From: Thermoproteota archaeon
GTDB taxonomy: Archaea > Thermoproteota > Thermoprotei_A > Sulfolobales > Ignisphaeraceae
Reading direction: 5' to 3'
Length of the DNA: 64,000 nucleotides
NCBI GenBank assembly: GCA_030550585.1
Contig: JAUQPB010000002.1
Span: forward strand, 20,001 to 84,000
The translations under genes and the position numbers were made by a program. The notes beneath the pieces were generated by a model. It had not been told where the DNA came from. It searched no databases and saw only the letters and a list, made by a program, of their open reading frames with translations. Each line of letters starts with the position of its first letter. Within the stretch, counting starts at the first letter, position 1. Below are positions 1 to 64,000 of the stretch, in pieces.

Positions 1-1095
<1,095 letters not shown>

Positions 1096-1260
1096 GCCGA
1101 TCTGGGGTGGGGCTGGGTATAAGCGGGTCTGCACAGCGCTCATCAGCTCTCTTTGTAAGGTGGATCTTCTTTGATGTGGGCTATACCCTTATTTTTCTCC
1201 TGTTGCAATAACCTGGCTTAGACGGGTTTGTAGCTAAATGTCTGTAGGGGTGTGGGTTTC

Positions 1261-1548
1261 ATGTCCATAGATCAACAAGTGGGTGAGAAGCAGAAAGATG
1301 CTAAAAAGGCTTGGATACAAAAGATGGTGAGAAGTGCCAAGCTTCATCATAAGCTTTGCCCATTTTATGATAGGAAGAAGAGGCTTTGTTTTCTCAAGCT
1401 TGGAGAGAAGTGTGCACTTGATGGAAGGTTTGAAAACTGTTCAATATTCATTGGGTTTCTTGAGAGAAGATATGATGAGATTGTTGCAGCGGGTAAGCCT
1501 CTTCCAATAGATTTTGAGGATCCTCTGGTCCAGTTTGGTGTTTCATAG
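1261..1548 (+). CDS. Small Cys-containing conserved archaeal protein, function unknown
   Basis: ORF with C-x-FYDRKKRLCFLKLGEKCALDGRFENC; upstream of argS. Confidence 0.6.
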   Translation: MSIDQQVGEKQKDAKKAWIQKMVRSAKLHHKLCPFYDRKKRLCFLKLGEKCALDGRFENCSIFIGFLERRYDEIVAAGKPLPIDFEDPLVQFGVS

Positions 1549-1550
1549 CC

Positions 1551-3437
1551 ATGTGTGCTAATCCTCTAGAGGATGTTAGGGTATGTATAGCGGATTCGCT
1601 GGGGGTTCCAATAGATAGTGTGAGGATGGGGTTTGATATACCTAGAGAGGAGTTTGGGGACATTTCAATAGTTTTGTCGAAGGCTATGATAGAAAGGGAT
1701 AAGGTTTCTCTTGATAGGCTTAGAGGCTGTAGGTTTGTATCTCAAGCAGATTTGAAGGGGATATACCTAAACATTTTTTTGGATAGAGAAAGGTTTACAC
1801 AGCTGGTTTTAAGCTATGTTGTGGGCAGGGAGGATTACGGTGTCTGTAGAGAGGGTAGGCAGAGGAACATTGTTGTGGAGTATGTTTCTGCAAATCCCAT
1901 ACACCCACTGCACATAGGGGCGGCGAGAAATGCTGCTTTAGGAAGCTTTATAGCGAGGATTCTCAGAGCCTTTGGAAACAATGTTCAGACAAGGTTCTAT
2001 ATAAACGATGCTGGAAGGCAAACAGCTATAGTTGCTCTAGGGTTCAAGCTTCTCAAGGAGTTTGAGAAGCCGGCTAATATGAAGCCCGATCACTGGATTG
2101 GGCTTGTGTATGCTATAACAAATACTGTTGCCGAGATTCAGAGGGTTAAGAAAGAGCTTGAAAAGGCGAGTGGGGAAGAGGTGAAGAAACTGAAGAGCGA
2201 GCTCGATGAGCTTATGGTTGATGCTGCAAGGCTATACAGCATAGCTCCGGATGCATTTAACGTTATATCAGAGGCTATGAAGAGTATAGACTTTGAAGAG
2301 GAGGTATCGAGAATAATGAAAGAGTATGAAGAGGGAGAACCAAGCACTGTATCTCTTGTTAGAAGCATAATAAACATGTGTATAGAGGGATTCAAAGAAA
2401 CTCTAAAAAGATTTGGCGTAGAGATAGAGGTCTGGGACTGGGAAAGCGACTTAATATGGAGTGGCGAGGTAGAGAAAATATTAAGAGAGCTAAGAAAAAG
2501 GGCAACGATGCACAAAGGGGCGTTGGCGATAGACTTCAAAGAGATAGACAGAGAGGACATTAGAGAGAGGCTCAGAATAGAAAAAGGCTTGGAAATACCA
2601 CCGTTAATAATACAGAGAAGCGATGGAACGACACTCTACACGGTAAGAGACATTGCATATACTCTAAAAAAATTCAGAGAATTCAACGCGGATACAGTAA
2701 TAAATGTAATCGCATCAGAGCAAAAGTTGCCGCAATCACAGCTGAGACTAGCGCTATACATGCTGGGCTATACAAGAGAGGCTGAAAACCTTATTCACTA
2801 TAGCTATGAGATTGTAAATGTTGAGGGTGCAAAGATGAGTTCTAGAAGGGGAAGGATAATAACATTGGATGAGATAATGAATGAGGCTAAGAGAAGGGTT
2901 TTGATGGAACTTGAGAAGAGAGGTGGAGGATCGGAGGAGATAGCAGAGAAAGTAGGTATAGCAGCAATAAAATTCTACCTACTGTCAGTATCCCCATCAA
3001 GACCAGTGAAATTTGCATGGGACTCTGTTCTAAACTTTGAAAGAAACTCTGCTCCCTACCTACTATACACATATGCTAGGACAGAAGGGATATTCAGAAA
3101 AGCGAGAGAGCTGGGGATAGAGCTAGACTGGGCTAAAATGCTTCAGAAAATCGATAAGAGGCTTGCTGAAACTGCTAGAAGATGGAGACTGGTAAAGCTA
3201 GTTGCATCATTTCCAGACATTATGTATAAGAGCTATAAAGAGTTAGACCCATCACCACTAGCTATATACACTCTGAAAATAGCCGATGAATTCAATACTT
3301 GGTATGATGAGGAGCCAATAGTGCTTGAGAAAGATGAGAGTCTGAGAGACTCGAAAATACTGCTGGTGTATGCTGTAAACAAAGTGCTTAGAAACTCTCT
3401 CCAGATGCTAGGCATAGAGCCGATAGAAAGAATGTAA
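1551..3437 (+). CDS. argS: Arginyl-tRNA synthetase
   Basis: VEYVSANPIHPLHIGAARNAALG class I HIGH motif and ArgS C-terminal DALR-like anticodon-binding region. Confidence 0.95.
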   Translation: MCANPLEDVRVCIADSLGVPIDSVRMGFDIPREEFGDISIVLSKAMIERDKVSLDRLRGCRFVSQADLKGIYLNIFLDRERFTQLVLSYVVGREDYGVCREGRQRNIVVEYVSANPIHPLHIGAARNAALGSFIARILRAFGNNVQTRFYINDAGRQTAIVALGFKLLKEFEKPANMKPDHWIGLVYAITNTVAEIQRVKKELEKASGEEVKKLKSELDELMVDAARLYSIAPDAFNVISEAMKSIDFEEEVSRIMKEYEEGEPSTVSLVRSIINMCIEGFKETLKRFGVEIEVWDWESDLIWSGEVEKILRELRKRATMHKGALAIDFKEIDREDIRERLRIEKGLEIPPLIIQRSDGTTLYTVRDIAYTLKKFREFNADTVINVIASEQKLPQSQLRLALYMLGYTREAENLIHYSYEIVNVEGAKMSSRRGRIITLDEIMNEAKRRVLMELEKRGGGSEEIAEKVGIAAIKFYLLSVSPSRPVKFAWDSVLNFERNSAPYLLYTYARTEGIFRKARELGIELDWAKMLQKIDKRLAETARRWRLVKLVASFPDIMYKSYKELDPSPLAIYTLKIADEFNTWYDEEPIVLEKDESLRDSKILLVYAVNKVLRNSLQMLGIEPIERM

Positions 3438-3439
3438 AG

Positions 3440-3679
3440 GTGGCGAAAACAATGAGCGAATGCACAAGCACTGCATCTATATATGATATTGAGGGTTTTG
3501 CGATGGCAGGTCTTGTAGTAGAATCTAGATATTTATCATGTGGAAAAAGAAAAGAGAGGGTAGTCGTTAAGCTAGCAGATGGTAGAAGCGTGTGTAGTGA
3601 ATGCATAGAAACAAAATTTATTGAAACGACAAAAAAGGTTGTCGAGTTATACAAGGCATTTAGGCTGTTGCAGAAATGA
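3440..3679 (+). CDS. Small hypothetical protein
   Basis: 79-aa ORF immediately after argS with two Cys pairs. Confidence 0.5.
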   Translation: MAKTMSECTSTASIYDIEGFAMAGLVVESRYLSCGKRKERVVVKLADGRSVCSECIETKFIETTKKVVELYKAFRLLQK

Positions 3680-3809
3680 TGAATGGTATTACCACAGAGC
3701 CGCAAGCGATGAAGAAGACACTAGACACTGAATCATATTGTCAGCTATAAATTTATAAACCTTTGAAGAGAGATAGCTAGGAATCAATTAGATTTGCTTA
3801 AGGTGGTGA

Positions 3810-4115
3810 AAAACGCAGTTTTGCCCCAAATGCGGAGGCTTAATGAAGCCAATGAAAAAAGATGACGGCTCAATGGTTTTGAAATGCAGTAAGTGTGGCT
3901 ACGAAATACCATTCTCCGGATCTTCTTCTGGAGCCGGCTATACAATGGGTATACAGACTTCATCTAGTGACAGGGTTAAAACAACTTCTGTTATCAGTGA
4001 GGGAAAGAAGATTGGGCGGAAGAAGGAGGAGATAGAGCAGGAAAAAGAGGAGTACTACAAAGAGGTTTTCCTTGATCTCCTCCGCGAGGAGGAGTATGGC
4101 GGTGAAGAAACATAG
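3810..4115 (+). CDS. RpoM/TFS-like N-terminal zinc ribbon protein (start unclear; see finding)
   Basis: In-frame upstream extension reads KTQFCPKCGGLMKPMKKDDGSMVLKCSKCGYEIPF, a classic RpoM/TFS N-terminal zinc ribbon. Confidence 0.6.
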   Translation, partial: KTQFCPKCGGLMKPMKKDDGSMVLKCSKCGYEIPFSGSSSGAGYTMGIQTSSSDRVKTTSVISEGKKIGRKKEEIEQEKEEYYKEVFLDLLREEEYGGEET

Positions 4116-4189
4116 ATATTGATGTTGAAAACAGCCTAAAGAGGTTTGCTGATAAGGCTGAAAAGGAGTCTGACAAAATATATAACAAG

Positions 4190-5014
4190 TTGATTGGTAG
4201 GATAGGCTCCAAGAAATCAATTGCAATAATATATTGCGGATCTGTAGAAGGTGTTGCAAGGCATTTAGAATCAATTCTAAGGATATCAAGGCCCGGAACC
4301 AATCTATTGACAATGCACGGAGATTATATACATAATATAATGCTACCCTATGTAAGTGAATCCATAGACCAGGCATTGATTTTCTCACACAGTCTTGCAA
4401 CCTCATGTCTACTGAGAGCGTATCAGTCATTGAAACTTCTAGGCATAGACCTTTTGGCAGTTGTTTCAAAACCAACTGGTGTAGAAAGACCTTTGAAATT
4501 TGACGAGGAGAACATTATAGAAATTGATGAAAATGTGTACAGAGTAGCTACAACTTTGGCAAGTATAAAAATCGGTGTTGAACTTGGCGGCAGCATTCAA
4601 AGAATTAAAAGAATGGAGCAGGAGGTGACACTCTCTAGCATAGTTGGGGATATAATAAAGAAGTTTCGTGAAGATGCTGATAAGGTCAGGGAATGCGAAT
4701 TGATTGCAACTACACACTCTATGCTAAGTGTCGCAGAAGAGCTTGGAGATATAGGCTACCTGTATACTACAGTCGATAAATTACACAAGCTTATAATGAT
4801 TGCAAGAAGTGTTGGGATATTCTATACAACAGCAGAGGAACACATTGTGAGAGAGACAATAATAAATGTAAAGAGGTTGGCTATGCAGAAAAGCTTTGTA
4901 GAGATAAAAGTCAATACAGATCCCTTTACAGCACCATTATATGGATTGATCATAGCTTCTTACATTTCGTTGAAGAATCTTCGTGGAGAAGAGAGTACGA
5001 GATTAACTATATAA
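4190..5014 (+). CDS. Hypothetical protein
   Basis: Long ORF, 274 aa, no confident family. Confidence 0.55.
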   Translation: MIGRIGSKKSIAIIYCGSVEGVARHLESILRISRPGTNLLTMHGDYIHNIMLPYVSESIDQALIFSHSLATSCLLRAYQSLKLLGIDLLAVVSKPTGVERPLKFDEENIIEIDENVYRVATTLASIKIGVELGGSIQRIKRMEQEVTLSSIVGDIIKKFREDADKVRECELIATTHSMLSVAEELGDIGYLYTTVDKLHKLIMIARSVGIFYTTAEEHIVRETIINVKRLAMQKSFVEIKVNTDPFTAPLYGLIIASYISLKNLRGEESTRLTI

Positions 5015-5061
5015 GCTTTTAGACTCTGCACAAAAACTAGATATCTAGGCTTGAATGTGGC

Positions 5062-5137
5062 GCCGGGGTAGCTCAGCTGGTAGAGCGCGGGGCTGTTAAC
5101 CCCGTGGTCGGAGGTTCGAATCCTCCCCCCGGCGCCA
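5062..5137 (+). tRNA. tRNA-Asn (GTT), CCA encoded
   Basis: Acceptor GCCGGGG/CCCCGGC, anticodon arm CGGGG-CTGTTAA-CCCCG, T arm GGAGG-TTCGAAT-CCTCC. Confidence 0.95.
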
Positions 5138-5151
5138 AACCAATGTTGTCA

Positions 5152-5207
5152 AGTTATGATGAGGCTCGAAAGGGTTGATTCGTGATAGACTCGCGCAGGT
5201 CTGAACC
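5152..5207 (+). ncRNA. C/D-box sRNA candidate
   Basis: ATGATGA(C)-12nt-TTGA(D')-3nt-GTGATAG(C')-12nt-CTGA(D), between tRNA-Asn and ubiX. Confidence 0.7.
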
Positions 5208-5209
5208 CT

Positions 5210-5830
5210 ATGAAGATTTTCCTTGGGGTTACCGGTGCTAGTGGATGTGTTATAGCATTGCGGTTAGCAGAGGTTCTGAATGGCTTTGGTCACGAGGTTT
5301 ATTCGGTGGTTTCTGAGAATGCACTCGTTGTTGCTGATTATGAGTGCAAAAATAGGGCTTGGTTCCTAGATAAGATAAAAAACTTTTCAAAAGTTCTCTA
5401 TAGTGAGAAAGATCTTCATGTAGATATTGCTAGCAGTAGCAACGCTCTTGATGCATACATAATTGCACCAGCATCAATAAAGACCATTGCAATGATTATC
5501 AACGGGTTGGCTGATAACCTAATTGTAAGAGCCTCTTTAATAGGGTTGCGGATGAAGAAACCTGTGGTAGCTGTTGTTAGAGAGGCCCCTCTTGGAATTG
5601 TGGAACTCAAAGTTCTTCTCAATGCGGCTGAACTTGGCATATCGATTGTGCCTGCTGTTATAGGTTTTTACTCATATCCCCAGAGTCTCAGAGATGTTGT
5701 AGACTTTATAGTAGGCAAGGTGCTCGATCTTTTAGGTATAGAGCATAATCTGTATAGAAGATGGGGAGGCTCTAGAGATCCTCAAATCCGAGATCCTTGC
5801 GAATACCTCTACGACTCAGCAAGTTCTTGA
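5210..5830 (+). CDS. ubiX: UbiX/Pad1-family flavin prenyltransferase
   Basis: KIFLGVTGASGCVIALRLAEVL N-terminus and family-like architecture. Confidence 0.85.
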   Translation: MKIFLGVTGASGCVIALRLAEVLNGFGHEVYSVVSENALVVADYECKNRAWFLDKIKNFSKVLYSEKDLHVDIASSSNALDAYIIAPASIKTIAMIINGLADNLIVRASLIGLRMKKPVVAVVREAPLGIVELKVLLNAAELGISIVPAVIGFYSYPQSLRDVVDFIVGKVLDLLGIEHNLYRRWGGSRDPQIRDPCEYLYDSASS

Positions 5831-6287
5831 GGCTGTCTGAACCCTCTCGCCTCTCAACCTCCTTCAAAAACTCATCCTCAGACTTCTCACTACTTTTGAT
5901 GGCTGCAAGACATCTGCCATCTGGCAAGAGGTATCTATTGCTACAAGATGCATACTGACACTTGTATCCAATGCAATAGTCGTTTACCCAAGTGCACCAT
6001 GCCACGGGTTTTCCATCAACAAGCTTTATTATAAGCGCTCGTTTTGCACATCTGAATAGGGGGCACGAAGGACTGCACTGAGTTCCAATAGGCTTTGGCA
6101 CAAGCTCTTGTCTGCTCTCTCTATGCTCTACCTGTTGGCGGTGTATAGGCTTCGAATACCTATCATCTCTTCTGGTATAGCCTTCTCCTCTCGGTGCTTG
6201 GCCATATCTAGAAAATTGCTTACCTTGCTTCTCCCTACTATCATCCTTCTTACTATGCAAACGATTTTCACCATTTCCAATAGACAA
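5772..6287 (-). CDS. Cys-rich hypothetical protein
   Basis: CSPSCPLFRCAKRALIIKLVDGKPVAWCTWVNDYCIGYKCQYASC. Confidence 0.6.
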   Translation of the reverse strand: MSIGNGENRLHSKKDDSREKQGKQFSRYGQAPRGEGYTRRDDRYSKPIHRQQVEHRESRQELVPKPIGTQCSPSCPLFRCAKRALIIKLVDGKPVAWCTWVNDYCIGYKCQYASCSNRYLLPDGRCLAAIKSSEKSEDEFLKEVERREGSDSLKNLLSRRGIRKDLGFEDL

Positions 6288-6308
6288 AACTTCTATTTCT
6301 GGAATATC

Positions 6309-6878
6309 CTATAACTTAACCCATTTAAAAATTATATAGCTTACAGAGTAATCCTTTTCATTTACAATAGCCAGAACAGACTTCTTTCTAACACTATGCC
6401 CCATCCTTCCAAGCCCCACTATGTCCACAGCCCTTAAATAGTCGTTGCTTGAAGCCACTGTTATAACATATGGTGCGTGCTCAAGGCCAGGGCCAAGCTC
6501 ATACACTGTAAAATCTGATCCAAATTTCATTCCACTTCTAACTATGTAACCCTGTTCCCTCAAGTGCTTAAAAACAGCATATTTTCTTTTGAACTGCGGC
6601 ATAATGCTCTCGAAGTATTTTTCAAGATCTCTGCAACTGATTCTAGATCCGCGAAGCAATGGAGTTGCTACACCCTTTTCACATAGATATAGCGACTCAT
6701 ACATTGATAGGATAAGTGGTGTGTTGTATACAGTATTTGGATTGGGTTTTGAAATGCCTAGTGGCTTGCCTATGAACATCTTGAAGAGTTTTGAGGCTTT
6801 CTCAACATCAGCTACAATACCTTTCCAGCCAACAATGTATATGCTTGTCTTTAGCTCTTCTTTGCTATGTGAAGACAT
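6309..6878 (-). CDS. endA: tRNA-splicing endonuclease
   Basis: KHLREQGYIVRSGMKFGSDFTVYELGPGLEHAPYVITV...RMGHSVRKKSVLAIV (catalytic Y/H/K region). Confidence 0.9.
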   Translation of the reverse strand: MSSHSKEELKTSIYIVGWKGIVADVEKASKLFKMFIGKPLGISKPNPNTVYNTPLILSMYESLYLCEKGVATPLLRGSRISCRDLEKYFESIMPQFKRKYAVFKHLREQGYIVRSGMKFGSDFTVYELGPGLEHAPYVITVASSNDYLRAVDIVGLGRMGHSVRKKSVLAIVNEKDYSVSYIIFKWVKL

Positions 6879-7537
6879 AGCAAGGCCTCGTATAGCTTAG
6901 ATACAGATCCCGCTAGATCTGCAAGATTATCTGATAACACATATGAATGCATGTCATTGTAAACACCGTTGGCAAGAATCTCATAGACATAGTTCTCTAT
7001 ACTATTCACAGCTTTGGAAACAGAATCTATCGTTTCATCAACTCTACCACTTTTTGAGGCAAGTGCGGAAAAATAGTTTGCTACAGTCTTCAAATACGAA
7101 ATTACCATATCCACTAGCTTCTGAGCCTGGATAAGAAATGCTTCATTCTCTCTCATTTTTCCCAACGACGCATTTATAAGTATTAAAACCTTGTATACAT
7201 CATGAAGGAGACTCCTAATATTATTAAGCAGGTTCATATAATGCACAGTATATGAAAACGTTGTTGAAACCTTTGCTAGGTATACATATGAGGACTCTAT
7301 AGAATCCTTACAACTATTGAACAATGCCACAGCTTTCTGAAACCTGCTTTTGACCCCCTCTAGTCTGTCTGAAATCATGTCGTCCAACATCTCTCTAAGT
7401 ATTTCGGCAAGCTGGGCAATCTTTGTAGTGGTATTGTTAAGGCTTTCTATAAGAGATTCCTCTGCTATTGACAACGGCGCAATATCTGGGCCCAGCACAT
7501 CGCTAGACAAACTGTTTTCACCATGACACATCTGCAT
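6851..7537 (-). CDS. Coiled-coil hypothetical protein
   Basis: Long helical ORF, overlaps endA start. Confidence 0.55.
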   Translation of the reverse strand: MQMCHGENSLSSDVLGPDIAPLSIAEESLIESLNNTTTKIAQLAEILREMLDDMISDRLEGVKSRFQKAVALFNSCKDSIESSYVYLAKVSTTFSYTVHYMNLLNNIRSLLHDVYKVLILINASLGKMRENEAFLIQAQKLVDMVISYLKTVANYFSALASKSGRVDETIDSVSKAVNSIENYVYEILANGVYNDMHSYVLSDNLADLAGSVSKLYEALLCLHIAKKS

Positions 7538-7581
7538 CTGCTAGACTAGAAGCTGTAGAGAGAATATAAATGTTATCATGT

Positions 7582-7998
7582 TCATACCTCTTTAAGAAGG
7601 GATTGTACATGTGCATTGATATATTTTGCAAGGTCTTTTATCTTGGAAACCCTTTCAATCTCTTTATCAATAGCTATTTCGATGCTTGTCAAACTTTTCC
7701 TATAGGTCTCTAGCCTGCTCCAAAATTCTATCTCCTCAGTTGTGGACACTTCGTATATGAAGAATGTGAGCAGATCCAGTTTTGCAAGAGATTCTTGGTC
7801 TAGCTCCTTTAGGTTGTACTGCGCTATAGAATGGAGTGTTGCACCAAGTTTCTGAGACAAGTTCTTTAGTTTCCTCACATACTGCTCAAATGTTTTTGCA
7901 GATGAGTTGTCAAGAGGCTCTAACCTTATCCTCCTACTTTTTCTCAAATGTCTGCTATGTTCATGCACTACAGTTTCTAGTAGTGTTACTATACTCAT
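7582..7998 (-). CDS. Hypothetical helical protein
   Basis: 138-aa ORF in same-strand cluster. Confidence 0.5.
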   Translation of the reverse strand: MSIVTLLETVVHEHSRHLRKSRRIRLEPLDNSSAKTFEQYVRKLKNLSQKLGATLHSIAQYNLKELDQESLAKLDLLTFFIYEVSTTEEIEFWSRLETYRKSLTSIEIAIDKEIERVSKIKDLAKYINAHVQSLLKEV

Positions 7999-8014
7999 TT
8001 ATTATGTCCCAAGT

Positions 8015-8416
8015 CTAGGCAGCTCTAATGGTACATATGCTATTGTCTGCTATGCCATTCTTTTTCATTAGCTCAGGATTGACATAAACAAAATTTGGAG
8101 ATGCAGAATCGTTTATCACAGCTTTCAACTTAAACCTCTTTTTACCTGCTACACTAATCTCTACATAATCTTTTATATTCAATTCTTTTGCTAGCAGTGA
8201 AGAAATTTTTGCCTCATCTTCATTAACACTATTGTCGTATAGCAATCTAAGCCGCTTCTCCTTTGCTCCCTGCTTCTTCCTAGACAAAACCTCTGAAGGC
8301 GGTGGTACAACTGCTAATAGCTTCTTCAAATCTATTTTCTCATGTTGCTCAATCTCCTCTGTAGCATCATCTTTAACATTATCGCCACTCACTTCAACAC
8401 CACCTTGGACTATCAA
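8015..8416 (-). CDS. Hypothetical protein
   Basis: 133-aa ORF in same-strand cluster. Confidence 0.5.
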   Translation of the reverse strand: MIVQGGVEVSGDNVKDDATEEIEQHEKIDLKKLLAVVPPPSEVLSRKKQGAKEKRLRLLYDNSVNEDEAKISSLLAKELNIKDYVEISVAGKKRFKLKAVINDSASPNFVYVNPELMKKNGIADNSICTIRAA

Positions 8417-8483
8417 TCAAGGAATTTAGCTTTACATAAAATAAAAGTCTTTCTATCTTTAACTGCGAATTCATTTTCTAACC

Positions 8484-10244
8484 TTAATCTGACTGAGGTT
8501 CTATTACTGGATAACCCAACCCAAAGATGTCTATATCCTTAAGTCCCATGTCAATTACCTTTACAACATCGTTAATTGGTACACGAATCTGTTTTCTGGT
8601 ATCCCTATCCCTGATTGTAACATCTCTTTTCTCTATAGAGTCGTAGTCTACTGTAACTACATAGGGTATTCCAATTTCATCTGCTTGGGCATATTTCTTG
8701 CCTATTGATCCACCCTCTAAGTATTGCACATAGTAGAACTTTTTGAGCATATTGAAGATTTCTTGAGCTATTTTTTCAAGAGGCTCCTTATCAACTAGTG
8801 TGGCTATACCAACTTTTATTGGTGCTAGCCTCTTTGGTATTCTAAGTACAGTTCTGCCATCCTCTTCGTTATAGGCATACTCTAGTACGACGTACATGAG
8901 TCTTTCGGCACCAAAAGAAGGTTCGGCAACATGGGGAATAAACTTCTCTGTCCACACACTCTCTTCAACTGTTTCAATCCTTAGAACATTCTTAGGTATA
9001 TCAACACCACCAATATTAATGTAATCGCCTTTAGCCTCTTCAACAATTTTCATAAGATCCTCACTGTTTATTGTGGCTAGGGCTCTAAATATTGTGGAGG
9101 CTTTGGCGCCAAACATGCTTACAATAGCATTTTTATCGTATTTAATAACCCTCTTCTTAATTATTTTAGGGGACTTCAATTGTCTTATAGCATATAGATC
9201 AGCTTTGCTAAATGCAATATGTCTTTCAAGGTCATAGACATGGCGATATGCATGCCCAGAAACTTCTAGTTTACCAAGCTTCTCAACAAAGACTATCTGG
9301 TCGAAGGTCTGCTTAGAGTAGTGAGCTCTTTCACTAGGCAGCTTCTCCTCAAAATATGTTTTTTCATTGGGCACACCAAGAGCATTAATGAATTTTTTTG
9401 CTATGCACATCCAATATGCTAGCCAGGGGCTTACAATCATTTTTTCATTGTATGCTTCTACAACATTTACTGAGACATATCTATCCTCTCCCCTACTCCT
9501 CTGTTCAGCTGTTAAAATATTTATCTTCTCATTTGCACAATTCTCGTAAAGCAAATCACAGCGAGGGTCTGTATCATCGTAGAAAAACTCTATTTCCATG
9601 ATCGTAAACTCCCTTAGCCTTATCGGCCCTTGTCTAGGCGAGATCTCGTTTCGTGCTACCCTCCCTATCTGTGCTATTCCAATAGGTAGCCTTCTTCTCA
9701 TCAACTCATATACACGCTTAAAGTTTATGAACATACCTTGGGCAGCTTCAGGTCTCAAATATGCTAAGTTGTTTGGTGAGTATGGGCCTATATGTGTTTG
9801 GAAAAGCAATAGAAATTTGTGGACATTTCCAAGGGCACCTCCACAAACAGGACATCTAATGTTGTTTTCTCTTATAAGCTTGTCCAGCTCCTCAGCTCCG
9901 AGACCCTCTGCCGATATCCCCAATTTTTCTTCGACTAGGTGATCGGCTCTGAAGATTCTGTGGCACTGTAGACATTCTACAGCATAGTCTGTGAAATTCT
10001 CTTCATGCCCACTAGCTCTAAGCACCATGGCTGGCGTAATGATTGGAGTCTCGATCTCTACAACAAAGTCCTGGTGTTGCTTAACGAAATACTCTCTCCA
10101 AAGCTCGACAATATTGTTTTTTAGCATTACGCCTAGAGGTCCAAGATCGTAGAAGCCTGCCTGCCCTCCATAAATTTCATAAGATTGCCACAGAAAGCCT
10201 TTTCGAACAGCAAAATCCATTATCTTATCATATTTTGACGACAT
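8484..10244 (-). CDS. glyS: Glycyl-tRNA synthetase (class II)
   Basis: GFLWQSYEIYGGQAGFYDLGPLGVMLKNNI, RPEAAQGMF, EPSFGAERLMY. Confidence 0.95.
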   Translation of the reverse strand: MSSKYDKIMDFAVRKGFLWQSYEIYGGQAGFYDLGPLGVMLKNNIVELWREYFVKQHQDFVVEIETPIITPAMVLRASGHEENFTDYAVECLQCHRIFRADHLVEEKLGISAEGLGAEELDKLIRENNIRCPVCGGALGNVHKFLLLFQTHIGPYSPNNLAYLRPEAAQGMFINFKRVYELMRRRLPIGIAQIGRVARNEISPRQGPIRLREFTIMEIEFFYDDTDPRCDLLYENCANEKINILTAEQRSRGEDRYVSVNVVEAYNEKMIVSPWLAYWMCIAKKFINALGVPNEKTYFEEKLPSERAHYSKQTFDQIVFVEKLGKLEVSGHAYRHVYDLERHIAFSKADLYAIRQLKSPKIIKKRVIKYDKNAIVSMFGAKASTIFRALATINSEDLMKIVEEAKGDYINIGGVDIPKNVLRIETVEESVWTEKFIPHVAEPSFGAERLMYVVLEYAYNEEDGRTVLRIPKRLAPIKVGIATLVDKEPLEKIAQEIFNMLKKFYYVQYLEGGSIGKKYAQADEIGIPYVVTVDYDSIEKRDVTIRDRDTRKQIRVPINDVVKVIDMGLKDIDIFGLGYPVIEPQSD

Positions 10245-10343
10245 CTCGCATCACTATATCACTTACCTGTAAACATTCTCATCTTTTAACTTAAAAACTT
10301 AATCTATAGAGAATTTTAAAATCATCTGGACTGGTGATGGCAA

Positions 10344-11270
10344 ATGAGAAACATCTATCTAGGTAGCATTTCAGAGTCAAATGCATTTCTTGGATTCAAT
10401 AAACAGCTCGAAGAGACGCCATTCATAGTTGTTGGCGCACCGCTAGACATGTCAACATCGTATAGAGGGGGCTGTAGCAGAGCGCCAAAAGCATTGAGAG
10501 AAGCCTCAAAATCTCTTGAGCTCTGCACAGCATTCTCAAATATTGATTTAGAACAGGTCGGTTTCCATGATCTTGGGGACATAGTTCTAGCGCCAGGCGA
10601 TATTTTACAGTCTCTAGCACGGATTGAGAACGTCATTTATGAAATACTTGGATATAACAAAATCGTGTTTATATTGGGTGGCGAGCATACAATAACTCTA
10701 CCGGCATTCAAGGCTTTTTCTAAGCGTTTTCAAAATCCGTGCCTAATAGTTTTCGATGCTCACGCTGATCTTAGACACGAGTACTTGGGATCTAGATACA
10801 ATCATGCAACAGTTATTAAGAGAATATCTGAAGAAACTCAATACAAGAAAATAGTAGTTGTTGGAGCAAGAGCTATAAGCAGAGAGGAGATAGAACAAGT
10901 TAAAAGCATGTATGGTAGAATAAGTGTTATTAGAGTAGTAGGCTCGGCTCAAAACGATTTTGTAGAGCGCCTAGAAAGAGAAGTCAAAGTTTGTGAAAAC
11001 AGTCCGAAGTATCTCTCAATAGATATCGACTTCATAGATCCATCATATGCGCCAGGCGTTCAAACACCAGAGCCTCTGGGTTCAACACCAACAGATTTGT
11101 TGAATGCTATAAGTAGGATTGTAGATGAGAAACTGCTTGCTATCGACATTGTTGAGATAACCCCTAAGTATGACCCTTCAGAGATAACAGCGTTTTTAGG
11201 TGCTAAAATAGTAGTTGAAATTGCGGGGATTATTGCAAGGAGATTGAAAGTTGGTAATGGCTGTTGGTAG
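10344..11270 (+). CDS. speB: Agmatinase/arginase-family ureohydrolase
   Basis: [44 protein letters not shown] motifs. Confidence 0.85.
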
Positions 11271-11340
11271 CCGGGCGGGGATTCGAACCCCGGTCACGGG
11301 GGCCAGAGCCCCGCATCCTTGGCCGCTAGACGACCCGGCT
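11265..11340 (-). tRNA. tRNA-Gln (CTG), CCA encoded
   Basis: Reverse strand AGCCGGG...CGGGG-CTCTGGC-CCCCG...CCCGGCT-A-CCA. Confidence 0.9.
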
Positions 11341-11484
11341 TCACAGGCACTTTATTTTTGTGGAGTATTTAAGTCTATGTCAATATCCTTAAGCTTAAAT
11401 CACATGTTCAACAAAAGCGATGTAATTTGTTGTGGCGAAAAGTTTATAAACCTTTTGCAAGAAAGATTAAGAGGCGTTATAAGA

Positions 11485-12429
11485 ATGGTTATAAGACCTT
11501 CTGAGCCTTCTCAAGAAGATATTTTATCCCAGTGTCCCAGTGGAAACATAATTTACGATGAAGTTAGGGGGGAGTGGATATGCGCAGATAGCGGCGAGGT
11601 CATTGCTGAGCATGTTATTGACAGGGGGCCCGAGTGGAGAGCTTTCACAGCTGAGGAGAGAGATAGGAGAAGCAGGGCAGGTGGGCCAATTAATGTTGCT
11701 TTACATGATAGTGGTCTTTCAACTGTTATAGACTGGTATGATAGGGATGTGACTGGAAGAAAGTTTGACCTCAAGAAAAGACTGGAACTTATAAGAATTA
11801 GAAAGTGGCATAGCAGAATGAGAATTCAAAGCGCTGTGGATAGAAACCTTATACAAGCCCTAAACGAGCTTGATAGACTTGCCGACCAGCTAAACTTGCC
11901 TAGGACTGTTAGAGAAGAAGCTGCCATGATCTATAGAAAGGCTGTTGAGAGAGAGCTTGTGAGAGGCAGGGCCATAGATAGCATGGTTGCTGCCGCGCTT
12001 TATGCGGCTTGCAGAATCCATGGAGTTCCAAGAACACTAGACGAGATTTCAAAGTTTGCTAAGAGCACTAGAAAGGAGATTGCAAGATGCTACAGACTGC
12101 TCCTCAGAGAGCTTAGCCTGAAGATACCAATTGTTGATGCGGCGGACCATGCTCAAAGAATAGCATCAATTCTAGGATTAAGTGGAGCAACAGTCAAAAC
12201 AGCCATTGAGATAATTCAGAAAGCCAGGGAACGGGGGGTCACAGCTGGTAGGGATCCAGCAGGTGTTGCAGCTGCAGCAGTTTATATAGCTGCACTCTTA
12301 AACGATGAGAGAAGGACGCAGAAGGAGGTGGCAATGGCTGCAGGCGTTACAGAGGTTACAGTGAGAAATAGATACAAAGAGCTCATCAGTGTTTTGAGTA
12401 GTGAAGAGCTTAAGGGTAGTAAAAAGTAG
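11485..12429 (+). CDS. tfb: Transcription initiation factor TFB
   Basis: [37 protein letters not shown] and two cyclin-like repeats; start chosen at [12 protein letters not shown]. Confidence 0.93.
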
Positions 12430-12490
12430 CAGATGTAGCAATTCCTCTTTGTATTGTAGACCTAAATGAGTATTTTCCTGACTTAAAGCT

Positions 12491-12637
12491 CTAAATAGCT
12501 CTGATAGTTTTTACTTCGCCGCTTCTGGCCTTAGCTATAACTCTGTATCCACAGTAAGGACATCTTACAGTCATCATTACTGCTAGTTGAGATTCGTCAA
12601 ACTCTCTTCTGCATCGTATACATATATATTTAGTCAT
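12491..12637 (-). CDS. rpoP: RNA polymerase subunit P (Rpo12), 48 aa; absent from the supplied ORF track
   Basis: Reverse strand translates MTKYICIRCRREFDESQLAVMMTVRCPYCGYRVIAKARSGEVKTIRAI*. Confidence 0.9.
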   Translation of the reverse strand: MTKYICIRCRREFDESQLAVMMTVRCPYCGYRVIAKARSGEVKTIRAI

Positions 12638-12746
12638 GGTAAGCACCCAGCATGTGTAACATGTGTGTAAATATGTTCAAGCAAAGTTTGTACGAAGTAA
12701 ACTTTTAAACTCTTCTGTGCAAAACCTCTTTTGGGCATGTAAGCAA

Positions 12747-13058
12747 ATGAAATCAGAAGAGTGTATGGGGCTACCACCAGAGCTATGTACACAACTAGAA
12801 ATGGAATCACAAGTAATCAAGATCAAGCTGGAACATAGAAAAATGGGTAAGGTTGTCACAGTTGTTGAAGGGATTGATGAAAAAGCATTTGATTTAAAGA
12901 AGTTAGCCTCCTATTTGAAAACAAAACTGGCTGCTGGAGGAACTATCAAAAACGGCAGGATAGAGATTCAAGGTGATCATAGATCAAGACTGAAGAAAAT
13001 ATTGATTGAAGAATTCGGCTTCAAGCCAGAGAACATAGTATTCATAGAAGAAGAGTGA
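12747..13058 (+). CDS. SUI1-family translation initiation factor aIF1
   Basis: [38 protein letters not shown]...[26 protein letters not shown]. Confidence 0.9.
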
Positions 13059-13139
13059 AAGTGTGGTTGCTATATACAAAAATTTTTGTTTTGCCTTAGA
13101 ATATCGATAGAATTATTTGTGTAGAAGAATATGTTCTTG

Positions 13140-13204
13140 GTTCAGTGCGAGAGCTTATCATCATATACTTTCTCGGGGCTCAGACGGTTTGCCTATCATC
13201 ACTT
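13140..13204 (-). ncRNA. C/D-box sRNA candidate
   Basis: Reverse strand GTGATGA-12nt-CTGA-15nt-ATGATGA-12nt-CTGA. Confidence 0.75.
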
Positions 13205-14128
13205 TCGGGCAAGTTGTAGCACATACCTGGCAATGCTTTTTGCTGGGTTGATACCGGTAACCTTTTGTATTCCTCTCCACTGGGGCGATGCATTAACTTC
13301 AAAAACTACGTAGCCATCCTTTGTTTCTCCAAAGTCTATACCTGCATAGTGAAGCTTTAAAATATCTAAGATCTTAAGTGAATACTCTTGCAACTCCTTA
13401 TCGAGATTCTCAATAGGTTTTGCGATAGCTCCCTGCGCTATGTTAGTCTTCCAGTTCTGGGGGTCTGTCTGTATTCTATAATAAGCTGCAACAATATCGT
13501 TGCCTACAACCAGCACCCTAATATCTCTGTTCGGTTTCTCGATAAATTCTTGAACATATATAGGCTGTTTTATCTGTGCGAGGGTTTTCCCTATGGTGTA
13601 TGCAAGATCCGGACTATCGACTTTTATAACTCCAAAGCCAAGACTGCCTATAAGAGGCTTTATAACTGCTTTAGAAAGTGTTTCAACAACCTTGACCGCT
13701 GTATAGTGATCTTCTACAACAATGGTCTTTGGAACTGGTATTCCGGCTCTGCTAAGCAGGCATAGGCTCAGATATTTGTCTCTTGCTGTCACATATGACT
13801 CAACCGGGTTTACCACTGGTATGCCTGTAAGCTCTACATGTTTGAATAAATCAACTCTTCGTAGATATGTCTCAACAGTTGTAGCAACACCTAAGTCACG
13901 TAGAATAACAGCATCAAAGTCTACGGGCTTCAAAGAATTTGTGTAGACTATTTCATGGGTTCCACCAATAAATGATGTTATGTCTGATGGTCTTATGTAC
14001 ACAGCTTCGCTGCCTAGCTCCTCTATTGCTAGCATTATTTGTCTGACGCTCCAGGGGGGTACAGGCTTGTCTGCTACAACGCTTACCTTCATATCGATCA
14101 TCATTGTTCTAAGTCTTTCAATAAACAC
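13199..14128 (-). CDS. RimK/LysX-like ATP-grasp ligase
   Basis: VIKPLIGSLGFGVIKVD, YVQEFIEKPNRDIRVLVVGN, FEVNASPQWRGIQKVTGINPAKSIARY. Confidence 0.85.
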   Translation of the reverse strand: MFIERLRTMMIDMKVSVVADKPVPPWSVRQIMLAIEELGSEAVYIRPSDITSFIGGTHEIVYTNSLKPVDFDAVILRDLGVATTVETYLRRVDLFKHVELTGIPVVNPVESYVTARDKYLSLCLLSRAGIPVPKTIVVEDHYTAVKVVETLSKAVIKPLIGSLGFGVIKVDSPDLAYTIGKTLAQIKQPIYVQEFIEKPNRDIRVLVVGNDIVAAYYRIQTDPQNWKTNIAQGAIAKPIENLDKELQEYSLKILDILKLHYAGIDFGETKDGYVVFEVNASPQWRGIQKVTGINPAKSIARYVLQLARK

Positions 14129-14744
14129 TCTTTGTAAGACATATAAGTGTTGTTAGAGATTTGTAAAACATCTCTAGCCATTCTATCGCTATAGTTGAAA
14201 CATATATTGCATCATATTCTCCAGCACCGCCTACAATCAACATCTTCGACTTCATCTCGTTAGTGAAATAAATACCGTGTAGAATATCAGATCCTATTAT
14301 TACACCTAGCTGTGTAGATAGTGGGAGTATATAAGGATAGAATTCGGCGTCGCCATATAAAATTGTTGCTAGTATGAAATATGGCATTACATACCCGAGT
14401 ATATTTATAGCAAAAAACTTGCTGGTGACTATGGTGTTTAACGATGACAATGCTATAGCTAGGCTAATCAGAAAAAATAATGATAGGTAGTCCACATTTT
14501 GAAAGCTCCATAAAGCCATCAGTGCTGATGTTGCCAAAGGAGTTACAGCCCCCCTTAAATCTAATGCCACTTTTTTGCTAATCAATTCAACAACCTTCTT
14601 AGAAGTTTTTAATCTAAGCAAATCTATGCTGAGAACAGCTGCCAGCACCACTATAGCTATTAACACATTTTTCAAAGCCGCAAAGCTATAAGCAATTACT
14701 GTTGCTATAAATAGGATGTGGATTTTTGTATTCAATAGAAGCAC
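14118..14744 (-). CDS. Integral membrane protein, DUF1614-like
   Basis: Multi-TM ORF ending GGAGEYDAIYVSTIAIEWLEMF. Confidence 0.6.
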   Translation of the reverse strand: MLLLNTKIHILFIATVIAYSFAALKNVLIAIVVLAAVLSIDLLRLKTSKKVVELISKKVALDLRGAVTPLATSALMALWSFQNVDYLSLFFLISLAIALSSLNTIVTSKFFAINILGYVMPYFILATILYGDAEFYPYILPLSTQLGVIIGSDILHGIYFTNEMKSKMLIVGGAGEYDAIYVSTIAIEWLEMFYKSLTTLICLTKSVY

Positions 14745-14811
14745 CTTTTAGTGCATTTAATAAAGTAAATAAATTAAGTTGTGAGACTGTTTATCTCAAG
14801 GTGATGGAAAG

Positions 14812-15624
14812 ATGATAACGGAGGTTATTAAAGCTCTATTCTATGCATGTAACAGCTACCCCAAGGTGTCAGCCCCTCATAGATATAGCCTATCAGATGA
14901 TTTCGAGTTATGCGTCCTCTCCTCGATATTGCCAGCTACAACATCTTATGACTCTGTCTATAACATTGTTGTCGAACTCAGATCTGGAAGAAGAACTGTG
15001 AGAGAGTTGGAAATAGGCAAAATGATTGCGAAAAACATTACGACTCTTTTAAAGGAACTAGGATACAATATTCGAATATCAATTGTTGCATCAACAACAA
15101 TTTTTTTGTATGTAGATGCTTATCTTTCTAATAGAATAGAGAAAGACTTTCACGAAGCTGTTAAAAAAGTTTTTAATGCTTTAAATTTGACACCATCCCA
15201 AGAAACAGTTGAACTACTCAGGATTTTTAATAGTGTAGGTGGGGAGCTTCGCAGAATTATTGATGTATGTGAACTTACCGAGAGGAGGATACTTACTGAG
15301 GATCTAAGCTTAGGCCAGCTCTTTTCAATTATATCAAGATATAGCAGGGATTTCACATTCTTTACCTCACCACAAAGAATATTGGATGTTTTAACAATGG
15401 CGGACAACCTCTTCAAATCTCTTCAAAACGTCAATGCTATTCTAGTAAAAATATTCTTAGAGCTTGCAAAAGATGAGACTCAAATTAGAATAGACTTTGA
15501 TAAAGTGGCTTTAGCCAGCATAATAAAAATGGATTTGGAGATGAGAAAGAAGGGCGTTGATCTCACACATCTAATGCCTTATGTAATGCTGGCGTCTCTC
15601 TACTTAGTGAAAACTAAATTGTGA
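14812..15624 (+). CDS. Hypothetical protein
   Basis: 270-aa ORF. Confidence 0.5.
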   Translation: MITEVIKALFYACNSYPKVSAPHRYSLSDDFELCVLSSILPATTSYDSVYNIVVELRSGRRTVRELEIGKMIAKNITTLLKELGYNIRISIVASTTIFLYVDAYLSNRIEKDFHEAVKKVFNALNLTPSQETVELLRIFNSVGGELRRIIDVCELTERRILTEDLSLGQLFSIISRYSRDFTFFTSPQRILDVLTMADNLFKSLQNVNAILVKIFLELAKDETQIRIDFDKVALASIIKMDLEMRKKGVDLTHLMPYVMLASLYLVKTKL

Positions 15625-16324
15625 TTACTTTAGCGCCCTTATTAGCAGGTATGGAAACATTGTAAATAGTCGTACCATTTATTCTAGCCTCTATTTTTCG
15701 AGCGTGATGGGCATGACCATGTATAGCAATATCAGGCTTTACATCAATGCTTTCTATTATAGGGTATCCCAGGAACTGATATATCGCTGGATTTTCCCCA
15801 GCTATTGTAAGGTAACTTGAGGCATAGTGTGTTATCAAGATGGTGTAGTAATCTTTTTTGCAAACCCTAATCATGTTTATAATGCTCTCCAGACTCTTGG
15901 AATAAATGTCCTCAATTCCTCTAATATTTCTTTGCTGCCACACAGTGGGCTTTTTCAATACACCTCGACCTCCAACAAAACAGACCTCAGATTCACCTAG
16001 CTTAACAACCTTATGATTATTGTTGAGCCATATTACTTGGGGATATGTGGAATAGTAGCTTTCTTCAGTACCAAAATACTCCTCATTGCCAAATACTGCT
16101 ACGACAATTGGTCTGCTATAGATATTTGGAAAAAGCTTCTGTAGAGCAGATAATACCACTCTCATATGGTCAATTCTTCCCTTATCAACAATATCTCCAG
16201 CCATAACAATAACATCAACATTATTAACATTAATTCTATTTAGCGAAGATATCAACATATTTAGGTATTGCATGCCATGAACATCAGCAAAAGCAACGAT
16301 GTTTATAGTCATAATTCTGATCAA
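15614..16324 (-). CDS. Metallophosphoesterase
   Basis: FADVHGM, MAGDIVDKG, GNEEYF, GHAHHARK motifs. Confidence 0.85.
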   Translation of the reverse strand: MIRIMTINIVAFADVHGMQYLNMLISSLNRINVNNVDVIVMAGDIVDKGRIDHMRVVLSALQKLFPNIYSRPIVVAVFGNEEYFGTEESYYSTYPQVIWLNNNHKVVKLGESEVCFVGGRGVLKKPTVWQQRNIRGIEDIYSKSLESIINMIRVCKKDYYTILITHYASSYLTIAGENPAIYQFLGYPIIESIDVKPDIAIHGHAHHARKIEARINGTTIYNVSIPANKGAKVITI

Positions 16325-16409
16325 CCAAAAACAGAATCTAGCATCTCAGCTTATAAAATCTGTACAATGATTCAGATTTGTAAAGCCAAAGATATTAAGG
16401 TGCTAAACA

Positions 16410-16634
16410 ATGTTAAGGCCTAGGGGATGTAACGCATCAGGGCATAAGGGCTGGCATGAGGTTAAATGCTCTATATGTGCCAAGAAGCTTTATCTAGGAG
16501 ATGACATCGTTTATCAATGCCCTAAGTGTGGAGCCAAATACAATTTGTATTATTGTCAAGCAGATGCTAAGAGACTTCACATGAAATGTCCGTTTTGCGG
16601 CTCAGACCTTGTATTAGTGGTATACCCTAGCTAG
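16410..16634 (+). CDS. Small zinc-binding protein (RING-like)
   Basis: CSICAKKLYLGDDIVYQCPKCGAKYNLYYCQADAKRLHMKCPFCGSDL. Confidence 0.65.
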   Translation: MLRPRGCNASGHKGWHEVKCSICAKKLYLGDDIVYQCPKCGAKYNLYYCQADAKRLHMKCPFCGSDLVLVVYPS

Positions 16635-16643
16635 AGGGTTGAT

Positions 16644-17003
16644 ATGGAAGTAAGAGACTATTACATTGATAATCATAGAAAGGTTGTGTTTGTGAGCGAA
16701 GGCGGGTCAACAACCATAATATCCGACCTATATCCATGCCAAATAGAACACGAAGACAATTCCAAAGATATTTATAAAATGATAGAAATAGATAACGTGA
16801 AAATAATTACTAAGCATATTAATGTACCTAAACCGTTTACTGATGGAATGTTGGAAATAGCGTGCATAGGCTCGACAGATAAATGTTTTTCAACAAGTAT
16901 AATACTAAAGCTTCCACACGAAATCAACAATGTTTCAGAAATCGAAAGAGTGATAAAGGATGCTATATTCTCTTATGAGAAATGTCTACAAAACCAAAAG
17001 TGA
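16644..17003 (+). CDS. Hypothetical protein
   Basis: 119-aa ORF following zinc-binding ORF. Confidence 0.45.
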   Translation: MEVRDYYIDNHRKVVFVSEGGSTTIISDLYPCQIEHEDNSKDIYKMIEIDNVKIITKHINVPKPFTDGMLEIACIGSTDKCFSTSIILKLPHEINNVSEIERVIKDAIFSYEKCLQNQK

Positions 17004-17050
17004 ATAATTTAGCATAGTTCAGAACATCGAAGAAATGCAAAGTACGGAAT

Positions 17051-17377
17051 TCACTTACGAATTACTTCAAGAAGTCTCTTCAATTCTTCCTGAACCATAA
17101 TCTCAATATCTTTGGAGTGAACTCTTATAAGATGGAGATACATCCCCCTCTTTGTGAATGGTCCTTTATCACAGAGGTTGCATCTCATACCATTATTTCT
17201 TTTTACAAGCATTGAAGCCATTTTTTCAACAGATTTTTCGAAGATAGGGGCAATAGATGGTGCTACTAGGTCGTCCAATTCATATTTTTGTGCAAGTGAA
17301 GATGCCTTGCGGGCCACATATTCCACTATTTTCTTTAGCGCAATTTCTTGCCTCATTCTAGAGCTACACCCTTTCAT
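17051..17377 (-). CDS. C2H2-type zinc-finger small protein
   Basis: CNLCDKGPFTKRGMYLHLIRVHSKDIE. Confidence 0.65.
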   Translation of the reverse strand: MKGCSSRMRQEIALKKIVEYVARKASSLAQKYELDDLVAPSIAPIFEKSVEKMASMLVKRNNGMRCNLCDKGPFTKRGMYLHLIRVHSKDIEIMVQEELKRLLEVIRK

Positions 17378-17545
17378 ATAGTATCTATCGCGAATTTACC
17401 TATTTTAAGGTGTGAGTCCTAACACCTACACAGTTCCCTATCCTACTAATAATAGATGTTAAAACAACATGTTTGGTTGATGACAGGAATTTATCATAAA
17501 AACATATAAAATTGATGTTGGCACATATAGCTACAGGTAACAAAC

Positions 17546-18868
17546 TTGTGCAGCTATAGAAAATGTGATAAAAAGGTAGGATTTGCTACAGTAGTGCTAT
17601 TATTATTTGTGATGCAAATCCCCTATGAATTGAAAGGACAAAACAATGTATTGCTCGTTGATGAGCATGATATTCAATGGGTATACACAAATAATTCTGT
17701 TCCACAATCACTATACAAGGATTTCTCAATAGCACTCTCTTACAGCGGTATAAAAGCGACATTTAGCATGGAAACGAGTCTGGTTAACCAGAGTGTTACA
17801 TCTACAGTCAACTTCACTATAAACATTGTTGGAGGCGAACGAATACATTACCTGTATACATCACTCATAGAAATCAACAATTCGAAAAAGCTTATAGAAA
17901 ACGTGGAAGGAAACATTGCAATAGATAAGAATACAATATTGGTACAGTGGCACAAGCATGAGGTAGTAATGTCAGGCAAATTTAATGAAACGCGTGCTTG
18001 GATTCCATTCAAGCAACCATTAGTAGAGCTACTGAATAATGCATCAATTAATCCTGGCAAGGTTATAACAGATGCTAGCGGAGTTTATGTAGCAGAGGCC
18101 ACTCAAGACAACTTCAAATCTATTTACTATCTCTTTGACGTTTATGTAAATAAGAGTAGGTACCTAAGCCTTTACACAAACTCTATACAGAGCTGTGCTG
18201 TACTTGATTCTCTTCCAATGAGAACAGACATAAACATGGACATTAAGATGAGTAGATATATGAGTAAATATGGTATATCAGTAGAAGGCTCTATGCCTAG
18301 CGACATAGTAAACGGATACAAAGCAACTTTATGTATACTACCTCTGTTGATTAAGCTTCAAGACTTGATTCAACACATAGAGGCTGATATGACGCAAATG
18401 AAAATTCATAGTTCTGCATCATTTAATCTATTTTTAACATCGTTTATACCAACTTTTTTGAGAAATATTGCAAACAATGTAATAAATGGTTATGTAAATG
18501 TGATTTCATCGCCTTACCTAAAGGGACATAGCAATGCAATAGTTGTTTCACTCTATAATTACTCTTCTTCGAATATGGCGATGGCAATGGCAATATATAG
18601 TATGAACTACACCAATAATATGAATTACAAGGAGCTCTTGTGCAACCTGTCAAACTATATCATGACCCCCTTTATTAATCAGAATATTTGTAGCGAAATA
18701 AATAAAGCAGTTATGATTATAGGACATGCAAATACAACAACACCAGCTACACAAGGAATCCCTATTAACATGTTTTTAGCATTGCTTGCACTGATTATAG
18801 TGATAGTGGCTGTGGAGACTGGAATAGTGGTATACATGACTATAAAAATTGCGAAACGCAAAAAATGA
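17546..18868 (+). CDS. Membrane-anchored extracellular hypothetical protein
   Basis: N-terminal hydrophobic signal, N-glycosylation-rich middle, C-terminal TM with basic tail. Confidence 0.6.
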   Translation: MCSYRKCDKKVGFATVVLLLFVMQIPYELKGQNNVLLVDEHDIQWVYTNNSVPQSLYKDFSIALSYSGIKATFSMETSLVNQSVTSTVNFTINIVGGERIHYLYTSLIEINNSKKLIENVEGNIAIDKNTILVQWHKHEVVMSGKFNETRAWIPFKQPLVELLNNASINPGKVITDASGVYVAEATQDNFKSIYYLFDVYVNKSRYLSLYTNSIQSCAVLDSLPMRTDINMDIKMSRYMSKYGISVEGSMPSDIVNGYKATLCILPLLIKLQDLIQHIEADMTQMKIHSSASFNLFLTSFIPTFLRNIANNVINGYVNVISSPYLKGHSNAIVVSLYNYSSSNMAMAMAIYSMNYTNNMNYKELLCNLSNYIMTPFINQNICSEINKAVMIIGHANTTTPATQGIPINMFLALLALIIVIVAVETGIVVYMTIKIAKRKK

Positions 18869-19729
18869 TCAGTATACACCCATTAGAAGTAGTGCTACCA
18901 TTCTCTTTCCATTAATGAACCTTGTGCTAACTCTCCTAGACCTTAGCACATTATCAACGTATTCAGAATTCAGCAACATGCTTGTATCAATTTTCTTAGA
19001 TCCTATAACAAAATTGCATGAGTATCCAAATGATGGTATCCAAACCTGGTATTCAGCAACGTACTTGAATACTGATTTGATGCTATTAGCTACATTATCG
19101 TAAACTTGTGTGTAGAAGAATCTTGAACCAGCTTGAGTAACCATAACACCGTTCTCTGTTAATATGCCATTTATTCTGTCAAAGAATTGTTTTGTATATA
19201 AATCTTTTGCTATATCACTTGAGTAAGGATCGGTCAGATCAAGTATAACAACATCATATTGCGCACCTTTTTCATATTCTTTTTCGACAAATCTTTTTCC
19301 ATCTTCAATTACTACTCTAGCCCTCTTGTCAAAGAAAGATCCCTGATGCATCTCTGGCAAGTATTCTTTGGCTAGCTCAACAACATCCTTATCTATATCA
19401 ACCATAAAAGCCTCTTCAACAGTGCTATGCTTTAAGACTTCTCTAAGAGTGGCACCCTCACCTCCACCTATTATTAAAACTCTTCTAGGATTTGGATGGA
19501 GAACCATGGCCGGGTGAACAAGGGATTCATGATATATGAACTCATCAGATGTTGTGCTCTGAAGATACCCATCTAGAACAAGAGCTTTTCCAAAGTCCTC
19601 GACATCGGCTACTATAATTTCTTGAAAAGGCGACCTCTTAATTGTGATGAGGGCGCGTGTCTTTACCACCATTAAACTATTTTTGCCGATTCCCTGAACT
19701 ATTACGGTTCCTAACATCATTTTCCTCAC
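18869..19729 (-). CDS. speE: Spermidine synthase / aminopropyltransferase
   Basis: LDGYLQSTTSDEFIYHESLVHPAMVLHPNPRRVLIIGGGEGATLREVLKH. Confidence 0.93.
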   Translation of the reverse strand: MRKMMLGTVIVQGIGKNSLMVVKTRALITIKRSPFQEIIVADVEDFGKALVLDGYLQSTTSDEFIYHESLVHPAMVLHPNPRRVLIIGGGEGATLREVLKHSTVEEAFMVDIDKDVVELAKEYLPEMHQGSFFDKRARVVIEDGKRFVEKEYEKGAQYDVVILDLTDPYSSDIAKDLYTKQFFDRINGILTENGVMVTQAGSRFFYTQVYDNVANSIKSVFKYVAEYQVWIPSFGYSCNFVIGSKKIDTSMLLNSEYVDNVLRSRRVSTRFINGKRMVALLLMGVY

Positions 19730-19801
19730 ATTAATTATGCTTATTTAATGCTAAAATTTAAATATAGCTTTAAAATGCTTTTGTGTGTAAATTTGGAGGT
19801 T

Positions 19802-19868
19802 GTGTGATGACCATACTAAACGCTGATCACCTTCTACTGACTGGTGATGTGGGGCCAAAGCGCTGATG
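19802..19868 (+). ncRNA. C/D-box sRNA candidate
   Basis: GTGATGA-12nt-CTGA-17nt-GTGATGT-12nt-CTGA in a noncoding gap. Confidence 0.65.
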
Positions 19869-19906
19869 AGCAAAGATGTAGCATGTTCAGCATTAAATTC
19901 CATACT

Positions 19907-20656
19907 TTAACTGATCTCTAGCCCTCTTATCATATTAGCTTGATGGTGTATCATTTCCAGCAAGTTATTGTTGGGGCTTTTTATAACAATTTTTATTGAA
20001 TTTTTCTCTACAATAGTTACTATACTACCCCTGACAATACCTGCATGCACTAACTTCATTACTAAATCATCTTGAAATGAACACATAATTCTTGTTATCT
20101 TCACTCTTGTACCAGCATTAAACATTGTCAATGGTTTGTCGCCTTCAATTTCACGAAGCTCTTTCTCATTATATTCTGGGAGCCCTGGAATTGGGTTTCC
20201 ATGTGGGCACACACTAGGTTTTTTCATAAATATCCATAGTTTATCGAAGAACTCGGGAGGCATGTGCTCTAGCATATGAGCATACTCATGTGCTTTGAGA
20301 AGGTCAAACCCAAGATAGTAGTAGAGAAAGTATTCTGCTAGTCTATGTCTCTTAACTATACTTGTAGCGATCTTCCTTCCCTTCTCACTTAACCTAACAC
20401 CTTCATATGGAAGCCACACCACGTAGCCATTAGATTCTAACTTCTTCAAGGTTTTGGAGACTGTTGCTGCAGTGACCTTGAGCTCCTTTGCAATATCGCC
20501 TGTCTTAGCATACCCTAGCACCTCCTCTAATCTATAAATAGCTTTTAGATAGTCTTCTAGAGTTCTTGAATCTCTATTCAAAAGTTTGTCCCAAAAGCAT
20601 ATGCTAAATAAAAAACTATTATAGATTTCTTTAATAAAATGATTGATTGGATCCAT
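19907..20656 (-). CDS. DtxR/MntR-family metal-dependent transcriptional regulator
   Basis: EDYLKAIYRLEEVLGYAKTGDIAKELKVTAATVSKTLKKLESNGYV and FeoA-like C-terminus. Confidence 0.9.
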   Translation of the reverse strand: MDPINHFIKEIYNSFLFSICFWDKLLNRDSRTLEDYLKAIYRLEEVLGYAKTGDIAKELKVTAATVSKTLKKLESNGYVVWLPYEGVRLSEKGRKIATSIVKRHRLAEYFLYYYLGFDLLKAHEYAHMLEHMPPEFFDKLWIFMKKPSVCPHGNPIPGLPEYNEKELREIEGDKPLTMFNAGTRVKITRIMCSFQDDLVMKLVHAGIVRGSIVTIVEKNSIKIVIKSPNNNLLEMIHHQANMIRGLEIS

Positions 20657-20770
20657 TCTTATCTTAAAAACAACATCTCAAATTACAGACATGTAATCAA
20701 GGTTCTGCAAAACCCTTACAGTTTATAGAGTAACTGGCTAGAACTAAATATAAATGGATAGGGTAAAGAA

Positions 20771-21130
20771 ATGTTAGAAAGGCTATCAAAAGCCATCAAA
20801 GAGGTAAACATAAGTACAACAAAGATTAGGGCGACATTCAGCAAATCGGTGAGAGGAGGATCTAAGTTCAAGATATTTAGGGGTAGAAAAAACTTAGAGG
20901 AGGATATATCCGACATCGCTACAGTACTTGTTAATATAATGTTAATGGGCAAGGAGAAGGCAAGCAAGTGCAGATACTACGATACTGAGACAGGTTCGTG
21001 TATGTTCCATAGACCAAATGTTATGGTACCAACTCTAGAATACGTAAGTAAAAATGGTATTCTATACATTAACGTATCTAAACATCCGGAGATATGTGCA
21101 GCATGTCCTTATTGGACTCCCAAACAATGA
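20771..21130 (+). CDS. Hypothetical Cys-containing protein
   Basis: CRYYDTETGSCMFH...PEICAACPYW. Confidence 0.55.
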   Translation: MLERLSKAIKEVNISTTKIRATFSKSVRGGSKFKIFRGRKNLEEDISDIATVLVNIMLMGKEKASKCRYYDTETGSCMFHRPNVMVPTLEYVSKNGILYINVSKHPEICAACPYWTPKQ

Positions 21131-21203
21131 GCATCCAGATATGAGATACGTTTCTTTTATAAACTTTAAAATTCTGTATAAGCAATCCATATTGTGAAAC
21201 ACC

Positions 21204-21878
21204 GTGTTGATAGTTGCTCTAGATCCTCCAAATTATGTTGATGTCGTAGAATGGATTGAAAGGAGATATAATGAACTTAAAGATATTGTTCAAGGCTTTA
21301 AGCTAGGATTACCGGCAATTATAAGGGTTGGTGTAGAAACTATCAGCAAAATCTTCAAAGAATACAACGGTCTTTTAATTGCTGATTTGAAACTTGCTGA
21401 TATAGGAGATATAATGGCCCTTACAGCAAGTATTTTGAAAGAACATGGCTTCAACGCTGTAATAGCCCATGCCTTTGTCGGATACAAGCAAGCAATTGAC
21501 GAACTTAGCAATGTTTGTAAAAAGGAGGGTTTGAAGCTCATACTAGTTGTTTCAATGTCTCACAAGGGCTCTGAGGAGTTTCTAGACAGGCATTTGGAGG
21601 GTTTTATCGAGGTTGCTAGAATTGCTGGTGCCTGGGGTCTTGTAGCACCAGCTACAAGACCTATGATCATAAAAAAAGTTAGGGAGGTTGTTGATAGCGA
21701 AATGAAGATCTTATCTCCTGGCGTTGGGGTGCAAGGTGCTGAGCCAGGCACGGCGCTATGCCATGGTGCCGACTACGAGATTGTTGGAAGAGCCATAGCA
21801 TATGCTGATAATGTGAGGCAAAACGCTTTAAAGATTTTAGAGATTCAGAGGCAAAGGGCGGCAAAATGTCGTGGATAG
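21204..21878 (+). CDS. pyrF: Orotidine-5'-phosphate decarboxylase
   Basis: LLIADLKLADIGDI catalytic DxKxxD, SPGVGVQGAEPG. Confidence 0.95.
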   Translation: MLIVALDPPNYVDVVEWIERRYNELKDIVQGFKLGLPAIIRVGVETISKIFKEYNGLLIADLKLADIGDIMALTASILKEHGFNAVIAHAFVGYKQAIDELSNVCKKEGLKLILVVSMSHKGSEEFLDRHLEGFIEVARIAGAWGLVAPATRPMIIKKVREVVDSEMKILSPGVGVQGAEPGTALCHGADYEIVGRAIAYADNVRQNALKILEIQRQRAAKCRG

Positions 21879-22468
21879 TAGATCTATATAAGTATGGAAT
21901 GATTAAAATAGGCAGTTTTAGACTGACTTCAGGATTGGAAAGCCCTTACTACATAGATTTGCGTCTTTTGTATAGCTTTCCAGAGCTTAGGAATAGGGTG
22001 ATAAGCGAAATCATATCGAGGTTTAGCATATTAAAGCAATGTGATGTTGTTTTAGGTGTTGCGACAAGCGGGTTGGTGTTGGCATCTATAATAGCAGATA
22101 GACTGGGCAAACCTCTTGCCTATGTAAGGATCGAGAAAAAGGAGCACGGGACAAAATCGTTGGTAGAGGGAATAGTTAGCGACAAATATGTTGTAATAGT
22201 TGATGATGTTGCTACAACAGGCGGCTCTATAGAGCATGCAGTAGTTGCAGTCAAGGATTTGGGAGGTAGACCTGTAGCAGCTGTCACAGTAATTGATAGA
22301 GAACAAGGGGCGAGAGAGAGGCTGAGGAAATATGGGATTGAATTATATAGTTTGGTCACAGCTCGTGAGATTTTCGATATCCTCTACAGCAATGGGTACA
22401 TAGGGTTCGATATGTACAATAAGATAATTAGGTATATTCAAGATACAAATGTAAGTAACATGCTGTAG
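21866..22468 (+). CDS. pyrE: Orotate phosphoribosyltransferase, full-length copy 1
   Basis: [32 protein letters not shown] motif. Confidence 0.95.
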
Positions 22469-22524
22469 AATGCAAGCCGAAGAGCTTATATTTTTGTGCA
22501 GCTAAACGATTTTCCTGGGTCTTT

Positions 22525-23457
22525 GTGAAAACATATTTTTATCAACGCGATATCATATCAATACTAGACTTTAACAGAGAAAGCATTGAAACGCTATTTG
22601 AGTATACAGATAAAATGATGAAGTATGCCAACTCAAAGCTTAATTTGTTGAATGGGAAGGTGGTCTCACTGGCATTTTTCGAACCGTCGACAAGAACTAG
22701 ATTAAGCTTCGAGGTTGCTGCGAAAAGGCTTGGAGCAGATGTTATAACGATTGTTGGAGAGGAAGCTTTGAGCATTAGCAAGGGTGAGACACTTGCTGAT
22801 ACTATCAAGATGTTGGATTCTTATTCGGATGCCATAGTAATTAGGCATAAATATGAAGGTGTAGCAAAATATGCATCAGAGATAGCTGAGCACCCGGTTA
22901 TAAATGCTGGTGATGGGAAACAACATCATCCCACACAGACAATGATTGATTTGTATACTATTAAAAAGTTTTTCAATGGTATAGATGGTCTTGTCTATGG
23001 GGTATTAGGGGATTTGAGATATGGCAGAGCCACAACATCATTTATATATGGTCTTTCACTGTTTAAACCAAAGAAGATATATATGATATCGCCTGAAAGC
23101 CTGAGGGCAAGAGAAGAGGTGTTGCATGTACTGAAGGAGAGAGGTATCGCCTTTGAGGAGAGAAGAAACTTGGAAGAGGTTATAGAGGAGCTAGATGTGT
23201 TATATGTTATAAGGATTCAGAAGGAGAGGTTCCCAGATCCACTAGAATATGAAAAGGTTAAGGGGTCGTACAAAGTTACGCTCGATGTTATTAAAAAAGC
23301 TAAGAAAGATTTGAAGATTTTACATCCACTTCCAAAAGTTGATGAGATCGACGAGAGAATAGATAATACGCCATATGCAGCATACTTTACACAGGCAAAA
23401 TATGGGGTGCCGGTTAGAATGGCACTTCTAGCCCTCATTTTTGGTGTTGAACCATGA
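22525..23457 (+). CDS. pyrB: Aspartate carbamoyltransferase catalytic chain, copy 1
   Basis: [52 protein letters not shown]. Confidence 0.95.
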
Positions 23458-23936
23458 TTGAAGAGCCTACGCTCACAGTTTCTAAGATTAGAAACGGCAC
23501 GGTAATAGATCATATACCTGCTGGAAAAGCTATGGATATACTAAACGTACTTGGGATTGATGGTAAAGAGGGTTTGAGAATAGCAGTTCTAATGAATGTC
23601 GAGAGTAAGAAGCTTGGAAGAAAAGATATAATAAAGATAGAGGGTAGAAGGCTTTCACCAGATGATCTAAATGTGATAGCATTGCTCGCTCCAAATGCCA
23701 CTATAAACATTATCGAGGATTTCGCTGTAATAGAAAAATACAAAGTCTCATTACCGAACGTAATCACAGATGTTCTTAGATGCCCTAACCCAACGTGTAT
23801 AACCAACAAGAAGGGAGAGCATGTTAGAACAAGATTCAAACTACTTTCAAAAGAGCCTCTCAAGTTGCAATGCGAATATTGTGGAACGGTTATTAGCGAG
23901 AGTGAGGTGGCTAAACTGGTTGCTAGAAAGCACTAG
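23454..23936 (+). CDS. pyrI: Aspartate carbamoyltransferase regulatory chain, copy 1
   Basis: [23 protein letters not shown]...CEYCG. Confidence 0.95.
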
Positions 23937-24711
23937 GTTAAGATACATAGTTAAACCTGCTAGGGTCATTGAAAACAAGCCTATATCTGGTAGCATGCAT
24001 ATACTTAGAATTGAGTTGATTAGACATTCTGTAGAGGTTGAACCATTTAACTTTTTCAATATATGGGTACCCAGAGTAGATGAAATACCACTTAGCATAG
24101 CATATGCTGACAGTAAATCTCTATTCTTTATATACAGAATAAGGGGTGTAGGTACAAAAACATTATCACAGTTGAAACCTGGTGAATTCATAGGGGTTAA
24201 GGGACCTCTTGGAAAGGGTTTCAAACCTTTGAATAATAGAAGATGGCTTATAGTCGCCGGTGGCGTAGGAATCGCGCCTGTGCCATTCTTATTAAGCTTT
24301 GCAATAAAAACGAACACAAAGATTGATGTGATCTGGGGTGTGAAGAAAAGCGATGAGTTCTTCGATTTGTCAAATGTTTTTGGTTTAAAGCAGAGAGGCT
24401 GGAGGCTCATCAAAGTCTCAGAAGACTGCCAGGATGGTTTATGTGGAACTGCATTATCGGTTCTAAATAGTGTTAGCATTAATGATTATGATGTTGTATT
24501 GGCTATAGGTCCTCAGCAAATGTTGTTATCATTTTGTAGGATGCTCAAGGATAGAGAAAATGTTTATGTATCGCTAGAGAATATGGTTAAATGCGGCATT
24601 GGAGTTTGTGGCTCATGCTATTTGAAGGGGTCTCACAAATTGCTATGCATTGATGGACCTGTTTTTAAATGCTCTGAAGTGGTCGATCATCTTGAGAGTT
24701 CTATTTCTTAA
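23920..24711 (+). CDS. pyrK: Dihydroorotate dehydrogenase electron transfer subunit, copy 1 (start approximate)
   Basis: [39 protein letters not shown] [2Fe-2S] motif. Confidence 0.9.
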
Positions 24712-26014
24712 AGCTCTACTTGATGAGGTTAGAGAGGTTACGGTGTTTGTGAATGAAAATGGTTTTGTGACGCAGATAAGGAATGGTATATACAAAGAAC
24801 TTTGTCAAGAATATGAATGTGAGGATCTGACAGTACATGGTATAGCTCTTCCAGGTTTTATAGATATCCATACACATTTAAGAGGATTGATGTTGGCATA
24901 CAAGGAAGATGAGGAAAGTGGGACAAAGGCTGCAGCCAGAGGAGGGTATACAGCAGTAGTAGACATGCCTAATACAGTGCCCCGAATAGATAACTTAGAT
25001 GCATTCGAATCCAAAATAGCAAAGCTAAGTACAAATGCCTATACAGACTTTGGTATAGCTATTGCACCTCCACAAAATAGGAGTTTCGGTGAGTTCAAAT
25101 CTCTTATAATGAAACAAGAGGTCGTGGCAATTGGTGAAATATTCCCAGAAGAACTGAGCATGCTACCTCAAGTTCTCAGCATCTTAGATCAGCTTAGAGT
25201 TAAAAAACTTGTAATGGTACATCCAGAGCATGAGAAATTTATTAATGAATGTGAAAAAGGCTCTAGATGGTTGTGCAGACCCTTAGAAGCAGAGGTGAAA
25301 TCGTTAATAGAGATACGCAAAATTGTATCTAGATCCTTCCATCATATACCACTTCATGTCACACACGCGACAAACCCTATCACCATAACATATGCAAAGA
25401 ACAATGGATTTACCGTTGATACAACACCACATTACATTTACTTATCGAGTGAAGATGAGTACAGAAAAGGTTGTTTAGCTAAGGTGAATCCACCGCTAAG
25501 ACACATTTCTACAACTATTTCAATGCTTCAATATCTACACCATGTAGATGCTATCGCAACAGACCATGCACCACATTCAATCGATGAAAAAACTAGAGAA
25601 TTTTCTGATTGTCCATCTGGCATACCATCTATTGAGGTAGCCTCAGCACTTGTGATAAACCTTGTTTCAAAAAATATTATCGATTTGAATACGCTTGCCA
25701 GGCTTCTGTCTCTAGGCCCTTCAAAAATTCTGGGCTTAGAAAAATGGGGCTGTATCGACATTGGATGTGTAGCCAGCTACTCTGTGGTTGACCCATGGAA
25801 AGAGTGGGTTATAGATTCGTCAAAGTTCTATTCTAAAGCATCTTACAGTCCCTATGACGGGCTCAAAATCAGGGGATCTGTTGAAGCAACAATAATCCGC
25901 GGTGTTGTTGTACATTTAAATGGAGAAATAGTTTCTAAACCTATCGGTAAACCCATTGGGTGTCTACGCAATGGATCAAGAGCCTTCGCTAAGAACATCA
26001 GTTGCAGGGATTGA
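24692..26014 (+). CDS. pyrC: Dihydroorotase, copy 1 (start approximate)
   Basis: GFIDIHTHLRGL, VTHATNP, ATDHAPHS. Confidence 0.9.
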   Translation: MRVLFLKALLDEVREVTVFVNENGFVTQIRNGIYKELCQEYECEDLTVHGIALPGFIDIHTHLRGLMLAYKEDEESGTKAAARGGYTAVVDMPNTVPRIDNLDAFESKIAKLSTNAYTDFGIAIAPPQNRSFGEFKSLIMKQEVVAIGEIFPEELSMLPQVLSILDQLRVKKLVMVHPEHEKFINECEKGSRWLCRPLEAEVKSLIEIRKIVSRSFHHIPLHVTHATNPITITYAKNNGFTVDTTPHYIYLSSEDEYRKGCLAKVNPPLRHISTTISMLQYLHHVDAIATDHAPHSIDEKTREFSDCPSGIPSIEVASALVINLVSKNIIDLNTLARLLSLGPSKILGLEKWGCIDIGCVASYSVVDPWKEWVIDSSKFYSKASYSPYDGLKIRGSVEATIIRGVVVHLNGEIVSKPIGKPIGCLRNGSRAFAKNISCRD

Positions 26015-26897
26015 GCTCCTACATCCAATAATGAATGCAAGTGGGTTTCTGGGCTATTCAAAAGAGCATATACGTAGATTGGCTAGCTATGGTTTCTCAG
26101 CCATTGTCACAAAAACCATAACTCCATATCCTAAAAAAGGTTATGACCCCCCAATAATAATTGCACTGTCTAATGGTGGACTTTTAAATGCTGTAGGTCT
26201 TGAAAATCCTGGCAAAGAATGTATAAATGAGATGGTTGAAGAGGCTAAGAAACTGGGGATTCCGATAATAATTAGTGTTGGAGGGGCAACAGAGGAAGAA
26301 TTTGCTGAAGTTGCTGAAGAGGCCGAGCTCAGGGGTGCCACGGCCATTGAATTGAACCTTAGCTGTCCACATGCAAAAGGTTATGGCATTGAAATTGGAA
26401 TGGATCCGCAAAAAGTATTTAGTGTTGTAAAAAACGTGGCTTCGGTTACAAAAATACCTGTCATAGCAAAACTGGGGCTATCAGACAAGGTTTTAGAGTC
26501 TGCTGGAAAAGCTTTAGAGGCTGGGGCTAGTGGGTTAACTTTGATTAACACAATTAAGGCTATGGCTATAGACATATATTCCTTGAAACCAATTTTAACA
26601 AATGTATTTGGAGGATTATCAGGGCCTCCAATACACCCAATAGCCGTGCGTGTTGTCTATGAGGTCTATAGAGAATACAAAGCTGATATAATTGGCTGTG
26701 GTGGTGTAACAAAATGGGAGGATGTAGCAGAGTTTGTGGTGGCAGGTGCAAGAGCAGTTGAAGTAGGCACAGCAATTATCTTCAGTACAACCCAGCATAA
26801 ATTTGTAGAGGAGATGTTGGACAGTCTAAGAAACTGGCTTAAAATGCTTGGTTTTAAAGGTATTGAAGAGGTTGTTGGTATAGCACAAAAGATTTGA
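25971..26897 (+). CDS. pyrD: Dihydroorotate dehydrogenase (PyrDB type), copy 1
   Basis: HPIMNASGFLGYS, NLSCPHAKGYGIEIG, IIGCGGVTKWEDV. Confidence 0.93.
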   Translation: MDQEPSLRTSVAGIELLHPIMNASGFLGYSKEHIRRLASYGFSAIVTKTITPYPKKGYDPPIIIALSNGGLLNAVGLENPGKECINEMVEEAKKLGIPIIISVGGATEEEFAEVAEEAELRGATAIELNLSCPHAKGYGIEIGMDPQKVFSVVKNVASVTKIPVIAKLGLSDKVLESAGKALEAGASGLTLINTIKAMAIDIYSLKPILTNVFGGLSGPPIHPIAVRVVYEVYREYKADIIGCGGVTKWEDVAEFVVAGARAVEVGTAIIFSTTQHKFVEEMLDSLRNWLKMLGFKGIEEVVGIAQKI

Positions 26898-27577
26898 GTG
26901 AGACTGTGCTCAGAGGGAATATCATAATCAGAGCTAACTGCTCGGACAGAGAGCAGTGGATTAGATTAATAAAGAAGGGGGAGGTGAATGCAGTAGATCT
27001 TTGTCTAGAGGACTACTCTAAGAGCGAAGTAGAGGAGATGAACAGAGTTCTGGAAGACCATAATAAGGTTATGATAGCATATGCAACACCTATTCTGAAC
27101 ATATTCTTTTTACTTGTCGGCAGGCTCTTAACTTTGTTTAAACAATTGCAAAAAATAGACGCTGAGATTGTATTAAATAATAGATTGTTATCGCAAATAA
27201 AGCCTTTTATGCAATTCAAAGACATTGAACCAGCTATTATAGAAAAACAGTTGCGAGGGATATTAGCAATGTCGGGTTGGGACATAAACATAGAGTTGCA
27301 TTTGAGAGAGAATAGAGATGGTGTTATGGTTGTTGTCGGCTCAGGTATAACCTATGGCAACAAGTCAAGTGAAATAGGATATAGAATAGAACTTAGCACT
27401 ACAAAAGATGTTGTGTCGACAAGCATAAGCTCGGTAATAGAGATATTGAACTCTGAGGCTTTCATCTTGAAAGGTTTTAAGACATTTATTGATATGGGAA
27501 AAATTGAGGGCGTCTACACATCGTATATCAGCAAGCTTATAGAGAAAAGGGTTGTAGATTTGAAAGAGATTTTCTAA
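26894..27577 (+). CDS. Uncharacterised protein at the end of pyr operon 1
   Basis: 227-aa ORF overlapping pyrD stop. Confidence 0.55.
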   Translation: MSETVLRGNIIIRANCSDREQWIRLIKKGEVNAVDLCLEDYSKSEVEEMNRVLEDHNKVMIAYATPILNIFFLLVGRLLTLFKQLQKIDAEIVLNNRLLSQIKPFMQFKDIEPAIIEKQLRGILAMSGWDINIELHLRENRDGVMVVVGSGITYGNKSSEIGYRIELSTTKDVVSTSISSVIEILNSEAFILKGFKTFIDMGKIEGVYTSYISKLIEKRVVDLKEIF

Positions 27578-27648
27578 TGAGCTAATGTATTATATCACAT
27601 CTGTGACAAAGCACAGCATTTGTTTTAGAAAATTGATGATAGTCTGTT

Positions 27649-27752
27649 TGGTGCCGCGGCCGGGATTTGAACCCGGGTCTCCCGCGCCTTTTTCTATAAG
27701 GCGTCACGGGCTCGAGAGGCCCGCATACTTGACCGGGCTATACTACCGCGGC
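27649..27752 (-). tRNA. tRNA-Glu (CTC), CCA encoded, with 26-nt noncanonical intron (27679-27704) in the variable loop
   Basis: Reverse strand GCCGCGG...CGGGC-CTCTCGA-GCCCG-TG|ACGCCTTATAGAAAAAGGCGCGGGAG|ACCCGGGTTCAAATCCCGG-CCGCGGC-A-CCA; removal leaves a canonical cloverleaf. Confidence 0.9.
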
Positions 27753-27827
27753 ACTATTACAAAACCAATTTTGTAGTTACCTTAAAAGCTTATTTTAGCA
27801 TTTATCGCCATTGAGGCGCTCTGCTGT

Positions 27828-28169
27828 ATGGTAAGACGTAATAGGGGTGCTATTAGGGATATTGCTATAGAGAGGATGGAGATTCTATTTAAGCTTGGCA
27901 TCGAAGCTGTTAAGAATGGATACACGGATCTAGCCAAACGATATGGCGAACTCTTAATACGGATCTCAATGAGGAATAGAGTCAAAATTCCTAAGGAGAT
28001 TAAGAGGTGGATTTGCAAGCAATGCCATACCATAATGGTTCCAGGATTCAATGCTAGGGTAAGAACGCGTAGAGATGGAAAGGTTTTAAGGGTAGTAACA
28101 AAGTGTCTTTCATGTGGTTGGATACACAGATACCAATTTGTGGTGAGAAGAGGTAGTGGAAGGAGTTAG
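27828..28169 (+). CDS. rnp4: RNase P protein subunit Rnp4 (RPR2 family)
   Basis: [22 protein letters not shown]...[36 protein letters not shown]...CLSCG. Confidence 0.88.
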
Positions 28170-28449
28170 CAGATATTTCAAAACCTTGAAAAAGCTTAAA
28201 GTGACTCAGCATAGAGCCGATGTGAATATTGGGAAACATGGTTTACACGAAGGTATAATAAGCGAAATTAAAAGGCGTTTAAAGGAACATGGGGTTGTTA
28301 AAATAAGGATTCTCAAAAGTGCACGTAGCAATATTACTGGTGATGATATTAAAAAGCTTGCAGAGCTTCTTGACGCTTTTATTGTAGATGAAAGAGGATA
28401 TACATATGTGCTTATAAGCAGAAAGCGTGAAAAGAAAGCGAGAAGATAA
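28156..28449 (+). CDS. YhbY/CRM-domain RNA-binding protein
   Basis: [31 protein letters not shown]. Confidence 0.8.
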
Positions 28450-28468
28450 TCTGACATTGTGATGATTT

Positions 28469-28954
28469 ATGGTTACAGTCAAGGACGTCCCAGCAGACAT
28501 GCTAATAAGAAAGCTTGCAGAGTATCTAAAAGGTAATGTTCCAGCAGTTAAGCCACCTTCATGGGCGATGTTCTCAAAGACAGGTTCGCATAGGGAGAGG
28601 GTTCCAGACGATCCAGATTGGTGGTATATGAGGGCGGCAGCAATACTTAGGAAACTCTATTTAGCAGAGGAACCCCTAGGCGTAGGCACGTTTAGAACTG
28701 TTTTTGGAGGGCTAAAGAGGAGGGGGTCAGCACCTCCTCATTTCAGGAAGGGCGGGGGATCCAATATAAGAAAGATTCTTCAGCAACTAGAAAAAGCTGG
28801 TTTAGTTAGAAAAACTGATAAGGGTAGGGTAATATCAGACGAGGGAAGGAGACTACTGGATACACTAGCTCTAGAAATATTCAAGGATTTATTGAAAGCT
28901 TATCCCGAGCTCTCTAAATATGCTCCCAAATCGTTGATTGCAACAACAAGTTAA
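28469..28954 (+). CDS. rps19e: 30S ribosomal protein S19e
   Basis: VTVKDVPADMLIRKLAEYLK...DWWYMRAAAILRKLYL...RRGSAPPHFRKGGGSNIRKILQQLEKAGLV. Confidence 0.95.
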   Translation: MVTVKDVPADMLIRKLAEYLKGNVPAVKPPSWAMFSKTGSHRERVPDDPDWWYMRAAAILRKLYLAEEPLGVGTFRTVFGGLKRRGSAPPHFRKGGGSNIRKILQQLEKAGLVRKTDKGRVISDEGRRLLDTLALEIFKDLLKAYPELSKYAPKSLIATTS

Positions 28955-29004
28955 TTACCCACTAAAAGGTATACATCTTAGGCTATTGCATATGGTGATC
29001 TTAA

Positions 29005-29361
29005 ATGGCAGGCGAAGCAGCTGTGTACAGCGATGAGGAGGTAGAGGCACTACTTGAGAGAAGATATAGAGAGATGTTGGCCAGAAGACAAGAAGCAGAG
29101 CGAAAAAGGAGAGAATTAGAGGAGGAGGCGAGAAGGCAGGAGATACTGAGGTTAATTCTAACTCCAGAGGCAAGGGAAAGGCTCTCTAACATTAAGCTTG
29201 TGAGGCCAGAGATTGCTAGAGCTGTTGAGGATAGGTTGATAGCATTGGCGGTGCAAGGCAGGATAACCCAGCCTATTACTGATGAAGAGCTTAAGAGTAT
29301 ATTAGCCGAGATCTATGAGAGAACAAGGAGAGATTTTAGGATTAATATACGTGAGAAGTAA
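29005..29361 (+). CDS. PDCD5-family DNA-binding protein
   Basis: EEEARRQEILRLILTPEARERLSNIKLVRPEIARAVEDRLIALAVQGRI. Confidence 0.92.
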   Translation: MAGEAAVYSDEEVEALLERRYREMLARRQEAERKRRELEEEARRQEILRLILTPEARERLSNIKLVRPEIARAVEDRLIALAVQGRITQPITDEELKSILAEIYERTRRDFRINIREK

Positions 29362-29380
29362 ACGGTATTGCGTGTCTCAA

Positions 29381-29539
29381 ATGGCGAGAAACAAACCTTT
29401 AGCAAAAAAACTTAGGCTTATAAATAGAGAGAAATCAAATCAGCCTATACCTGTGTGGGTAACAGTAAAAACAATTAGGAAGATTATGAGAGGCTATAGA
29501 TTGAGGAACTGGCGCAGAGCTAAACTAGGTGATGTGTAA
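29381..29539 (+). CDS. rpl39e: 50S ribosomal protein L39e
   Basis: MARNKPLAKKLRLINREKSNQPIPVWVTVKTIRKIMRGYRLRNWRRAKLGDV. Confidence 0.93.
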   Translation: MARNKPLAKKLRLINREKSNQPIPVWVTVKTIRKIMRGYRLRNWRRAKLGDV

Positions 29540-29540
29540 C

Positions 29541-29813
29541 ATGCCTAAAGATAAAAGTGAAGGCATAATCCTAATACCTTTAAGATATGTCTACAGAGCT
29601 GGGAGCAGAAGGGATAGAGGAAAAAGGGCAGTAAGATACATAAGGAGATTCTTAGAGAGGCATCTAGGTGGTAGGGTCATCTTAGACCCCATAATCAGTA
29701 TGTATATCTATAGCAGGAAAATCGAAAAGCCGCCAAGAAAGATATTAGTGAGATTCTTAAAGGTAGATAATGGTATATTCAAGGCAATGCTCGCTGTTGA
29801 GGTGAAGAGGTAG
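29541..29813 (+). CDS. rpl31e: 50S ribosomal protein L31e
   Basis: IILIPLRYVYRAGSRRDRGKRAVRYIRRFLERHL. Confidence 0.92.
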   Translation: MPKDKSEGIILIPLRYVYRAGSRRDRGKRAVRYIRRFLERHLGGRVILDPIISMYIYSRKIEKPPRKILVRFLKVDNGIFKAMLAVEVKR

Positions 29814-29817
29814 AAGA

Positions 29818-30498
29818 ATGATAGTTATCGAAAAAGCAAATTATAAGGGCAACCCAAATGTAGGTATATATGTTTTTGCAACAGATAGATATGCTCTAAT
29901 TCCTTTTGATGCGGATGAAAAATTCTCAAATCTTATCTCTAGGGTGCTCCAAGTTCCAGTTATAAAAGCATCGATTGCAGATACTGGTTTGTTGGGAATA
30001 TTTGTGGTAGGCAATAATAAGGGTTTGCTTCTTCCTCAATTGGTAAAGGACTGGGAGCTTAGATTGATTAAAAGTAGCATTGATTTGAGTATAGGAGTTG
30101 TTAAATCGAGATATACAGCACTTGGAAATATATGCCTAGTTAATGACAGGGCAGCTCTTATTCATCCAGAAGCCTATGACGATCTCAAAAAGATTGTTGT
30201 TGATGTGCTGGATGTTGAAATAGTTGAAAAAGGAATTATAGCTGGTTTTTCAACTGTTGGTTCAATAGCTTTTGTTAACAATATTGCGGGGCTGGTTCAT
30301 CCTGAGGCTAGCGATAAAGAGGTTGAATATCTTTCAAATGTTTTTCAAGTTCCTTTTGACATAGGGACGGTCAATTTTGGAGTTGGATTTATAAAGTCTG
30401 GTCTTATTGGTAATACAAAAGGAATTATAGTCGGGGATAGAACTACAGGTCCCGAGCTTTTGAGAATAGGTAAGGTGTTTAGGGTGGCAACCTCATGA
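29818..30498 (+). CDS. eif6: Translation initiation factor aIF6
   Basis: Repeated pentein modules NPNVGIYVFATDRYALIP, VNDRAALIHPEA, VNNIAGLVHPEA. Confidence 0.93.
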   Translation: MIVIEKANYKGNPNVGIYVFATDRYALIPFDADEKFSNLISRVLQVPVIKASIADTGLLGIFVVGNNKGLLLPQLVKDWELRLIKSSIDLSIGVVKSRYTALGNICLVNDRAALIHPEAYDDLKKIVVDVLDVEIVEKGIIAGFSTVGSIAFVNNIAGLVHPEASDKEVEYLSNVFQVPFDIGTVNFGVGFIKSGLIGNTKGIIVGDRTTGPELLRIGKVFRVATS

Positions 30499-30755
30499 CA
30501 GATGTGAAGATATATAAAGTAGATGGAGTGATGCTAATATCAGCTGATAGGTTGCCAAGGTGGCAAAGGTTTTCAATGGAAGTGAGAGCAGTTAGCGAGA
30601 AGCACGCTCTAGAATATGTCTATTCTGTGCTTGGAGGTAGACACAAGGTTAAGAGAGCAAATATAAAGGTGCTTAAGATAGAGGAGGTGCCACTTGAAAA
30701 AGTTGAGAGCAAATATATAAGGGATTTGGCTACACTAACTAGAATGGTGATTTAA
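30495..30755 (+). CDS. rplX: 50S ribosomal protein L18Ae/LX
   Basis: VRAVSEKHALEYVYSVLGGRHKVKRANIKV. Confidence 0.88.
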   Translation: MTDVKIYKVDGVMLISADRLPRWQRFSMEVRAVSEKHALEYVYSVLGGRHKVKRANIKVLKIEEVPLEKVESKYIRDLATLTRMVI

Positions 30756-31222
30756 TGAGTGTTGACAGAGCTGGAGCAGAGGAGGCCATACAACAGCTAC
30801 TTCTTCAGCTTGAGGAGCTTAGAGAGGCTATTAGAGTTGTGCAAACAAGGTCTCTTGCAATATCATCTGAACTACAGGAAATCAGAATAGCATATGAGAC
30901 TCTTAACACCATTCAAAAGCTTTCACAACAAGACGTCTTCACATCGCTTGATAGAAATGGTTATGTATTTGTAAAGGCAAGGCTAGCTTCAATAGACGAG
31001 GCTATTGTTAGGGTTGGCAGAGAATATTATGTGTCGCTTCCAATAGATAAGGCAAAGGGGGTCCTTATGGAATATGAGAAGGAACTTGCTGATGAACTAA
31101 GGGAAGCAGAAGCTGAGCTGAAGAAGCTTACCGAGCTTTACAATCAGATCCAGAAAAAGATGCAAGAGTATGTAGCTATGCTGCAAACTGGTCAGAGAGG
31201 TGGAGGTGCAAAACAGAGCTAA
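30755..31222 (+). CDS. pfdA: Prefoldin alpha subunit
   Basis: Coiled-coil ORF in the conserved aIF6-LX-pfd-ftsY order, LASIDEAIVRVGREYYVSLPIDKAKGVL. Confidence 0.88.
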   Translation: MSVDRAGAEEAIQQLLLQLEELREAIRVVQTRSLAISSELQEIRIAYETLNTIQKLSQQDVFTSLDRNGYVFVKARLASIDEAIVRVGREYYVSLPIDKAKGVLMEYEKELADELREAEAELKKLTELYNQIQKKMQEYVAMLQTGQRGGGAKQS

Positions 31223-31237
31223 ACAAGGTATCTCCTA

Positions 31238-32155
31238 TTGTTTGGGAAAATAAAAAAGATTTTTCAAGACTTTGCACAGCAAATATCAAATACAGTTCTA
31301 TATAAGACGCTGGACGAAAAAGATGTTGATACATACTGCAACAATCTTTTCATGCAACTTGTAGAATCTGATGTTGCTTATGAAGTTGCTGAGAAGATTG
31401 TTAATAATATTAGGCAACAACTACTAGGAAAAAAAGTTAGAAGAGGCGAAGACGTGAAAAGCTACATAGATAAGATTGTGGAGGAATCATTGGAGAACAT
31501 GCTTAAAAGCATAGGATCCTTTAATTTAATAGACTTTGTGAAAACAACTTTATCGAAGGAAAGACCAGTTAAAATAATGTTTATGGGTATCAATGGAGTT
31601 GGAAAAACAACTACCATAGCCAAGGTCGCGAATATCTTGAAGAATAATGGTCTAAGAGTTTTAATGGTAGCAGCCGATACATTTAGAGCTGGGGCACAAG
31701 AGCAACTCCAAAGACACGCAGAAAGAGTAGGTGTGGCATTTATTGGTGGTAGATATGGTGCCGATCCAGCAGCGATAGCATATGATGGTATTGTCTATGC
31801 GCAAAAGAATGGATTTGATGTTGTTTTGATTGACACAGCTGGTAGAATGCATATAGATGTCGATCTGATGAACGAGCTTAGAAAGGTTGCAAAAGTGGCT
31901 AGACCGCATCTTAAGCTTCTTGTTTTAGATGCTTTAACAGGTAATGATGCATTAGAGCAGTTGAGAGGTTTTGAAGAAGCTGTTGGTGTAGACACAGTTA
32001 TCTTAACAAAGGTTGATGCTGATGCCAATGGCGGTGCAGCTCTAACTGTGTTAATTGGTGTTGGAAAACCAATTGCATATCTAGGTGTTGGTCAGAGATA
32101 TACCGATCTGATTGATTATAATCCTGGTGTTGTGCTTAAAATGCTTTTTAAGTAG
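31238..32155 (+). CDS. ftsY: Signal recognition particle receptor FtsY
   Basis: GINGVGKTTTIAKVANIL, DTFRAGAQEQLQRHA, DTAGRMH, TKVDADANGGAAL. Confidence 0.95.
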   Translation: MFGKIKKIFQDFAQQISNTVLYKTLDEKDVDTYCNNLFMQLVESDVAYEVAEKIVNNIRQQLLGKKVRRGEDVKSYIDKIVEESLENMLKSIGSFNLIDFVKTTLSKERPVKIMFMGINGVGKTTTIAKVANILKNNGLRVLMVAADTFRAGAQEQLQRHAERVGVAFIGGRYGADPAAIAYDGIVYAQKNGFDVVLIDTAGRMHIDVDLMNELRKVAKVARPHLKLLVLDALTGNDALEQLRGFEEAVGVDTVILTKVDADANGGAALTVLIGVGKPIAYLGVGQRYTDLIDYNPGVVLKMLFK

Positions 32156-32190
32156 ATTTTAGTGATAATAGGTATGAGAGGGTAGAAAAA

Positions 32191-32388
32191 GTGTCGAAAA
32201 CATTGGAAGAAGCGTTCAAGAACATGGGAAAGGTTTTGGAGCTGGCAGAGAAGCCTGATGGGGATGAGTTCAAGCAGATTCTAAAACTGACCCTCCTCGG
32301 TTTTACACTTATAGGCGTCATATCATTTGCTGTGGCCACGGGTCTCTACTACTTGATGGCAGCGCTTGGCATAGCATCAATATCTTAG
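32191..32388 (+). CDS. secE: Preprotein translocase SecE (Sec61 gamma)
   Basis: 65-aa single-TM protein between ftsY and nusG, KPDGDEFKQILKLTLLGFTLIGVISF. Confidence 0.9.
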   Translation: MSKTLEEAFKNMGKVLELAEKPDGDEFKQILKLTLLGFTLIGVISFAVATGLYYLMAALGIASIS

Positions 32389-32400
32389 AGGCGAGATGTG

Positions 32401-32907
32401 ATGGAAGAGATACAAAATAAGAATGAGCAAAAAGAAGAAGGTACTGAAGCAGCTATCTCAAAACAAAATAGCTTTTTTGCTGTTAGAACCACAGCTGGTC
32501 AAGAACTCAACGTTCTTCTAATGCTTGAAGTGAGAGCGAGAACAGCTGGTCTGCCTATATATTCAATCGTTTCGCTACCAAATCTAAAAGGCTATGTAGT
32601 CATGGAAACGCCAGGTCTTCACGTTGTTTATGAAGCCATAAGAGGGTTGAAACACATCAAAGGCAAGGCTTCTGGAACTCTTAAGTGGGAGGCTCTAGAA
32701 TCGTTGCTGAAACCCAAGTCACTTATTGATATGCTAAAAGAGGGTGAGGAAGTCGAAATAATAGCAGGGCCATTTAGGGGAATGAGGGCAAGGGTTGTTG
32801 GCGTGGATAAGGTTAAAAACGAGGTCTCATTAAGTGTTTTAGAAGCGAGCTATCCATTAACAATAACAGTTCCTATAGATTATATTCGACTAGCTAGAAA
32901 GGAGTGA
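32401..32907 (+). CDS. nusG: Transcription elongation factor NusG/Spt5
   Basis: [15 protein letters not shown]..., KOW motif [22 protein letters not shown]. Confidence 0.92.
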
Positions 32908-32914
32908 TCGAACC

Positions 32915-33424
32915 ATGGCTCGAATAAAGGTGGTGAAAGTACAGATAGAAGGAGGTAAAGCGTCAAATGCACCTCCCCTAGGACCTGCCCTAGCTGATGC
33001 TGGACTTAATGTAAATGAGGTTGTTGAGAAGATAAACAGCATGACTGAAGCCTATAAAGGATATACTGTTACTGTTAAGATTGTTATTGATTTAGACACC
33101 AAGAAATATGACATATTCCTTGAATTGCCAACAACAACAAGTTTGCTACTCAATATGGCTAAAGTTTCAGAGCCTTCTGGAGATCCAGCTCATAAAAAGA
33201 TTGGCAACATAACTCTAGAAGATGTTATTAAAGTTGCTCTACTTAAAAAACAAGAGCTAACAGCAAAAAGCCTAAAAGCGGCTGTTAAAACCATTCTTGG
33301 ATCGGCCAGATCTATAGGTCTAACAGTAGATGGAAAAGATCCTAAGGAGCTGGTTGCAGAGCTGGAGAGAGGGTTGTATGATGAAGTTTTGAAAAAATAT
33401 GAAGAGGAATGGTCTAAGAGGTGA
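32915..33424 (+). CDS. rpl11: 50S ribosomal protein L11
   Basis: [33 protein letters not shown]. Confidence 0.95.
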
Positions 33425-33430
33425 GATGAT

Positions 33431-34087
33431 ATGAGCTCTTCCGTAGGTGAGCTGAGAGAACCTTTGAAAAAAGCAATTCAACTTGCCTTACAGGTAAAGA
33501 GACCTTGGAAATATGTGCAATCAATTGAGTTGATACTAACATTTAGAGGTGTTGATGTAAAAAAGCAGCAGGAGTTCAAATTTAGAGATACAGTATTTTT
33601 GCCCAAAGGAGTTGGCAAAGATATTAAAGTTTGCATTGTTACAGATGATGCTATGGTTCAGAAGGTAGTAGAGGCTGGGGCATTTATGGCAATAGGTAAA
33701 AGTGATTTATCGAAAATTGATAAAAAAGGTGCTAAAAAGATTGCAAGCAAATGTGACTGGATTTTAGTCAGATCCGATCTAATGGGCATAGCTGGTAGAG
33801 TTCTAGGTCCAGCACTTGGACCTAGAGGTAAGGCACCAATTCCGTATACTCCAACAGCCGATATAACACAGCTAATTAGTAGGTATAAGAACGCTGTTAG
33901 GCTTCATTCTAAGGAACAACCCTGGGTGGGATGTAAAATAGGTGTTGAGAAGATGTCTCTAGACGATTTAGTTGAGAACGCTCTTCATGTTTTGAACTAT
34001 GTAGAGGAAAAGATTAAAAGACCTCTATTACAAGTTGCAAAGATATATGTTAAAACAACTAGTAGCCCACCAATAGAAGTTTTCTAA
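33431..34087 (+). CDS. rpl1: 50S ribosomal protein L1
   Basis: DLMGIAGRVLGPALGPRGKAP. Confidence 0.95.
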   Translation: MSSSVGELREPLKKAIQLALQVKRPWKYVQSIELILTFRGVDVKKQQEFKFRDTVFLPKGVGKDIKVCIVTDDAMVQKVVEAGAFMAIGKSDLSKIDKKGAKKIASKCDWILVRSDLMGIAGRVLGPALGPRGKAPIPYTPTADITQLISRYKNAVRLHSKEQPWVGCKIGVEKMSLDDLVENALHVLNYVEEKIKRPLLQVAKIYVKTTSSPPIEVF

Positions 34088-34101
34088 GGTGTTGAAAGCA
34101 T

Positions 34102-35187
34102 ATGAAAGCAAAATTTGCGAGAGAATTAGAAAAGATAGTAAAGGTCTATTCAAAGCAGGGAGTAGGGGAACAACATATTAGAAGATCTCTCGAGGAGAAA
34201 AGGAAGGTCGTTGAAGAAGCAAAAAAGCTTTTATCATCATATAAAAGTCTTATTATAGTGGATGCAACCAATGTCCCATCAAGATACATAATGTTCCTTA
34301 GGAAGAAATTGGAGGGTCTTGGCGTAGTTAAACTTTATAAAAACAACTTGCTCTACATAGCAATGAAAGAACTTGGTATGGCAAATGCAGATGAGATGGC
34401 GAAATACCTGCAGAATCAAAACATTGCTGTTTTTATAAATGCAAATCCATTTGAGGCTAGGTTACTGTTAGATAAGATTGCAATGCCTTGGAAAGCTAAA
34501 CCAGGCGACAAAATTGAACATGAAATTGTGGTTCCACCAATCAATACTGGTGTTAAACCAGGGCCTATGATGAGCCTCTTCAGCAAGCTTAAAATACCTA
34601 TTCAAGTTAGGGATGGTGTGATTTGGATAGCTAAAGAAGCTGTCATAGCTAGGCCAGGTGATGTCGTTACACCAGAGCTTTCATCACTATTTGATAGACT
34701 TGGTATTGAGCCAAAATTTATCAAGCCTAGTATAAAGGCTGCTTATGAAGGAGGTATTATAATACCTGGGGAAAAACTTGTTTTAGATATTGACGCCATA
34801 AGAAAGGAGTTTGCGGATGCAATCTCAAATGCAGTCAACATAGCCTCAGAGATTGTGGTTCCGGATCCAATTGTGGTAAAAGCTTCGATTTTCAAAGCAT
34901 ATTCAAGAGCGTTGAAACTTGCCGTAGAGACTGGTGTAGTAACAAAGGATACAGCAACTTTGGTGCTATCAACAGCGGTTGCAAGAGCTTATGTCTTAGC
35001 ACAAATCCTAGCATCTAAGTCTCCTGATCTTGCTCAGCAACTGCAGTTATCTATCACCATTCCACAAGCTGTTCAACAGCCAGAGGCTCAGCAAGCTTCT
35101 AAGGCTGAGGAGAAGAAAGAGGAGGAGAAGAAGGAGGCTGTTTCAGAGGAACAGCTAGCAGAAGGTTTATCAGCACTCTTTGGCTAG
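34102..35187 (+). CDS. rpl10: 50S ribosomal protein L10 (P0)
   Basis: VVPPINTGVKPGPMMSLFSKLKIPIQVRDGVIWIAKEA; acidic tail EEKKEEEKKEAVSEEQLAEGLSALFG. Confidence 0.95.
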   Translation: MKAKFARELEKIVKVYSKQGVGEQHIRRSLEEKRKVVEEAKKLLSSYKSLIIVDATNVPSRYIMFLRKKLEGLGVVKLYKNNLLYIAMKELGMANADEMAKYLQNQNIAVFINANPFEARLLLDKIAMPWKAKPGDKIEHEIVVPPINTGVKPGPMMSLFSKLKIPIQVRDGVIWIAKEAVIARPGDVVTPELSSLFDRLGIEPKFIKPSIKAAYEGGIIIPGEKLVLDIDAIRKEFADAISNAVNIASEIVVPDPIVVKASIFKAYSRALKLAVETGVVTKDTATLVLSTAVARAYVLAQILASKSPDLAQQLQLSITIPQAVQQPEAQQASKAEEKKEEEKKEAVSEEQLAEGLSALFG

Positions 35188-35342
35188 CTTTGGCTAATCA
35201 AAGTTATTTTACTTAAAGACATAAATGTTTGTTGCAACTTCTCACCTCTAGAATTCTCCAACATGCGATAGTATAGAGCTAAGTTGGTTGCCAGAATATT
35301 TTTGAATATCTTTATGAGGCGCATTAATTTGTATTGTTTAGA

Positions 35343-35984
35343 CTAGACCTCTATATTTGCATGCCTCTTCCTAAGCTCTTCCTCATTCTTCCCAAGTCTA
35401 TGCATGAGCTCGGCTATAACAGCATCGAGAAACACCATGGTACAATCCTCAAAAAGTGTTCCAAGAGGGGCTAGCGGCTCATGCAATCCCAGTACTTGTC
35501 TAGCAAAATAGTCTTCTACTTCACTTATCTTTGTTCTTCCAGGAACCTCAACCACGACATCAGCTATTTTTGCTAATGGAGAATCTATATAGGTCGTTAT
35601 CGCAATAACAGTTGCATTAACCTTTTTAGCAGCTTCAGCAGCTGTTATAATCAATGCCGTTCTTCCAGAGCCGGAAATAGCTACAACAACATCGCCTTTT
35701 TCGACGGGCGACACAATGGTGTCTCCTAGCACATAAACGTCATAGCCAAGGTGCTTTAGTCTCATAGCAAAGGCTCTTCCAACAAGACCGCTTCTGCCAG
35801 CGCCCATCACAAGAACTCTTTTGTTTTCTTTATAAGCCTCCTCCAAAACCTTTATGAAAGCCTCGACCTGATTTTTTTTGAGTACCGATAAGGATCCCAT
35901 CACAAAATTGGCTATCTGTAAAAAGGCTCTGTAAAACATTGGTAGAGACTCAGCTAATTCAGGATTGCTCAATATTTTCCGCAC
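35343..35984 (-). CDS. SIS-domain sugar isomerase (6-phospho-3-hexuloisomerase-like)
   Basis: [55 protein letters not shown]. Confidence 0.88.
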
Positions 35985-36116
35985 CTGTAGCGAAACCCCA
36001 ATTTCTGGTGAATAAAATAAAAGTTTTTATAAAAAATAGACCTTAATATAAAATAAAACATCGGAATACAGCAATAAAACTCAAAAGCTTTCCGCAGTAA
36101 TATAAATTTGGGTTGG

Positions 36117-36193
36117 GCCGCCGTAGCTCAGCTCGGTAGAGCGCCGGCCTTGTAAGCCGGTGGTCGCGGGTTCAAATCCCGCCGGCGGCTCCA
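36117..36193 (+). tRNA. tRNA-Thr (TGT), CCA encoded; left attachment site of the island
   Basis: GCCGCCG/CGGCGGC acceptor, loop CTTGTAA, T arm GCGGG-TTCAAAT-CCCGC. Confidence 0.95.
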
Positions 36194-36384
36194 GCAATTG
36201 AATGAACTCAACTCCTTCTAAAACACTTCTGAAATCATATTGCATGTGATGGATATCGACCATGCAATTGCCGGAGGCATCTATAAGAGTCAATGACTTT
36301 TACACATCCTTTAAATAGAAAGAAACCTGCACCAGTATAACTACTACTAGAACGGTAGGTTTCTAGAAACCTGGTTCTTGAAAA

Positions 36385-36606
36385 CTTCTAGAGCATATAG
36401 TTCTAGAAGCTACAGAACTAGGCTATGGAACATGCTGGATTGGTGCATTTGATGAAGCTGAAGTCAAGAAGATTCTGAATATACCGGATAGATACAGAGT
36501 TGTAGCATTAATAACAATAGGTATAGCTTCAGAATCACCATCACCAAGACCTCGAAAACCGCTGAAAGAGATAGTATCTCTAAACATCTTTGGCAACCCA
36601 TGGTGA
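36385..36606 (+). pseudogene. Nitroreductase-family C-terminal remnant
   Basis: Plus strand reads LEHIVLEATELGYGTCWIGAFDEAEVKKILNIPDRYRVVALITIGIASESPSPRPRKPLKEIVSLNIFGNPW*; no N-terminal half found. Confidence 0.7.
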
Positions 36607-36862
36607 TTACTCAATAAATATTGCACCAGATGATAGCGATATCTAAAGCATTTATGCTACACCTAACTCTAATCTAGCATAACGATATAGCTAAGCGTCT
36701 TTGGATAGAGATTGATGTACAGTATCCATGCTGTATAGAGTGTAATTGATTATCCAGAATCTCCTATCGAGATCCAGTAAACCAGGGTTCTAGAACTAAG
36801 TGTCTCAAGCTCTATTTGAAGTAGATCTATTGACTAGATACACCACCATCATTATCATAGGG

Positions 36863-36918
36863 ATAGAGATACACCATTGTATCTCTATAGCGATAGATTT
36901 TTTAGCCTAGATCTATCG
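36863..36918. repeat. Two adjacent perfect hairpins
   Basis: ATAGAGATACA-CCAT-TGTATCTCTAT followed by CGATAGAT-N12-ATCTATCG. Confidence 0.6.
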
Positions 36919-36985
36919 AGATAGACTTGGTGTAGAGTTTTGTCGAATTTTTGAGAAGCCTAAGCTCTATGTCTATGCACCACCT

Positions 36986-37795
36986 ATGATATCTCTCTTT
37001 TCAGCTATACTCTATGGTTTAGCTGCTCTTACCAACTATTTTACTGGTGAAGATCAGTACCTCTGGGAAAGTATCGTATATACGCTCTATTCTCTAGGTT
37101 TTCTAGGACTCTATGTGCTACTCTCAATTATTGCTGCATTAGAGCCTCGTCTAGAGGTCTACATGGTTGGTTTAGGTCTTGTAGCATCTATCTATGCTAT
37201 CTATCCAGCAATTGTCTTAATGGTTTTTGGCGGTATCGTGATATATGCTATAATGTTTTTCTATCTAATGGTATCTGTCACATATCACCCAAAGGTCTAT
37301 GGATACAGTAGGTTCTGGGGTATACCGAAGATTCTTCCAATCATAGTTGGTGCTCCAGTAGCTACTCGTGAGCTAGCTACAATAGTTTGGGAGATATATA
37401 ATCTACATAAGGTTCCTAACATGGAGCCACTAACAACACTAACTCTAGCGATATTGGTTCCAGTACTAATCATGTGTCTAGGAGATATACCTCCCTATAG
37501 AAGGATGGTGAAAATTCTACAGCTACTCGCTATAGCTATAGCAACTATAGCTTACCTATGGCTACTTCGCATAGAGATAGCAGGGTTCCGGATACCCCAT
37601 ATAGTGCTTCAGAAACTAGAAGAATACAGAGCTATAGATATGTTTGAGAAAGGGTTTAGAGCTATAGGGATGCTAGGTCTTTTAGCTTCAGTAGCAACAT
37701 TTGTAGAAGTATTGAAGCATAGCGCAGATGTAAAGAGCTATAAAAAGAAGAGACAAAGAGCTATAGAATCGGTAGAAGAAGTAGAGCTGGTGTAG
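36986..37795 (+). CDS. Multi-TM membrane protein
   Basis: 269-aa ORF with several hydrophobic segments. Confidence 0.55.
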   Translation: MISLFSAILYGLAALTNYFTGEDQYLWESIVYTLYSLGFLGLYVLLSIIAALEPRLEVYMVGLGLVASIYAIYPAIVLMVFGGIVIYAIMFFYLMVSVTYHPKVYGYSRFWGIPKILPIIVGAPVATRELATIVWEIYNLHKVPNMEPLTTLTLAILVPVLIMCLGDIPPYRRMVKILQLLAIAIATIAYLWLLRIEIAGFRIPHIVLQKLEEYRAIDMFEKGFRAIGMLGLLASVATFVEVLKHSADVKSYKKKRQRAIESVEEVELV

Positions 37796-37814
37796 CAAGA
37801 TAGAGCCACTAGAG

Positions 37815-40800
37815 CTTTCTACTCCCTTTCGGGAGTTTCTAGGTCTGTACCTAGCGCTCGGTCTCGCGTTTGGAGCATTCGACTTTCTACTCCCTTTTGG
37901 GAGTTTCTGTAAGTTCGAAATGTTTCCAGCATCAGACAAAGTGACTGTGACTTTCTACTCCCTTTTGGGAGTTTCATACTTGCTGTAGCTAAGTGCGTAG
38001 ATGTAGACAAGCTCATGACAACTTTCTACTCCCTTTTGGGAGTTTCTAGTTTACGCGTACTTAGATGCACCTGTGCAAATAAAAATCGAGACCTTTCTAC
38101 TCCCTTTTGGGAGTTTCATCTATTAAAAAACTAAAAGAGAGAATCAGACAAGAACATACCTTTCTACTCCCTTTTGGGAGTTTCCTAGCGTTAGGGTAGT
38201 CAAGGTGGTGGTGCCTCAAGTTGTTAAGCCCACTTTCTACTCCCTTTTGGGAGTTTCGCCAACGAGTTGCCAGAGGTAATCGAAGATATTTACGCCTACT
38301 GGAGGCTTTCTACTCCCTTTTGGGAGTTTCATGCATCTAATGCTGAACTCAATAGAAATAGTGCAAGAGATTTAACTATACTTTCTACTCCCTTTTGGGA
38401 GTTTCTCTGATATATGACACTCTAAGTGCAATAATTCAAGCATTTATACGCCTTTCTACTCCCTTTTGGGAGTTTCTGATGATATTGCTGTTGTTCTTGG
38501 TACATCGCTACTTGGATTGAAGCTTTCTACTCCCTTTTGGGAGTTTCCCGGACGGGGGCCCATGGCGAAGATATATATGTTTTGACCGAATCAGCATATC
38601 TATTCTTTCTACTCCCTTTTGGGAGTTTCACAATTAACAATCCCGATTTTAGTGTCTATATGCTTAGAAACAAAAACTTTCTACTCCCTTTTGGGAGTTT
38701 CATAGAGCTCTACATTGCTTCTCAATATCAGCAGAGTACTCTGTCCTTTCTACTCCCTTTTGGGAGTTTCCCAGACAAATATCATGTTATACTACGAGAT
38801 GTTGTTAATAAATTAACTTTCTACTCCCTTTTGGGAGTTTCGCTGAAATTGTGCATCCATTAGATACAGTTGAAACATTATTAACCTTTCTACTCCCTTT
38901 TGGGAGTTTCATTCAGTACAGAGGGTGGGGAGAAGGATGGAGTTGCGTGAATTCACTTTCTACTCCCTTTTGGGAGTTTCATTGTTCATACACCTCCCCC
39001 CACCCATAAACATCACCACACTATACTCCTTTCTACTCCCTTTTGGGAGTTTCCGAGTATCTTCTTGAATATGCTCAACAAGAAATCGAACGGTTCTTTC
39101 TACTCCCTTTTGGGAGTTTCCAATCCTTCACGAGCGTTCTTCAGTATATCCGTCTTTAATTCCCACTTTCTACTCCCTTTTGGGAGTTTCAAAACGGTAT
39201 GTTGTAGTACATAGCAACATCACCTACCACCCTATTCTTTCTACTCCCTTTTGGGAGTTTCGCTATTACATGCACATATACATCACAGACAATATCAGGT
39301 TATTCAGCTTTCTACTCCCTTTTGGGAGTTTCCAATAGAAAACTATTGATGATTGAATTATATTGCAGAGATACTGGTCTTTCTACTCCCTTTTGGGAGT
39401 TTCGCAGAGCGGGGTTTTTATATGTTTTTTGAATTGAATGTATATACACTTTCTACTCCCTTTTGGGAGTTTCAGTGCTGACTTTATAGCGATAACAAAA
39501 GACACTATATATGTGCAGCTTTCTACTCCCTTTTGGGAGTTTCTTATATGTAGAGACAGTATCGTTGCAGTCAATTCAGATTCAGTCTTTCTACTCCCTT
39601 TTGGGAGTTTCGAAGCCAAAGAAAACATAGAGGAAAACATACTGGTTATGAAGATAACTTTCTACTCCCTTTTGGGAGTTTCCCATCAATTGATGAATGG
39701 TATGAGTGGATGGTTGATGTATTATCAGCTTTCTACTCCCTTTTGGGAGTTTCAGCTCAACCCTATTGATGTTGAGAAATTCCTCTCTAGACTTAGACTT
39801 TCTACTCCCTTTTGGGAGTTTCGAGACATATCTAAAGCTGAAGAAAATATACATTGATCCGCCAAAGAACCTTTCTACTCCCTTTTGGGAGTTTCGAGTT
39901 TCAGAAATCGAAAGAGATCAATGTTGGTCGACCATCAAGTCCATTCGTCTTTCTACTCCCTTTTGGGAGTTTCAAAAGAACGTTGATAAAATCGATTTTT
40001 TGAGGGATTATCTCAAACATCTTTCTACTCCCTTTTGGGAGTTTCGTAACACAGACCATAAAGTCGAGACATCTAATCACCACTCTAACGGATATCTTTC
40101 TACTCCCTTTTGGGAGTTTCTATCTGTGGATGTGCTAAAGATCTACGGTGAGCTTGGTAGATACTCTTTCTACTCCCTTTTGGGAGTTTCAGATAGAATA
40201 GACTATATAACATTCTTATTAGCAGAGAAGATACAGAATCTCTTTCTACTCCCTTTTGGGAGTTTCCTAATGCTTTCTTTACCTCAACAAGAACCTCGAG
40301 TATGATATCTTTCTACTCCCTTTTGGGAGTTTCTTGATCCACCGGTCTATGTGTTGAGATACGAAAGATCCTGCTCCTTTCTACTCCCTTTTGGGAGTTT
40401 CTGTGTATTATGTTCATTATGATAGTAAGAGCGGTAAGTTGCTTTCTACTCCCTTTTGGGAGTTTCGTTGTATATGAGTTGTTCATAGTATATCCTTTTT
40501 CTGCATAGATCGCTTTCTACTCCCTTTTGGGAGTTTCTTATACAGATCCACTAGATTGATTTCTTTTGCTTTCTTTTCTCTCTTTCTACTCCCTTTTGGG
40601 AGTTTCCTATGTGTTTCAGAATCTTCTGATGCATAGAAATATAAATAGTACTCCTTTCTACTCCCTTTTGGGAGTTTCTTTGCTAGCTCTTATTCAACGA
40701 TAGAGAGATTAGCTAAGGATATAGTCTTTCTACTCCCTTTTGGGAGTTTCATCTGAAACTGAATTTGTAAATGTTGTTGAAAAATTAAAAAACGAAATCT

Positions 40801-41036
40801 TTCTACTCCCTTTTGGGAGTTTCGGAGAATAGTCCTCAAGCTTTGGGGTCTTGATAGTAAGCACGAGAAAACCTTTCTACTCCCTTTTGGGAGTTTCTAG
40901 AGAATGGAAGCTTGTTGCACTTAAAAATGAAAATGAGTTCGTTGACTTTCTACTCCCTTTTGGGAGTTTCATAGAGGGGAGAGGCTGGAGCCGGCAAGAA
41001 GAGTCAGGAGTCTTTCTACTCCCTTTTGGGAGTTTC
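37815..41036 (-). CRISPR. CRISPR array: 46 repeats of 25 bp, 45 spacers (about 40-57 bp); predicted transcription on minus strand
   Basis: Repeat (+) CTTTCTACTCCCTTTTGGGAGTTTC; crRNA-sense GAAACTCCCAAAAGGGAGTAGAAAG ends in GAAAG; leftmost repeat (37815) has a T-to-C change, as expected at a leader-distal end. Confidence 0.97.
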
Positions 41037-41445
41037 TGGTATAGCTACCTCAGGTCTAGTGTTAGCGTCATTCATAGCATGTAGGCTTAAGAAACCTCTA
41101 TCTTATGTTAGGATAGACAGAAAGATCCACGGTACACAGTCTATTGTTGAAGGTGTTGTAGAATCAAAAAACTGTTTAATAGTAGATGATGTAGCAACTA
41201 CTGGAGGATCTATAGAACATGCATATAACGCCATAAAGGAGGTTAGGGGTATGCCAACAGCAGCATTAGTGGTTGTAGATAGAGAACAAGGAGCAAGAAA
41301 GAAGATAGAGTCACTCGGTATGAAATTCTATAGCTATATTAATGTATCAAACATCTTCAAGTATCTTTATGAAAAAGGATTAATCGATACAAGAACCTAT
41401 GACGAAGTTATTAACTATATTAAGCGTTTTAGTCAAGATCTATAG
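41037..41445 (+). pseudogene. pyrE: Orotate phosphoribosyltransferase copy 2, N-terminally truncated at the CRISPR repeat edge
   Basis: [26 protein letters not shown]...[17 protein letters not shown] aligns to internal part of copy 1; roughly 70 N-terminal residues missing. Confidence 0.9.
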
Positions 41446-41524
41446 ACAGTGCCCAAAGAGTTCATCATTGTAGACAGAAATGTTTTATAGTTTACAGATA
41501 GTAGCATTAGATTTGGGCATAAAG

Positions 41525-42454
41525 ATGATCACATCATTTAAAAATAGAGATGTGGTATCAATACTGGACTTCACTAGGGAAGAACTCGAGACATTGTTTG
41601 AGTATGCAGATAAATTCCGCAAAGTTGAGGGAAAACTGAATCTACTAAACGGAAAGGTGGTTTCTCTCGCTTTTTTTGAACCATCTACTCGTACAAGGCT
41701 CAGTTTTGAAGTAGCAGCAAAACGTCTAGGTGCAGATGTTGTATCAATCATAGGTGAGGAAGCCTCCAGTATAGCTAAAGGCGAAAACTTGGCAGACACA
41801 ATACGTATGCTTGATGCATATTCCAATATTATAATTCTAAGACATAGATATGAAGGAGCAGCAAAATATGCTGCAGAAATAGCCGAAAACCCTGTTATCA
41901 ATGCTGGCGATGGTATTCAACATCATCCAACACAAGCTATGATCGATCTATATACAGTAAAGACACTCTTCGGATCAATCGATGGATTAGTGTATGTTGT
42001 TTTAGGGGATCTTAGATATGGAAGAGCAGCAATGTCATTCATATATGGTCTTTCTCTATATAAGCCCAAGAAGTTGTATGTAGTTGCTCCTCAACTATTA
42101 CGTATACGTAACGAAGTTCTACAAATACTGAAAGAAAGAGGTCTACCTATCGAAGAGAAAAATGATGTGAGAGAAATAATCAGTGAAGCAGATGTTCTAT
42201 ATGTTACACGTATCCAGAGAGAAAGGTTTCCAGATCCTATGGAGTACGAAAAAGTTAGAGGTTCGTATATTGTTACACTAGATCTTCTAGAGAAAGGTAA
42301 GTCTACATTAAAAGTTCTACACCCTCTACCAAAAGTAGATGAAATAGACCATAAAGTTGATACATCAAGATATGCAGCCTACTATCTTCAAGCTAGATTA
42401 GGTGTACCAGTAAGAATGTCTTTATTATCCCTAGTTTCTGGTGTAGAGATATGA
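41525..42454 (+). CDS. pyrB: Aspartate carbamoyltransferase catalytic chain, copy 2
   Basis: [33 protein letters not shown]; clear homolog of 22525-23457. Confidence 0.95.
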
Positions 42455-42933
42455 GTTCAGAAAACATACACACGTTGGTGGTTCCAAAAATACTGAATGG
42501 AACTGTCATCGATCATATACCAGCAGGTAGAGCTCTAGACATACTAAAGGTATTGAATATAACTGGAGGAGAAGGCTGGAGAATAGCGGTACTATTGAAT
42601 GTTGAGAGCAAGAAGTTAGGTAGAAAAGATATAATAAAAATAGAGCGTAGAAAATTAACTTCAGCAGAAGTAAACGTCATAGCACTCATAGCTCCTACAG
42701 CAACTATAAACATTATCGAAAATTTTGTTGTAGTCGAGAAGTTTAAGGTAAATGTGCCAGAGGTTATAGAGGGTGTAATTAGATGTCCGAATCCTACATG
42801 TATATCGAATAAAGAACGAGAACCAGTAAAGTCTAGGTTTAGAACATTATCAAAGGATCAGCTTATATTTCGTTGCGAATATTGTTCAACCATTGTAACT
42901 AGAGATGATATACTAAAGCTTATCATAAGATGA
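42451..42933 (+). CDS. pyrI: Aspartate carbamoyltransferase regulatory chain, copy 2
   Basis: [24 protein letters not shown]...CEYCST. Confidence 0.95.
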
Positions 42934-43716
42934 ATGTTATGTCTATTAAACCTGCCAAAATATTAAGAATAGATAGAATAGCTGAAAATACGTATCTCTT
43001 AGCTGTAGAATTATTTACGCATATGGACAATATTTCTCCGTTCAATTTTTATGGTTTGGGTACCTCGCGTAGATGAAATACCCTTAAGTATAGCATTTTT
43101 GGATAACAACATTATATATTTTCTATTCAAAGTTAAAGGTCTAGGTACAGAAACACTCTCTAAAATGTGTAAAGGTGAGATAGTAGGTTTAAAGGGGCCT
43201 CTAGGTAGAGGTTTTATCGTTGAAGACTATACGAAAAGTGTACTAGTGATAGCTGGAGGTATAGGTATAGCTCCCATCCCTTTCTTCATATATAGGTCAA
43301 AATACAAGAAGCTCGATGTTGTATGGGGAGTTAAACGAAGAGAAGAACTTTTTGATTTAAATATATTTAATCAAGATATTGGAGATAGGTATAGATTATT
43401 TATGGCAACAGAAGACTGTAGCTATGGTTTTTGTGGAACAGCTTTAGAGAGGCTAAAGAATATTCCACTAGAAGATTATGACATCATATTAGCAGTAGGA
43501 CCACAACCTATGTTGAAAGGTGTATGCGAATACATAAGAAACACTAACCTAGAAGCATATGTAGCTCTTGAAACAATGGTTAAATGCGGTATAGGTCTAT
43601 GTGGTAGTTGCTTCATTAGATCATCAAACAAGCTTCTCTGTATAGATGGACCAGTATTTAGATGTGATGAGGTGATACAGCATCTTGGAAAGACTAATAA
43701 TAGCAAAAACATATGA
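42930..43716 (+). pseudogene. pyrK: Dihydroorotate dehydrogenase electron transfer subunit copy 2, frameshifted near 43045-43050
   Basis: N-terminus [40 protein letters not shown] in one frame, remainder [15 protein letters not shown]... in another; [2Fe-2S] CGIGLCGSCF retained. Confidence 0.8.
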
Positions 43717-44956
43717 AGATGGTTATTTGAAAGAGATAATGGTGTTAGTTAATAAAGGTATTGTTGAAAGAAGATTTAACTATATCGACAAGAATCTATG
43801 TAGAGATTATGAATGTATAGATCTTCGTGCTAAAGGCATACTTCTCCCAGGGTTCATAGATATCCACGTACATTTACGTGGACTTAAACTTAGTTATAAA
43901 GAAGATGAAGAAAGCGGTACGAAGGCTGCTTCTAGAGGTGGTTTTACAGCTGTTGTAGATATGCCTAACACTTTACCACGAATAGATAACAAACAAGCTC
44001 TTCAAGAAAAAATAGAAGCACTTAAGCTAAAGAGTAGAGTTGATTTTGGAATCTATGTATCTCCAGCAAAAGACTATAGGGAAATGTATGACATGTTGTA
44101 TGAAGAAGGTGTTGTAGGTGTAAAATTCTTTCCTCAAGATCTTCACCTATTCCCCAAGATCCTCAATATTACTAGTTCCAGAGATCTAAATAGAATAGTG
44201 ATTGTTCATGCAGAACATCCATATATGGTGAATGATTGTGAAGCTGGTTCTAGATGGATGTGTAGACCTATTGAAAGCGAGCTTTCAGCTCTAGATATTG
44301 TTCACATGCATGTTAAAGAAAATATGAAGATCCATATCACACATATAACAAATGTTCTAACACTATCTTTAGCAAAAAGATATAAATTCACTACAGATAC
44401 TTGTCCACACTATCTCTACTTAGATTCTTCTCACGAGAAGGAAATGGGCTGTATAGCTAAAGTAAATCCTCCTCTTAGAACTCCTTCAACAAGATACTCA
44501 TTATTGAAACTACTGAAAGCATTTGATGCAGTTTCCTCTGATCATGCGCCTCACAGTTTCGATGAAAAACTTCTTGATTTCTCGATGTGTCCATCAGGTA
44601 TAGCTTCTCTAGAATTGACTGCTTCCTTAATCCTAAACTTAGTAAATTTAGGTGCTATAGATCTAGATGACGCTGTAAAGCTCTTATCTCGAGGTCCCTC
44701 CAAAATACTTGGACTCAAGAGATGGGGATGTACGTATATTGGTTGTATAGCTAGTTATACTGTAGTGGATATGAATAAAGAATTTCGTGTTGATCCTGAA
44801 ACATTTTATTCGAAATCTAGATTTTCGCCCTACAAAAAGAATGTATTAAAGGGTGTAGCTACAGCAACTATAGTCAGAGGCGGTATTGTTTATATCGATG
44901 AAGGATATGAAGAGAAAATCGAACCTGAACCTTTAACAAAGTTTATGGTGAATTAA
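43685..44956 (+). CDS. pyrC: Dihydroorotase, copy 2
   Basis: GFIDIHVHLRGL, GVKFFPQDL, VHAEHP, SSDHAPHS. Confidence 0.93.
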   Translation: MERLIIAKTYEDGYLKEIMVLVNKGIVERRFNYIDKNLCRDYECIDLRAKGILLPGFIDIHVHLRGLKLSYKEDEESGTKAASRGGFTAVVDMPNTLPRIDNKQALQEKIEALKLKSRVDFGIYVSPAKDYREMYDMLYEEGVVGVKFFPQDLHLFPKILNITSSRDLNRIVIVHAEHPYMVNDCEAGSRWMCRPIESELSALDIVHMHVKENMKIHITHITNVLTLSLAKRYKFTTDTCPHYLYLDSSHEKEMGCIAKVNPPLRTPSTRYSLLKLLKAFDAVSSDHAPHSFDEKLLDFSMCPSGIASLELTASLILNLVNLGAIDLDDAVKLLSRGPSKILGLKRWGCTYIGCIASYTVVDMNKEFRVDPETFYSKSRFSPYKKNVLKGVATATIVRGGIVYIDEGYEEKIEPEPLTKFMVN

Positions 44957-44958
44957 TT

Positions 44959-45864
44959 GTGCTGGAAACAGTTGTAGCCACAATAAGTCTTAGACATCCT
45001 GTAATGAATGCTAGTGGTATACTTGGAACACATAGAGAACATATATCAAGACTTGTAAGTTATGGATTAGCTGCTGTAGTTACAAAGACCATAACCCCAG
45101 AACCTAGGGAAGGTTATAATCCACCAATAATAGTTGAGCTACCTACAGGTGGATTAATTAATGCTGTAGGTCTAGAGAATCCTGGCAAAAATGTTATTAA
45201 AGAGCTTGTAGAGGAAGCTAAAAAATATAGCATACCTATTATAGTTAGTATTGGCGGTAGAAATGAAGATGAATTCATTGAGGTTGCTGTAGAAGCAGAT
45301 ATGAATAAAGCTGATGCTGTAGAGCTTAACTTAAGTTGTCCTCATACCAAAGGATATGGTGTCGAGATAGGGGTAGATCCTAAAAATGTGTACTCAGTAG
45401 TTAAAGCAGTTGTTTCAACAATAAAGATACCTGTTGTAGCTAAACTAGGGTTAAGCGATAGAGTAGTTGAATCAGCAGAAAAAGCATTAGAGGCAGGAGC
45501 CAAAGGTTTAACGCTCATAAACACAATAAAGGCTATATATATAGATGTATATTCTTTAAAGCCTGTATTAACGAATATCTATGGAGGTCTTTCTGGTACC
45601 CCAATACATCCTATAGCTGTCAGAATTGTCTATGATGTGTATAAAGAAACTAAAGCCGATATAATAGGATGTGGAGGGGTAGTAAACTGGCAAACAGCAG
45701 CAGAAATGATTCTAGCTGGAGCAAAAGCTATTCAAGTAGGAACAGCATTAATGCGTGATCCAAAGAGAATTGTAGAAGATATAGTTAAAGGATTGAGTGA
45801 ATGGCTAGAAACAATAGGAATAAAAGAAATTTCACAAGCAGTTGGTCTCGCTCATAAGGTGTAA
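44959..45864 (+). CDS. pyrD: Dihydroorotate dehydrogenase, copy 2
   Basis: HPVMNASGILGTH, NLSCPHTKGYGVEIG, IIGCGGVVNW. Confidence 0.93.
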   Translation: MLETVVATISLRHPVMNASGILGTHREHISRLVSYGLAAVVTKTITPEPREGYNPPIIVELPTGGLINAVGLENPGKNVIKELVEEAKKYSIPIIVSIGGRNEDEFIEVAVEADMNKADAVELNLSCPHTKGYGVEIGVDPKNVYSVVKAVVSTIKIPVVAKLGLSDRVVESAEKALEAGAKGLTLINTIKAIYIDVYSLKPVLTNIYGGLSGTPIHPIAVRIVYDVYKETKADIIGCGGVVNWQTAAEMILAGAKAIQVGTALMRDPKRIVEDIVKGLSEWLETIGIKEISQAVGLAHKV

Positions 45865-46702
45865 AGATGTGTCTATACTCGTTATATCAACATTAAACAC
45901 GAATTTAGCGATGGAGATAAATCGATACATTAAAGAGTTGAGTAATAAATATTCATATATAGTGACATATGTATGGGAATACTTGCCTCAACACTCTCTA
46001 GAGATACAATATTTCCATAAACCATTGGCTAAACTCGAGAAAGACTTTGAACAAATAGTAAAACTAAAGGAATTGATAGTATTTGTGAACACTATTTGCA
46101 TAGATTCTGTAAGACAACAATTAATGAATTACATAGACAGTAAAGTGGATAACGTTGTACTAATTGATTATTGTCTCAATCATGTTTCTTGTTATAAGAA
46201 TCTACTATCGCTACCTCCGTATATTACTATCGTAAAAACATTCATAGACCGTATAACCACAATTTTTTCAAATATCGACGAAATATTGATACGTATAAAG
46301 ATATGCAGAGAATGCTTGAAGACTCTTTCTATTCTACATAATATCGATACTATCAAGACTATAGATCTGTTCCAAGAACTAATAAGACAAGTTATTAAAA
46401 ATCATTACAGAATAGAAATTTCAATTAATACGATTACAGAATTTCTTTTAACTGCAAGAGGGATAGTGAAGGGGTACAGAGAAGAGAGAGCATATATGTA
46501 TAGAGTTGAGATATCTGAAGAACATACGAATAAAAGCTACATGCTACAACTTTTAGCAATCCTATTGTTAATAACCGATGGATATAATAAAGCTATGAGA
46601 AACATCTGCATCTCAGACATTGGTCTAGATGAAGGACTTTACTCAATCTTCTTTGCATATCTTGTTAAACATGGTGCAAACATCTCTGTGAATATACTCT
46701 AG
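45842..46702 (+). CDS. Uncharacterised protein at the end of pyr operon 2
   Basis: 286-aa ORF overlapping pyrD2 stop; same position as 26894-27577. Confidence 0.55.
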   Translation: MVSLIRCKDVSILVISTLNTNLAMEINRYIKELSNKYSYIVTYVWEYLPQHSLEIQYFHKPLAKLEKDFEQIVKLKELIVFVNTICIDSVRQQLMNYIDSKVDNVVLIDYCLNHVSCYKNLLSLPPYITIVKTFIDRITTIFSNIDEILIRIKICRECLKTLSILHNIDTIKTIDLFQELIRQVIKNHYRIEISINTITEFLLTARGIVKGYREERAYMYRVEISEEHTNKSYMLQLLAILLLITDGYNKAMRNICISDIGLDEGLYSIFFAYLVKHGANISVNIL

Positions 46703-46887
46703 ATAACGTTATATTAATGATGTAGCGACACAATACTTTTAATTGCTAAATACTAGCTAAAGATGTTTCACAATATATAGTGTTGTTTCAAAATCCTATA
46801 GAATTACTTCTATTGAGGCAATTTTAATTTATTTACCAGCTATAGACATATTTACCGATACAAGGATAAATAGTTTGGGATAACGAT

Positions 46888-49392
46888 ATGGAGTCTAAAA
46901 AACGTATAGCCATATATGTGGTAGTGATAATTGTTTTGGCTAGCATTACTATATATAGCTATTATTATCTAGTGAGAGAAAAAGATAAAGAGATAACTCC
47001 AAAGACATTACCAACAGAATCCATATCTCTAGTCACAGAAACAATACTTGTGGAGATTTCAACACCTACAACGAATACCATCAAAGAAGAGGAAGATATC
47101 ACAAAAACTACATTAACTACACCTACAACTTTTCCACAAGAAACGATAACCACAGTTATTAACCATACTACTAGTCAACCACCTTTATATCACCTATCGA
47201 CAGAAACCTTTCCACAGGAAAAGGGTTTAGCTATGAATATAATCTATTATCCCAAAACAGTTATTTCGTGTTACGAGAAAATCGAAGTAATGTTCAATAT
47301 ATCGAACCTAATGTACAGAAATCCATACAACTCAAGCGACATAGATGTTGTAGGATACATCTATACACCAAATAACGAGGTTATCAAAATTCCAGCGTTC
47401 TACACAAGGAACTACACGATTCAAAGTATGGGATCGAGGGAACATATAGTTTTATTCAATACGCCACCTCTCTGGGCATTACGTTTTACACCAAAAGTCT
47501 CTGGAGAATATAGGGTAGTTATAGAGGCTAGAAACAGTAGTGGGGTAAAAATTTCGAGTGAAGAGCTGAAGATACAGGTTTCTGAATGTAGAAACAAAAG
47601 AGGATTCATATCAATTGATGAATCAAAGAAATTCTTGGTGTTTGAAGACGGATCTTCAGAAATAATGCTAGGCATAAACTTAGCTTGGCCTCCAAACAAA
47701 CTTGAGGCTATATCCTTCTATAGCTCATGGTTCAAAAGACTTAAAGAACTAGGTGTTAAGGTTGTACGCATAGGTCTTGTTCCATGGTCTCTAAATCTAG
47801 AATGGAGTAATTTGAATCGCTATAGTTTAGCAGATGCAGCAAGAATAGATGAAATCATCAGATTGGCAGAAGAACATGATATCTACATAATATTTGTGTT
47901 TATGTGGCATAACGAACTTGCAGATGATTGGGGAAACAATCCATATAATGCTTTAAGAGGAGGGCCTATAAAGAATCCTGAAGAATTTTGGAGTAATCCC
48001 ATAGCCATAGATATATTCAAGAATAAGGTGAGGTACATAATCGCTAGATGGGGTTATTCGCCACATATACTTGCATGGGAATTAGTCAATGAAGCTGATC
48101 TAACATCAAACTTCTTTAGCATTAGAGATGCTTTTGTTAATTGGGTTAAAGAGATAAGTAGTTATGTAAAGTTACTTGATCCCTATAAACGACCTGTAAC
48201 TGTAAATCTTGCAGACTATAACTCAGAACCAAGAGTATGGAACATAGAGAGTATAGATTTGATAACAGTCCATAGATATGGACCCACAGGGTTTAAGGAT
48301 ATAGGATCCTCAATACCAAGTATAATAGATTCTCTATGGAATACCTATAGAAAGCCTGTAGTGATAACAGAGTTTGGTGTAGATTATAGATGGATAGGGA
48401 TGCAGGGATTTACCGGAATTCCGTATTGGGCTATAGATAGAGAAGGTATAGGTCTTCATGAAGGATTATGGAGTTCCACTTTATCAGGATCTCCTATATC
48501 GGCCATGAGCTGGTGGTGGGATACACAAATAGAGAGATACAACCTGTTCTATCACTTTAAAGCTTTATCTGAATTCCTAAAAGGTGTTGACCCAGTAAAA
48601 GGAAGACTAAGTAGATTAAATGTATATGTAGAATCAGCTTCAACTATCGAAGGCAATACAACTTCCTTAATACTTTATCCAAGTGCTGGATGGATCTGGG
48701 TTTCACCAGTAAAACAGAACATCTACACTATACACCCTAACGGAAAGATAGAGGGTGATACATCGCTACTTAGTGGCTTTGTGTACGGTAAAGGACATAA
48801 CCAGCGGACTCTGAATCCCATATTCATAGTTACGTTTCTCGATAGAGGTAGAATGATCTTGAATGTAAATTCTGTAGGAAGAGGATCAGCAGTAGTATCG
48901 ATATATGTCAATAACACAAAGATAGAGGAGAAAGTGTTACCCGATATAGATGGTAAAAGTGATGAAGATGCTAATGAGTATAATATCGACATTACAATAG
49001 ATTTTGAACCTGGCACATATGAGATTAGAATAGATAATGAAGGTACAGATTGGTATACATGGAACTACATAGTATTCGAAAACACTATATACGCTTCAGC
49101 AAAGGTGCAGGCAATAGGTTTAGGTAATAAGAGTTTTGCAATAATGTGGATAAGGAATACAGACTTTAACTGGTGGAATTATGCAGTATTAAACAAATCA
49201 CCTATACCTCTAAAGAATGTAGTGATTTCAGTAGAAGGTTTAGAAGATGGTATGTATGTAGTTGAGTTTTGGGATACATTTAGAGGAGAAGTAGTAGAAA
49301 GTAAAGAGGTAATGGTTACTCAAGGAAAAGCACGCATATCAATAGATAGTTTAGAGAAGGATCTAGCTTTAAAGATGTATAAAACAGAGTAA
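46888..49392 (+). CDS. Secreted/membrane-anchored GH5-like glycoside hydrolase, multidomain
   Basis: N-terminal TM, Thr-rich linker, TIM-barrel signatures AWELVNEAD and VVITEFGVDYRW, C-terminal accessory domains. Confidence 0.8.
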   Translation: MESKKRIAIYVVVIIVLASITIYSYYYLVREKDKEITPKTLPTESISLVTETILVEISTPTTNTIKEEEDITKTTLTTPTTFPQETITTVINHTTSQPPLYHLSTETFPQEKGLAMNIIYYPKTVISCYEKIEVMFNISNLMYRNPYNSSDIDVVGYIYTPNNEVIKIPAFYTRNYTIQSMGSREHIVLFNTPPLWALRFTPKVSGEYRVVIEARNSSGVKISSEELKIQVSECRNKRGFISIDESKKFLVFEDGSSEIMLGINLAWPPNKLEAISFYSSWFKRLKELGVKVVRIGLVPWSLNLEWSNLNRYSLADAARIDEIIRLAEEHDIYIIFVFMWHNELADDWGNNPYNALRGGPIKNPEEFWSNPIAIDIFKNKVRYIIARWGYSPHILAWELVNEADLTSNFFSIRDAFVNWVKEISSYVKLLDPYKRPVTVNLADYNSEPRVWNIESIDLITVHRYGPTGFKDIGSSIPSIIDSLWNTYRKPVVITEFGVDYRWIGMQGFTGIPYWAIDREGIGLHEGLWSSTLSGSPISAMSWWWDTQIERYNLFYHFKALSEFLKGVDPVKGRLSRLNVYVESASTIEGNTTSLILYPSAGWIWVSPVKQNIYTIHPNGKIEGDTSLLSGFVYGKGHNQRTLNPIFIVTFLDRGRMILNVNSVGRGSAVVSIYVNNTKIEEKVLPDIDGKSDEDANEYNIDITIDFEPGTYEIRIDNEGTDWYTWNYIVFENTIYASAKVQAIGLGNKSFAIMWIRNTDFNWWNYAVLNKSPIPLKNVVISVEGLEDGMYVVEFWDTFRGEVVESKEVMVTQGKARISIDSLEKDLALKMYKTE

Positions 49393-49674
49393 ATATAGAA
49401 TACAAAGCAGATACCAATGTTTCAACACTTTTATTATCTATTTTGTTTGTATTCACAATATCTCTACATAATATTACAATATTGAACTCTATAGATGGTC
49501 GGATACCAATAGATATATTTAATAAGGCTCTCTACATGTATAGTTTATGTTACATTTATCAAAATCATTAATTAGGTGATTTATAGAATATGAATAGGGT
49601 GTATCTATTTCCTAACTTCTGTGAAGAACAATCATAACCTCGGAGAACCCGAGATTGTTGAAAAACGCTGAGAG

Positions 49675-50322
49675 TTAAGCAGAGCGTTTCTTGTACATGT
49701 AGGAGTAGTTTGTTAAGTCTATAACCTTAGATGTATCCGTTTTGTATCGGTGTTCTTGTCTTAATGTTATAATTACATGTAAACCCATCTTGCTTAAATT
49801 CTCGAGAATTTCAGGGAATATGTATTCTGATGCATATTCGTCAAGATAGTTAAGAGGATCATCTATTATGGTTATAGGGGCTTTTACTAGTAAAGTGGTA
49901 ACCAACATTACTCTTCTCCTTTGCCCCATTGAGAGTTCTCTTAATCTAGCTTTTTGAGCATGGGTAAGACTGACTATCTCCAGCGCTTTTTCAGCCTCGC
50001 TTCTTTCCACGGGTTTCATGTACATGTATGGAACCAGCCTTAAGTAGTCAATAACCCTCAACTCTAGGGGCAAATCCACGTCCTCGGGAACGTAGTATAT
50101 GTCTTTCCTATGTTTTGTTATGTCAACTCCGTTAAAGGTGATCTTACCTCGTAAAGGAGGTAGAAGAGTTGCAAGCGTTCTTGCAAGTGTGGTTTTACCA
50201 ACACCGTTGGGACCAACAAAGATCAGAATATCATTCGCGTTAACGCTAAAGTTTAATACCCCAATAACCGGAATCTTACCATATCCGCATACTAGATCAG
50301 TTGCTTGTAACATGTTCATCAC
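49675..50322 (-). CDS. ABC transporter ATP-binding protein
   Basis: GPNGVGKTTLARTLATLLPP Walker A, LSMGQRRRVMLVTTLLVKAPITIIDDP. Confidence 0.9.
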   Translation of the reverse strand: MMNMLQATDLVCGYGKIPVIGVLNFSVNANDILIFVGPNGVGKTTLARTLATLLPPLRGKITFNGVDITKHRKDIYYVPEDVDLPLELRVIDYLRLVPYMYMKPVERSEAEKALEIVSLTHAQKARLRELSMGQRRRVMLVTTLLVKAPITIIDDPLNYLDEYASEYIFPEILENLSKMGLHVIITLRQEHRYKTDTSKVIDLTNYSYMYKKRSA

Positions 50323-50788
50323 CCATCAATCCCAATATACCACTTAAATCGAATACAATGTTGATTGACTGAAGTAGAAGAGGTATAAGAGCAAGGAAGT
50401 ATTCTGGATAGTACTTCAACACTATTAACCCAATCATGGACGGAACTAGAGGCCCTGAAACTGTTGCTAAATACAATCTCTCCAGGGGTACATAATCTAG
50501 GGGCTCTAATCGTATCATATGGTTGCTGAGCATAACAGATACATCGATGTCTAGTATCGCGAAATGAACAAGCTCGTGTAGGAGCGTTCCTGCAATAAAC
50601 AATGCTATTATGGCAATTGACGATAATATAAAGCTTAACCCTAAGTCAAGTGATGCCCATGTCATCATAATAGAGCCTATTGTGCAAGTCAATGCAAGGA
50701 GAATAGTTGGCTTACTTACGAGTAGGTGTTTTAGAATTAAGCTTACAAATAGACTGTATTTTCTTTTCTTTACAACTGCTTTAGCCAT
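50297..50788 (-). CDS. Integral membrane putative zincin-like protein (HELVH)
   Basis: AGTLLHELVHFAILDIDV inside a multi-TM protein (DUF3267/M50-like). Confidence 0.65.
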   Translation of the reverse strand: MAKAVVKKRKYSLFVSLILKHLLVSKPTILLALTCTIGSIMMTWASLDLGLSFILSSIAIIALFIAGTLLHELVHFAILDIDVSVMLSNHMIRLEPLDYVPLERLYLATVSGPLVPSMIGLIVLKYYPEYFLALIPLLLQSINIVFDLSGILGLMGDEHVTSN

Positions 50789-52167
50789 GGAATCACCTTG
50801 TATCTTATAAAATATCCAACCTTAACAGGCAAATCGTAAAATAAAATAGAGATGATGAACACCGATATGGTGTATGCAACAGCCATCGTGGTAAGATAAT
50901 TTTGTACTATTTTTTGTACTATTATCCGCCCCATGAGCGTGCCCACGATAAGGTAAAACATAAAACACTTAATAATCTCAAAGTCTTTTTCAACTCTATT
51001 AAGCGTGAACATTCCTGCTAGCAATCCTGTAGTTAAAATGAGTATGGGAACACCTTCTAGCTCGATTAAGCCAAAAACGTGGAGAACGCTGTATATGACT
51101 AATGCATATAACCAACCAAATGAGAAAACAGAAATAACGTTCAATACCCTTGTAGAAAACCTTGTATTCGTAAGGAATTTAACGTAATGCATGTATGAAT
51201 CAATGTACCTATCCACGACATTTAACAATGGAGGAACTACGAACATAGCTAGACTCCCGAAAAGACTGCCGAGCATCAATGCAAGTAGTGTTTCCTCGTC
51301 AAAACCTAAATCACGAACATTGGTTGTTACACCTCCTACGCTTATAGATAGTATTACCTTCTCCCCAAGTGCGAGCTTCCCGAGAGCTATGAGTAGAAAT
51401 AGAAACGCAGTAGTTGCGAGTATGTATGGACTGAATGATGCGTATCCAAGGCTTCTTAACACTTCAACTTTTGGAATTTTACTCATGAAAAGGTCGGTTA
51501 GTATCTTAATCAGTACTGGTGAAATCGAGTAAGCGATCAACACCAAAAGTAAACTCAAAGGTATCGAGATTACCATGCTAATGCCCAGTATTATTATCGA
51601 TAATAGTGATGACACGGTTGCTGTAATCCTTATGTTATGCCAGGACGCTATCAAGAATCCAAGGAGAAGTATGTATGTTGTGAAGAATATGTACATATTC
51701 AATGGGAGCTTCAGAACATGGATGTTTAACACGAACAGAAGTGAAAGAGGAAGAATCAACAACATGTAGTTGAACACGGAAAATAGAAGACTAACATCTT
51801 GTACCTTAGCGATGGGGTGCTGGTACAACTTAAGCTTTTTAAAAGAATTAAACCTGTTGATATATAGAAATCCTACTAACAGGAAGAGGAATATGCTGAA
51901 CGTGATGTAACCACTAATTATTCTCAATCTATGGGTAATGTCTAATTCTGTCAGGATGTCTAAGTACTTAGTGAGCTCTTTTCGTATATATAGCTCGTTA
52001 GCAATGAAGGAAAATATGATACTTAGCGGAAATAAGTAATCTTGTATTACGAGTAAAAAGTAACATCTAAAAAGGAAAAATATTGGGAGAAAAATATAAA
52101 AAATCTTCTTACATTTATTCATATTCGACATTACCTGCACTTGCAATTTAGAGTAACGAAGAGCCAT
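50770..52167 (-). CDS. Large multi-TM membrane protein, putative permease of the adjacent ABC ATPase
   Basis: 465-aa hydrophobic ORF overlapping its neighbours on both sides. Confidence 0.65.
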   Translation of the reverse strand: MALRYSKLQVQVMSNMNKCKKIFYIFLPIFFLFRCYFLLVIQDYLFPLSIIFSFIANELYIRKELTKYLDILTELDITHRLRIISGYITFSIFLFLLVGFLYINRFNSFKKLKLYQHPIAKVQDVSLLFSVFNYMLLILPLSLLFVLNIHVLKLPLNMYIFFTTYILLLGFLIASWHNIRITATVSSLLSIIILGISMVISIPLSLLLVLIAYSISPVLIKILTDLFMSKIPKVEVLRSLGYASFSPYILATTAFLFLLIALGKLALGEKVILSISVGGVTTNVRDLGFDEETLLALMLGSLFGSLAMFVVPPLLNVVDRYIDSYMHYVKFLTNTRFSTRVLNVISVFSFGWLYALVIYSVLHVFGLIELEGVPILILTTGLLAGMFTLNRVEKDFEIIKCFMFYLIVGTLMGRIIVQKIVQNYLTTMAVAYTISVFIISILFYDLPVKVGYFIRYKVIPWLKQL

Positions 52168-52583
52168 GAAATAGAAACACTACACTCTTCGACGTCACCT
52201 TTGCATGTAAGTAAAGGACAGGCTAAACCACAAGTTGCTAGATACACAGCGATGAACACTGCAGCTAGTATCACAATGGTGATTAATACTCCGTAGAGAA
52301 ACAACCTAGTTTTATAGCTTTTACTCGATTGCTTCTTGTGTATTGAGTAAGTAGTTAGAAGCGCTGAAAGTGTGGATAGTGGTATTATAGTGTGGGGGTT
52401 TCCGTGGTAGGAAACAACACAACTGTTGTTCTCGCAATAACTCCCGCTTATATTTATCAGGGGGATTCCCAGCCCGATGATTGATAATAAGACTGACGCA
52501 AGGAAGACTACTTGAGCTATTAAAACTGTTAACATCAAAGTTGTTGCCACGTAATACAGTCCCAGTATTACATGCCTTTTCAT
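52131..52583 (-). CDS. Small membrane protein with Cys-rich C-terminus
   Basis: Two or three TM segments then CGLACPLLTCKGDVEECSVSISWLFVTLNCKCR*. Confidence 0.6.
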   Translation of the reverse strand: MKRHVILGLYYVATTLMLTVLIAQVVFLASVLLSIIGLGIPLINISGSYCENNSCVVSYHGNPHTIIPLSTLSALLTTYSIHKKQSSKSYKTRLFLYGVLITIVILAAVFIAVYLATCGLACPLLTCKGDVEECSVSISWLFVTLNCKCR

Positions 52584-52749
52584 AACCTGCTCTCACCTAC
52601 TGTTAAAATCTCATGTATGAAATAGTTAAAAAATCTTTATGAACGTAGAGTGATCATGAATGTGTATGTTCAACTACATATGCTTAAAATTCGTCTCTTT
52701 TCGCAACTTGTGGTCTACCATAAGGTTGTAGAACTTTCTCCGAAAGCCT

Positions 52750-52935
52750 TCAGGCTGTCTTTAGCGGTCTTGAGCTTCTCTCTGCTCGTTGATTTTGCTT
52801 TCTCCAGGGTACTGCTTGAGAACTCTGGCTAGGTGCTTGGGGACGCTCTTAGGATTTTTGCTGTTTTGCGGTAGGCTTTCTCCTGCTTCCTTAGCTTCAC
52901 AATGTATTTCTCCTTCTTTCTCAAGGAGTAGAATA
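52750..52935 (-). pseudogene. Decayed helix-turn-helix protein remnant
   Basis: Reverse strand reads VKLRKQEKAYRKTAKILRASPST in one frame and ARVLKQYPGESKINEQREAQDR in another. Confidence 0.4.
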
Positions 52936-53161
52936 ACGTTTTCGGACACTTTTACTATCTGATTACTGTCTTACTGTTACTTATCACGTTATTTTACTAT
53001 TTATTGCTATTGCTCCTGTTGATTTATCCATCCTCTGCAACTCTATTCTGCTACTCTGCGAACAGAAAAACCATCCATGTAAAACACTCTCCTCACATAA
53101 AACCCTGTATCCTGTGTTTTGCATGATTGGTAACATGTCTTCATCATGAATCAGCTAGTTT

Positions 53162-53749
53162 ATGTCTAGACGATTAATCCATGGAATCCTCGGTTTACCC
53201 AACTCGCCTAAGTTCCTTAAGCTGTATCAATTTCACTTTCAATTCTTTCCATTATATTCAACGAAAACAATATCAAATAAAGTTACTATATTACTAGCTA
53301 TATTTAAATTTAATGGGAAATGGTATGCAATTACATCAAGTTTTACAGCTGGAACCATACTATGGGAGATAGAGGATCCTACATCAACGGTTTTTACCTA
53401 TGTTAAAACAATATTCGAGAAAGGTCGTGAAAATCCCTGCATATATCCTGTTACTACATCTAATGGCGAAATAAGGTTCATGATGTCATTGGCCACAGAT
53501 ACAGAATTTGGTAGTCGTCATAAAATCTATGTATTTGACACACACTTCAACCTTTTGGAGGAATACGACATCATTACATATAGAGTTTAGTCAGCAGGAC
53601 AATCATTTTACCTAGATCCATGGTACATCTACATAAATCAAGATCAATCTCCCACAAGAACTTTTCAAAACTCAGGTATATGGCCTGGAGCATATATAGA
53701 GATATATAGACTTAAGACAAACTATAGATACTACATTGAGGAGAAATAG
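53162..53749 (+). pseudogene. Hypothetical protein interrupted by an in-frame TAG at 53588-53590
   Basis: ORF 53162-53590 continues in frame as SAGQSFYLDPWYIYINQDQSPTRTFQNSGIWPGAYIEIYRLKTNYRYYIEEK*. Confidence 0.45.
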
Positions 53750-53819
53750 AATCCTACAGATCAGTCTCAGCGATATAATTGATACTTTAGTAAAATATAG
53801 TTGAATGTAGTTCTATTGC

Positions 53820-53980
53820 TGGAGCCGCCGGCGGGATTTGAACCCGCGACCACCGGCTTACAAGGCTTGTTCATATATATGTTGATTTGCATGAGCGATA
53901 TTTGTTGCATGCAATATCTAGTTGCAGATGTATTTGTTTTATGTCAAAGATTCTCTGATAAGCTTTTCGATGTATCTGGG
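53820..53980 (-). repeat. 161-bp inverted copy of integrase 3' end plus tRNA-Thr 3' half
   Basis: Reverse complement matches 56292-56452 with one mismatch (53849 versus 56423). Confidence 0.92.
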
Positions 53981-54095
53981 CTGTTTTCTTCTTGATGTTT
54001 TTAGGAAATGTTTATAAGCGTTGTTTCTATTAATGTTTATTAAGGTAATTCATGTCTGAAAAGTTGCTGAGACCCTACTCGTTTCGGGTAGACCT

Positions 54096-54350
54096 TTGAA
54101 GAGCACTAGCTTCTACTGGAGGAAGAAGATAGCGGATTACCAGTCCACTTTGAACAAGTACGAGTTAAAGACCTCTAGGAGGCTTAGGAGAATGTACAAA
54201 AAATGGAGAAAACAGATCAGGAACTACGTAAACTGGGTTGTGAGGAGCGCTATGGAGTGGTTGTACTGGAGAAGAGTATCAAGAGTGGTAGTTGGCCATC
54301 CAAAGTACATAGCTCAAAACAGCAGTAAAAGCTCCAAGATCACCAGATGA
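54096..54350 (+). pseudogene. IS200/IS605-type TnpB (OrfB) fragment
   Basis: YQSTLNKYELKTSRRLRRMYKKWRKQIRNYVNWVVRSAMEWLYWRRVSRVVVGHPKYIAQN resembles the TnpB central region. Confidence 0.65.
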
Positions 54351-54402
54351 GAACCATAACACTTATTAACTCGCTAAGTATGTAGGATACCGAGGTGGGA
54401 AC

Positions 54403-54729
54403 ATGGAGGAGGTATCCAATAACTCATCAAATATTGATGAAGTCGAGGAGATTATTAGAGACGCTACTGGAGCATTCTATAGATTTTTGGACTATATCAT
54501 GAATCCTGAAAACTATTCTATAGATAGTATAGAGTACAAGTTTAGTGATGTAATCGAAAAGGCGAGAGCCGTTGCGAGTAAGTTAAGAAGTAGAGGCAGA
54601 GATGATGAAGCTTCTCGTATATCAGCAGTAATCGAAGCACTTAAATATCTACGCAGTATGGCTCGCTCAGTAGCTAGCAAACATCAAACTACTTATTCAG
54701 ATCGAGAGAGACAGAAAGTGTCTATATAA
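54403..54729 (+). CDS. Small acidic hypothetical protein
   Basis: 108-aa ORF within the island. Confidence 0.45.
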   Translation: MEEVSNNSSNIDEVEEIIRDATGAFYRFLDYIMNPENYSIDSIEYKFSDVIEKARAVASKLRSRGRDDEASRISAVIEALKYLRSMARSVASKHQTTYSDRERQKVSI

Positions 54730-54905
54730 TTTCTATTATAAATTTTTTTCAAGATACTGTGGTCGAGAACATCTGTAGCTCTTCCTCAGTTGGTAGCACA
54801 TGTAGTGTTAGCCTTTTCCTCCCCCGGTTTTCAATATGCCTGCCCCAGTAGGGGCGTTCACGAGGAAATCTGCTTCAGCACTCTATAGATCCTGGTAAAG
54901 AGACG

Positions 54906-55064
54906 TTGCCAAAGGTTCTCGCGAGGATCATTAAAGAAAGATACGGAAAAGATATCGATGAAGAAAAACTGGTAGAGATCTTAAGAGGACTCGAGCTAGC
55001 AAAGATCATATACATTGATAGAAGATACTATAAAGCTAGACTCGATAAATCGCTGATGACATGA
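54906..55064 (+). CDS. Small ORF abutting the integrase start (TTG start)
   Basis: Reads MPKVLARIIKERYGKDIDEEKLVEILRGLELAKIIYIDRRYYKARLDKSLMT*; adjacent to integrase. Confidence 0.4.
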   Translation: MPKVLARIIKERYGKDIDEEKLVEILRGLELAKIIYIDRRYYKARLDKSLMT

Positions 55065-56333
55065 GTGTGTGGTTTGTGGTTCAAGGATCTCGATCTATCT
55101 AAGATCTCTGATGATGCTCGCTACAAGTTGTTCGAATACATTGTGAACGTTAAGAAGCTCAAATCATCTGATCTCTCTATCTCGTATTCGACGTTTAGCA
55201 GGGTTAGGAATAGAAAGATACCTGTATCAGATTCACTACTCATAAAGATACTTCAGCACATAACACCCGAAGAATTTGCAAAGCTGGTGTCGGCTGGAGA
55301 GAGGCTTAGAGCTCTAGGTATAGTTAAAGAGGATGGATCTATAGACTACTCACTAGCGCTAGAATTTGTAAAGCTCATACTAAGAGACGAGTACCTGAAA
55401 AACCTAGTGCTGAGGTTCGTTGTCCAAGAGTTTAAAGAAGATATTAGGAAAATGCTTGGAGTGAGTTTCGCAGGCATAAAGCTTGAGTGGAGTGAAGACT
55501 TCGAGAACTTTCTATCAGAGAGAAAGAAGCGTAGAAAGGTAAGAGACCCAGAGACCATAAACTACTACAGAAACCTATTCAAGAAACACCTAGAGGGGAA
55601 AGAACTATCAGAAGAACTAGTAGAATACGTAGCTAACCACAGAAACGGGTGGCTTAGGAACGTATTCAGACACTATATACAGTACCTATACCACAGGAGA
55701 AGAATTCCCCCAGAAACATTTGGCTGGATAATGGAGGTAGTCCCCTCAAGAGGGTACAAACTAGATGTAAGACCCTACCAAATCTCCATAGAAGATGTTA
55801 GAAAGACCCTAGAGTTCTTGAAGGAGAACCACAAACTGTACTACACAGTATACAGAACAATGCTAGAATCAGGAGCAAGATTCGAACACATACTGGAGAT
55901 GATAAGGACATGGAACCCTAATGAAGTAGTGGTCATAGAGTCCATAGATCTGGAGACGGAGAGGTTAGTGTGCTTCGAGGATAGGGGGTTCTGCAGATAC
56001 TACCTAGGGCTGAGAGGTCACCAGAAACCGTGTGAATGGATATACATGTCTAGAGGTACTATAGAGCTCTTGAAAACACTAGCACCCAAAGATATTGATA
56101 GGAATAGTGTTAGAAGGTATGCCAAGAGGCATAACCTAACCCTACCGAAGATGTTTAGGAAAGTCTCATGGAGGATAATGGTTCAGACCATGCCTAAGGA
56201 GGTAGCGAGGTTTATCCAGAGCAGATTCGGAGAACTAAAGACAAGCGAAGCGAGGTACGAAGACCTACTAACAGAAGCAGACAAACACTACCCCAGATAC
56301 ATCGAAAAGCTTATCAGAGAATCTTTGACATAA
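55065..56333 (+). CDS. int: Archaeal tyrosine recombinase (integrase)
   Basis: 422 aa; location next to attR; C-terminal MLESGARFEHILEMI...WRIMVQTMPKEVARFIQSRFGELKTSEARYEDLL resembles archaeal phage-type integrases. Confidence 0.8.
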   Translation: MCGLWFKDLDLSKISDDARYKLFEYIVNVKKLKSSDLSISYSTFSRVRNRKIPVSDSLLIKILQHITPEEFAKLVSAGERLRALGIVKEDGSIDYSLALEFVKLILRDEYLKNLVLRFVVQEFKEDIRKMLGVSFAGIKLEWSEDFENFLSERKKRRKVRDPETINYYRNLFKKHLEGKELSEELVEYVANHRNGWLRNVFRHYIQYLYHRRRIPPETFGWIMEVVPSRGYKLDVRPYQISIEDVRKTLEFLKENHKLYYTVYRTMLESGARFEHILEMIRTWNPNEVVVIESIDLETERLVCFEDRGFCRYYLGLRGHQKPCEWIYMSRGTIELLKTLAPKDIDRNSVRRYAKRHNLTLPKMFRKVSWRIMVQTMPKEVARFIQSRFGELKTSEARYEDLLTEADKHYPRYIEKLIRESLT

Positions 56334-56452
56334 AACAAATACATCTGCAACTAGATATTGCATGCAACAAATATCGCTCATGCAAATCAACATATATATG
56401 AACAAGCCTTGTAAGCCGGTGGCCGCGGGTTCAAATCCCGCCGGCGGCTCCA
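56292..56452 (+). repeat. attR region: integrase 3' end plus tRNA-Thr 3' half (partner of inverted repeat 53820-53980)
   Basis: GCCTTGTAAGCCGGTGGCCGCGGGTTCAAATCCCGCCGGCGGCTCCA at 56406-56452. Confidence 0.9.
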
Positions 56453-56579
56453 AATAATTGGCTTCATCTCTATAAAGTAATTTACCATACTTATTTAATG
56501 TTGTTTACAAAATTGAGAAATTTCGGTTGAAGCTCCAGCCACAATAGACGATGGTGGTACACGAATTTGTTGAGTATGA

Positions 56580-58139
56580 TTAAGCTTTGGGTATGAGCTC
56601 TTCCATGTTTTCTTTGATTAGGCTGTTGCGTAGATCGAGCCACATTTCTACACAGCTTCTATATCTGTCTTCTTCTTTTAGTGTTAGCGCTTTTTTTATT
56701 ACCTCTGCCAGTGTCTTGGGTATATCGCTTAACCAAGGCATGTACATATTGTCTAGTGCCTCGACATCATCTGCAACAGCGTTAACAAATTCTCGATATG
56801 AGATCGCCTTACCTCTTAGTCGTAGCGCTAGGTCTAGCACTTTTTTTGCAAAGTCTTTTAGCATGGTCTCTCCATCCTCGATCTTCTCCATGGGTATTGG
56901 ATAGCCGTAGACATTCTGCAAGAGGGCTATGTTAAGAATTAGCCTGTGCTTTGGTATAGAACTTGACAACATGTATGCTAGTGTCATGGCCAGGCTGTAA
57001 GCGTCGTAGCTGAAATCTGATGTTCCTCGTACAAGGGCTAGAGGATCAGCATATGCAGGTGTTAGCCTCGCAAATTTATAGCCGTGGGCAGGATCGCCTA
57101 AGGCTCCGCTGAAATCTGTTAGCATAGGTACATAGCCGTACTTGTCGCTGGTTTGGCGTAGAAGTATGTTCTTAGGCTTTATATCCATGTGAACAATGTT
57201 TGCTAAGTGGGCTAGTGCAGTTGCACCAACAACTCTTATAAGTATGTACATAGACTCATTTAGATTTAGCGATCCCCGTTTCTTCACAAAATCTTCTAGA
57301 TCACCCATATCAGCATATTCCTCTACGATAGCAGGCGAATACAATGAATATGTGTCTTTGTCTAGCTTGTTCTTCATGATGAGGAGGGCATATATAGAAG
57401 AAATGTAGTTGCTATATATAGTCAACTCTTTCAGAATAGCATTGTCATAGCCTTTAATTGCTATAAGATCGCTAACCTCTTCCTTGTCTAGTGTGCGAAC
57501 GGTAAATCCATGTATATAACCCCTTACCAAGTCCATAAAATTTCTGTTTACAGCAATGTCCTCTTTCAGAACCTTTAAGGCATAGACATTCCCAGCCCCG
57601 TCCCTTGCCTTAAAGACGTAAGTATAGCTACCCCTATCATTTATCAGTTCTTCTATTATAAAACCATATAATCCCCTCTTCCTCCATAAGGTTATGTAGA
57701 CTCCCTCCACATTTTCAACACATGCTTTAACATAGTTCACAAGCTGGGGGTCAATATCTGTTAGAGGTATTTCTTCAACAAATACATTTACTGCTGTGTA
57801 CTTATTTGCCGCCTCTATTAAATCATGAAGGGCACCAGAACCAGACCCAATTATCTGCCCTTCCCAATTCTCTTTCAGCACCGAGACCACAACATCTTTT
57901 ACGGTAAAAACTCTGAGAACTTTATCGCCGAAAACAAACTTGAAATGAAATAAACTATCTTCTGTTGCTGTTCTAGTAGTATCGGCAATCATTTTAGTTA
58001 TTGATGTAGAACTTACAGTTGTTGTACCCAGAAACCGTCTATCCTTAGCTAACAAAATAGAAGCTAAAACCAGAGGATCTGAAGCATACTCACTAATAGC
58101 ATCTAGATTCTTACACGTGCGCAAAGCCATAAATACCAC
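56580..58139 (-). CDS. Eukaryotic-like Ser/Thr protein kinase
   Basis: VYALKVLKED, IVHMDIKPKNILLRQ, LTDFSGALGDP motifs. Confidence 0.9.
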   Translation of the reverse strand: MVFMALRTCKNLDAISEYASDPLVLASILLAKDRRFLGTTTVSSTSITKMIADTTRTATEDSLFHFKFVFGDKVLRVFTVKDVVVSVLKENWEGQIIGSGSGALHDLIEAANKYTAVNVFVEEIPLTDIDPQLVNYVKACVENVEGVYITLWRKRGLYGFIIEELINDRGSYTYVFKARDGAGNVYALKVLKEDIAVNRNFMDLVRGYIHGFTVRTLDKEEVSDLIAIKGYDNAILKELTIYSNYISSIYALLIMKNKLDKDTYSLYSPAIVEEYADMGDLEDFVKKRGSLNLNESMYILIRVVGATALAHLANIVHMDIKPKNILLRQTSDKYGYVPMLTDFSGALGDPAHGYKFARLTPAYADPLALVRGTSDFSYDAYSLAMTLAYMLSSSIPKHRLILNIALLQNVYGYPIPMEKIEDGETMLKDFAKKVLDLALRLRGKAISYREFVNAVADDVEALDNMYMPWLSDIPKTLAEVIKKALTLKEEDRYRSCVEMWLDLRNSLIKENMEELIPKA

Positions 58140-58327
58140 TACTGGTTGTGCCCACTATACAGACTATCTAATAAGATTAATAAAACTGTAGATGAATGTT
58201 TATCACAATCTCCGCAACGTAGCTCGGCAGCATGTTGTTGAAAATCATTTACATTGCCATGTTATAATACTACAAACACTGTATTTGTATCAATACTGCA
58301 CTTTGACTTGCATCTTTCGATGTCCGA

Positions 58328-58648
58328 CTACTCTGCTTCAAATTCTTTAACTATTATTGTTGTTAGCCCCATCACTATCTCTGTTTGGTGTTGTAATTGT
58401 GTTGGTTGTTCTATCTTTTCCCCGTTTACATATGTGCCGTTTTTGCTCCCCAAATCCTCGATATACCACTTGCCCTGGTCTTCCCTATAGAATATTCTGG
58501 CATGTTTTCTAGATACGAAGGGATCTGGCAAAACAATGTCGCATCCAGGGTCACGCCCAATGATATAGGCACCGGGCTTGAGCTTGACAATGTGCTGGAT
58601 TGGAGTTGCACTACTTTTTATGGTTAAAACAAGTGTTTTGTCACTCAC
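58328..58648 (-). CDS. FHA-domain protein
   Basis: YIIGRDPGCDIVLPDPFVSRKHARIFYREDQGKWYIEDLGSKNGTYVNGEKI. Confidence 0.95.
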   Translation of the reverse strand: MSDKTLVLTIKSSATPIQHIVKLKPGAYIIGRDPGCDIVLPDPFVSRKHARIFYREDQGKWYIEDLGSKNGTYVNGEKIEQPTQLQHQTEIVMGLTTIIVKEFEAE

Positions 58649-58657
58649 AGTCTCACC

Positions 58658-59890
58658 CTATTCATATCTTCCACTCAGTATCCTAGATATAAGTGCTACC
58701 ACCTTTTTAACGACATCCGGGGATAGACCCTCTTTTTCTAGTTGTGCCTTGAGGTCTATCGTTTTCGTGTACAGCTCCCTGTTTTCAACAACTATGGTTG
58801 AATTGGCAATATTCTCAAGCACATTCATGAGCTTATCTGCCGATAGTTGCCCGTAGAGGTCTTTTGTTATTATCGAGGCAACTCTGATTAGGTTGACCTC
58901 TCTGAAAACTGTATTGTCCACCTCAACAGCATCTGGTGGTGCAATGTGAACACACGGTATGGTTACATTGGTTGGTGGCAACTCTTTTTCAGCTCCGTCA
59001 GTTTGTGTGTAAATGCCAGTTACTGTTGCTAGGTATGACATGCCTCGCTTCTGCGGTGGTACTAGAAGCTCGCCTACAACGGTTATAGTCTCCCCCTCAT
59101 GTACATCCCCGACCTCAATCTCCACACCACCTCTAGTGGTGTAGGCGGGCTTGTTGTATATGTAGACGCCCACACCTGGCGCAGTCTTTATCAGAATCCT
59201 CAGATTCTTTGCACTCAGTCCTCTGTATGCCGAAGCCATTTTCTCGATGAGGCTCGGCATCTTGGCGGGGTCGTCTAGGTGCTCGAAAAAGCCGTTTGTC
59301 TTCAAGGCTATGCCCGATAAAAGCTTCTCGTTGTAGTCTTCACCAACACCAATAACAAGGGATACCGAGACATGCTTGCCGAGCTTCCCAGCCATATCCA
59401 GAATTCTGTCCCTGTCTCTGACCCCTGTAGTCGGGTTCCCATCTGTCACCATAACCATCTTCACACTTGGCACAGCATCCCTCTCTCTGCTCTTCAGCTC
59501 CTCTCTAACACGTGTAGCATCAGCATACATCTGCTCTAGAACAGAGTATATGTTCGTACCACCGCCAAGCTTTATATCAGCTACAGCCCGAACAATCTTA
59601 TCGGTGTTGCCCACCTTCTCTATATCAAGAACTTTGCTTACCTTACCATAGAAGCTGTAGACAGAAATGTAGTCATCCGGGTCTAGAAGTTTGACCATCC
59701 TGAGAACAGAGTCCTTTGCAAAAAATATCTTAGAGCCATCCATAGACCAGCTACTATCTAAAGCAACAAGATATGCAGACCTAGTCTTGAGAGCACCCAC
59801 ACCTTTGACACGAATCATAAAAGGGACAACATCATTCCTACCCTCAACAACAAACAACTTAGAAAGCCTAACATCCAGAGCCAGAGACAT
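58658..59890 (-). CDS. von Willebrand factor A domain protein
   Basis: VALDSSWSMDGSK MIDAS-like, VTDGNPTTGVRD. Confidence 0.9.
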   Translation of the reverse strand: MSLALDVRLSKLFVVEGRNDVVPFMIRVKGVGALKTRSAYLVALDSSWSMDGSKIFFAKDSVLRMVKLLDPDDYISVYSFYGKVSKVLDIEKVGNTDKIVRAVADIKLGGGTNIYSVLEQMYADATRVREELKSRERDAVPSVKMVMVTDGNPTTGVRDRDRILDMAGKLGKHVSVSLVIGVGEDYNEKLLSGIALKTNGFFEHLDDPAKMPSLIEKMASAYRGLSAKNLRILIKTAPGVGVYIYNKPAYTTRGGVEIEVGDVHEGETITVVGELLVPPQKRGMSYLATVTGIYTQTDGAEKELPPTNVTIPCVHIAPPDAVEVDNTVFREVNLIRVASIITKDLYGQLSADKLMNVLENIANSTIVVENRELYTKTIDLKAQLEKEGLSPDVVKKVVALISRILSGRYE

Positions 59891-60196
59891 GCTTTTTAAG
59901 CACCGTCTCTAGTCGCTATATATTATTTTACCTCAGCTGAGCTTTTAAGTTTTAGACATAAGTATTTGCAAGCATGTAAAGAGATGAAGATGAATAGGAT
60001 ATAGACAGCTAAATTTAACAGCTAGCCTAGAATTCGTTGTAGCCACAATTAACTTTACCCCATTGTTACCTCCATAAATACTTTTACGCTATTCCATTAT
60101 TATTTGTGAAATATTGTTGAAAGATTTTCTTGTTAAGTTTAACAGGGTGTTGAAGAATATGTTTAAAATAGTTGCCACCTACTCTTACTCAATTCA

Positions 60197-61762
60197 ATGG
60201 CGGTTTCTATGGACAGGTTCGAGGGTTTTAAAATTGTTCTTACTGGTGATGAATCTCTTGTGAGTACATATCACCATACATACTTAGGTTTTTCGTCAGG
60301 ATTGCCAATGGATGTTTTCCCTAGCCTTCTAGGAAACATAATTTTTCCTACTTTAAGTGGAGAACATGGCAGGATGAAGACAAGTCAATATGGTTTGTGT
60401 AAGATTGAAGCCTCTCTGATTGATAACGGTTTTTCGAGAAGTGATGTGGCTATTGTCGATCCTAGGAGGTTGGATGAGGCTATAGGGCCTGAGACAAGGG
60501 TTTTGGGCATCGGGGTTCTAGACCCTTTGGGCATAAACTATGGAACAGCTCTCTTGCGCGTTGTTCTAAGTTTGATGGGGGTTGAAACTCGTTTGCAATC
60601 CTACATGTCTTGGGCAACCATGAAGATATTTAATAATGATGCTGTGAAGAAGTATAGGAATAGAATAAAGGTTATTGTTGGAGGACAAGGTGTTTGGGAG
60701 ATAATTGATAGCGGGCTTCAGCATAGGCTTGGCATAGATTGCATTGTCGAGGGTGAGGGAGAGCTTGTCGCACCAAAAATTTTTAGAACAGCTCTAGAAG
60801 GTGGGGAAATCCCAAGCTATGTGAAAGGTCCGCCAGTACCCGTGGACAGGATACCTGTTATAAAAACTCCTTCCAGAGGTCTTGTAGAGGTTACGAGAGG
60901 GTGTGGGAGAGGGTGTCTATTCTGCAATCCCACACTATTAATGTTTAGATCAATACCAATGGATAAAATACTTAAAGAGATAGCTGTTAACATTGAAGGA
61001 GGCGAAAGAAACATAACGTTGCATTCAGAGGACTTTCTAAGGTATGGCTCAACGTCTCTACTACCAAATGAGGATAAGGTTCTAAACCTGTTAAACACTG
61101 TTACAAAGATACCGGAAATAAATAGCATTTCAATAGATTTTGTAACAGCATCAACAGCCTTGTCAAACCCTAAATTAGTGAAGACTGTTGGTGGTATGCT
61201 GGGGCTTAGTGACAGAAACCCAGCAATAATTCAGATGGGTATAGAAAGCGGTAGCCCAAGAATAATAAAAATTATTGCCCCTGGCAAGCCAAAGCCTTTC
61301 AATTATGAGGAGTGGCCGAAGATAGTGGAAGAAGCTGTTAATCTATTAAACGACTCGGGCTGGTGGATATGTGCAACAATAATAGTGAATCTTCCGCAAG
61401 AGACTGAAGAGGATATAGAAATGAATATGAGACTTGTAGAGAGGCTAGAGCATTACAACGTCTTTGTATTCCCATTGCCATTCATACCCTCTGGAAGTCT
61501 AAGAAAAGTAAAGGATATGGCAGGAACACATAAAATAGTTAGTACAAGAAATTTGGAGCTCATAGCCCTAGCAGTATATGATGCCATCAAAAAGATCAAA
61601 TCTTTATCAAAACACCTTGTAGCAAAAGCACCCTTTGGCGTAAGACAAGTGCTAGGTGCGTTACTCTATGTAGCTTCAGTCATAGGTCTTAGAAGATTAC
61701 AAAGAAACTCACTCGACGCTATAATAGATCATTTTAAAGCTCGTGAAAGAATATTGATATAG
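60197..61762 (+). CDS. B12-binding-like radical SAM protein
   Basis: VEVTRGCGRGCLFCNPTLL (CxxxCxxC). Confidence 0.88.
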   Translation: MAVSMDRFEGFKIVLTGDESLVSTYHHTYLGFSSGLPMDVFPSLLGNIIFPTLSGEHGRMKTSQYGLCKIEASLIDNGFSRSDVAIVDPRRLDEAIGPETRVLGIGVLDPLGINYGTALLRVVLSLMGVETRLQSYMSWATMKIFNNDAVKKYRNRIKVIVGGQGVWEIIDSGLQHRLGIDCIVEGEGELVAPKIFRTALEGGEIPSYVKGPPVPVDRIPVIKTPSRGLVEVTRGCGRGCLFCNPTLLMFRSIPMDKILKEIAVNIEGGERNITLHSEDFLRYGSTSLLPNEDKVLNLLNTVTKIPEINSISIDFVTASTALSNPKLVKTVGGMLGLSDRNPAIIQMGIESGSPRIIKIIAPGKPKPFNYEEWPKIVEEAVNLLNDSGWWICATIIVNLPQETEEDIEMNMRLVERLEHYNVFVFPLPFIPSGSLRKVKDMAGTHKIVSTRNLELIALAVYDAIKKIKSLSKHLVAKAPFGVRQVLGALLYVASVIGLRRLQRNSLDAIIDHFKARERILI

Positions 61763-61788
61763 GATAAGCATTTAAATCAAGGTTGTTG

Positions 61789-61836
61789 TGGCGGGCCCGC
61801 GGGGATTCGAACCCCGGATATCCGGCTCCAAAGGCT
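61789..61836 (-). repeat. 3' portion of a tRNA gene (Arg-like), 5' half absent
   Basis: Reverse strand CAGCCTTTGGAGCCGGATATCCGGGGTTCGAATCCCCGCGGGCCCGCCA, closely resembling the 3' half of tRNA-Arg at 63340-63417. Confidence 0.75.
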
Positions 61837-61977
61837 GAAATTGAAATGAGGCATGAAATTAAATATGGATTGTAACGATTTAGAAGAGATAGTAGGAAGC
61901 TTTGCAACAGATAGTTTGTTCTTACTACAACACTCTTTAATCTCTTAAAGCCGTATATAATAGATGGGTGAAACTAA

Positions 61978-62178
61978 GTGGCTAAGGTAATAAGAGTGAA
62001 GTATGAGAATGGGGTGCTCAAACCCCTGGAGAAGCTGGATGTCTCTGAGGGTGAGGTTTTGCTTGTTAAGGTTCTTCGAACGGAGTTGGCTGAGAAGGTG
62101 TTTGGCTCTGTAAATGTTGATGAGAAAACATTGGAGAGGGTTCTAAAGGAGGCTGAGGATGAGCTCGGTATTTATTGA
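61978..62178 (+). CDS. AF2212-like (DUF104) antitoxin
   Basis: KVIRVKYENGVLKPLEKLDVSEGEVLLVKV. Confidence 0.85.
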   Translation: MAKVIRVKYENGVLKPLEKLDVSEGEVLLVKVLRTELAEKVFGSVNVDEKTLERVLKEAEDELGIY

Positions 62179-62593
62179 CAGTAATGTGATAATCAAGTAC
62201 TTTGCAGGTGATTCATTAGCTAAGAAGCTGCTGGAACCCATTATCTACGGAGATGCTATAGGCTACGTTAATACCATTGTTATTTCCGAGGTTATATTTA
62301 TCTTGATTAAGCTACTCACCGGTAAGAAGGCTTATGAGCTTAAGAGTAGCCCAGAAACCGTAAAGGATGCGCTTAAATCGTTGAATATCCAGATACAATT
62401 CTTGAGAGAATACTTCTCAGAGCTTGAAATAAATGAGAGGGTGAAACAGATGGCCATAGAGGTAATGGAGGAATACGGGCTACTGCCCAACGATGCGCTA
62501 ATAGCATCGACTTGTAGATACTATGGTATAGACACGATACTCACATTCGATGAAGACTTCAAAAGAGTGCCATGGCTCAAAGTTGTGTGCTAG
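62159..62593 (+). CDS. vapC: VapC-type PIN-domain toxin
   Basis: FIDSNVIIKYF, NDALIASTCRYYGIDTILTFDEDF. Confidence 0.9.
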   Translation: MSSVFIDSNVIIKYFAGDSLAKKLLEPIIYGDAIGYVNTIVISEVIFILIKLLTGKKAYELKSSPETVKDALKSLNIQIQFLREYFSELEINERVKQMAIEVMEEYGLLPNDALIASTCRYYGIDTILTFDEDFKRVPWLKVVC

Positions 62594-62615
62594 TATATAC
62601 GTTTGATGGAGCCCT

Positions 62616-63040
62616 TTGATAGCTGTTGATTTCCATATACACATAACAATGAGGTTGATTGAAGAGCGTATTCATACTAGAGAAGCTAGTTTCGTTTATG
62701 GATAAGCGGGTATTAAAGTAACTGTTCTACCCCCAGTAGCTCCCTGGGTTACTAACGATTATTTGTACAAAATGTTGTCTTATAACCCTAAAAGGTTGAT
62801 AGGATTTACCTCGGTAGTTCCGGACCCTGCAGATATAGCAATTAAAGAACTTCGTAGAGTAGTTCAAGATCTGGGGCTTAGAGATCTGGAGCTTCATCCG
62901 CCAATGCAAGGATTCCGCGTTTGATATAATCACATCAAAGGTTCTAAGGGTTGTCGAAGATCTTGTGATTCTTGTGATGATGCATGATATGTTAAGTGAC
63001 CTATTGGCACTATACTTTAAACCTCCGCTAGGAGGCATGA
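62616..63040 (+). pseudogene. Decayed amidohydrolase (TIM-barrel) remnant
   Basis: Plus-strand pieces LIAVDFHIHITMRLIEER, LYKMLSYNPKRLIGFTSVVPDPADIAIKELRRVVQDLGLRDLELHPPMQGF split by frameshifts. Confidence 0.6.
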
Positions 63041-63339
63041 CTTACCCTACTCTGATAGGGTAGGGAACTATGACTTCATCCCCCTTGCTGCTACTAAACA
63101 CAGTTATAGTCTACGCACATATGGGCAGTTTCTTTAGTTTTAGGATGTTTATTAGTTTCGCGACCTCACATCTAAATATCTACCTTGATACATCATATAA
63201 TATCCTAACCATAGCTTAGAGAATGGTCCTCAGACGTTAGCTAAGTAGATTAGAAGTCTAGGGGCAGACAGATTCATTTTTAGTAGAGTTGAAGTTTACC
63301 GCTAAATACGGAACTTAGCAGAACTACTTTAACTGTTCA

Positions 63340-63417
63340 TGGCGGGCCCGCGGGGATTTGAACCCCGGTTCTCCGGCTCCGCAGGCCGGCGCTTTGTCCA
63401 AGCTAAGCTACGGGCCC
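63340..63417 (-). tRNA. tRNA-Arg (GCG), CCA encoded
   Basis: Reverse strand GGGCCCG...CCGGC-CTGCGGA-GCCGG...CGGGCCC-G-CCA. Confidence 0.9.
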
Positions 63418-63538
63418 CTCTATCAACTTATTTTATTGTAGTTTTTAGATCTTGTTGCTTTATATCTATCTCTATTCATTAATCGGATCCACGGCTTTTA
63501 AGCTTAGACCATCTAAAGATTTTGGTGGGTATTATGAG

Positions 63539-64000
63539 ATGCAAAGAGCTATTGTAAGTGTTGCTATGGAGATTGCATTAGATGGTTCGGCTAACTATGC
63601 TGGTGGTTTGGGTGTTTTGGAAGCCGATAAATTCTATGGGGCTGCAAGACTTGGCTTGCCATATATTTCAATTGCGCCGTTTTATCCTAGTGGCTATGTT
63701 GATTGGGATTCCGTGAATAGAACTAGATTGTTTGTCGAGGTTAGACACAGACATAGTATGTCTTTTTTGTCTAAGTTGAGGTATATCGGCTCTATAGAGG
63801 CTAGAAGAGCTAATGGAAGTATACTGGCTGAGGCAGATCTCTTCGAATATGTCTACGGCTCTGCAAAGGCTATATTGTACAGGGTTAAGAAGCCACTGTC
63901 AGTTGCTAGGCTATTCAGATATCTGTATAGACATCACAGTGATGAATGCACCTACTATATGGTTGCTGCTGCCATCTCTGCCGAGATAATAAAGAAGATG
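63539..64000 (+). CDS. Alpha-glucan (glycogen/maltodextrin) phosphorylase, N-terminal part cut by window end
   Basis: MEIALDGSANYAGGLGVLEADKFYGAARLGLPYISIAPFYPSGY. Confidence 0.75.
   Translation, partial: MQRAIVSVAMEIALDGSANYAGGLGVLEADKFYGAARLGLPYISIAPFYPSGYVDWDSVNRTRLFVEVRHRHSMSFLSKLRYIGSIEARRANGSILAEADLFEYVYGSAKAILYRVKKPLSVARLFRYLYRHHSDECTYYMVAAAISAEIIKKM

What the first reader, a model, noticed from the sequence alone, without database searches (positions are those of the whole stretch)
40970..41445. CRISPR array fused at an exact repeat boundary to the middle of pyrE, apparently replacing the leader
Seen: the last full repeat ends at 41036 and 2 nt later the sequence is in-frame pyrE ([11 protein letters not shown]...), matching internal residues of the intact pyrE at 21866-22468 and lacking about 70 N-terminal residues. 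Known: crenarchaeal repeats usually end in GAAA(G/C) in crRNA sense, and degenerate repeats mark the leader-distal end. Both place the leader on the right, exactly where pyrE now sits, and no AT-rich noncoding leader is visible. Inference: the leader was lost when a pyr operon became joined to the array. One mechanism would be recombination between a leader-proximal spacer that had been acquired from a pyrE gene and that gene itself. Repeat-edge breakage or a Cas1-Cas2 off-target event are alternatives. The TTG inside the repeat (41026) could even act as start codon of a repeat-pyrE hybrid.
Basis: partly seen in the sequence, partly recalled or inferred. Interest (0 to 1): 0.85.

Follow-up and report, generated by a model that had tools for sequence, protein, structure and literature searches.

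The report
Leaderless CRISPR array fused to pyrE
In a heat-loving archaeon, a CRISPR immune-memory array has lost its control region and runs straight into the middle of a nucleotide-synthesis gene; both pieces come from a sister species inside an inserted island, and the join looks like the scar of recombination between a CRISPR spacer copied from that gene and the gene itself.

Summary
A 46-repeat array (37815-41036) ends at its leader side and one base later pyrE begins at codon 64, followed by an intact pyrB-I-K-C-D run. No leader lies there or left of the array; other arrays of the genus carry the leader exactly at this side. Array repeats, array left flank (98%) and pyr side (97.8%) match a sister species (G003), where they are unlinked, while the host's own pyr operon (21-27 kb) is only 66-69% identical. 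The foreign DNA lies in an integrase-bearing island bounded by tRNA-Thr att repeats (36147-36193 / 56406-56452). The spacer-recombination idea passes one test: CCT, the 5' flank of the only clear protospacer found and a CCN-type PAM, sits exactly 46 nt into pyrE, the array's modal spacer length (1.6% by chance). Best reading: a leader-proximal spacer taken from pyrE recombined with pyrE, removing leader and gene start, and the product moved between species. Rivals: one-ended Cas1 integration, end joining, or an assembly join across the 46-nt identity. Spacer-target recombination is known in staphylococci; a chromosomal archaeal case would be a new variant.

The parts
36117..36193 (+). tRNA-Thr(TGT), intact; its 3' part (about 36147-36193) is the left attachment repeat (attL) of the island
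   Evidence: ARAGORN; 46-47 bp repeat also at 53820-53866 and 56406-56452
36194..36386 (.). element arm next to attL; short matches lie near integrase copies in other genomes of the genus
   Evidence: no match to G003 at the array flank
36387..37814 (.). sister-species DNA: 3' end of a nitroreductase gene plus a 269-aa membrane-protein gene (36986-37795), the leader-distal flank of the array
   Evidence: 98.0% to G003:C2:285288-286745, where the nitroreductase is complete
37815..41036 (-). CRISPR array, 46 repeats/45 spacers, crRNA sense on the minus strand; degenerate oldest repeat at 37815; repeat variant CCCTTTTGGG of the sister species (host arrays have CCCTTATGGG)
41037..41082 (-). inferred remnant of the newest spacer: 46 nt of pyrE between the last repeat and CCT (AGG on + at 41083-41085)
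   Evidence: frequency of CCT at 46 nt = 0.016; CCT 5' of the protospacer of G003 spacer 19 in two genomes
41038..41445 (+). pyrE': orotate phosphoribosyltransferase lacking the first 63 residues; the open frame extends into the repeat (TTG at 41026)
41480..45864 (+). pyrB, pyrI, pyrK, pyrC, pyrD of the sister species, all open
   Evidence: 97.2-99.2% to G003, no stops, no gaps
45842..49615 (+). further sister-species genes (286-aa unknown; 834-aa secreted protein with a weak DUF5060 match)
   Evidence: mostly 97.5-99.5% to G003 C4
49616..53294 (-). insertion relative to G003: ABC ATPase and membrane proteins; no match in the genus genomes tried
53295..53819 (.). sister-species DNA just downstream of its tRNA-Thr(CGT)
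   Evidence: 95.6% to G003 C4, L039:4310-4881
53820..53980 (-). inverted attachment fragment plus element arm: footprint of the element in the donor's tRNA-Thr(CGT); 99% inverted repeat of 56292-56452
55065..56333 (+). archaeal integrase, 422 aa, intact
   Evidence: Phage_integr_3, 3.4e-24; relatives near tRNA genes in G000:C4, G009 and G003:C6
56406..56452 (+). right attachment repeat (attR), then host chromosome
   Evidence: carries GGTGGCC against GGTGGTC at attL; uninterrupted tRNA-Thr site in G006

Best explanation
The junction is the product of recombination between a CRISPR spacer and the gene it came from, formed in (or from) a G003-like Ignisphaera and carried into this host in an integrative element. 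Steps. (1) Inferred: the donor's array took up a 46-nt spacer from pyrE, its own or a close relative's, next to a CCT motif, as its newest, leader-proximal spacer. (2) Inferred: recombination across that 46-nt identity joined the array side to the pyrE 3' side, so leader, first repeat and pyrE codons 1-63 were left off this molecule. (3) Shown as anatomy, inferred as history: the fused segment now sits between tRNA-Thr att sites beside an intact integrase, in the chromosome of another species. (4) Expected effect: the array cannot gain spacers (no leader; no cas1 found in this genome) and lacks its normal promoter; pyrE' is dead; the host lives on its own intact pyrE.
For: Both sides are ~98% to one sister genome and unlinked there (C2 and C4). 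The repeat variant is the sister's, not the host's. Leader position fixed by other arrays. Junction flush with the leader-side repeat edge. CCT at exactly the modal spacer length of 46, chance 1.6%, with CCT 5' of the one clear protospacer, seen in two genomes; CCN is the PAM of a Sulfolobales I-A subfamily and the PAM end is inserted nearest the leader (PMC4390879). The same lineage does hold a spacer resembling a chromosomal gene: G003 spacer 22 is 90% identical to its own tfb (TFB) gene. att crossover marked by a base difference, plus an uninterrupted site in G006. The parts that recombination would have left off, the sister-type leader side and sister-type pyrE start, are nowhere in this genome.
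Against: No parental array with an intact repeat-(pyrE spacer)-repeat was found, nor the reciprocal product (leader joined to pyrE start). PAM evidence rests on one spacer with two homologous targets. The PAM coincidence is 1.6% (CCT) to 3.8% (CCN) at 46 nt, but 12-24% if any length of 42-49 is allowed. No reads were available, so an assembly join is not excluded. How the inverted att copy at 53820-53980 and the joins at 36386/36387 and 53980/53981 arose is not explained.
Confidence: 0.5

Rival explanations
1. Assembly join: the donor array has an ordinary pyrE-derived leader-proximal spacer, and a short-read assembler walked from that spacer into the 46-nt-identical pyrE gene. The array would then not really be fused.
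For: The needed identity would be only ~46 nt; the assembly breaks inside an array elsewhere (contig C1 starts in one); a second array (C4) also runs without a leader into an ORF.
Against: The sister-type leader side and pyrE start that such an error would leave behind are not in the assembly. The other joins of the segment (36386/36387, 53980/53981) have no repeat that could mislead an assembler, and both outer flanks are host-type with att signatures.
Confidence: 0.2
2. One-ended Cas1-Cas2 integration: a broken pyrE end was joined directly to the leader-repeat boundary, the normal first site of spacer insertion, and repair kept the fusion.
For: The junction is exactly at the leader-side edge of the first remaining repeat, where the first strand transfer happens (established Cas1 mechanism; papers listed, abstracts only).
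Against: It does not need, and so does not explain, CCT at exactly 46 nt. Not known to me as a stable product.
Confidence: 0.13
3. Random end joining: two sister-species fragments (nitroreductase-array and pyrE'-tRNA-Thr) were ligated while being built into the element, and the repeat-edge position is chance.
For: The segment has at least two other joins without evident homology (36386/36387, 53980/53981), so illegitimate joining did occur here.
Against: Needs both the repeat-edge coincidence (about 3-4%) and the PAM-distance coincidence (1.6-4%).
Confidence: 0.12

Closest known systems
Recombination between CRISPR spacers and phage targets in staphylococci (Varble et al. 2019, Nat Microbiol, cited in PMC8616872; original not readable here)
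   Same: Spacer and its target provide the homology; array-adjacent DNA is joined to target DNA and can move horizontally.
   Different: There the partner is an invading phage and the carrier a transducing particle; here the partner would be a chromosomal housekeeping gene, leader and gene start are lost, and the carrier is a tRNA-integrated archaeal element.
Leaderless CRISPR locus F of Sulfolobus solfataricus (PMC4390879)
   Same: A large array without leader, inactive in spacer uptake.
   Different: No precise fusion to a gene interior was described in the passages read; here the replacing sequence and its likely origin can be named.
CRISPR locus on a 36-kb fragment shared by S. islandicus L.D.8.5 and S. 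solfataricus P2 (PMC4390879)
   Same: An array moved between related crenarchaeal species with chromosomal DNA.
   Different: There leader and array are intact; here the array is fused to pyrE and lies in a tRNA-Thr island with an integrase.
Spacers matching the chromosomes of mating partners in Haloferax (Turgeman-Grott et al. 2019, as described in PMC12814878)
   Same: Arrays sample chromosomes of close relatives; targeting meets gene exchange and homologous recombination.
   Different: No array-target fusion is reported in the passages read.
Self-targeting that reshapes genomes (Vercoe et al. 2013; review PMC6990116)
   Same: A chromosomal spacer can force loss of array or target.
   Different: Known outcomes are deletions, by end joining or repeat recombination, not a spacer-to-target splice.

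Membership tests
Crenarchaeal type I-A-like CRISPR array | regular direct repeats (24-25 bp) with unique spacers | tested here: met
   46 repeats of 25 bp, 45 unique spacers, mode 46 nt
Crenarchaeal type I-A-like CRISPR array | leader next to the newest repeat | tested here: not met
   pyrE from 41038; leader sequence absent
Crenarchaeal type I-A-like CRISPR array | cas genes, cas1 at least, in the genome | tested here: not met
   no PF01867 match in G000; present in G003 and six other genus members; other cas genes not tested
Crenarchaeal type I-A-like CRISPR array | CCN PAM on the leader-proximal side of the protospacer | tested here: inconclusive
   CCT in both protospacers of one spacer; too few
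tRNA-integrated archaeal element | direct att repeats, one of them the 3' part of an intact tRNA gene | tested here: met
   36147-36193 and 56406-56452
tRNA-integrated archaeal element | integrase gene near one end | tested here: met
   55065-56333, PF16795
tRNA-integrated archaeal element | uninterrupted site in a relative | tested here: met
   G006 has left flank, tRNA-Thr(TGT) and right flank together; G005 has the two flanks at different tRNA-Thr genes, so some rearrangement also occurred
Orotate phosphoribosyltransferase (PyrE) | PRTase domain with [14 protein letters not shown] loop | tested here: met
Orotate phosphoribosyltransferase (PyrE) | complete N-terminal part | tested here: not met
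   63 residues missing against G003 PyrE
Spacer-target recombination product | junction at repeat edge, PAM one spacer length into the target | tested here: met
Spacer-target recombination product | parental array with the intact spacer, or the reciprocal product | tested here: inconclusive
   reciprocal parts not in G000, junction not in IMG/VR; donor strain itself not available

The most novel reading that the evidence does not exclude
CRISPR spacers taken from the chromosome of close relatives act as recombination sites between archaeal species: the array itself becomes spliced to the targeted housekeeping gene and the product spreads on an integrative element. In this reading, immune memory of a neighbour's gene helps to bring in the neighbour's operon, and silences itself because the leader is lost.
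Probability: 0.25. Interest if true: 0.75.

Novelty: new variant of a known kind. Interest (0 to 1): 0.52.

Why it matters
Spacer-target recombination has been shown with phages in bacteria. A chromosomal case in hyperthermophilic archaea would show that chromosome-derived spacers can remake the genome at the array, give a concrete route to leaderless orphan arrays, and link CRISPR memory with exchange of housekeeping operons between species. It is directly testable with long reads and with a spacer built into a laboratory Sulfolobus strain.

Tried and rejected
The native pyr operon (21-27 kb) as donor: rejected, 65-69% identity against 97.8% for G003. Leader left of the array: rejected, the flank is coding and 98% to G003's leader-distal flank. 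Simple duplication in the host: rejected for the same reasons. A reading in which 36117-36386 is the host's native tRNA flank and not an att arm was considered; the attR base difference, the G006 site and arm matches beside integrases favour the element reading, but it is not settled. Protospacer search in phage records: only chance hits. Junction and integrase in IMG/VR: nothing. Naming the genome with genome contigs: its own and very near records are left out by the tool. The primase-polymerase-like protein beside the C4 array had no helpful relatives. Literature on a splice of a spacer to a chromosomal gene in archaea: none found in the held papers, which is a limited library.

Full report
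What is there. The window is G000:C7:20001-84000, part of a 1.76-Mb, 7-contig genome of the Ignisphaera group: a same-genus genome, G009, is a single contig of 1,875,953 bases, which I recall as the size of I. aggregans, and the closest named relatives of the pyrB product are Ignisphaera MAGs. The array has 46 repeats (37815-41036), the leftmost degenerate. One base after the last repeat pyrE runs in frame from codon 64.

Orientation. Other arrays of the group carry a conserved leader right after the last repeat on this side: two in this genome and two in G003, with AT-rich flanks on the same side of arrays next to cas1 in other genomes. So the leader belonged at 41037. It is not there, and the sister-type leader is nowhere in this genome; only the 70-72% identical leaders of the host's own arrays match.

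Both halves are foreign. The host's pyr operon at 21-27 kb is syntenic with G003's single operon at 66-69% identity. The second copy, from exactly 41038 to 49615, is about 97.7% identical to G003 C4. The array's left flank, 36387-37842, is 98.0% identical to the leader-distal flank of a G003 array on C2, which shares no spacer with it and keeps its leader. The array's repeats are the G003 variant (CCCTTTTGGG), while the four other arrays of this genome have CCCTTATGGG. Hence this is not a host array that met a host gene.

The island. tRNA-Thr(TGT) at 36117-36193 and a 47-bp copy of its 3' part at 56406-56452 bracket the foreign DNA. An intact archaeal integrase (PF16795) lies just inside the right copy. 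The right copy carries GGTGGCC and the left GGTGGTC, as expected from a crossover inside the tRNA. In G006 the same flanks meet at an uninterrupted tRNA-Thr. A third, inverted copy at 53820-53866, with 114 bp of the same element arm, is attached to the DNA that follows tRNA-Thr(CGT) in G003: a footprint of the same element in the donor species. The joins at 36386/36387 (inside a nitroreductase gene) and 53980/53981 show no evident homology. The path by which this was built is not resolved.

Test of the spacer idea. If the newest spacer came from pyrE, the PAM must lie one spacer length inside pyrE, on the minus strand. CCT occurs at exactly 46 nt, the commonest spacer length in this array (11 of 45). 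Over the neighbouring sequence CCT at 46 has a frequency of 1.6%, CCN 3.8%, and CCT anywhere at 42-49 nt 12.5%. The only clear protospacers, two homologous targets of G003 spacer 19, both have CCT at the 5' side. CCN is the motif of one Sulfolobales I-A subfamily, and the PAM end is inserted nearest the leader (PMC4390879). G003's array also holds a spacer 90% identical to its own tfb gene, so chromosomal genes of relatives appear to be sampled in this lineage.

Mechanism. I take spacer-target recombination as most likely (0.5). Shown: anatomy, foreign origin, missing leader, position of CCT. Inferred: existence of the spacer, the recombination event, transfer by the element. In the assembly-error version the pyrE spacer would still be real, because a repeat-pyrE boundary must exist in some molecule; so a pyrE-derived spacer is likelier than the fusion itself. 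One-ended Cas1 integration and plain end joining remain possible.

Function today. No leader, and no cas1 anywhere in this assembly (99.9% complete), so no new spacers are expected. pyrE' keeps the PRPP loop but lacks 63 residues with the conserved SGLESPFYIDLR segment, so it is most likely inactive (inference). Its differences from G003 are mostly at third codon positions (3, 5, 17), as expected for a gene under selection until recently. pyrB to pyrD are intact; whether they are expressed is unknown.

Novelty. Spacer-target recombination that moves DNA is known for staphylococcal phages (Varble et al. 2019, via PMC8616872). Leaderless arrays and inter-species array transfer are known in Sulfolobales, and spacers matching relatives' chromosomes in Haloferax. 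The combination, an array spliced to a chromosomal gene, is a new variant if real.

Noticed in passing
L009:2836-3414 (G000:C4:788835-789413): A second array of this genome, with host-type repeats, also lacks a leader: two bases after its last repeat an open frame starts that weakly matches LigD-type primase-polymerase from model position 99, with CCA at 42 nt. Possibly a second array-gene join; truncation could not be tested.
   Followed up: partly
G000 whole genome: Five CRISPR array loci but no Cas1 match in a 99.9% complete genome; the near relative G005 also lacks it, while G003 and most others have it.
   Followed up: partly
L048 spacer 22 (G003:C2:288213-288264): A spacer 90% identical to the tfb gene of its own genome (G003:C4:229699-229754); tfb of the relatives matches at 77-90%.
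   Followed up: partly
window 36117-56452; L141, L142, L143: The DNA following tRNA-Thr(TGT) and tRNA-Thr(CGT) is exchanged between close relatives (G005 against G006 and this genome), pointing to repeated rearrangement at tRNA-Thr genes, perhaps integrase-driven.
   Followed up: partly
window 49616-53294: A 3.7-kb block with an ABC ATPase and membrane proteins sits inside the sister-species DNA but is absent from G003 and the other genomes tried.
   Followed up: no
window 56580-59890: ORFs that look like a protein kinase, an FHA protein and a von Willebrand-type protein lie just right of the island; partly matched in G009.
   Followed up: no

What the first reader, a model, noticed from the sequence alone, without database searches (positions are those of the whole stretch)
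53820..56452. Integrase flanked by 161-bp inverted repeats each carrying an att core
Seen: 53820-53980 is the reverse complement of 56292-56452 with one mismatch, including the last about 42 bp of int, the spacer and the tRNA 3' half. The inverted copy has the same variant base as attL (GGTCGCGGG) and continues CCAGCAAT like attL, so it looks like an attP-type site. Inversely oriented att sites around int could support invertase-like flipping of the integrase segment, or record a second element integrating nearby.
Basis: partly seen in the sequence, partly recalled or inferred. Interest (0 to 1): 0.7.

Follow-up and report, generated by a model that had tools for sequence, protein, structure and literature searches.

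The report
Archaeal mobile element carrying captured chromosome
In a heat-loving archaeon (genus Ignisphaera), an integrated mobile element carries about 17 kb of DNA that is mostly another Ignisphaera species' chromosome, including a near-complete copy of its genes for making pyrimidines, and the odd inverted repeat around the integrase is best read as the scar that records where the element once sat in that other species.

Summary
The inverted repeat is real: 53820-53980 against 56292-56452, 160/161 bp, with one mismatch inside the tRNA core. The interpretation changes.

The window holds a 20.3-kb element integrated in tRNA-Thr(TGT): attL core 36147-36193, attR core 56406-56452. Its tyrosine integrase belongs to a family whose attP sites carry a palindromic arm on each side of the core. 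The inverted copy has the P arm but no P' arm. Its outer side runs into the 3' flank of tRNA-Thr(CGT) of another Ignisphaera species, G003 (96% over 572 bp). It is therefore an attR-type junction, not an attP.

Behind it, 41038-49615 is 97.7% identical to the only pyrimidine operon of G003, and 36387-37811 is 98% identical to another G003 locus. Native DNA of the two species is only about 68% identical. The repeat is best read as the fossil right end of an earlier integration in a G003-like donor, carried along with captured donor chromosome (specialised-transduction-like).

Flipping of the integrase segment is not supported: it would pair attR with attR. If inversion occurs at all, attL x the inverted site, flipping 17.6 kb of cargo, is likelier. 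No reads were available to test this. The exact recombination path remains inferred.

The parts
36117..36193 (+). tRNA-Thr(TGT), integration target; its 3' half 36147-36193 is the attL core (T variant)
   Evidence: ARAGORN; core identity and variant base; same tRNA and left flank in G004, G005, G006, G009
36194..36386 (+). Left end of the element with the P' arm palindrome TTGCATG-N14-CATGCAA at 36240-36267 (47 bp beyond the core)
   Evidence: Pattern found 3 times in window, 0 expected; only these three places in the whole genome; same position class in relatives
36387..41037 (+). Captured segment 1: 3' fragment of a nitroreductase-like gene, 269-aa ORF (36986-37795), CRISPR array 37815-41036 with 46 repeats, ending against a truncated gene
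   Evidence: 36387-37811 is 98% identical to G003:C2; repeats; junction. 'Nitroreductase' is read from the sequence, not tested against a family library
41038..49615 (+). Captured segment 2: pyrimidine operon (pyrB 41480, pyrI 42451, pyrK-like 43051, pyrC 43685, pyrD 44959, 286-aa ORF 45842) and an 834-aa ORF; the first gene is truncated at 41038
   Evidence: 97.7% identity over 8.6 kb to G003:C4; families; frames intact; only close pyrB in G003
49616..53294 (-). Segment absent from G003: ABC-transporter ATPase and three further ORFs
   Evidence: No match in the genus; 464-aa protein 87% identical to one genome of another family; ATPase
53295..53819 (-). Captured 3' flank of the donor tRNA-Thr gene, fused to the inverted core
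   Evidence: 95.6% over 572 bp (53295-53866) to the G003 tRNA-Thr(CGT) and its 3' flank
53820..53980 (-). Inverted att site: core 53820-53866, P arm palindrome 53887-53914, last 42 bp of int 53939-53980; attR-type (no P' arm)
   Evidence: 160/161 identical to 56292-56452; arms
53981..54350 (+). IS605-type OrfB remnant (54096-54350 plus upstream) abutting the inner end of the repeat
   Evidence: Pfam OrfB_IS605 7.8e-11; homologues in four genomes
54403..54729 (+). 108-aa ORF, no clear family
54870..55064 (+). Truncated gene directly upstream of int, relic of the element backbone
   Evidence: 39% identical to sequence upstream of int in L050
55065..56333 (+). Tyrosine integrase, 422 aa, intact
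   Evidence: Phage_integr_3 3.4e-24; phrog integrase; SSV1 integrase structures 3vcf, 4dks, 3uxu
56358..56385 (+). P arm palindrome TTGCATG-N14-CATGCAA
   Evidence: 67 bp before the last 28 nt of the core as in relatives
56406..56452 (+). attR core (C variant, derived from the recipient's own tRNA-Thr)
   Evidence: C variant also in the G005 tRNA-Thr genes and in the G000 tRNA-Thr(CGT)

Best explanation
The inverted site at 53820-53980 is a fossil attR. An element with this integrase was once integrated in a tRNA-Thr gene of a G003-like Ignisphaera, giving the junction int - P arm - core - donor tRNA flank - donor pyrimidine operon. An aberrant event, such as excision or replication running past the right end with illegitimate joining, put that junction and about 12.8 kb of adjoining DNA, inverted, into a form of the element that kept a complete attP and an intact int. 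A further donor segment (nitroreductase-like fragment and CRISPR locus) was joined on. The hybrid moved into the window's species and integrated normally by attP x attB at tRNA-Thr(TGT). An IS605-type remnant now abuts the inner edge of the second int copy, leaving 42 bp of it. Shown: the inverted repeat, the arm-core anatomy, identity and direction of the donor DNA, the integration site. Inferred: order of events, vehicle of transfer, recombination path, and that the inverted junction formed in the donor.
For: Repeat and variant base. Outer side of the inverted core is collinear with the G003 tRNA-Thr(CGT) flank (95.6%, 572 bp) and the pyr region behind it is 97.7% identical over 8.6 kb, while alignable native DNA of G000 and G003 is 67-68% identical. 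G003 has no other close pyrB and its operon lies beside homologues of G000's native pyr neighbours, so G003 has the inherited copy. Arm palindromes on both sides of the core are a family trait; the inverted site has only the P arm. Both flanks of the insertion are contiguous in G006 apart from the insert. Core T in attL against C in attR fits attP with T and attB with C.
Against: A single aberrant excision does not give the inverted order; at least four junctions without evident homology are needed (36387, 41038, 49616/53295, 53981). The inverted core is TGT-type, whereas the matching flank in G003 follows tRNA-Thr(CGT), whose core differs at several bases; the donor strain must differ there or have rearranged flanks, as G005 has. 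The donor with the integrated element is not in the collection.
Confidence: 0.75

Rival explanations
1. Active switch: the integrase recombines the inverted sites. Either the 2.6-kb int segment flips (inverted site x attR, the first reader's idea) or the 17.6-kb cargo flips (attL x inverted site), competing with excision (attL x attR).
For: Intact integrase; 47-bp cores, two of them identical; IntpTN3 inverts DNA between inverted tRNA sites in vitro and recombines identical stretches as short as 104 bp (PMC5495485, PMC8371274); the repeat has 131 identical bp in a row.
Against: Only one orientation in the assembly; no comparable repeat around int in relatives; inverted site x attR joins two sites that both lack the P' arm; the repeat is explained by captured DNA.
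Confidence: 0.1
2. Assembly chimera or contamination: DNA of a G003-like organism from the same sample was joined to this contig.
For: 96-98% identity to another species and duplicated pyr genes would look like contamination; the genome is listed with 1.95% contamination; tRNA cores and CRISPR repeats are repeats that mislead assemblers.
Against: The junctions inspected (36387, 41038, 53981) show no long repeat shared by the joined loci. The P-core-donor junction itself needs an element integrated beside donor DNA. Only 7 contigs; both outer flanks match the host lineage.
Confidence: 0.1
3. The donor segment with its tRNA flank was already on the element, and a second copy of the element integrated into that captured tRNA fragment inside the element (self- or tandem integration), followed by deletion.
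For: Gives the same hybrid site; tandem integrations occur in relatives (L056 has two distal cores with P arms).
Against: No tRNA-Thr 5' half is left anywhere inside the element, and the second integrase copy is reduced to 42 bp, so it needs additional deletions.
Confidence: 0.05

Closest known systems
Specialised transducing elements of temperate phages (lambda gal/bio type; textbook knowledge, not tested here)
   Same: An integrated element leaves with chromosomal DNA that adjoined its att site and carries it to another cell, where the integrase inserts it.
   Different: Archaeal; the vehicle is unknown (no virion genes recognised in the ORFs searched); the captured att junction is inverted relative to the element's own; several captured segments.
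SSV-type (PF16795) archaeal integrases: SSV1, pTN3, pT26-2
   Same: Same catalytic domain; tRNA 3' half as target (PMC8371274).
   Different: Those families carry att inside int and split the gene on integration; here att lies 72 bp outside and int stays intact. Paired palindromic arms around the core are not mentioned in the passages of the review searched.
IntpTN3-driven chromosome flipping in Thermococcus
   Same: Tyrosine recombinase, tRNA sites in inverted orientation (PMC5495485).
   Different: No inversion is demonstrated here; the inverted site is explained by captured donor DNA.

Membership tests
Site-specific integrative element at a tRNA gene | Direct core repeats at both ends, one completing the tRNA | tested here: met
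   36147-36193 and 56406-56452, 46/47 identical
Site-specific integrative element at a tRNA gene | Integrase gene inside, next to one end | tested here: met
   int 55065-56333, 72 bp from the attR core
Site-specific integrative element at a tRNA gene | Empty site in relatives | tested here: met
   G006 has left flank, tRNA-Thr(TGT) and the 521-aa ORF of the right flank together; a further 3.7 kb outside attR is also absent there
SSV-type (suicidal) archaeal integrase | PF16795 catalytic domain | tested here: met
   E 3.4e-24
SSV-type (suicidal) archaeal integrase | att site inside int, gene split by integration | tested here: not met
   core is downstream of the stop codon and int is whole
Invertible (phase-variable) integrase segment | Both orientations observed | tested here: not met
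   One orientation in the assembly; no reads available, so only weak evidence
Specialised-transduction-like capture | Chromosomal DNA of a donor adjoining the donor's att site, joined to an att junction | tested here: met
   Inverted core fused to the G003 tRNA-Thr flank and pyr operon
Specialised-transduction-like capture | Transfer by virus particles | not testable with these tools
   No virion genes recognised among the cargo ORFs searched; no related integrase found in viral contigs

The most novel reading that the evidence does not exclude
A three-site integrase system in a hyperthermophilic archaeon that moves whole chromosomal operons between species by specialised-transduction-like capture and that, because it carries an inverted attR, can invert its 17.6-kb pyrimidine-operon cargo as an alternative to excision.
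Probability: 0.1. Interest if true: 0.75.

Novelty: new variant of a known kind. Interest (0 to 1): 0.55.

Why it matters
It gives a concrete case of how most of a biosynthetic operon and a CRISPR array pass between species of hyperthermophilic archaea: donor locus, hybrid att junction and recipient site can all be pointed to. It also shows paired palindromic arms around the core in a family of archaeal integrases, a lambda-like layout that I did not find in the review of archaeal recombinases searched here, and makes integration, excision and inversion by this enzyme directly testable.

Tried and rejected
(a) 'Inverted copy = second attP of the element': rejected, since its outer arm is host tRNA flank and lacks the P' arm. 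(b) G003 and G004 first looked like the same element in two orientations, which would have been evidence for cargo flipping; rejected because each has a single close pyrB, so those are native operons that lie beside tRNA genes. (c) Search for inverted repeats around int in relatives: none comparable. (d) Viral contigs: no related integrase. (e) CRISPR spacers against fetched loci: only chance-length matches outside the array itself, none shared with the G003 array. (f) Papers on specialised transduction in archaea: nothing relevant among the listed hits of open-access text searches. (g) A 45-bp match of 53980-54024 in G008 as an insertion-sequence end: no OrfB frame follows it there, so left open.

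Full report
Setting. The window lies in a 1.76-Mb, 7-contig genome (G000, contig C7). A same-genus genome, G009, is a single contig of 1,875,953 bp, the length published for Ignisphaera aggregans (PMC3035270), so the genus is taken to be Ignisphaera.

53820-53980 and 56292-56452 are inverted copies, 160/161 identical. They contain the last 42 bp of int, a 72-bp spacer and the 47-bp tRNA-Thr core. The single difference is the variant base: T in attL and in the inverted copy, C in attR.

The element. tRNA-Thr(TGT) 36117-36193 provides attL and 56406-56452 is attR; the direct core repeats enclose 20.3 kb. Int (55065-56333, 422 aa) has the Phage_integr_3 domain and matches SSV1-type integrase structures. 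Unlike SSV-type enzymes its att site is outside the gene. In G006 the left flank, tRNA-Thr(TGT) and the 521-aa ORF corresponding to window 60197 are together, so everything from 36194 to about 60117 is extra in G000; the last 3.7 kb of that lies outside the att sites.

att anatomy. Exact TTGCATG-N(8-20)-CATGCAA occurs three times in the 64-kb window with none expected: 36240 (right of attL), 53887 (inverted copy) and 56358 (left of attR). With spacing 12-16 the whole G000 genome has only these three places, and G004 has eight, several of them beside tRNA genes. In relatives of the integrase the stretch between tRNA and int carries a palindrome with other half-sites (ATGTTTCAG, GTTCCCG, AGTTCACG). 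Seven of 12 loci have one with arms of 7 bp or more and spacer 12-15, against 5% of control stretches; three more have one with spacer 17-18. Where a distal core is visible next to a palindrome (C4 paralog, L056 twice, L055) the same half-site recurs 65-68 bp before it, as in the window. attP in this family is therefore read as arm - core - arm. The inverted copy has the P arm at the correct distance and no palindrome of this kind on the P' side, so it is attR-type. That the palindromes bind the integrase is inference.

The int gene sits in different places in close relatives: most have tRNA - core - arm - int 5' end; the window, L050 and L052 have int 3' end - arm - core.

What lies behind the inverted core. 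Its outer side runs for 572 bp at 95.6% into the flank of G003 tRNA-Thr(CGT). 41038-49615 is 97.7% identical to the G003 pyr region, in the same order relative to that tRNA. G003 has no other close pyrB, and next to its pyr operon lie homologues of window 16393-22319, the neighbours of G000's own pyr operon. The G003 copy is therefore in its inherited position, and the direction of transfer is G003-like to G000. G000 keeps its own pyrB (71% identical). 36387-37811 is 98% identical to another G003 contig and is followed by a 46-repeat CRISPR array that shares no spacer with the G003 array and ends directly against a truncated gene of the pyr segment. Native DNA of the two genomes is 67-68% identical where alignable. 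The cargo pyr reading frames are intact apart from the truncated first gene. 49616-53294 is absent from G003; its 464-aa protein has one relative, 87% identical, in another family of the order.

Little of the original element remains: 36194-36386, a truncated gene 54870-55064 related to sequence upstream of int in L050, int, and the P side. The inner end of the repeat (53980/53981) lies next to an IS605-type OrfB remnant.

Interpretation. The inverted site is read as the right-end junction of an integration in the donor, carried along with adjoining donor chromosome. That it is inverted relative to the element's own int-P-core, and that several junctions lack homology, means one simple aberrant excision does not suffice; the exact path is not known. 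The variant base is explained by attP with T (as in most of the genus) and attB with C (as in G005 and in G000's other tRNA-Thr). This places the crossover 5' of that base, on the anticodon side of the core; SSV1 integrase exchanges strands around the anticodon loop (PMC8371274).

Flipping. attL x inverted site is an attL x attR-type pair and would flip 17.6 kb. IntpTN3 inverts DNA between inverted tRNA sites in vitro (PMC5495485), so neither is excluded; there is no evidence for either.

Limits. No reads; one genome per species; the donor strain itself is not held; a genome name is inferred only for G009. A chimera cannot be fully excluded, but the junctions inspected show no shared repeats.

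Noticed in passing
G005:C3 and G005:C6 (L181, L086) against G006 and the window: Right flanks of tRNA-Thr(TGT) and tRNA-Thr(CGT) are exchanged in G005 relative to G006: a rearrangement with breakpoints at the two tRNA-Thr genes, like integrase-driven inversions in Thermococcus.
   Followed up: partly
G000:C3:227000-244000 (L048, L182): About 16 kb ending at tRNA-Thr(CGT) is inverted relative to G005 and G006.
   Followed up: no
37815-41036: CRISPR array of 46 repeats (CTTTCTACTCCCTTTTGGGAGTTTC) carried inside the mobile element, without cas genes noticed beside it; leader side 98% identical to G003, no shared spacers.
   Followed up: partly
56453-60117: 3.7-kb module (519-aa kinase-like and 410-aa ORFs) between attR and the native right flank; homologues lie together in G009:C1:577787-580946.
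   Followed up: no
L046/L047 (G000:C4:242797-259990): A second element of 17.1 kb in the same genome at tRNA-Arg(CCG) with a 76% identical integrase in the usual placement and its own arm palindromes.
   Followed up: partly
L056 (G040:C47): Two distal cores with P arms at 9.5 and 16.4 kb from one tRNA-Arg, suggesting tandem elements.
   Followed up: no
L059, L099 (G004): Decayed integrase 3' ends face the tRNA from its 3' side with an arm palindrome between, a third placement of int relative to att.
   Followed up: no
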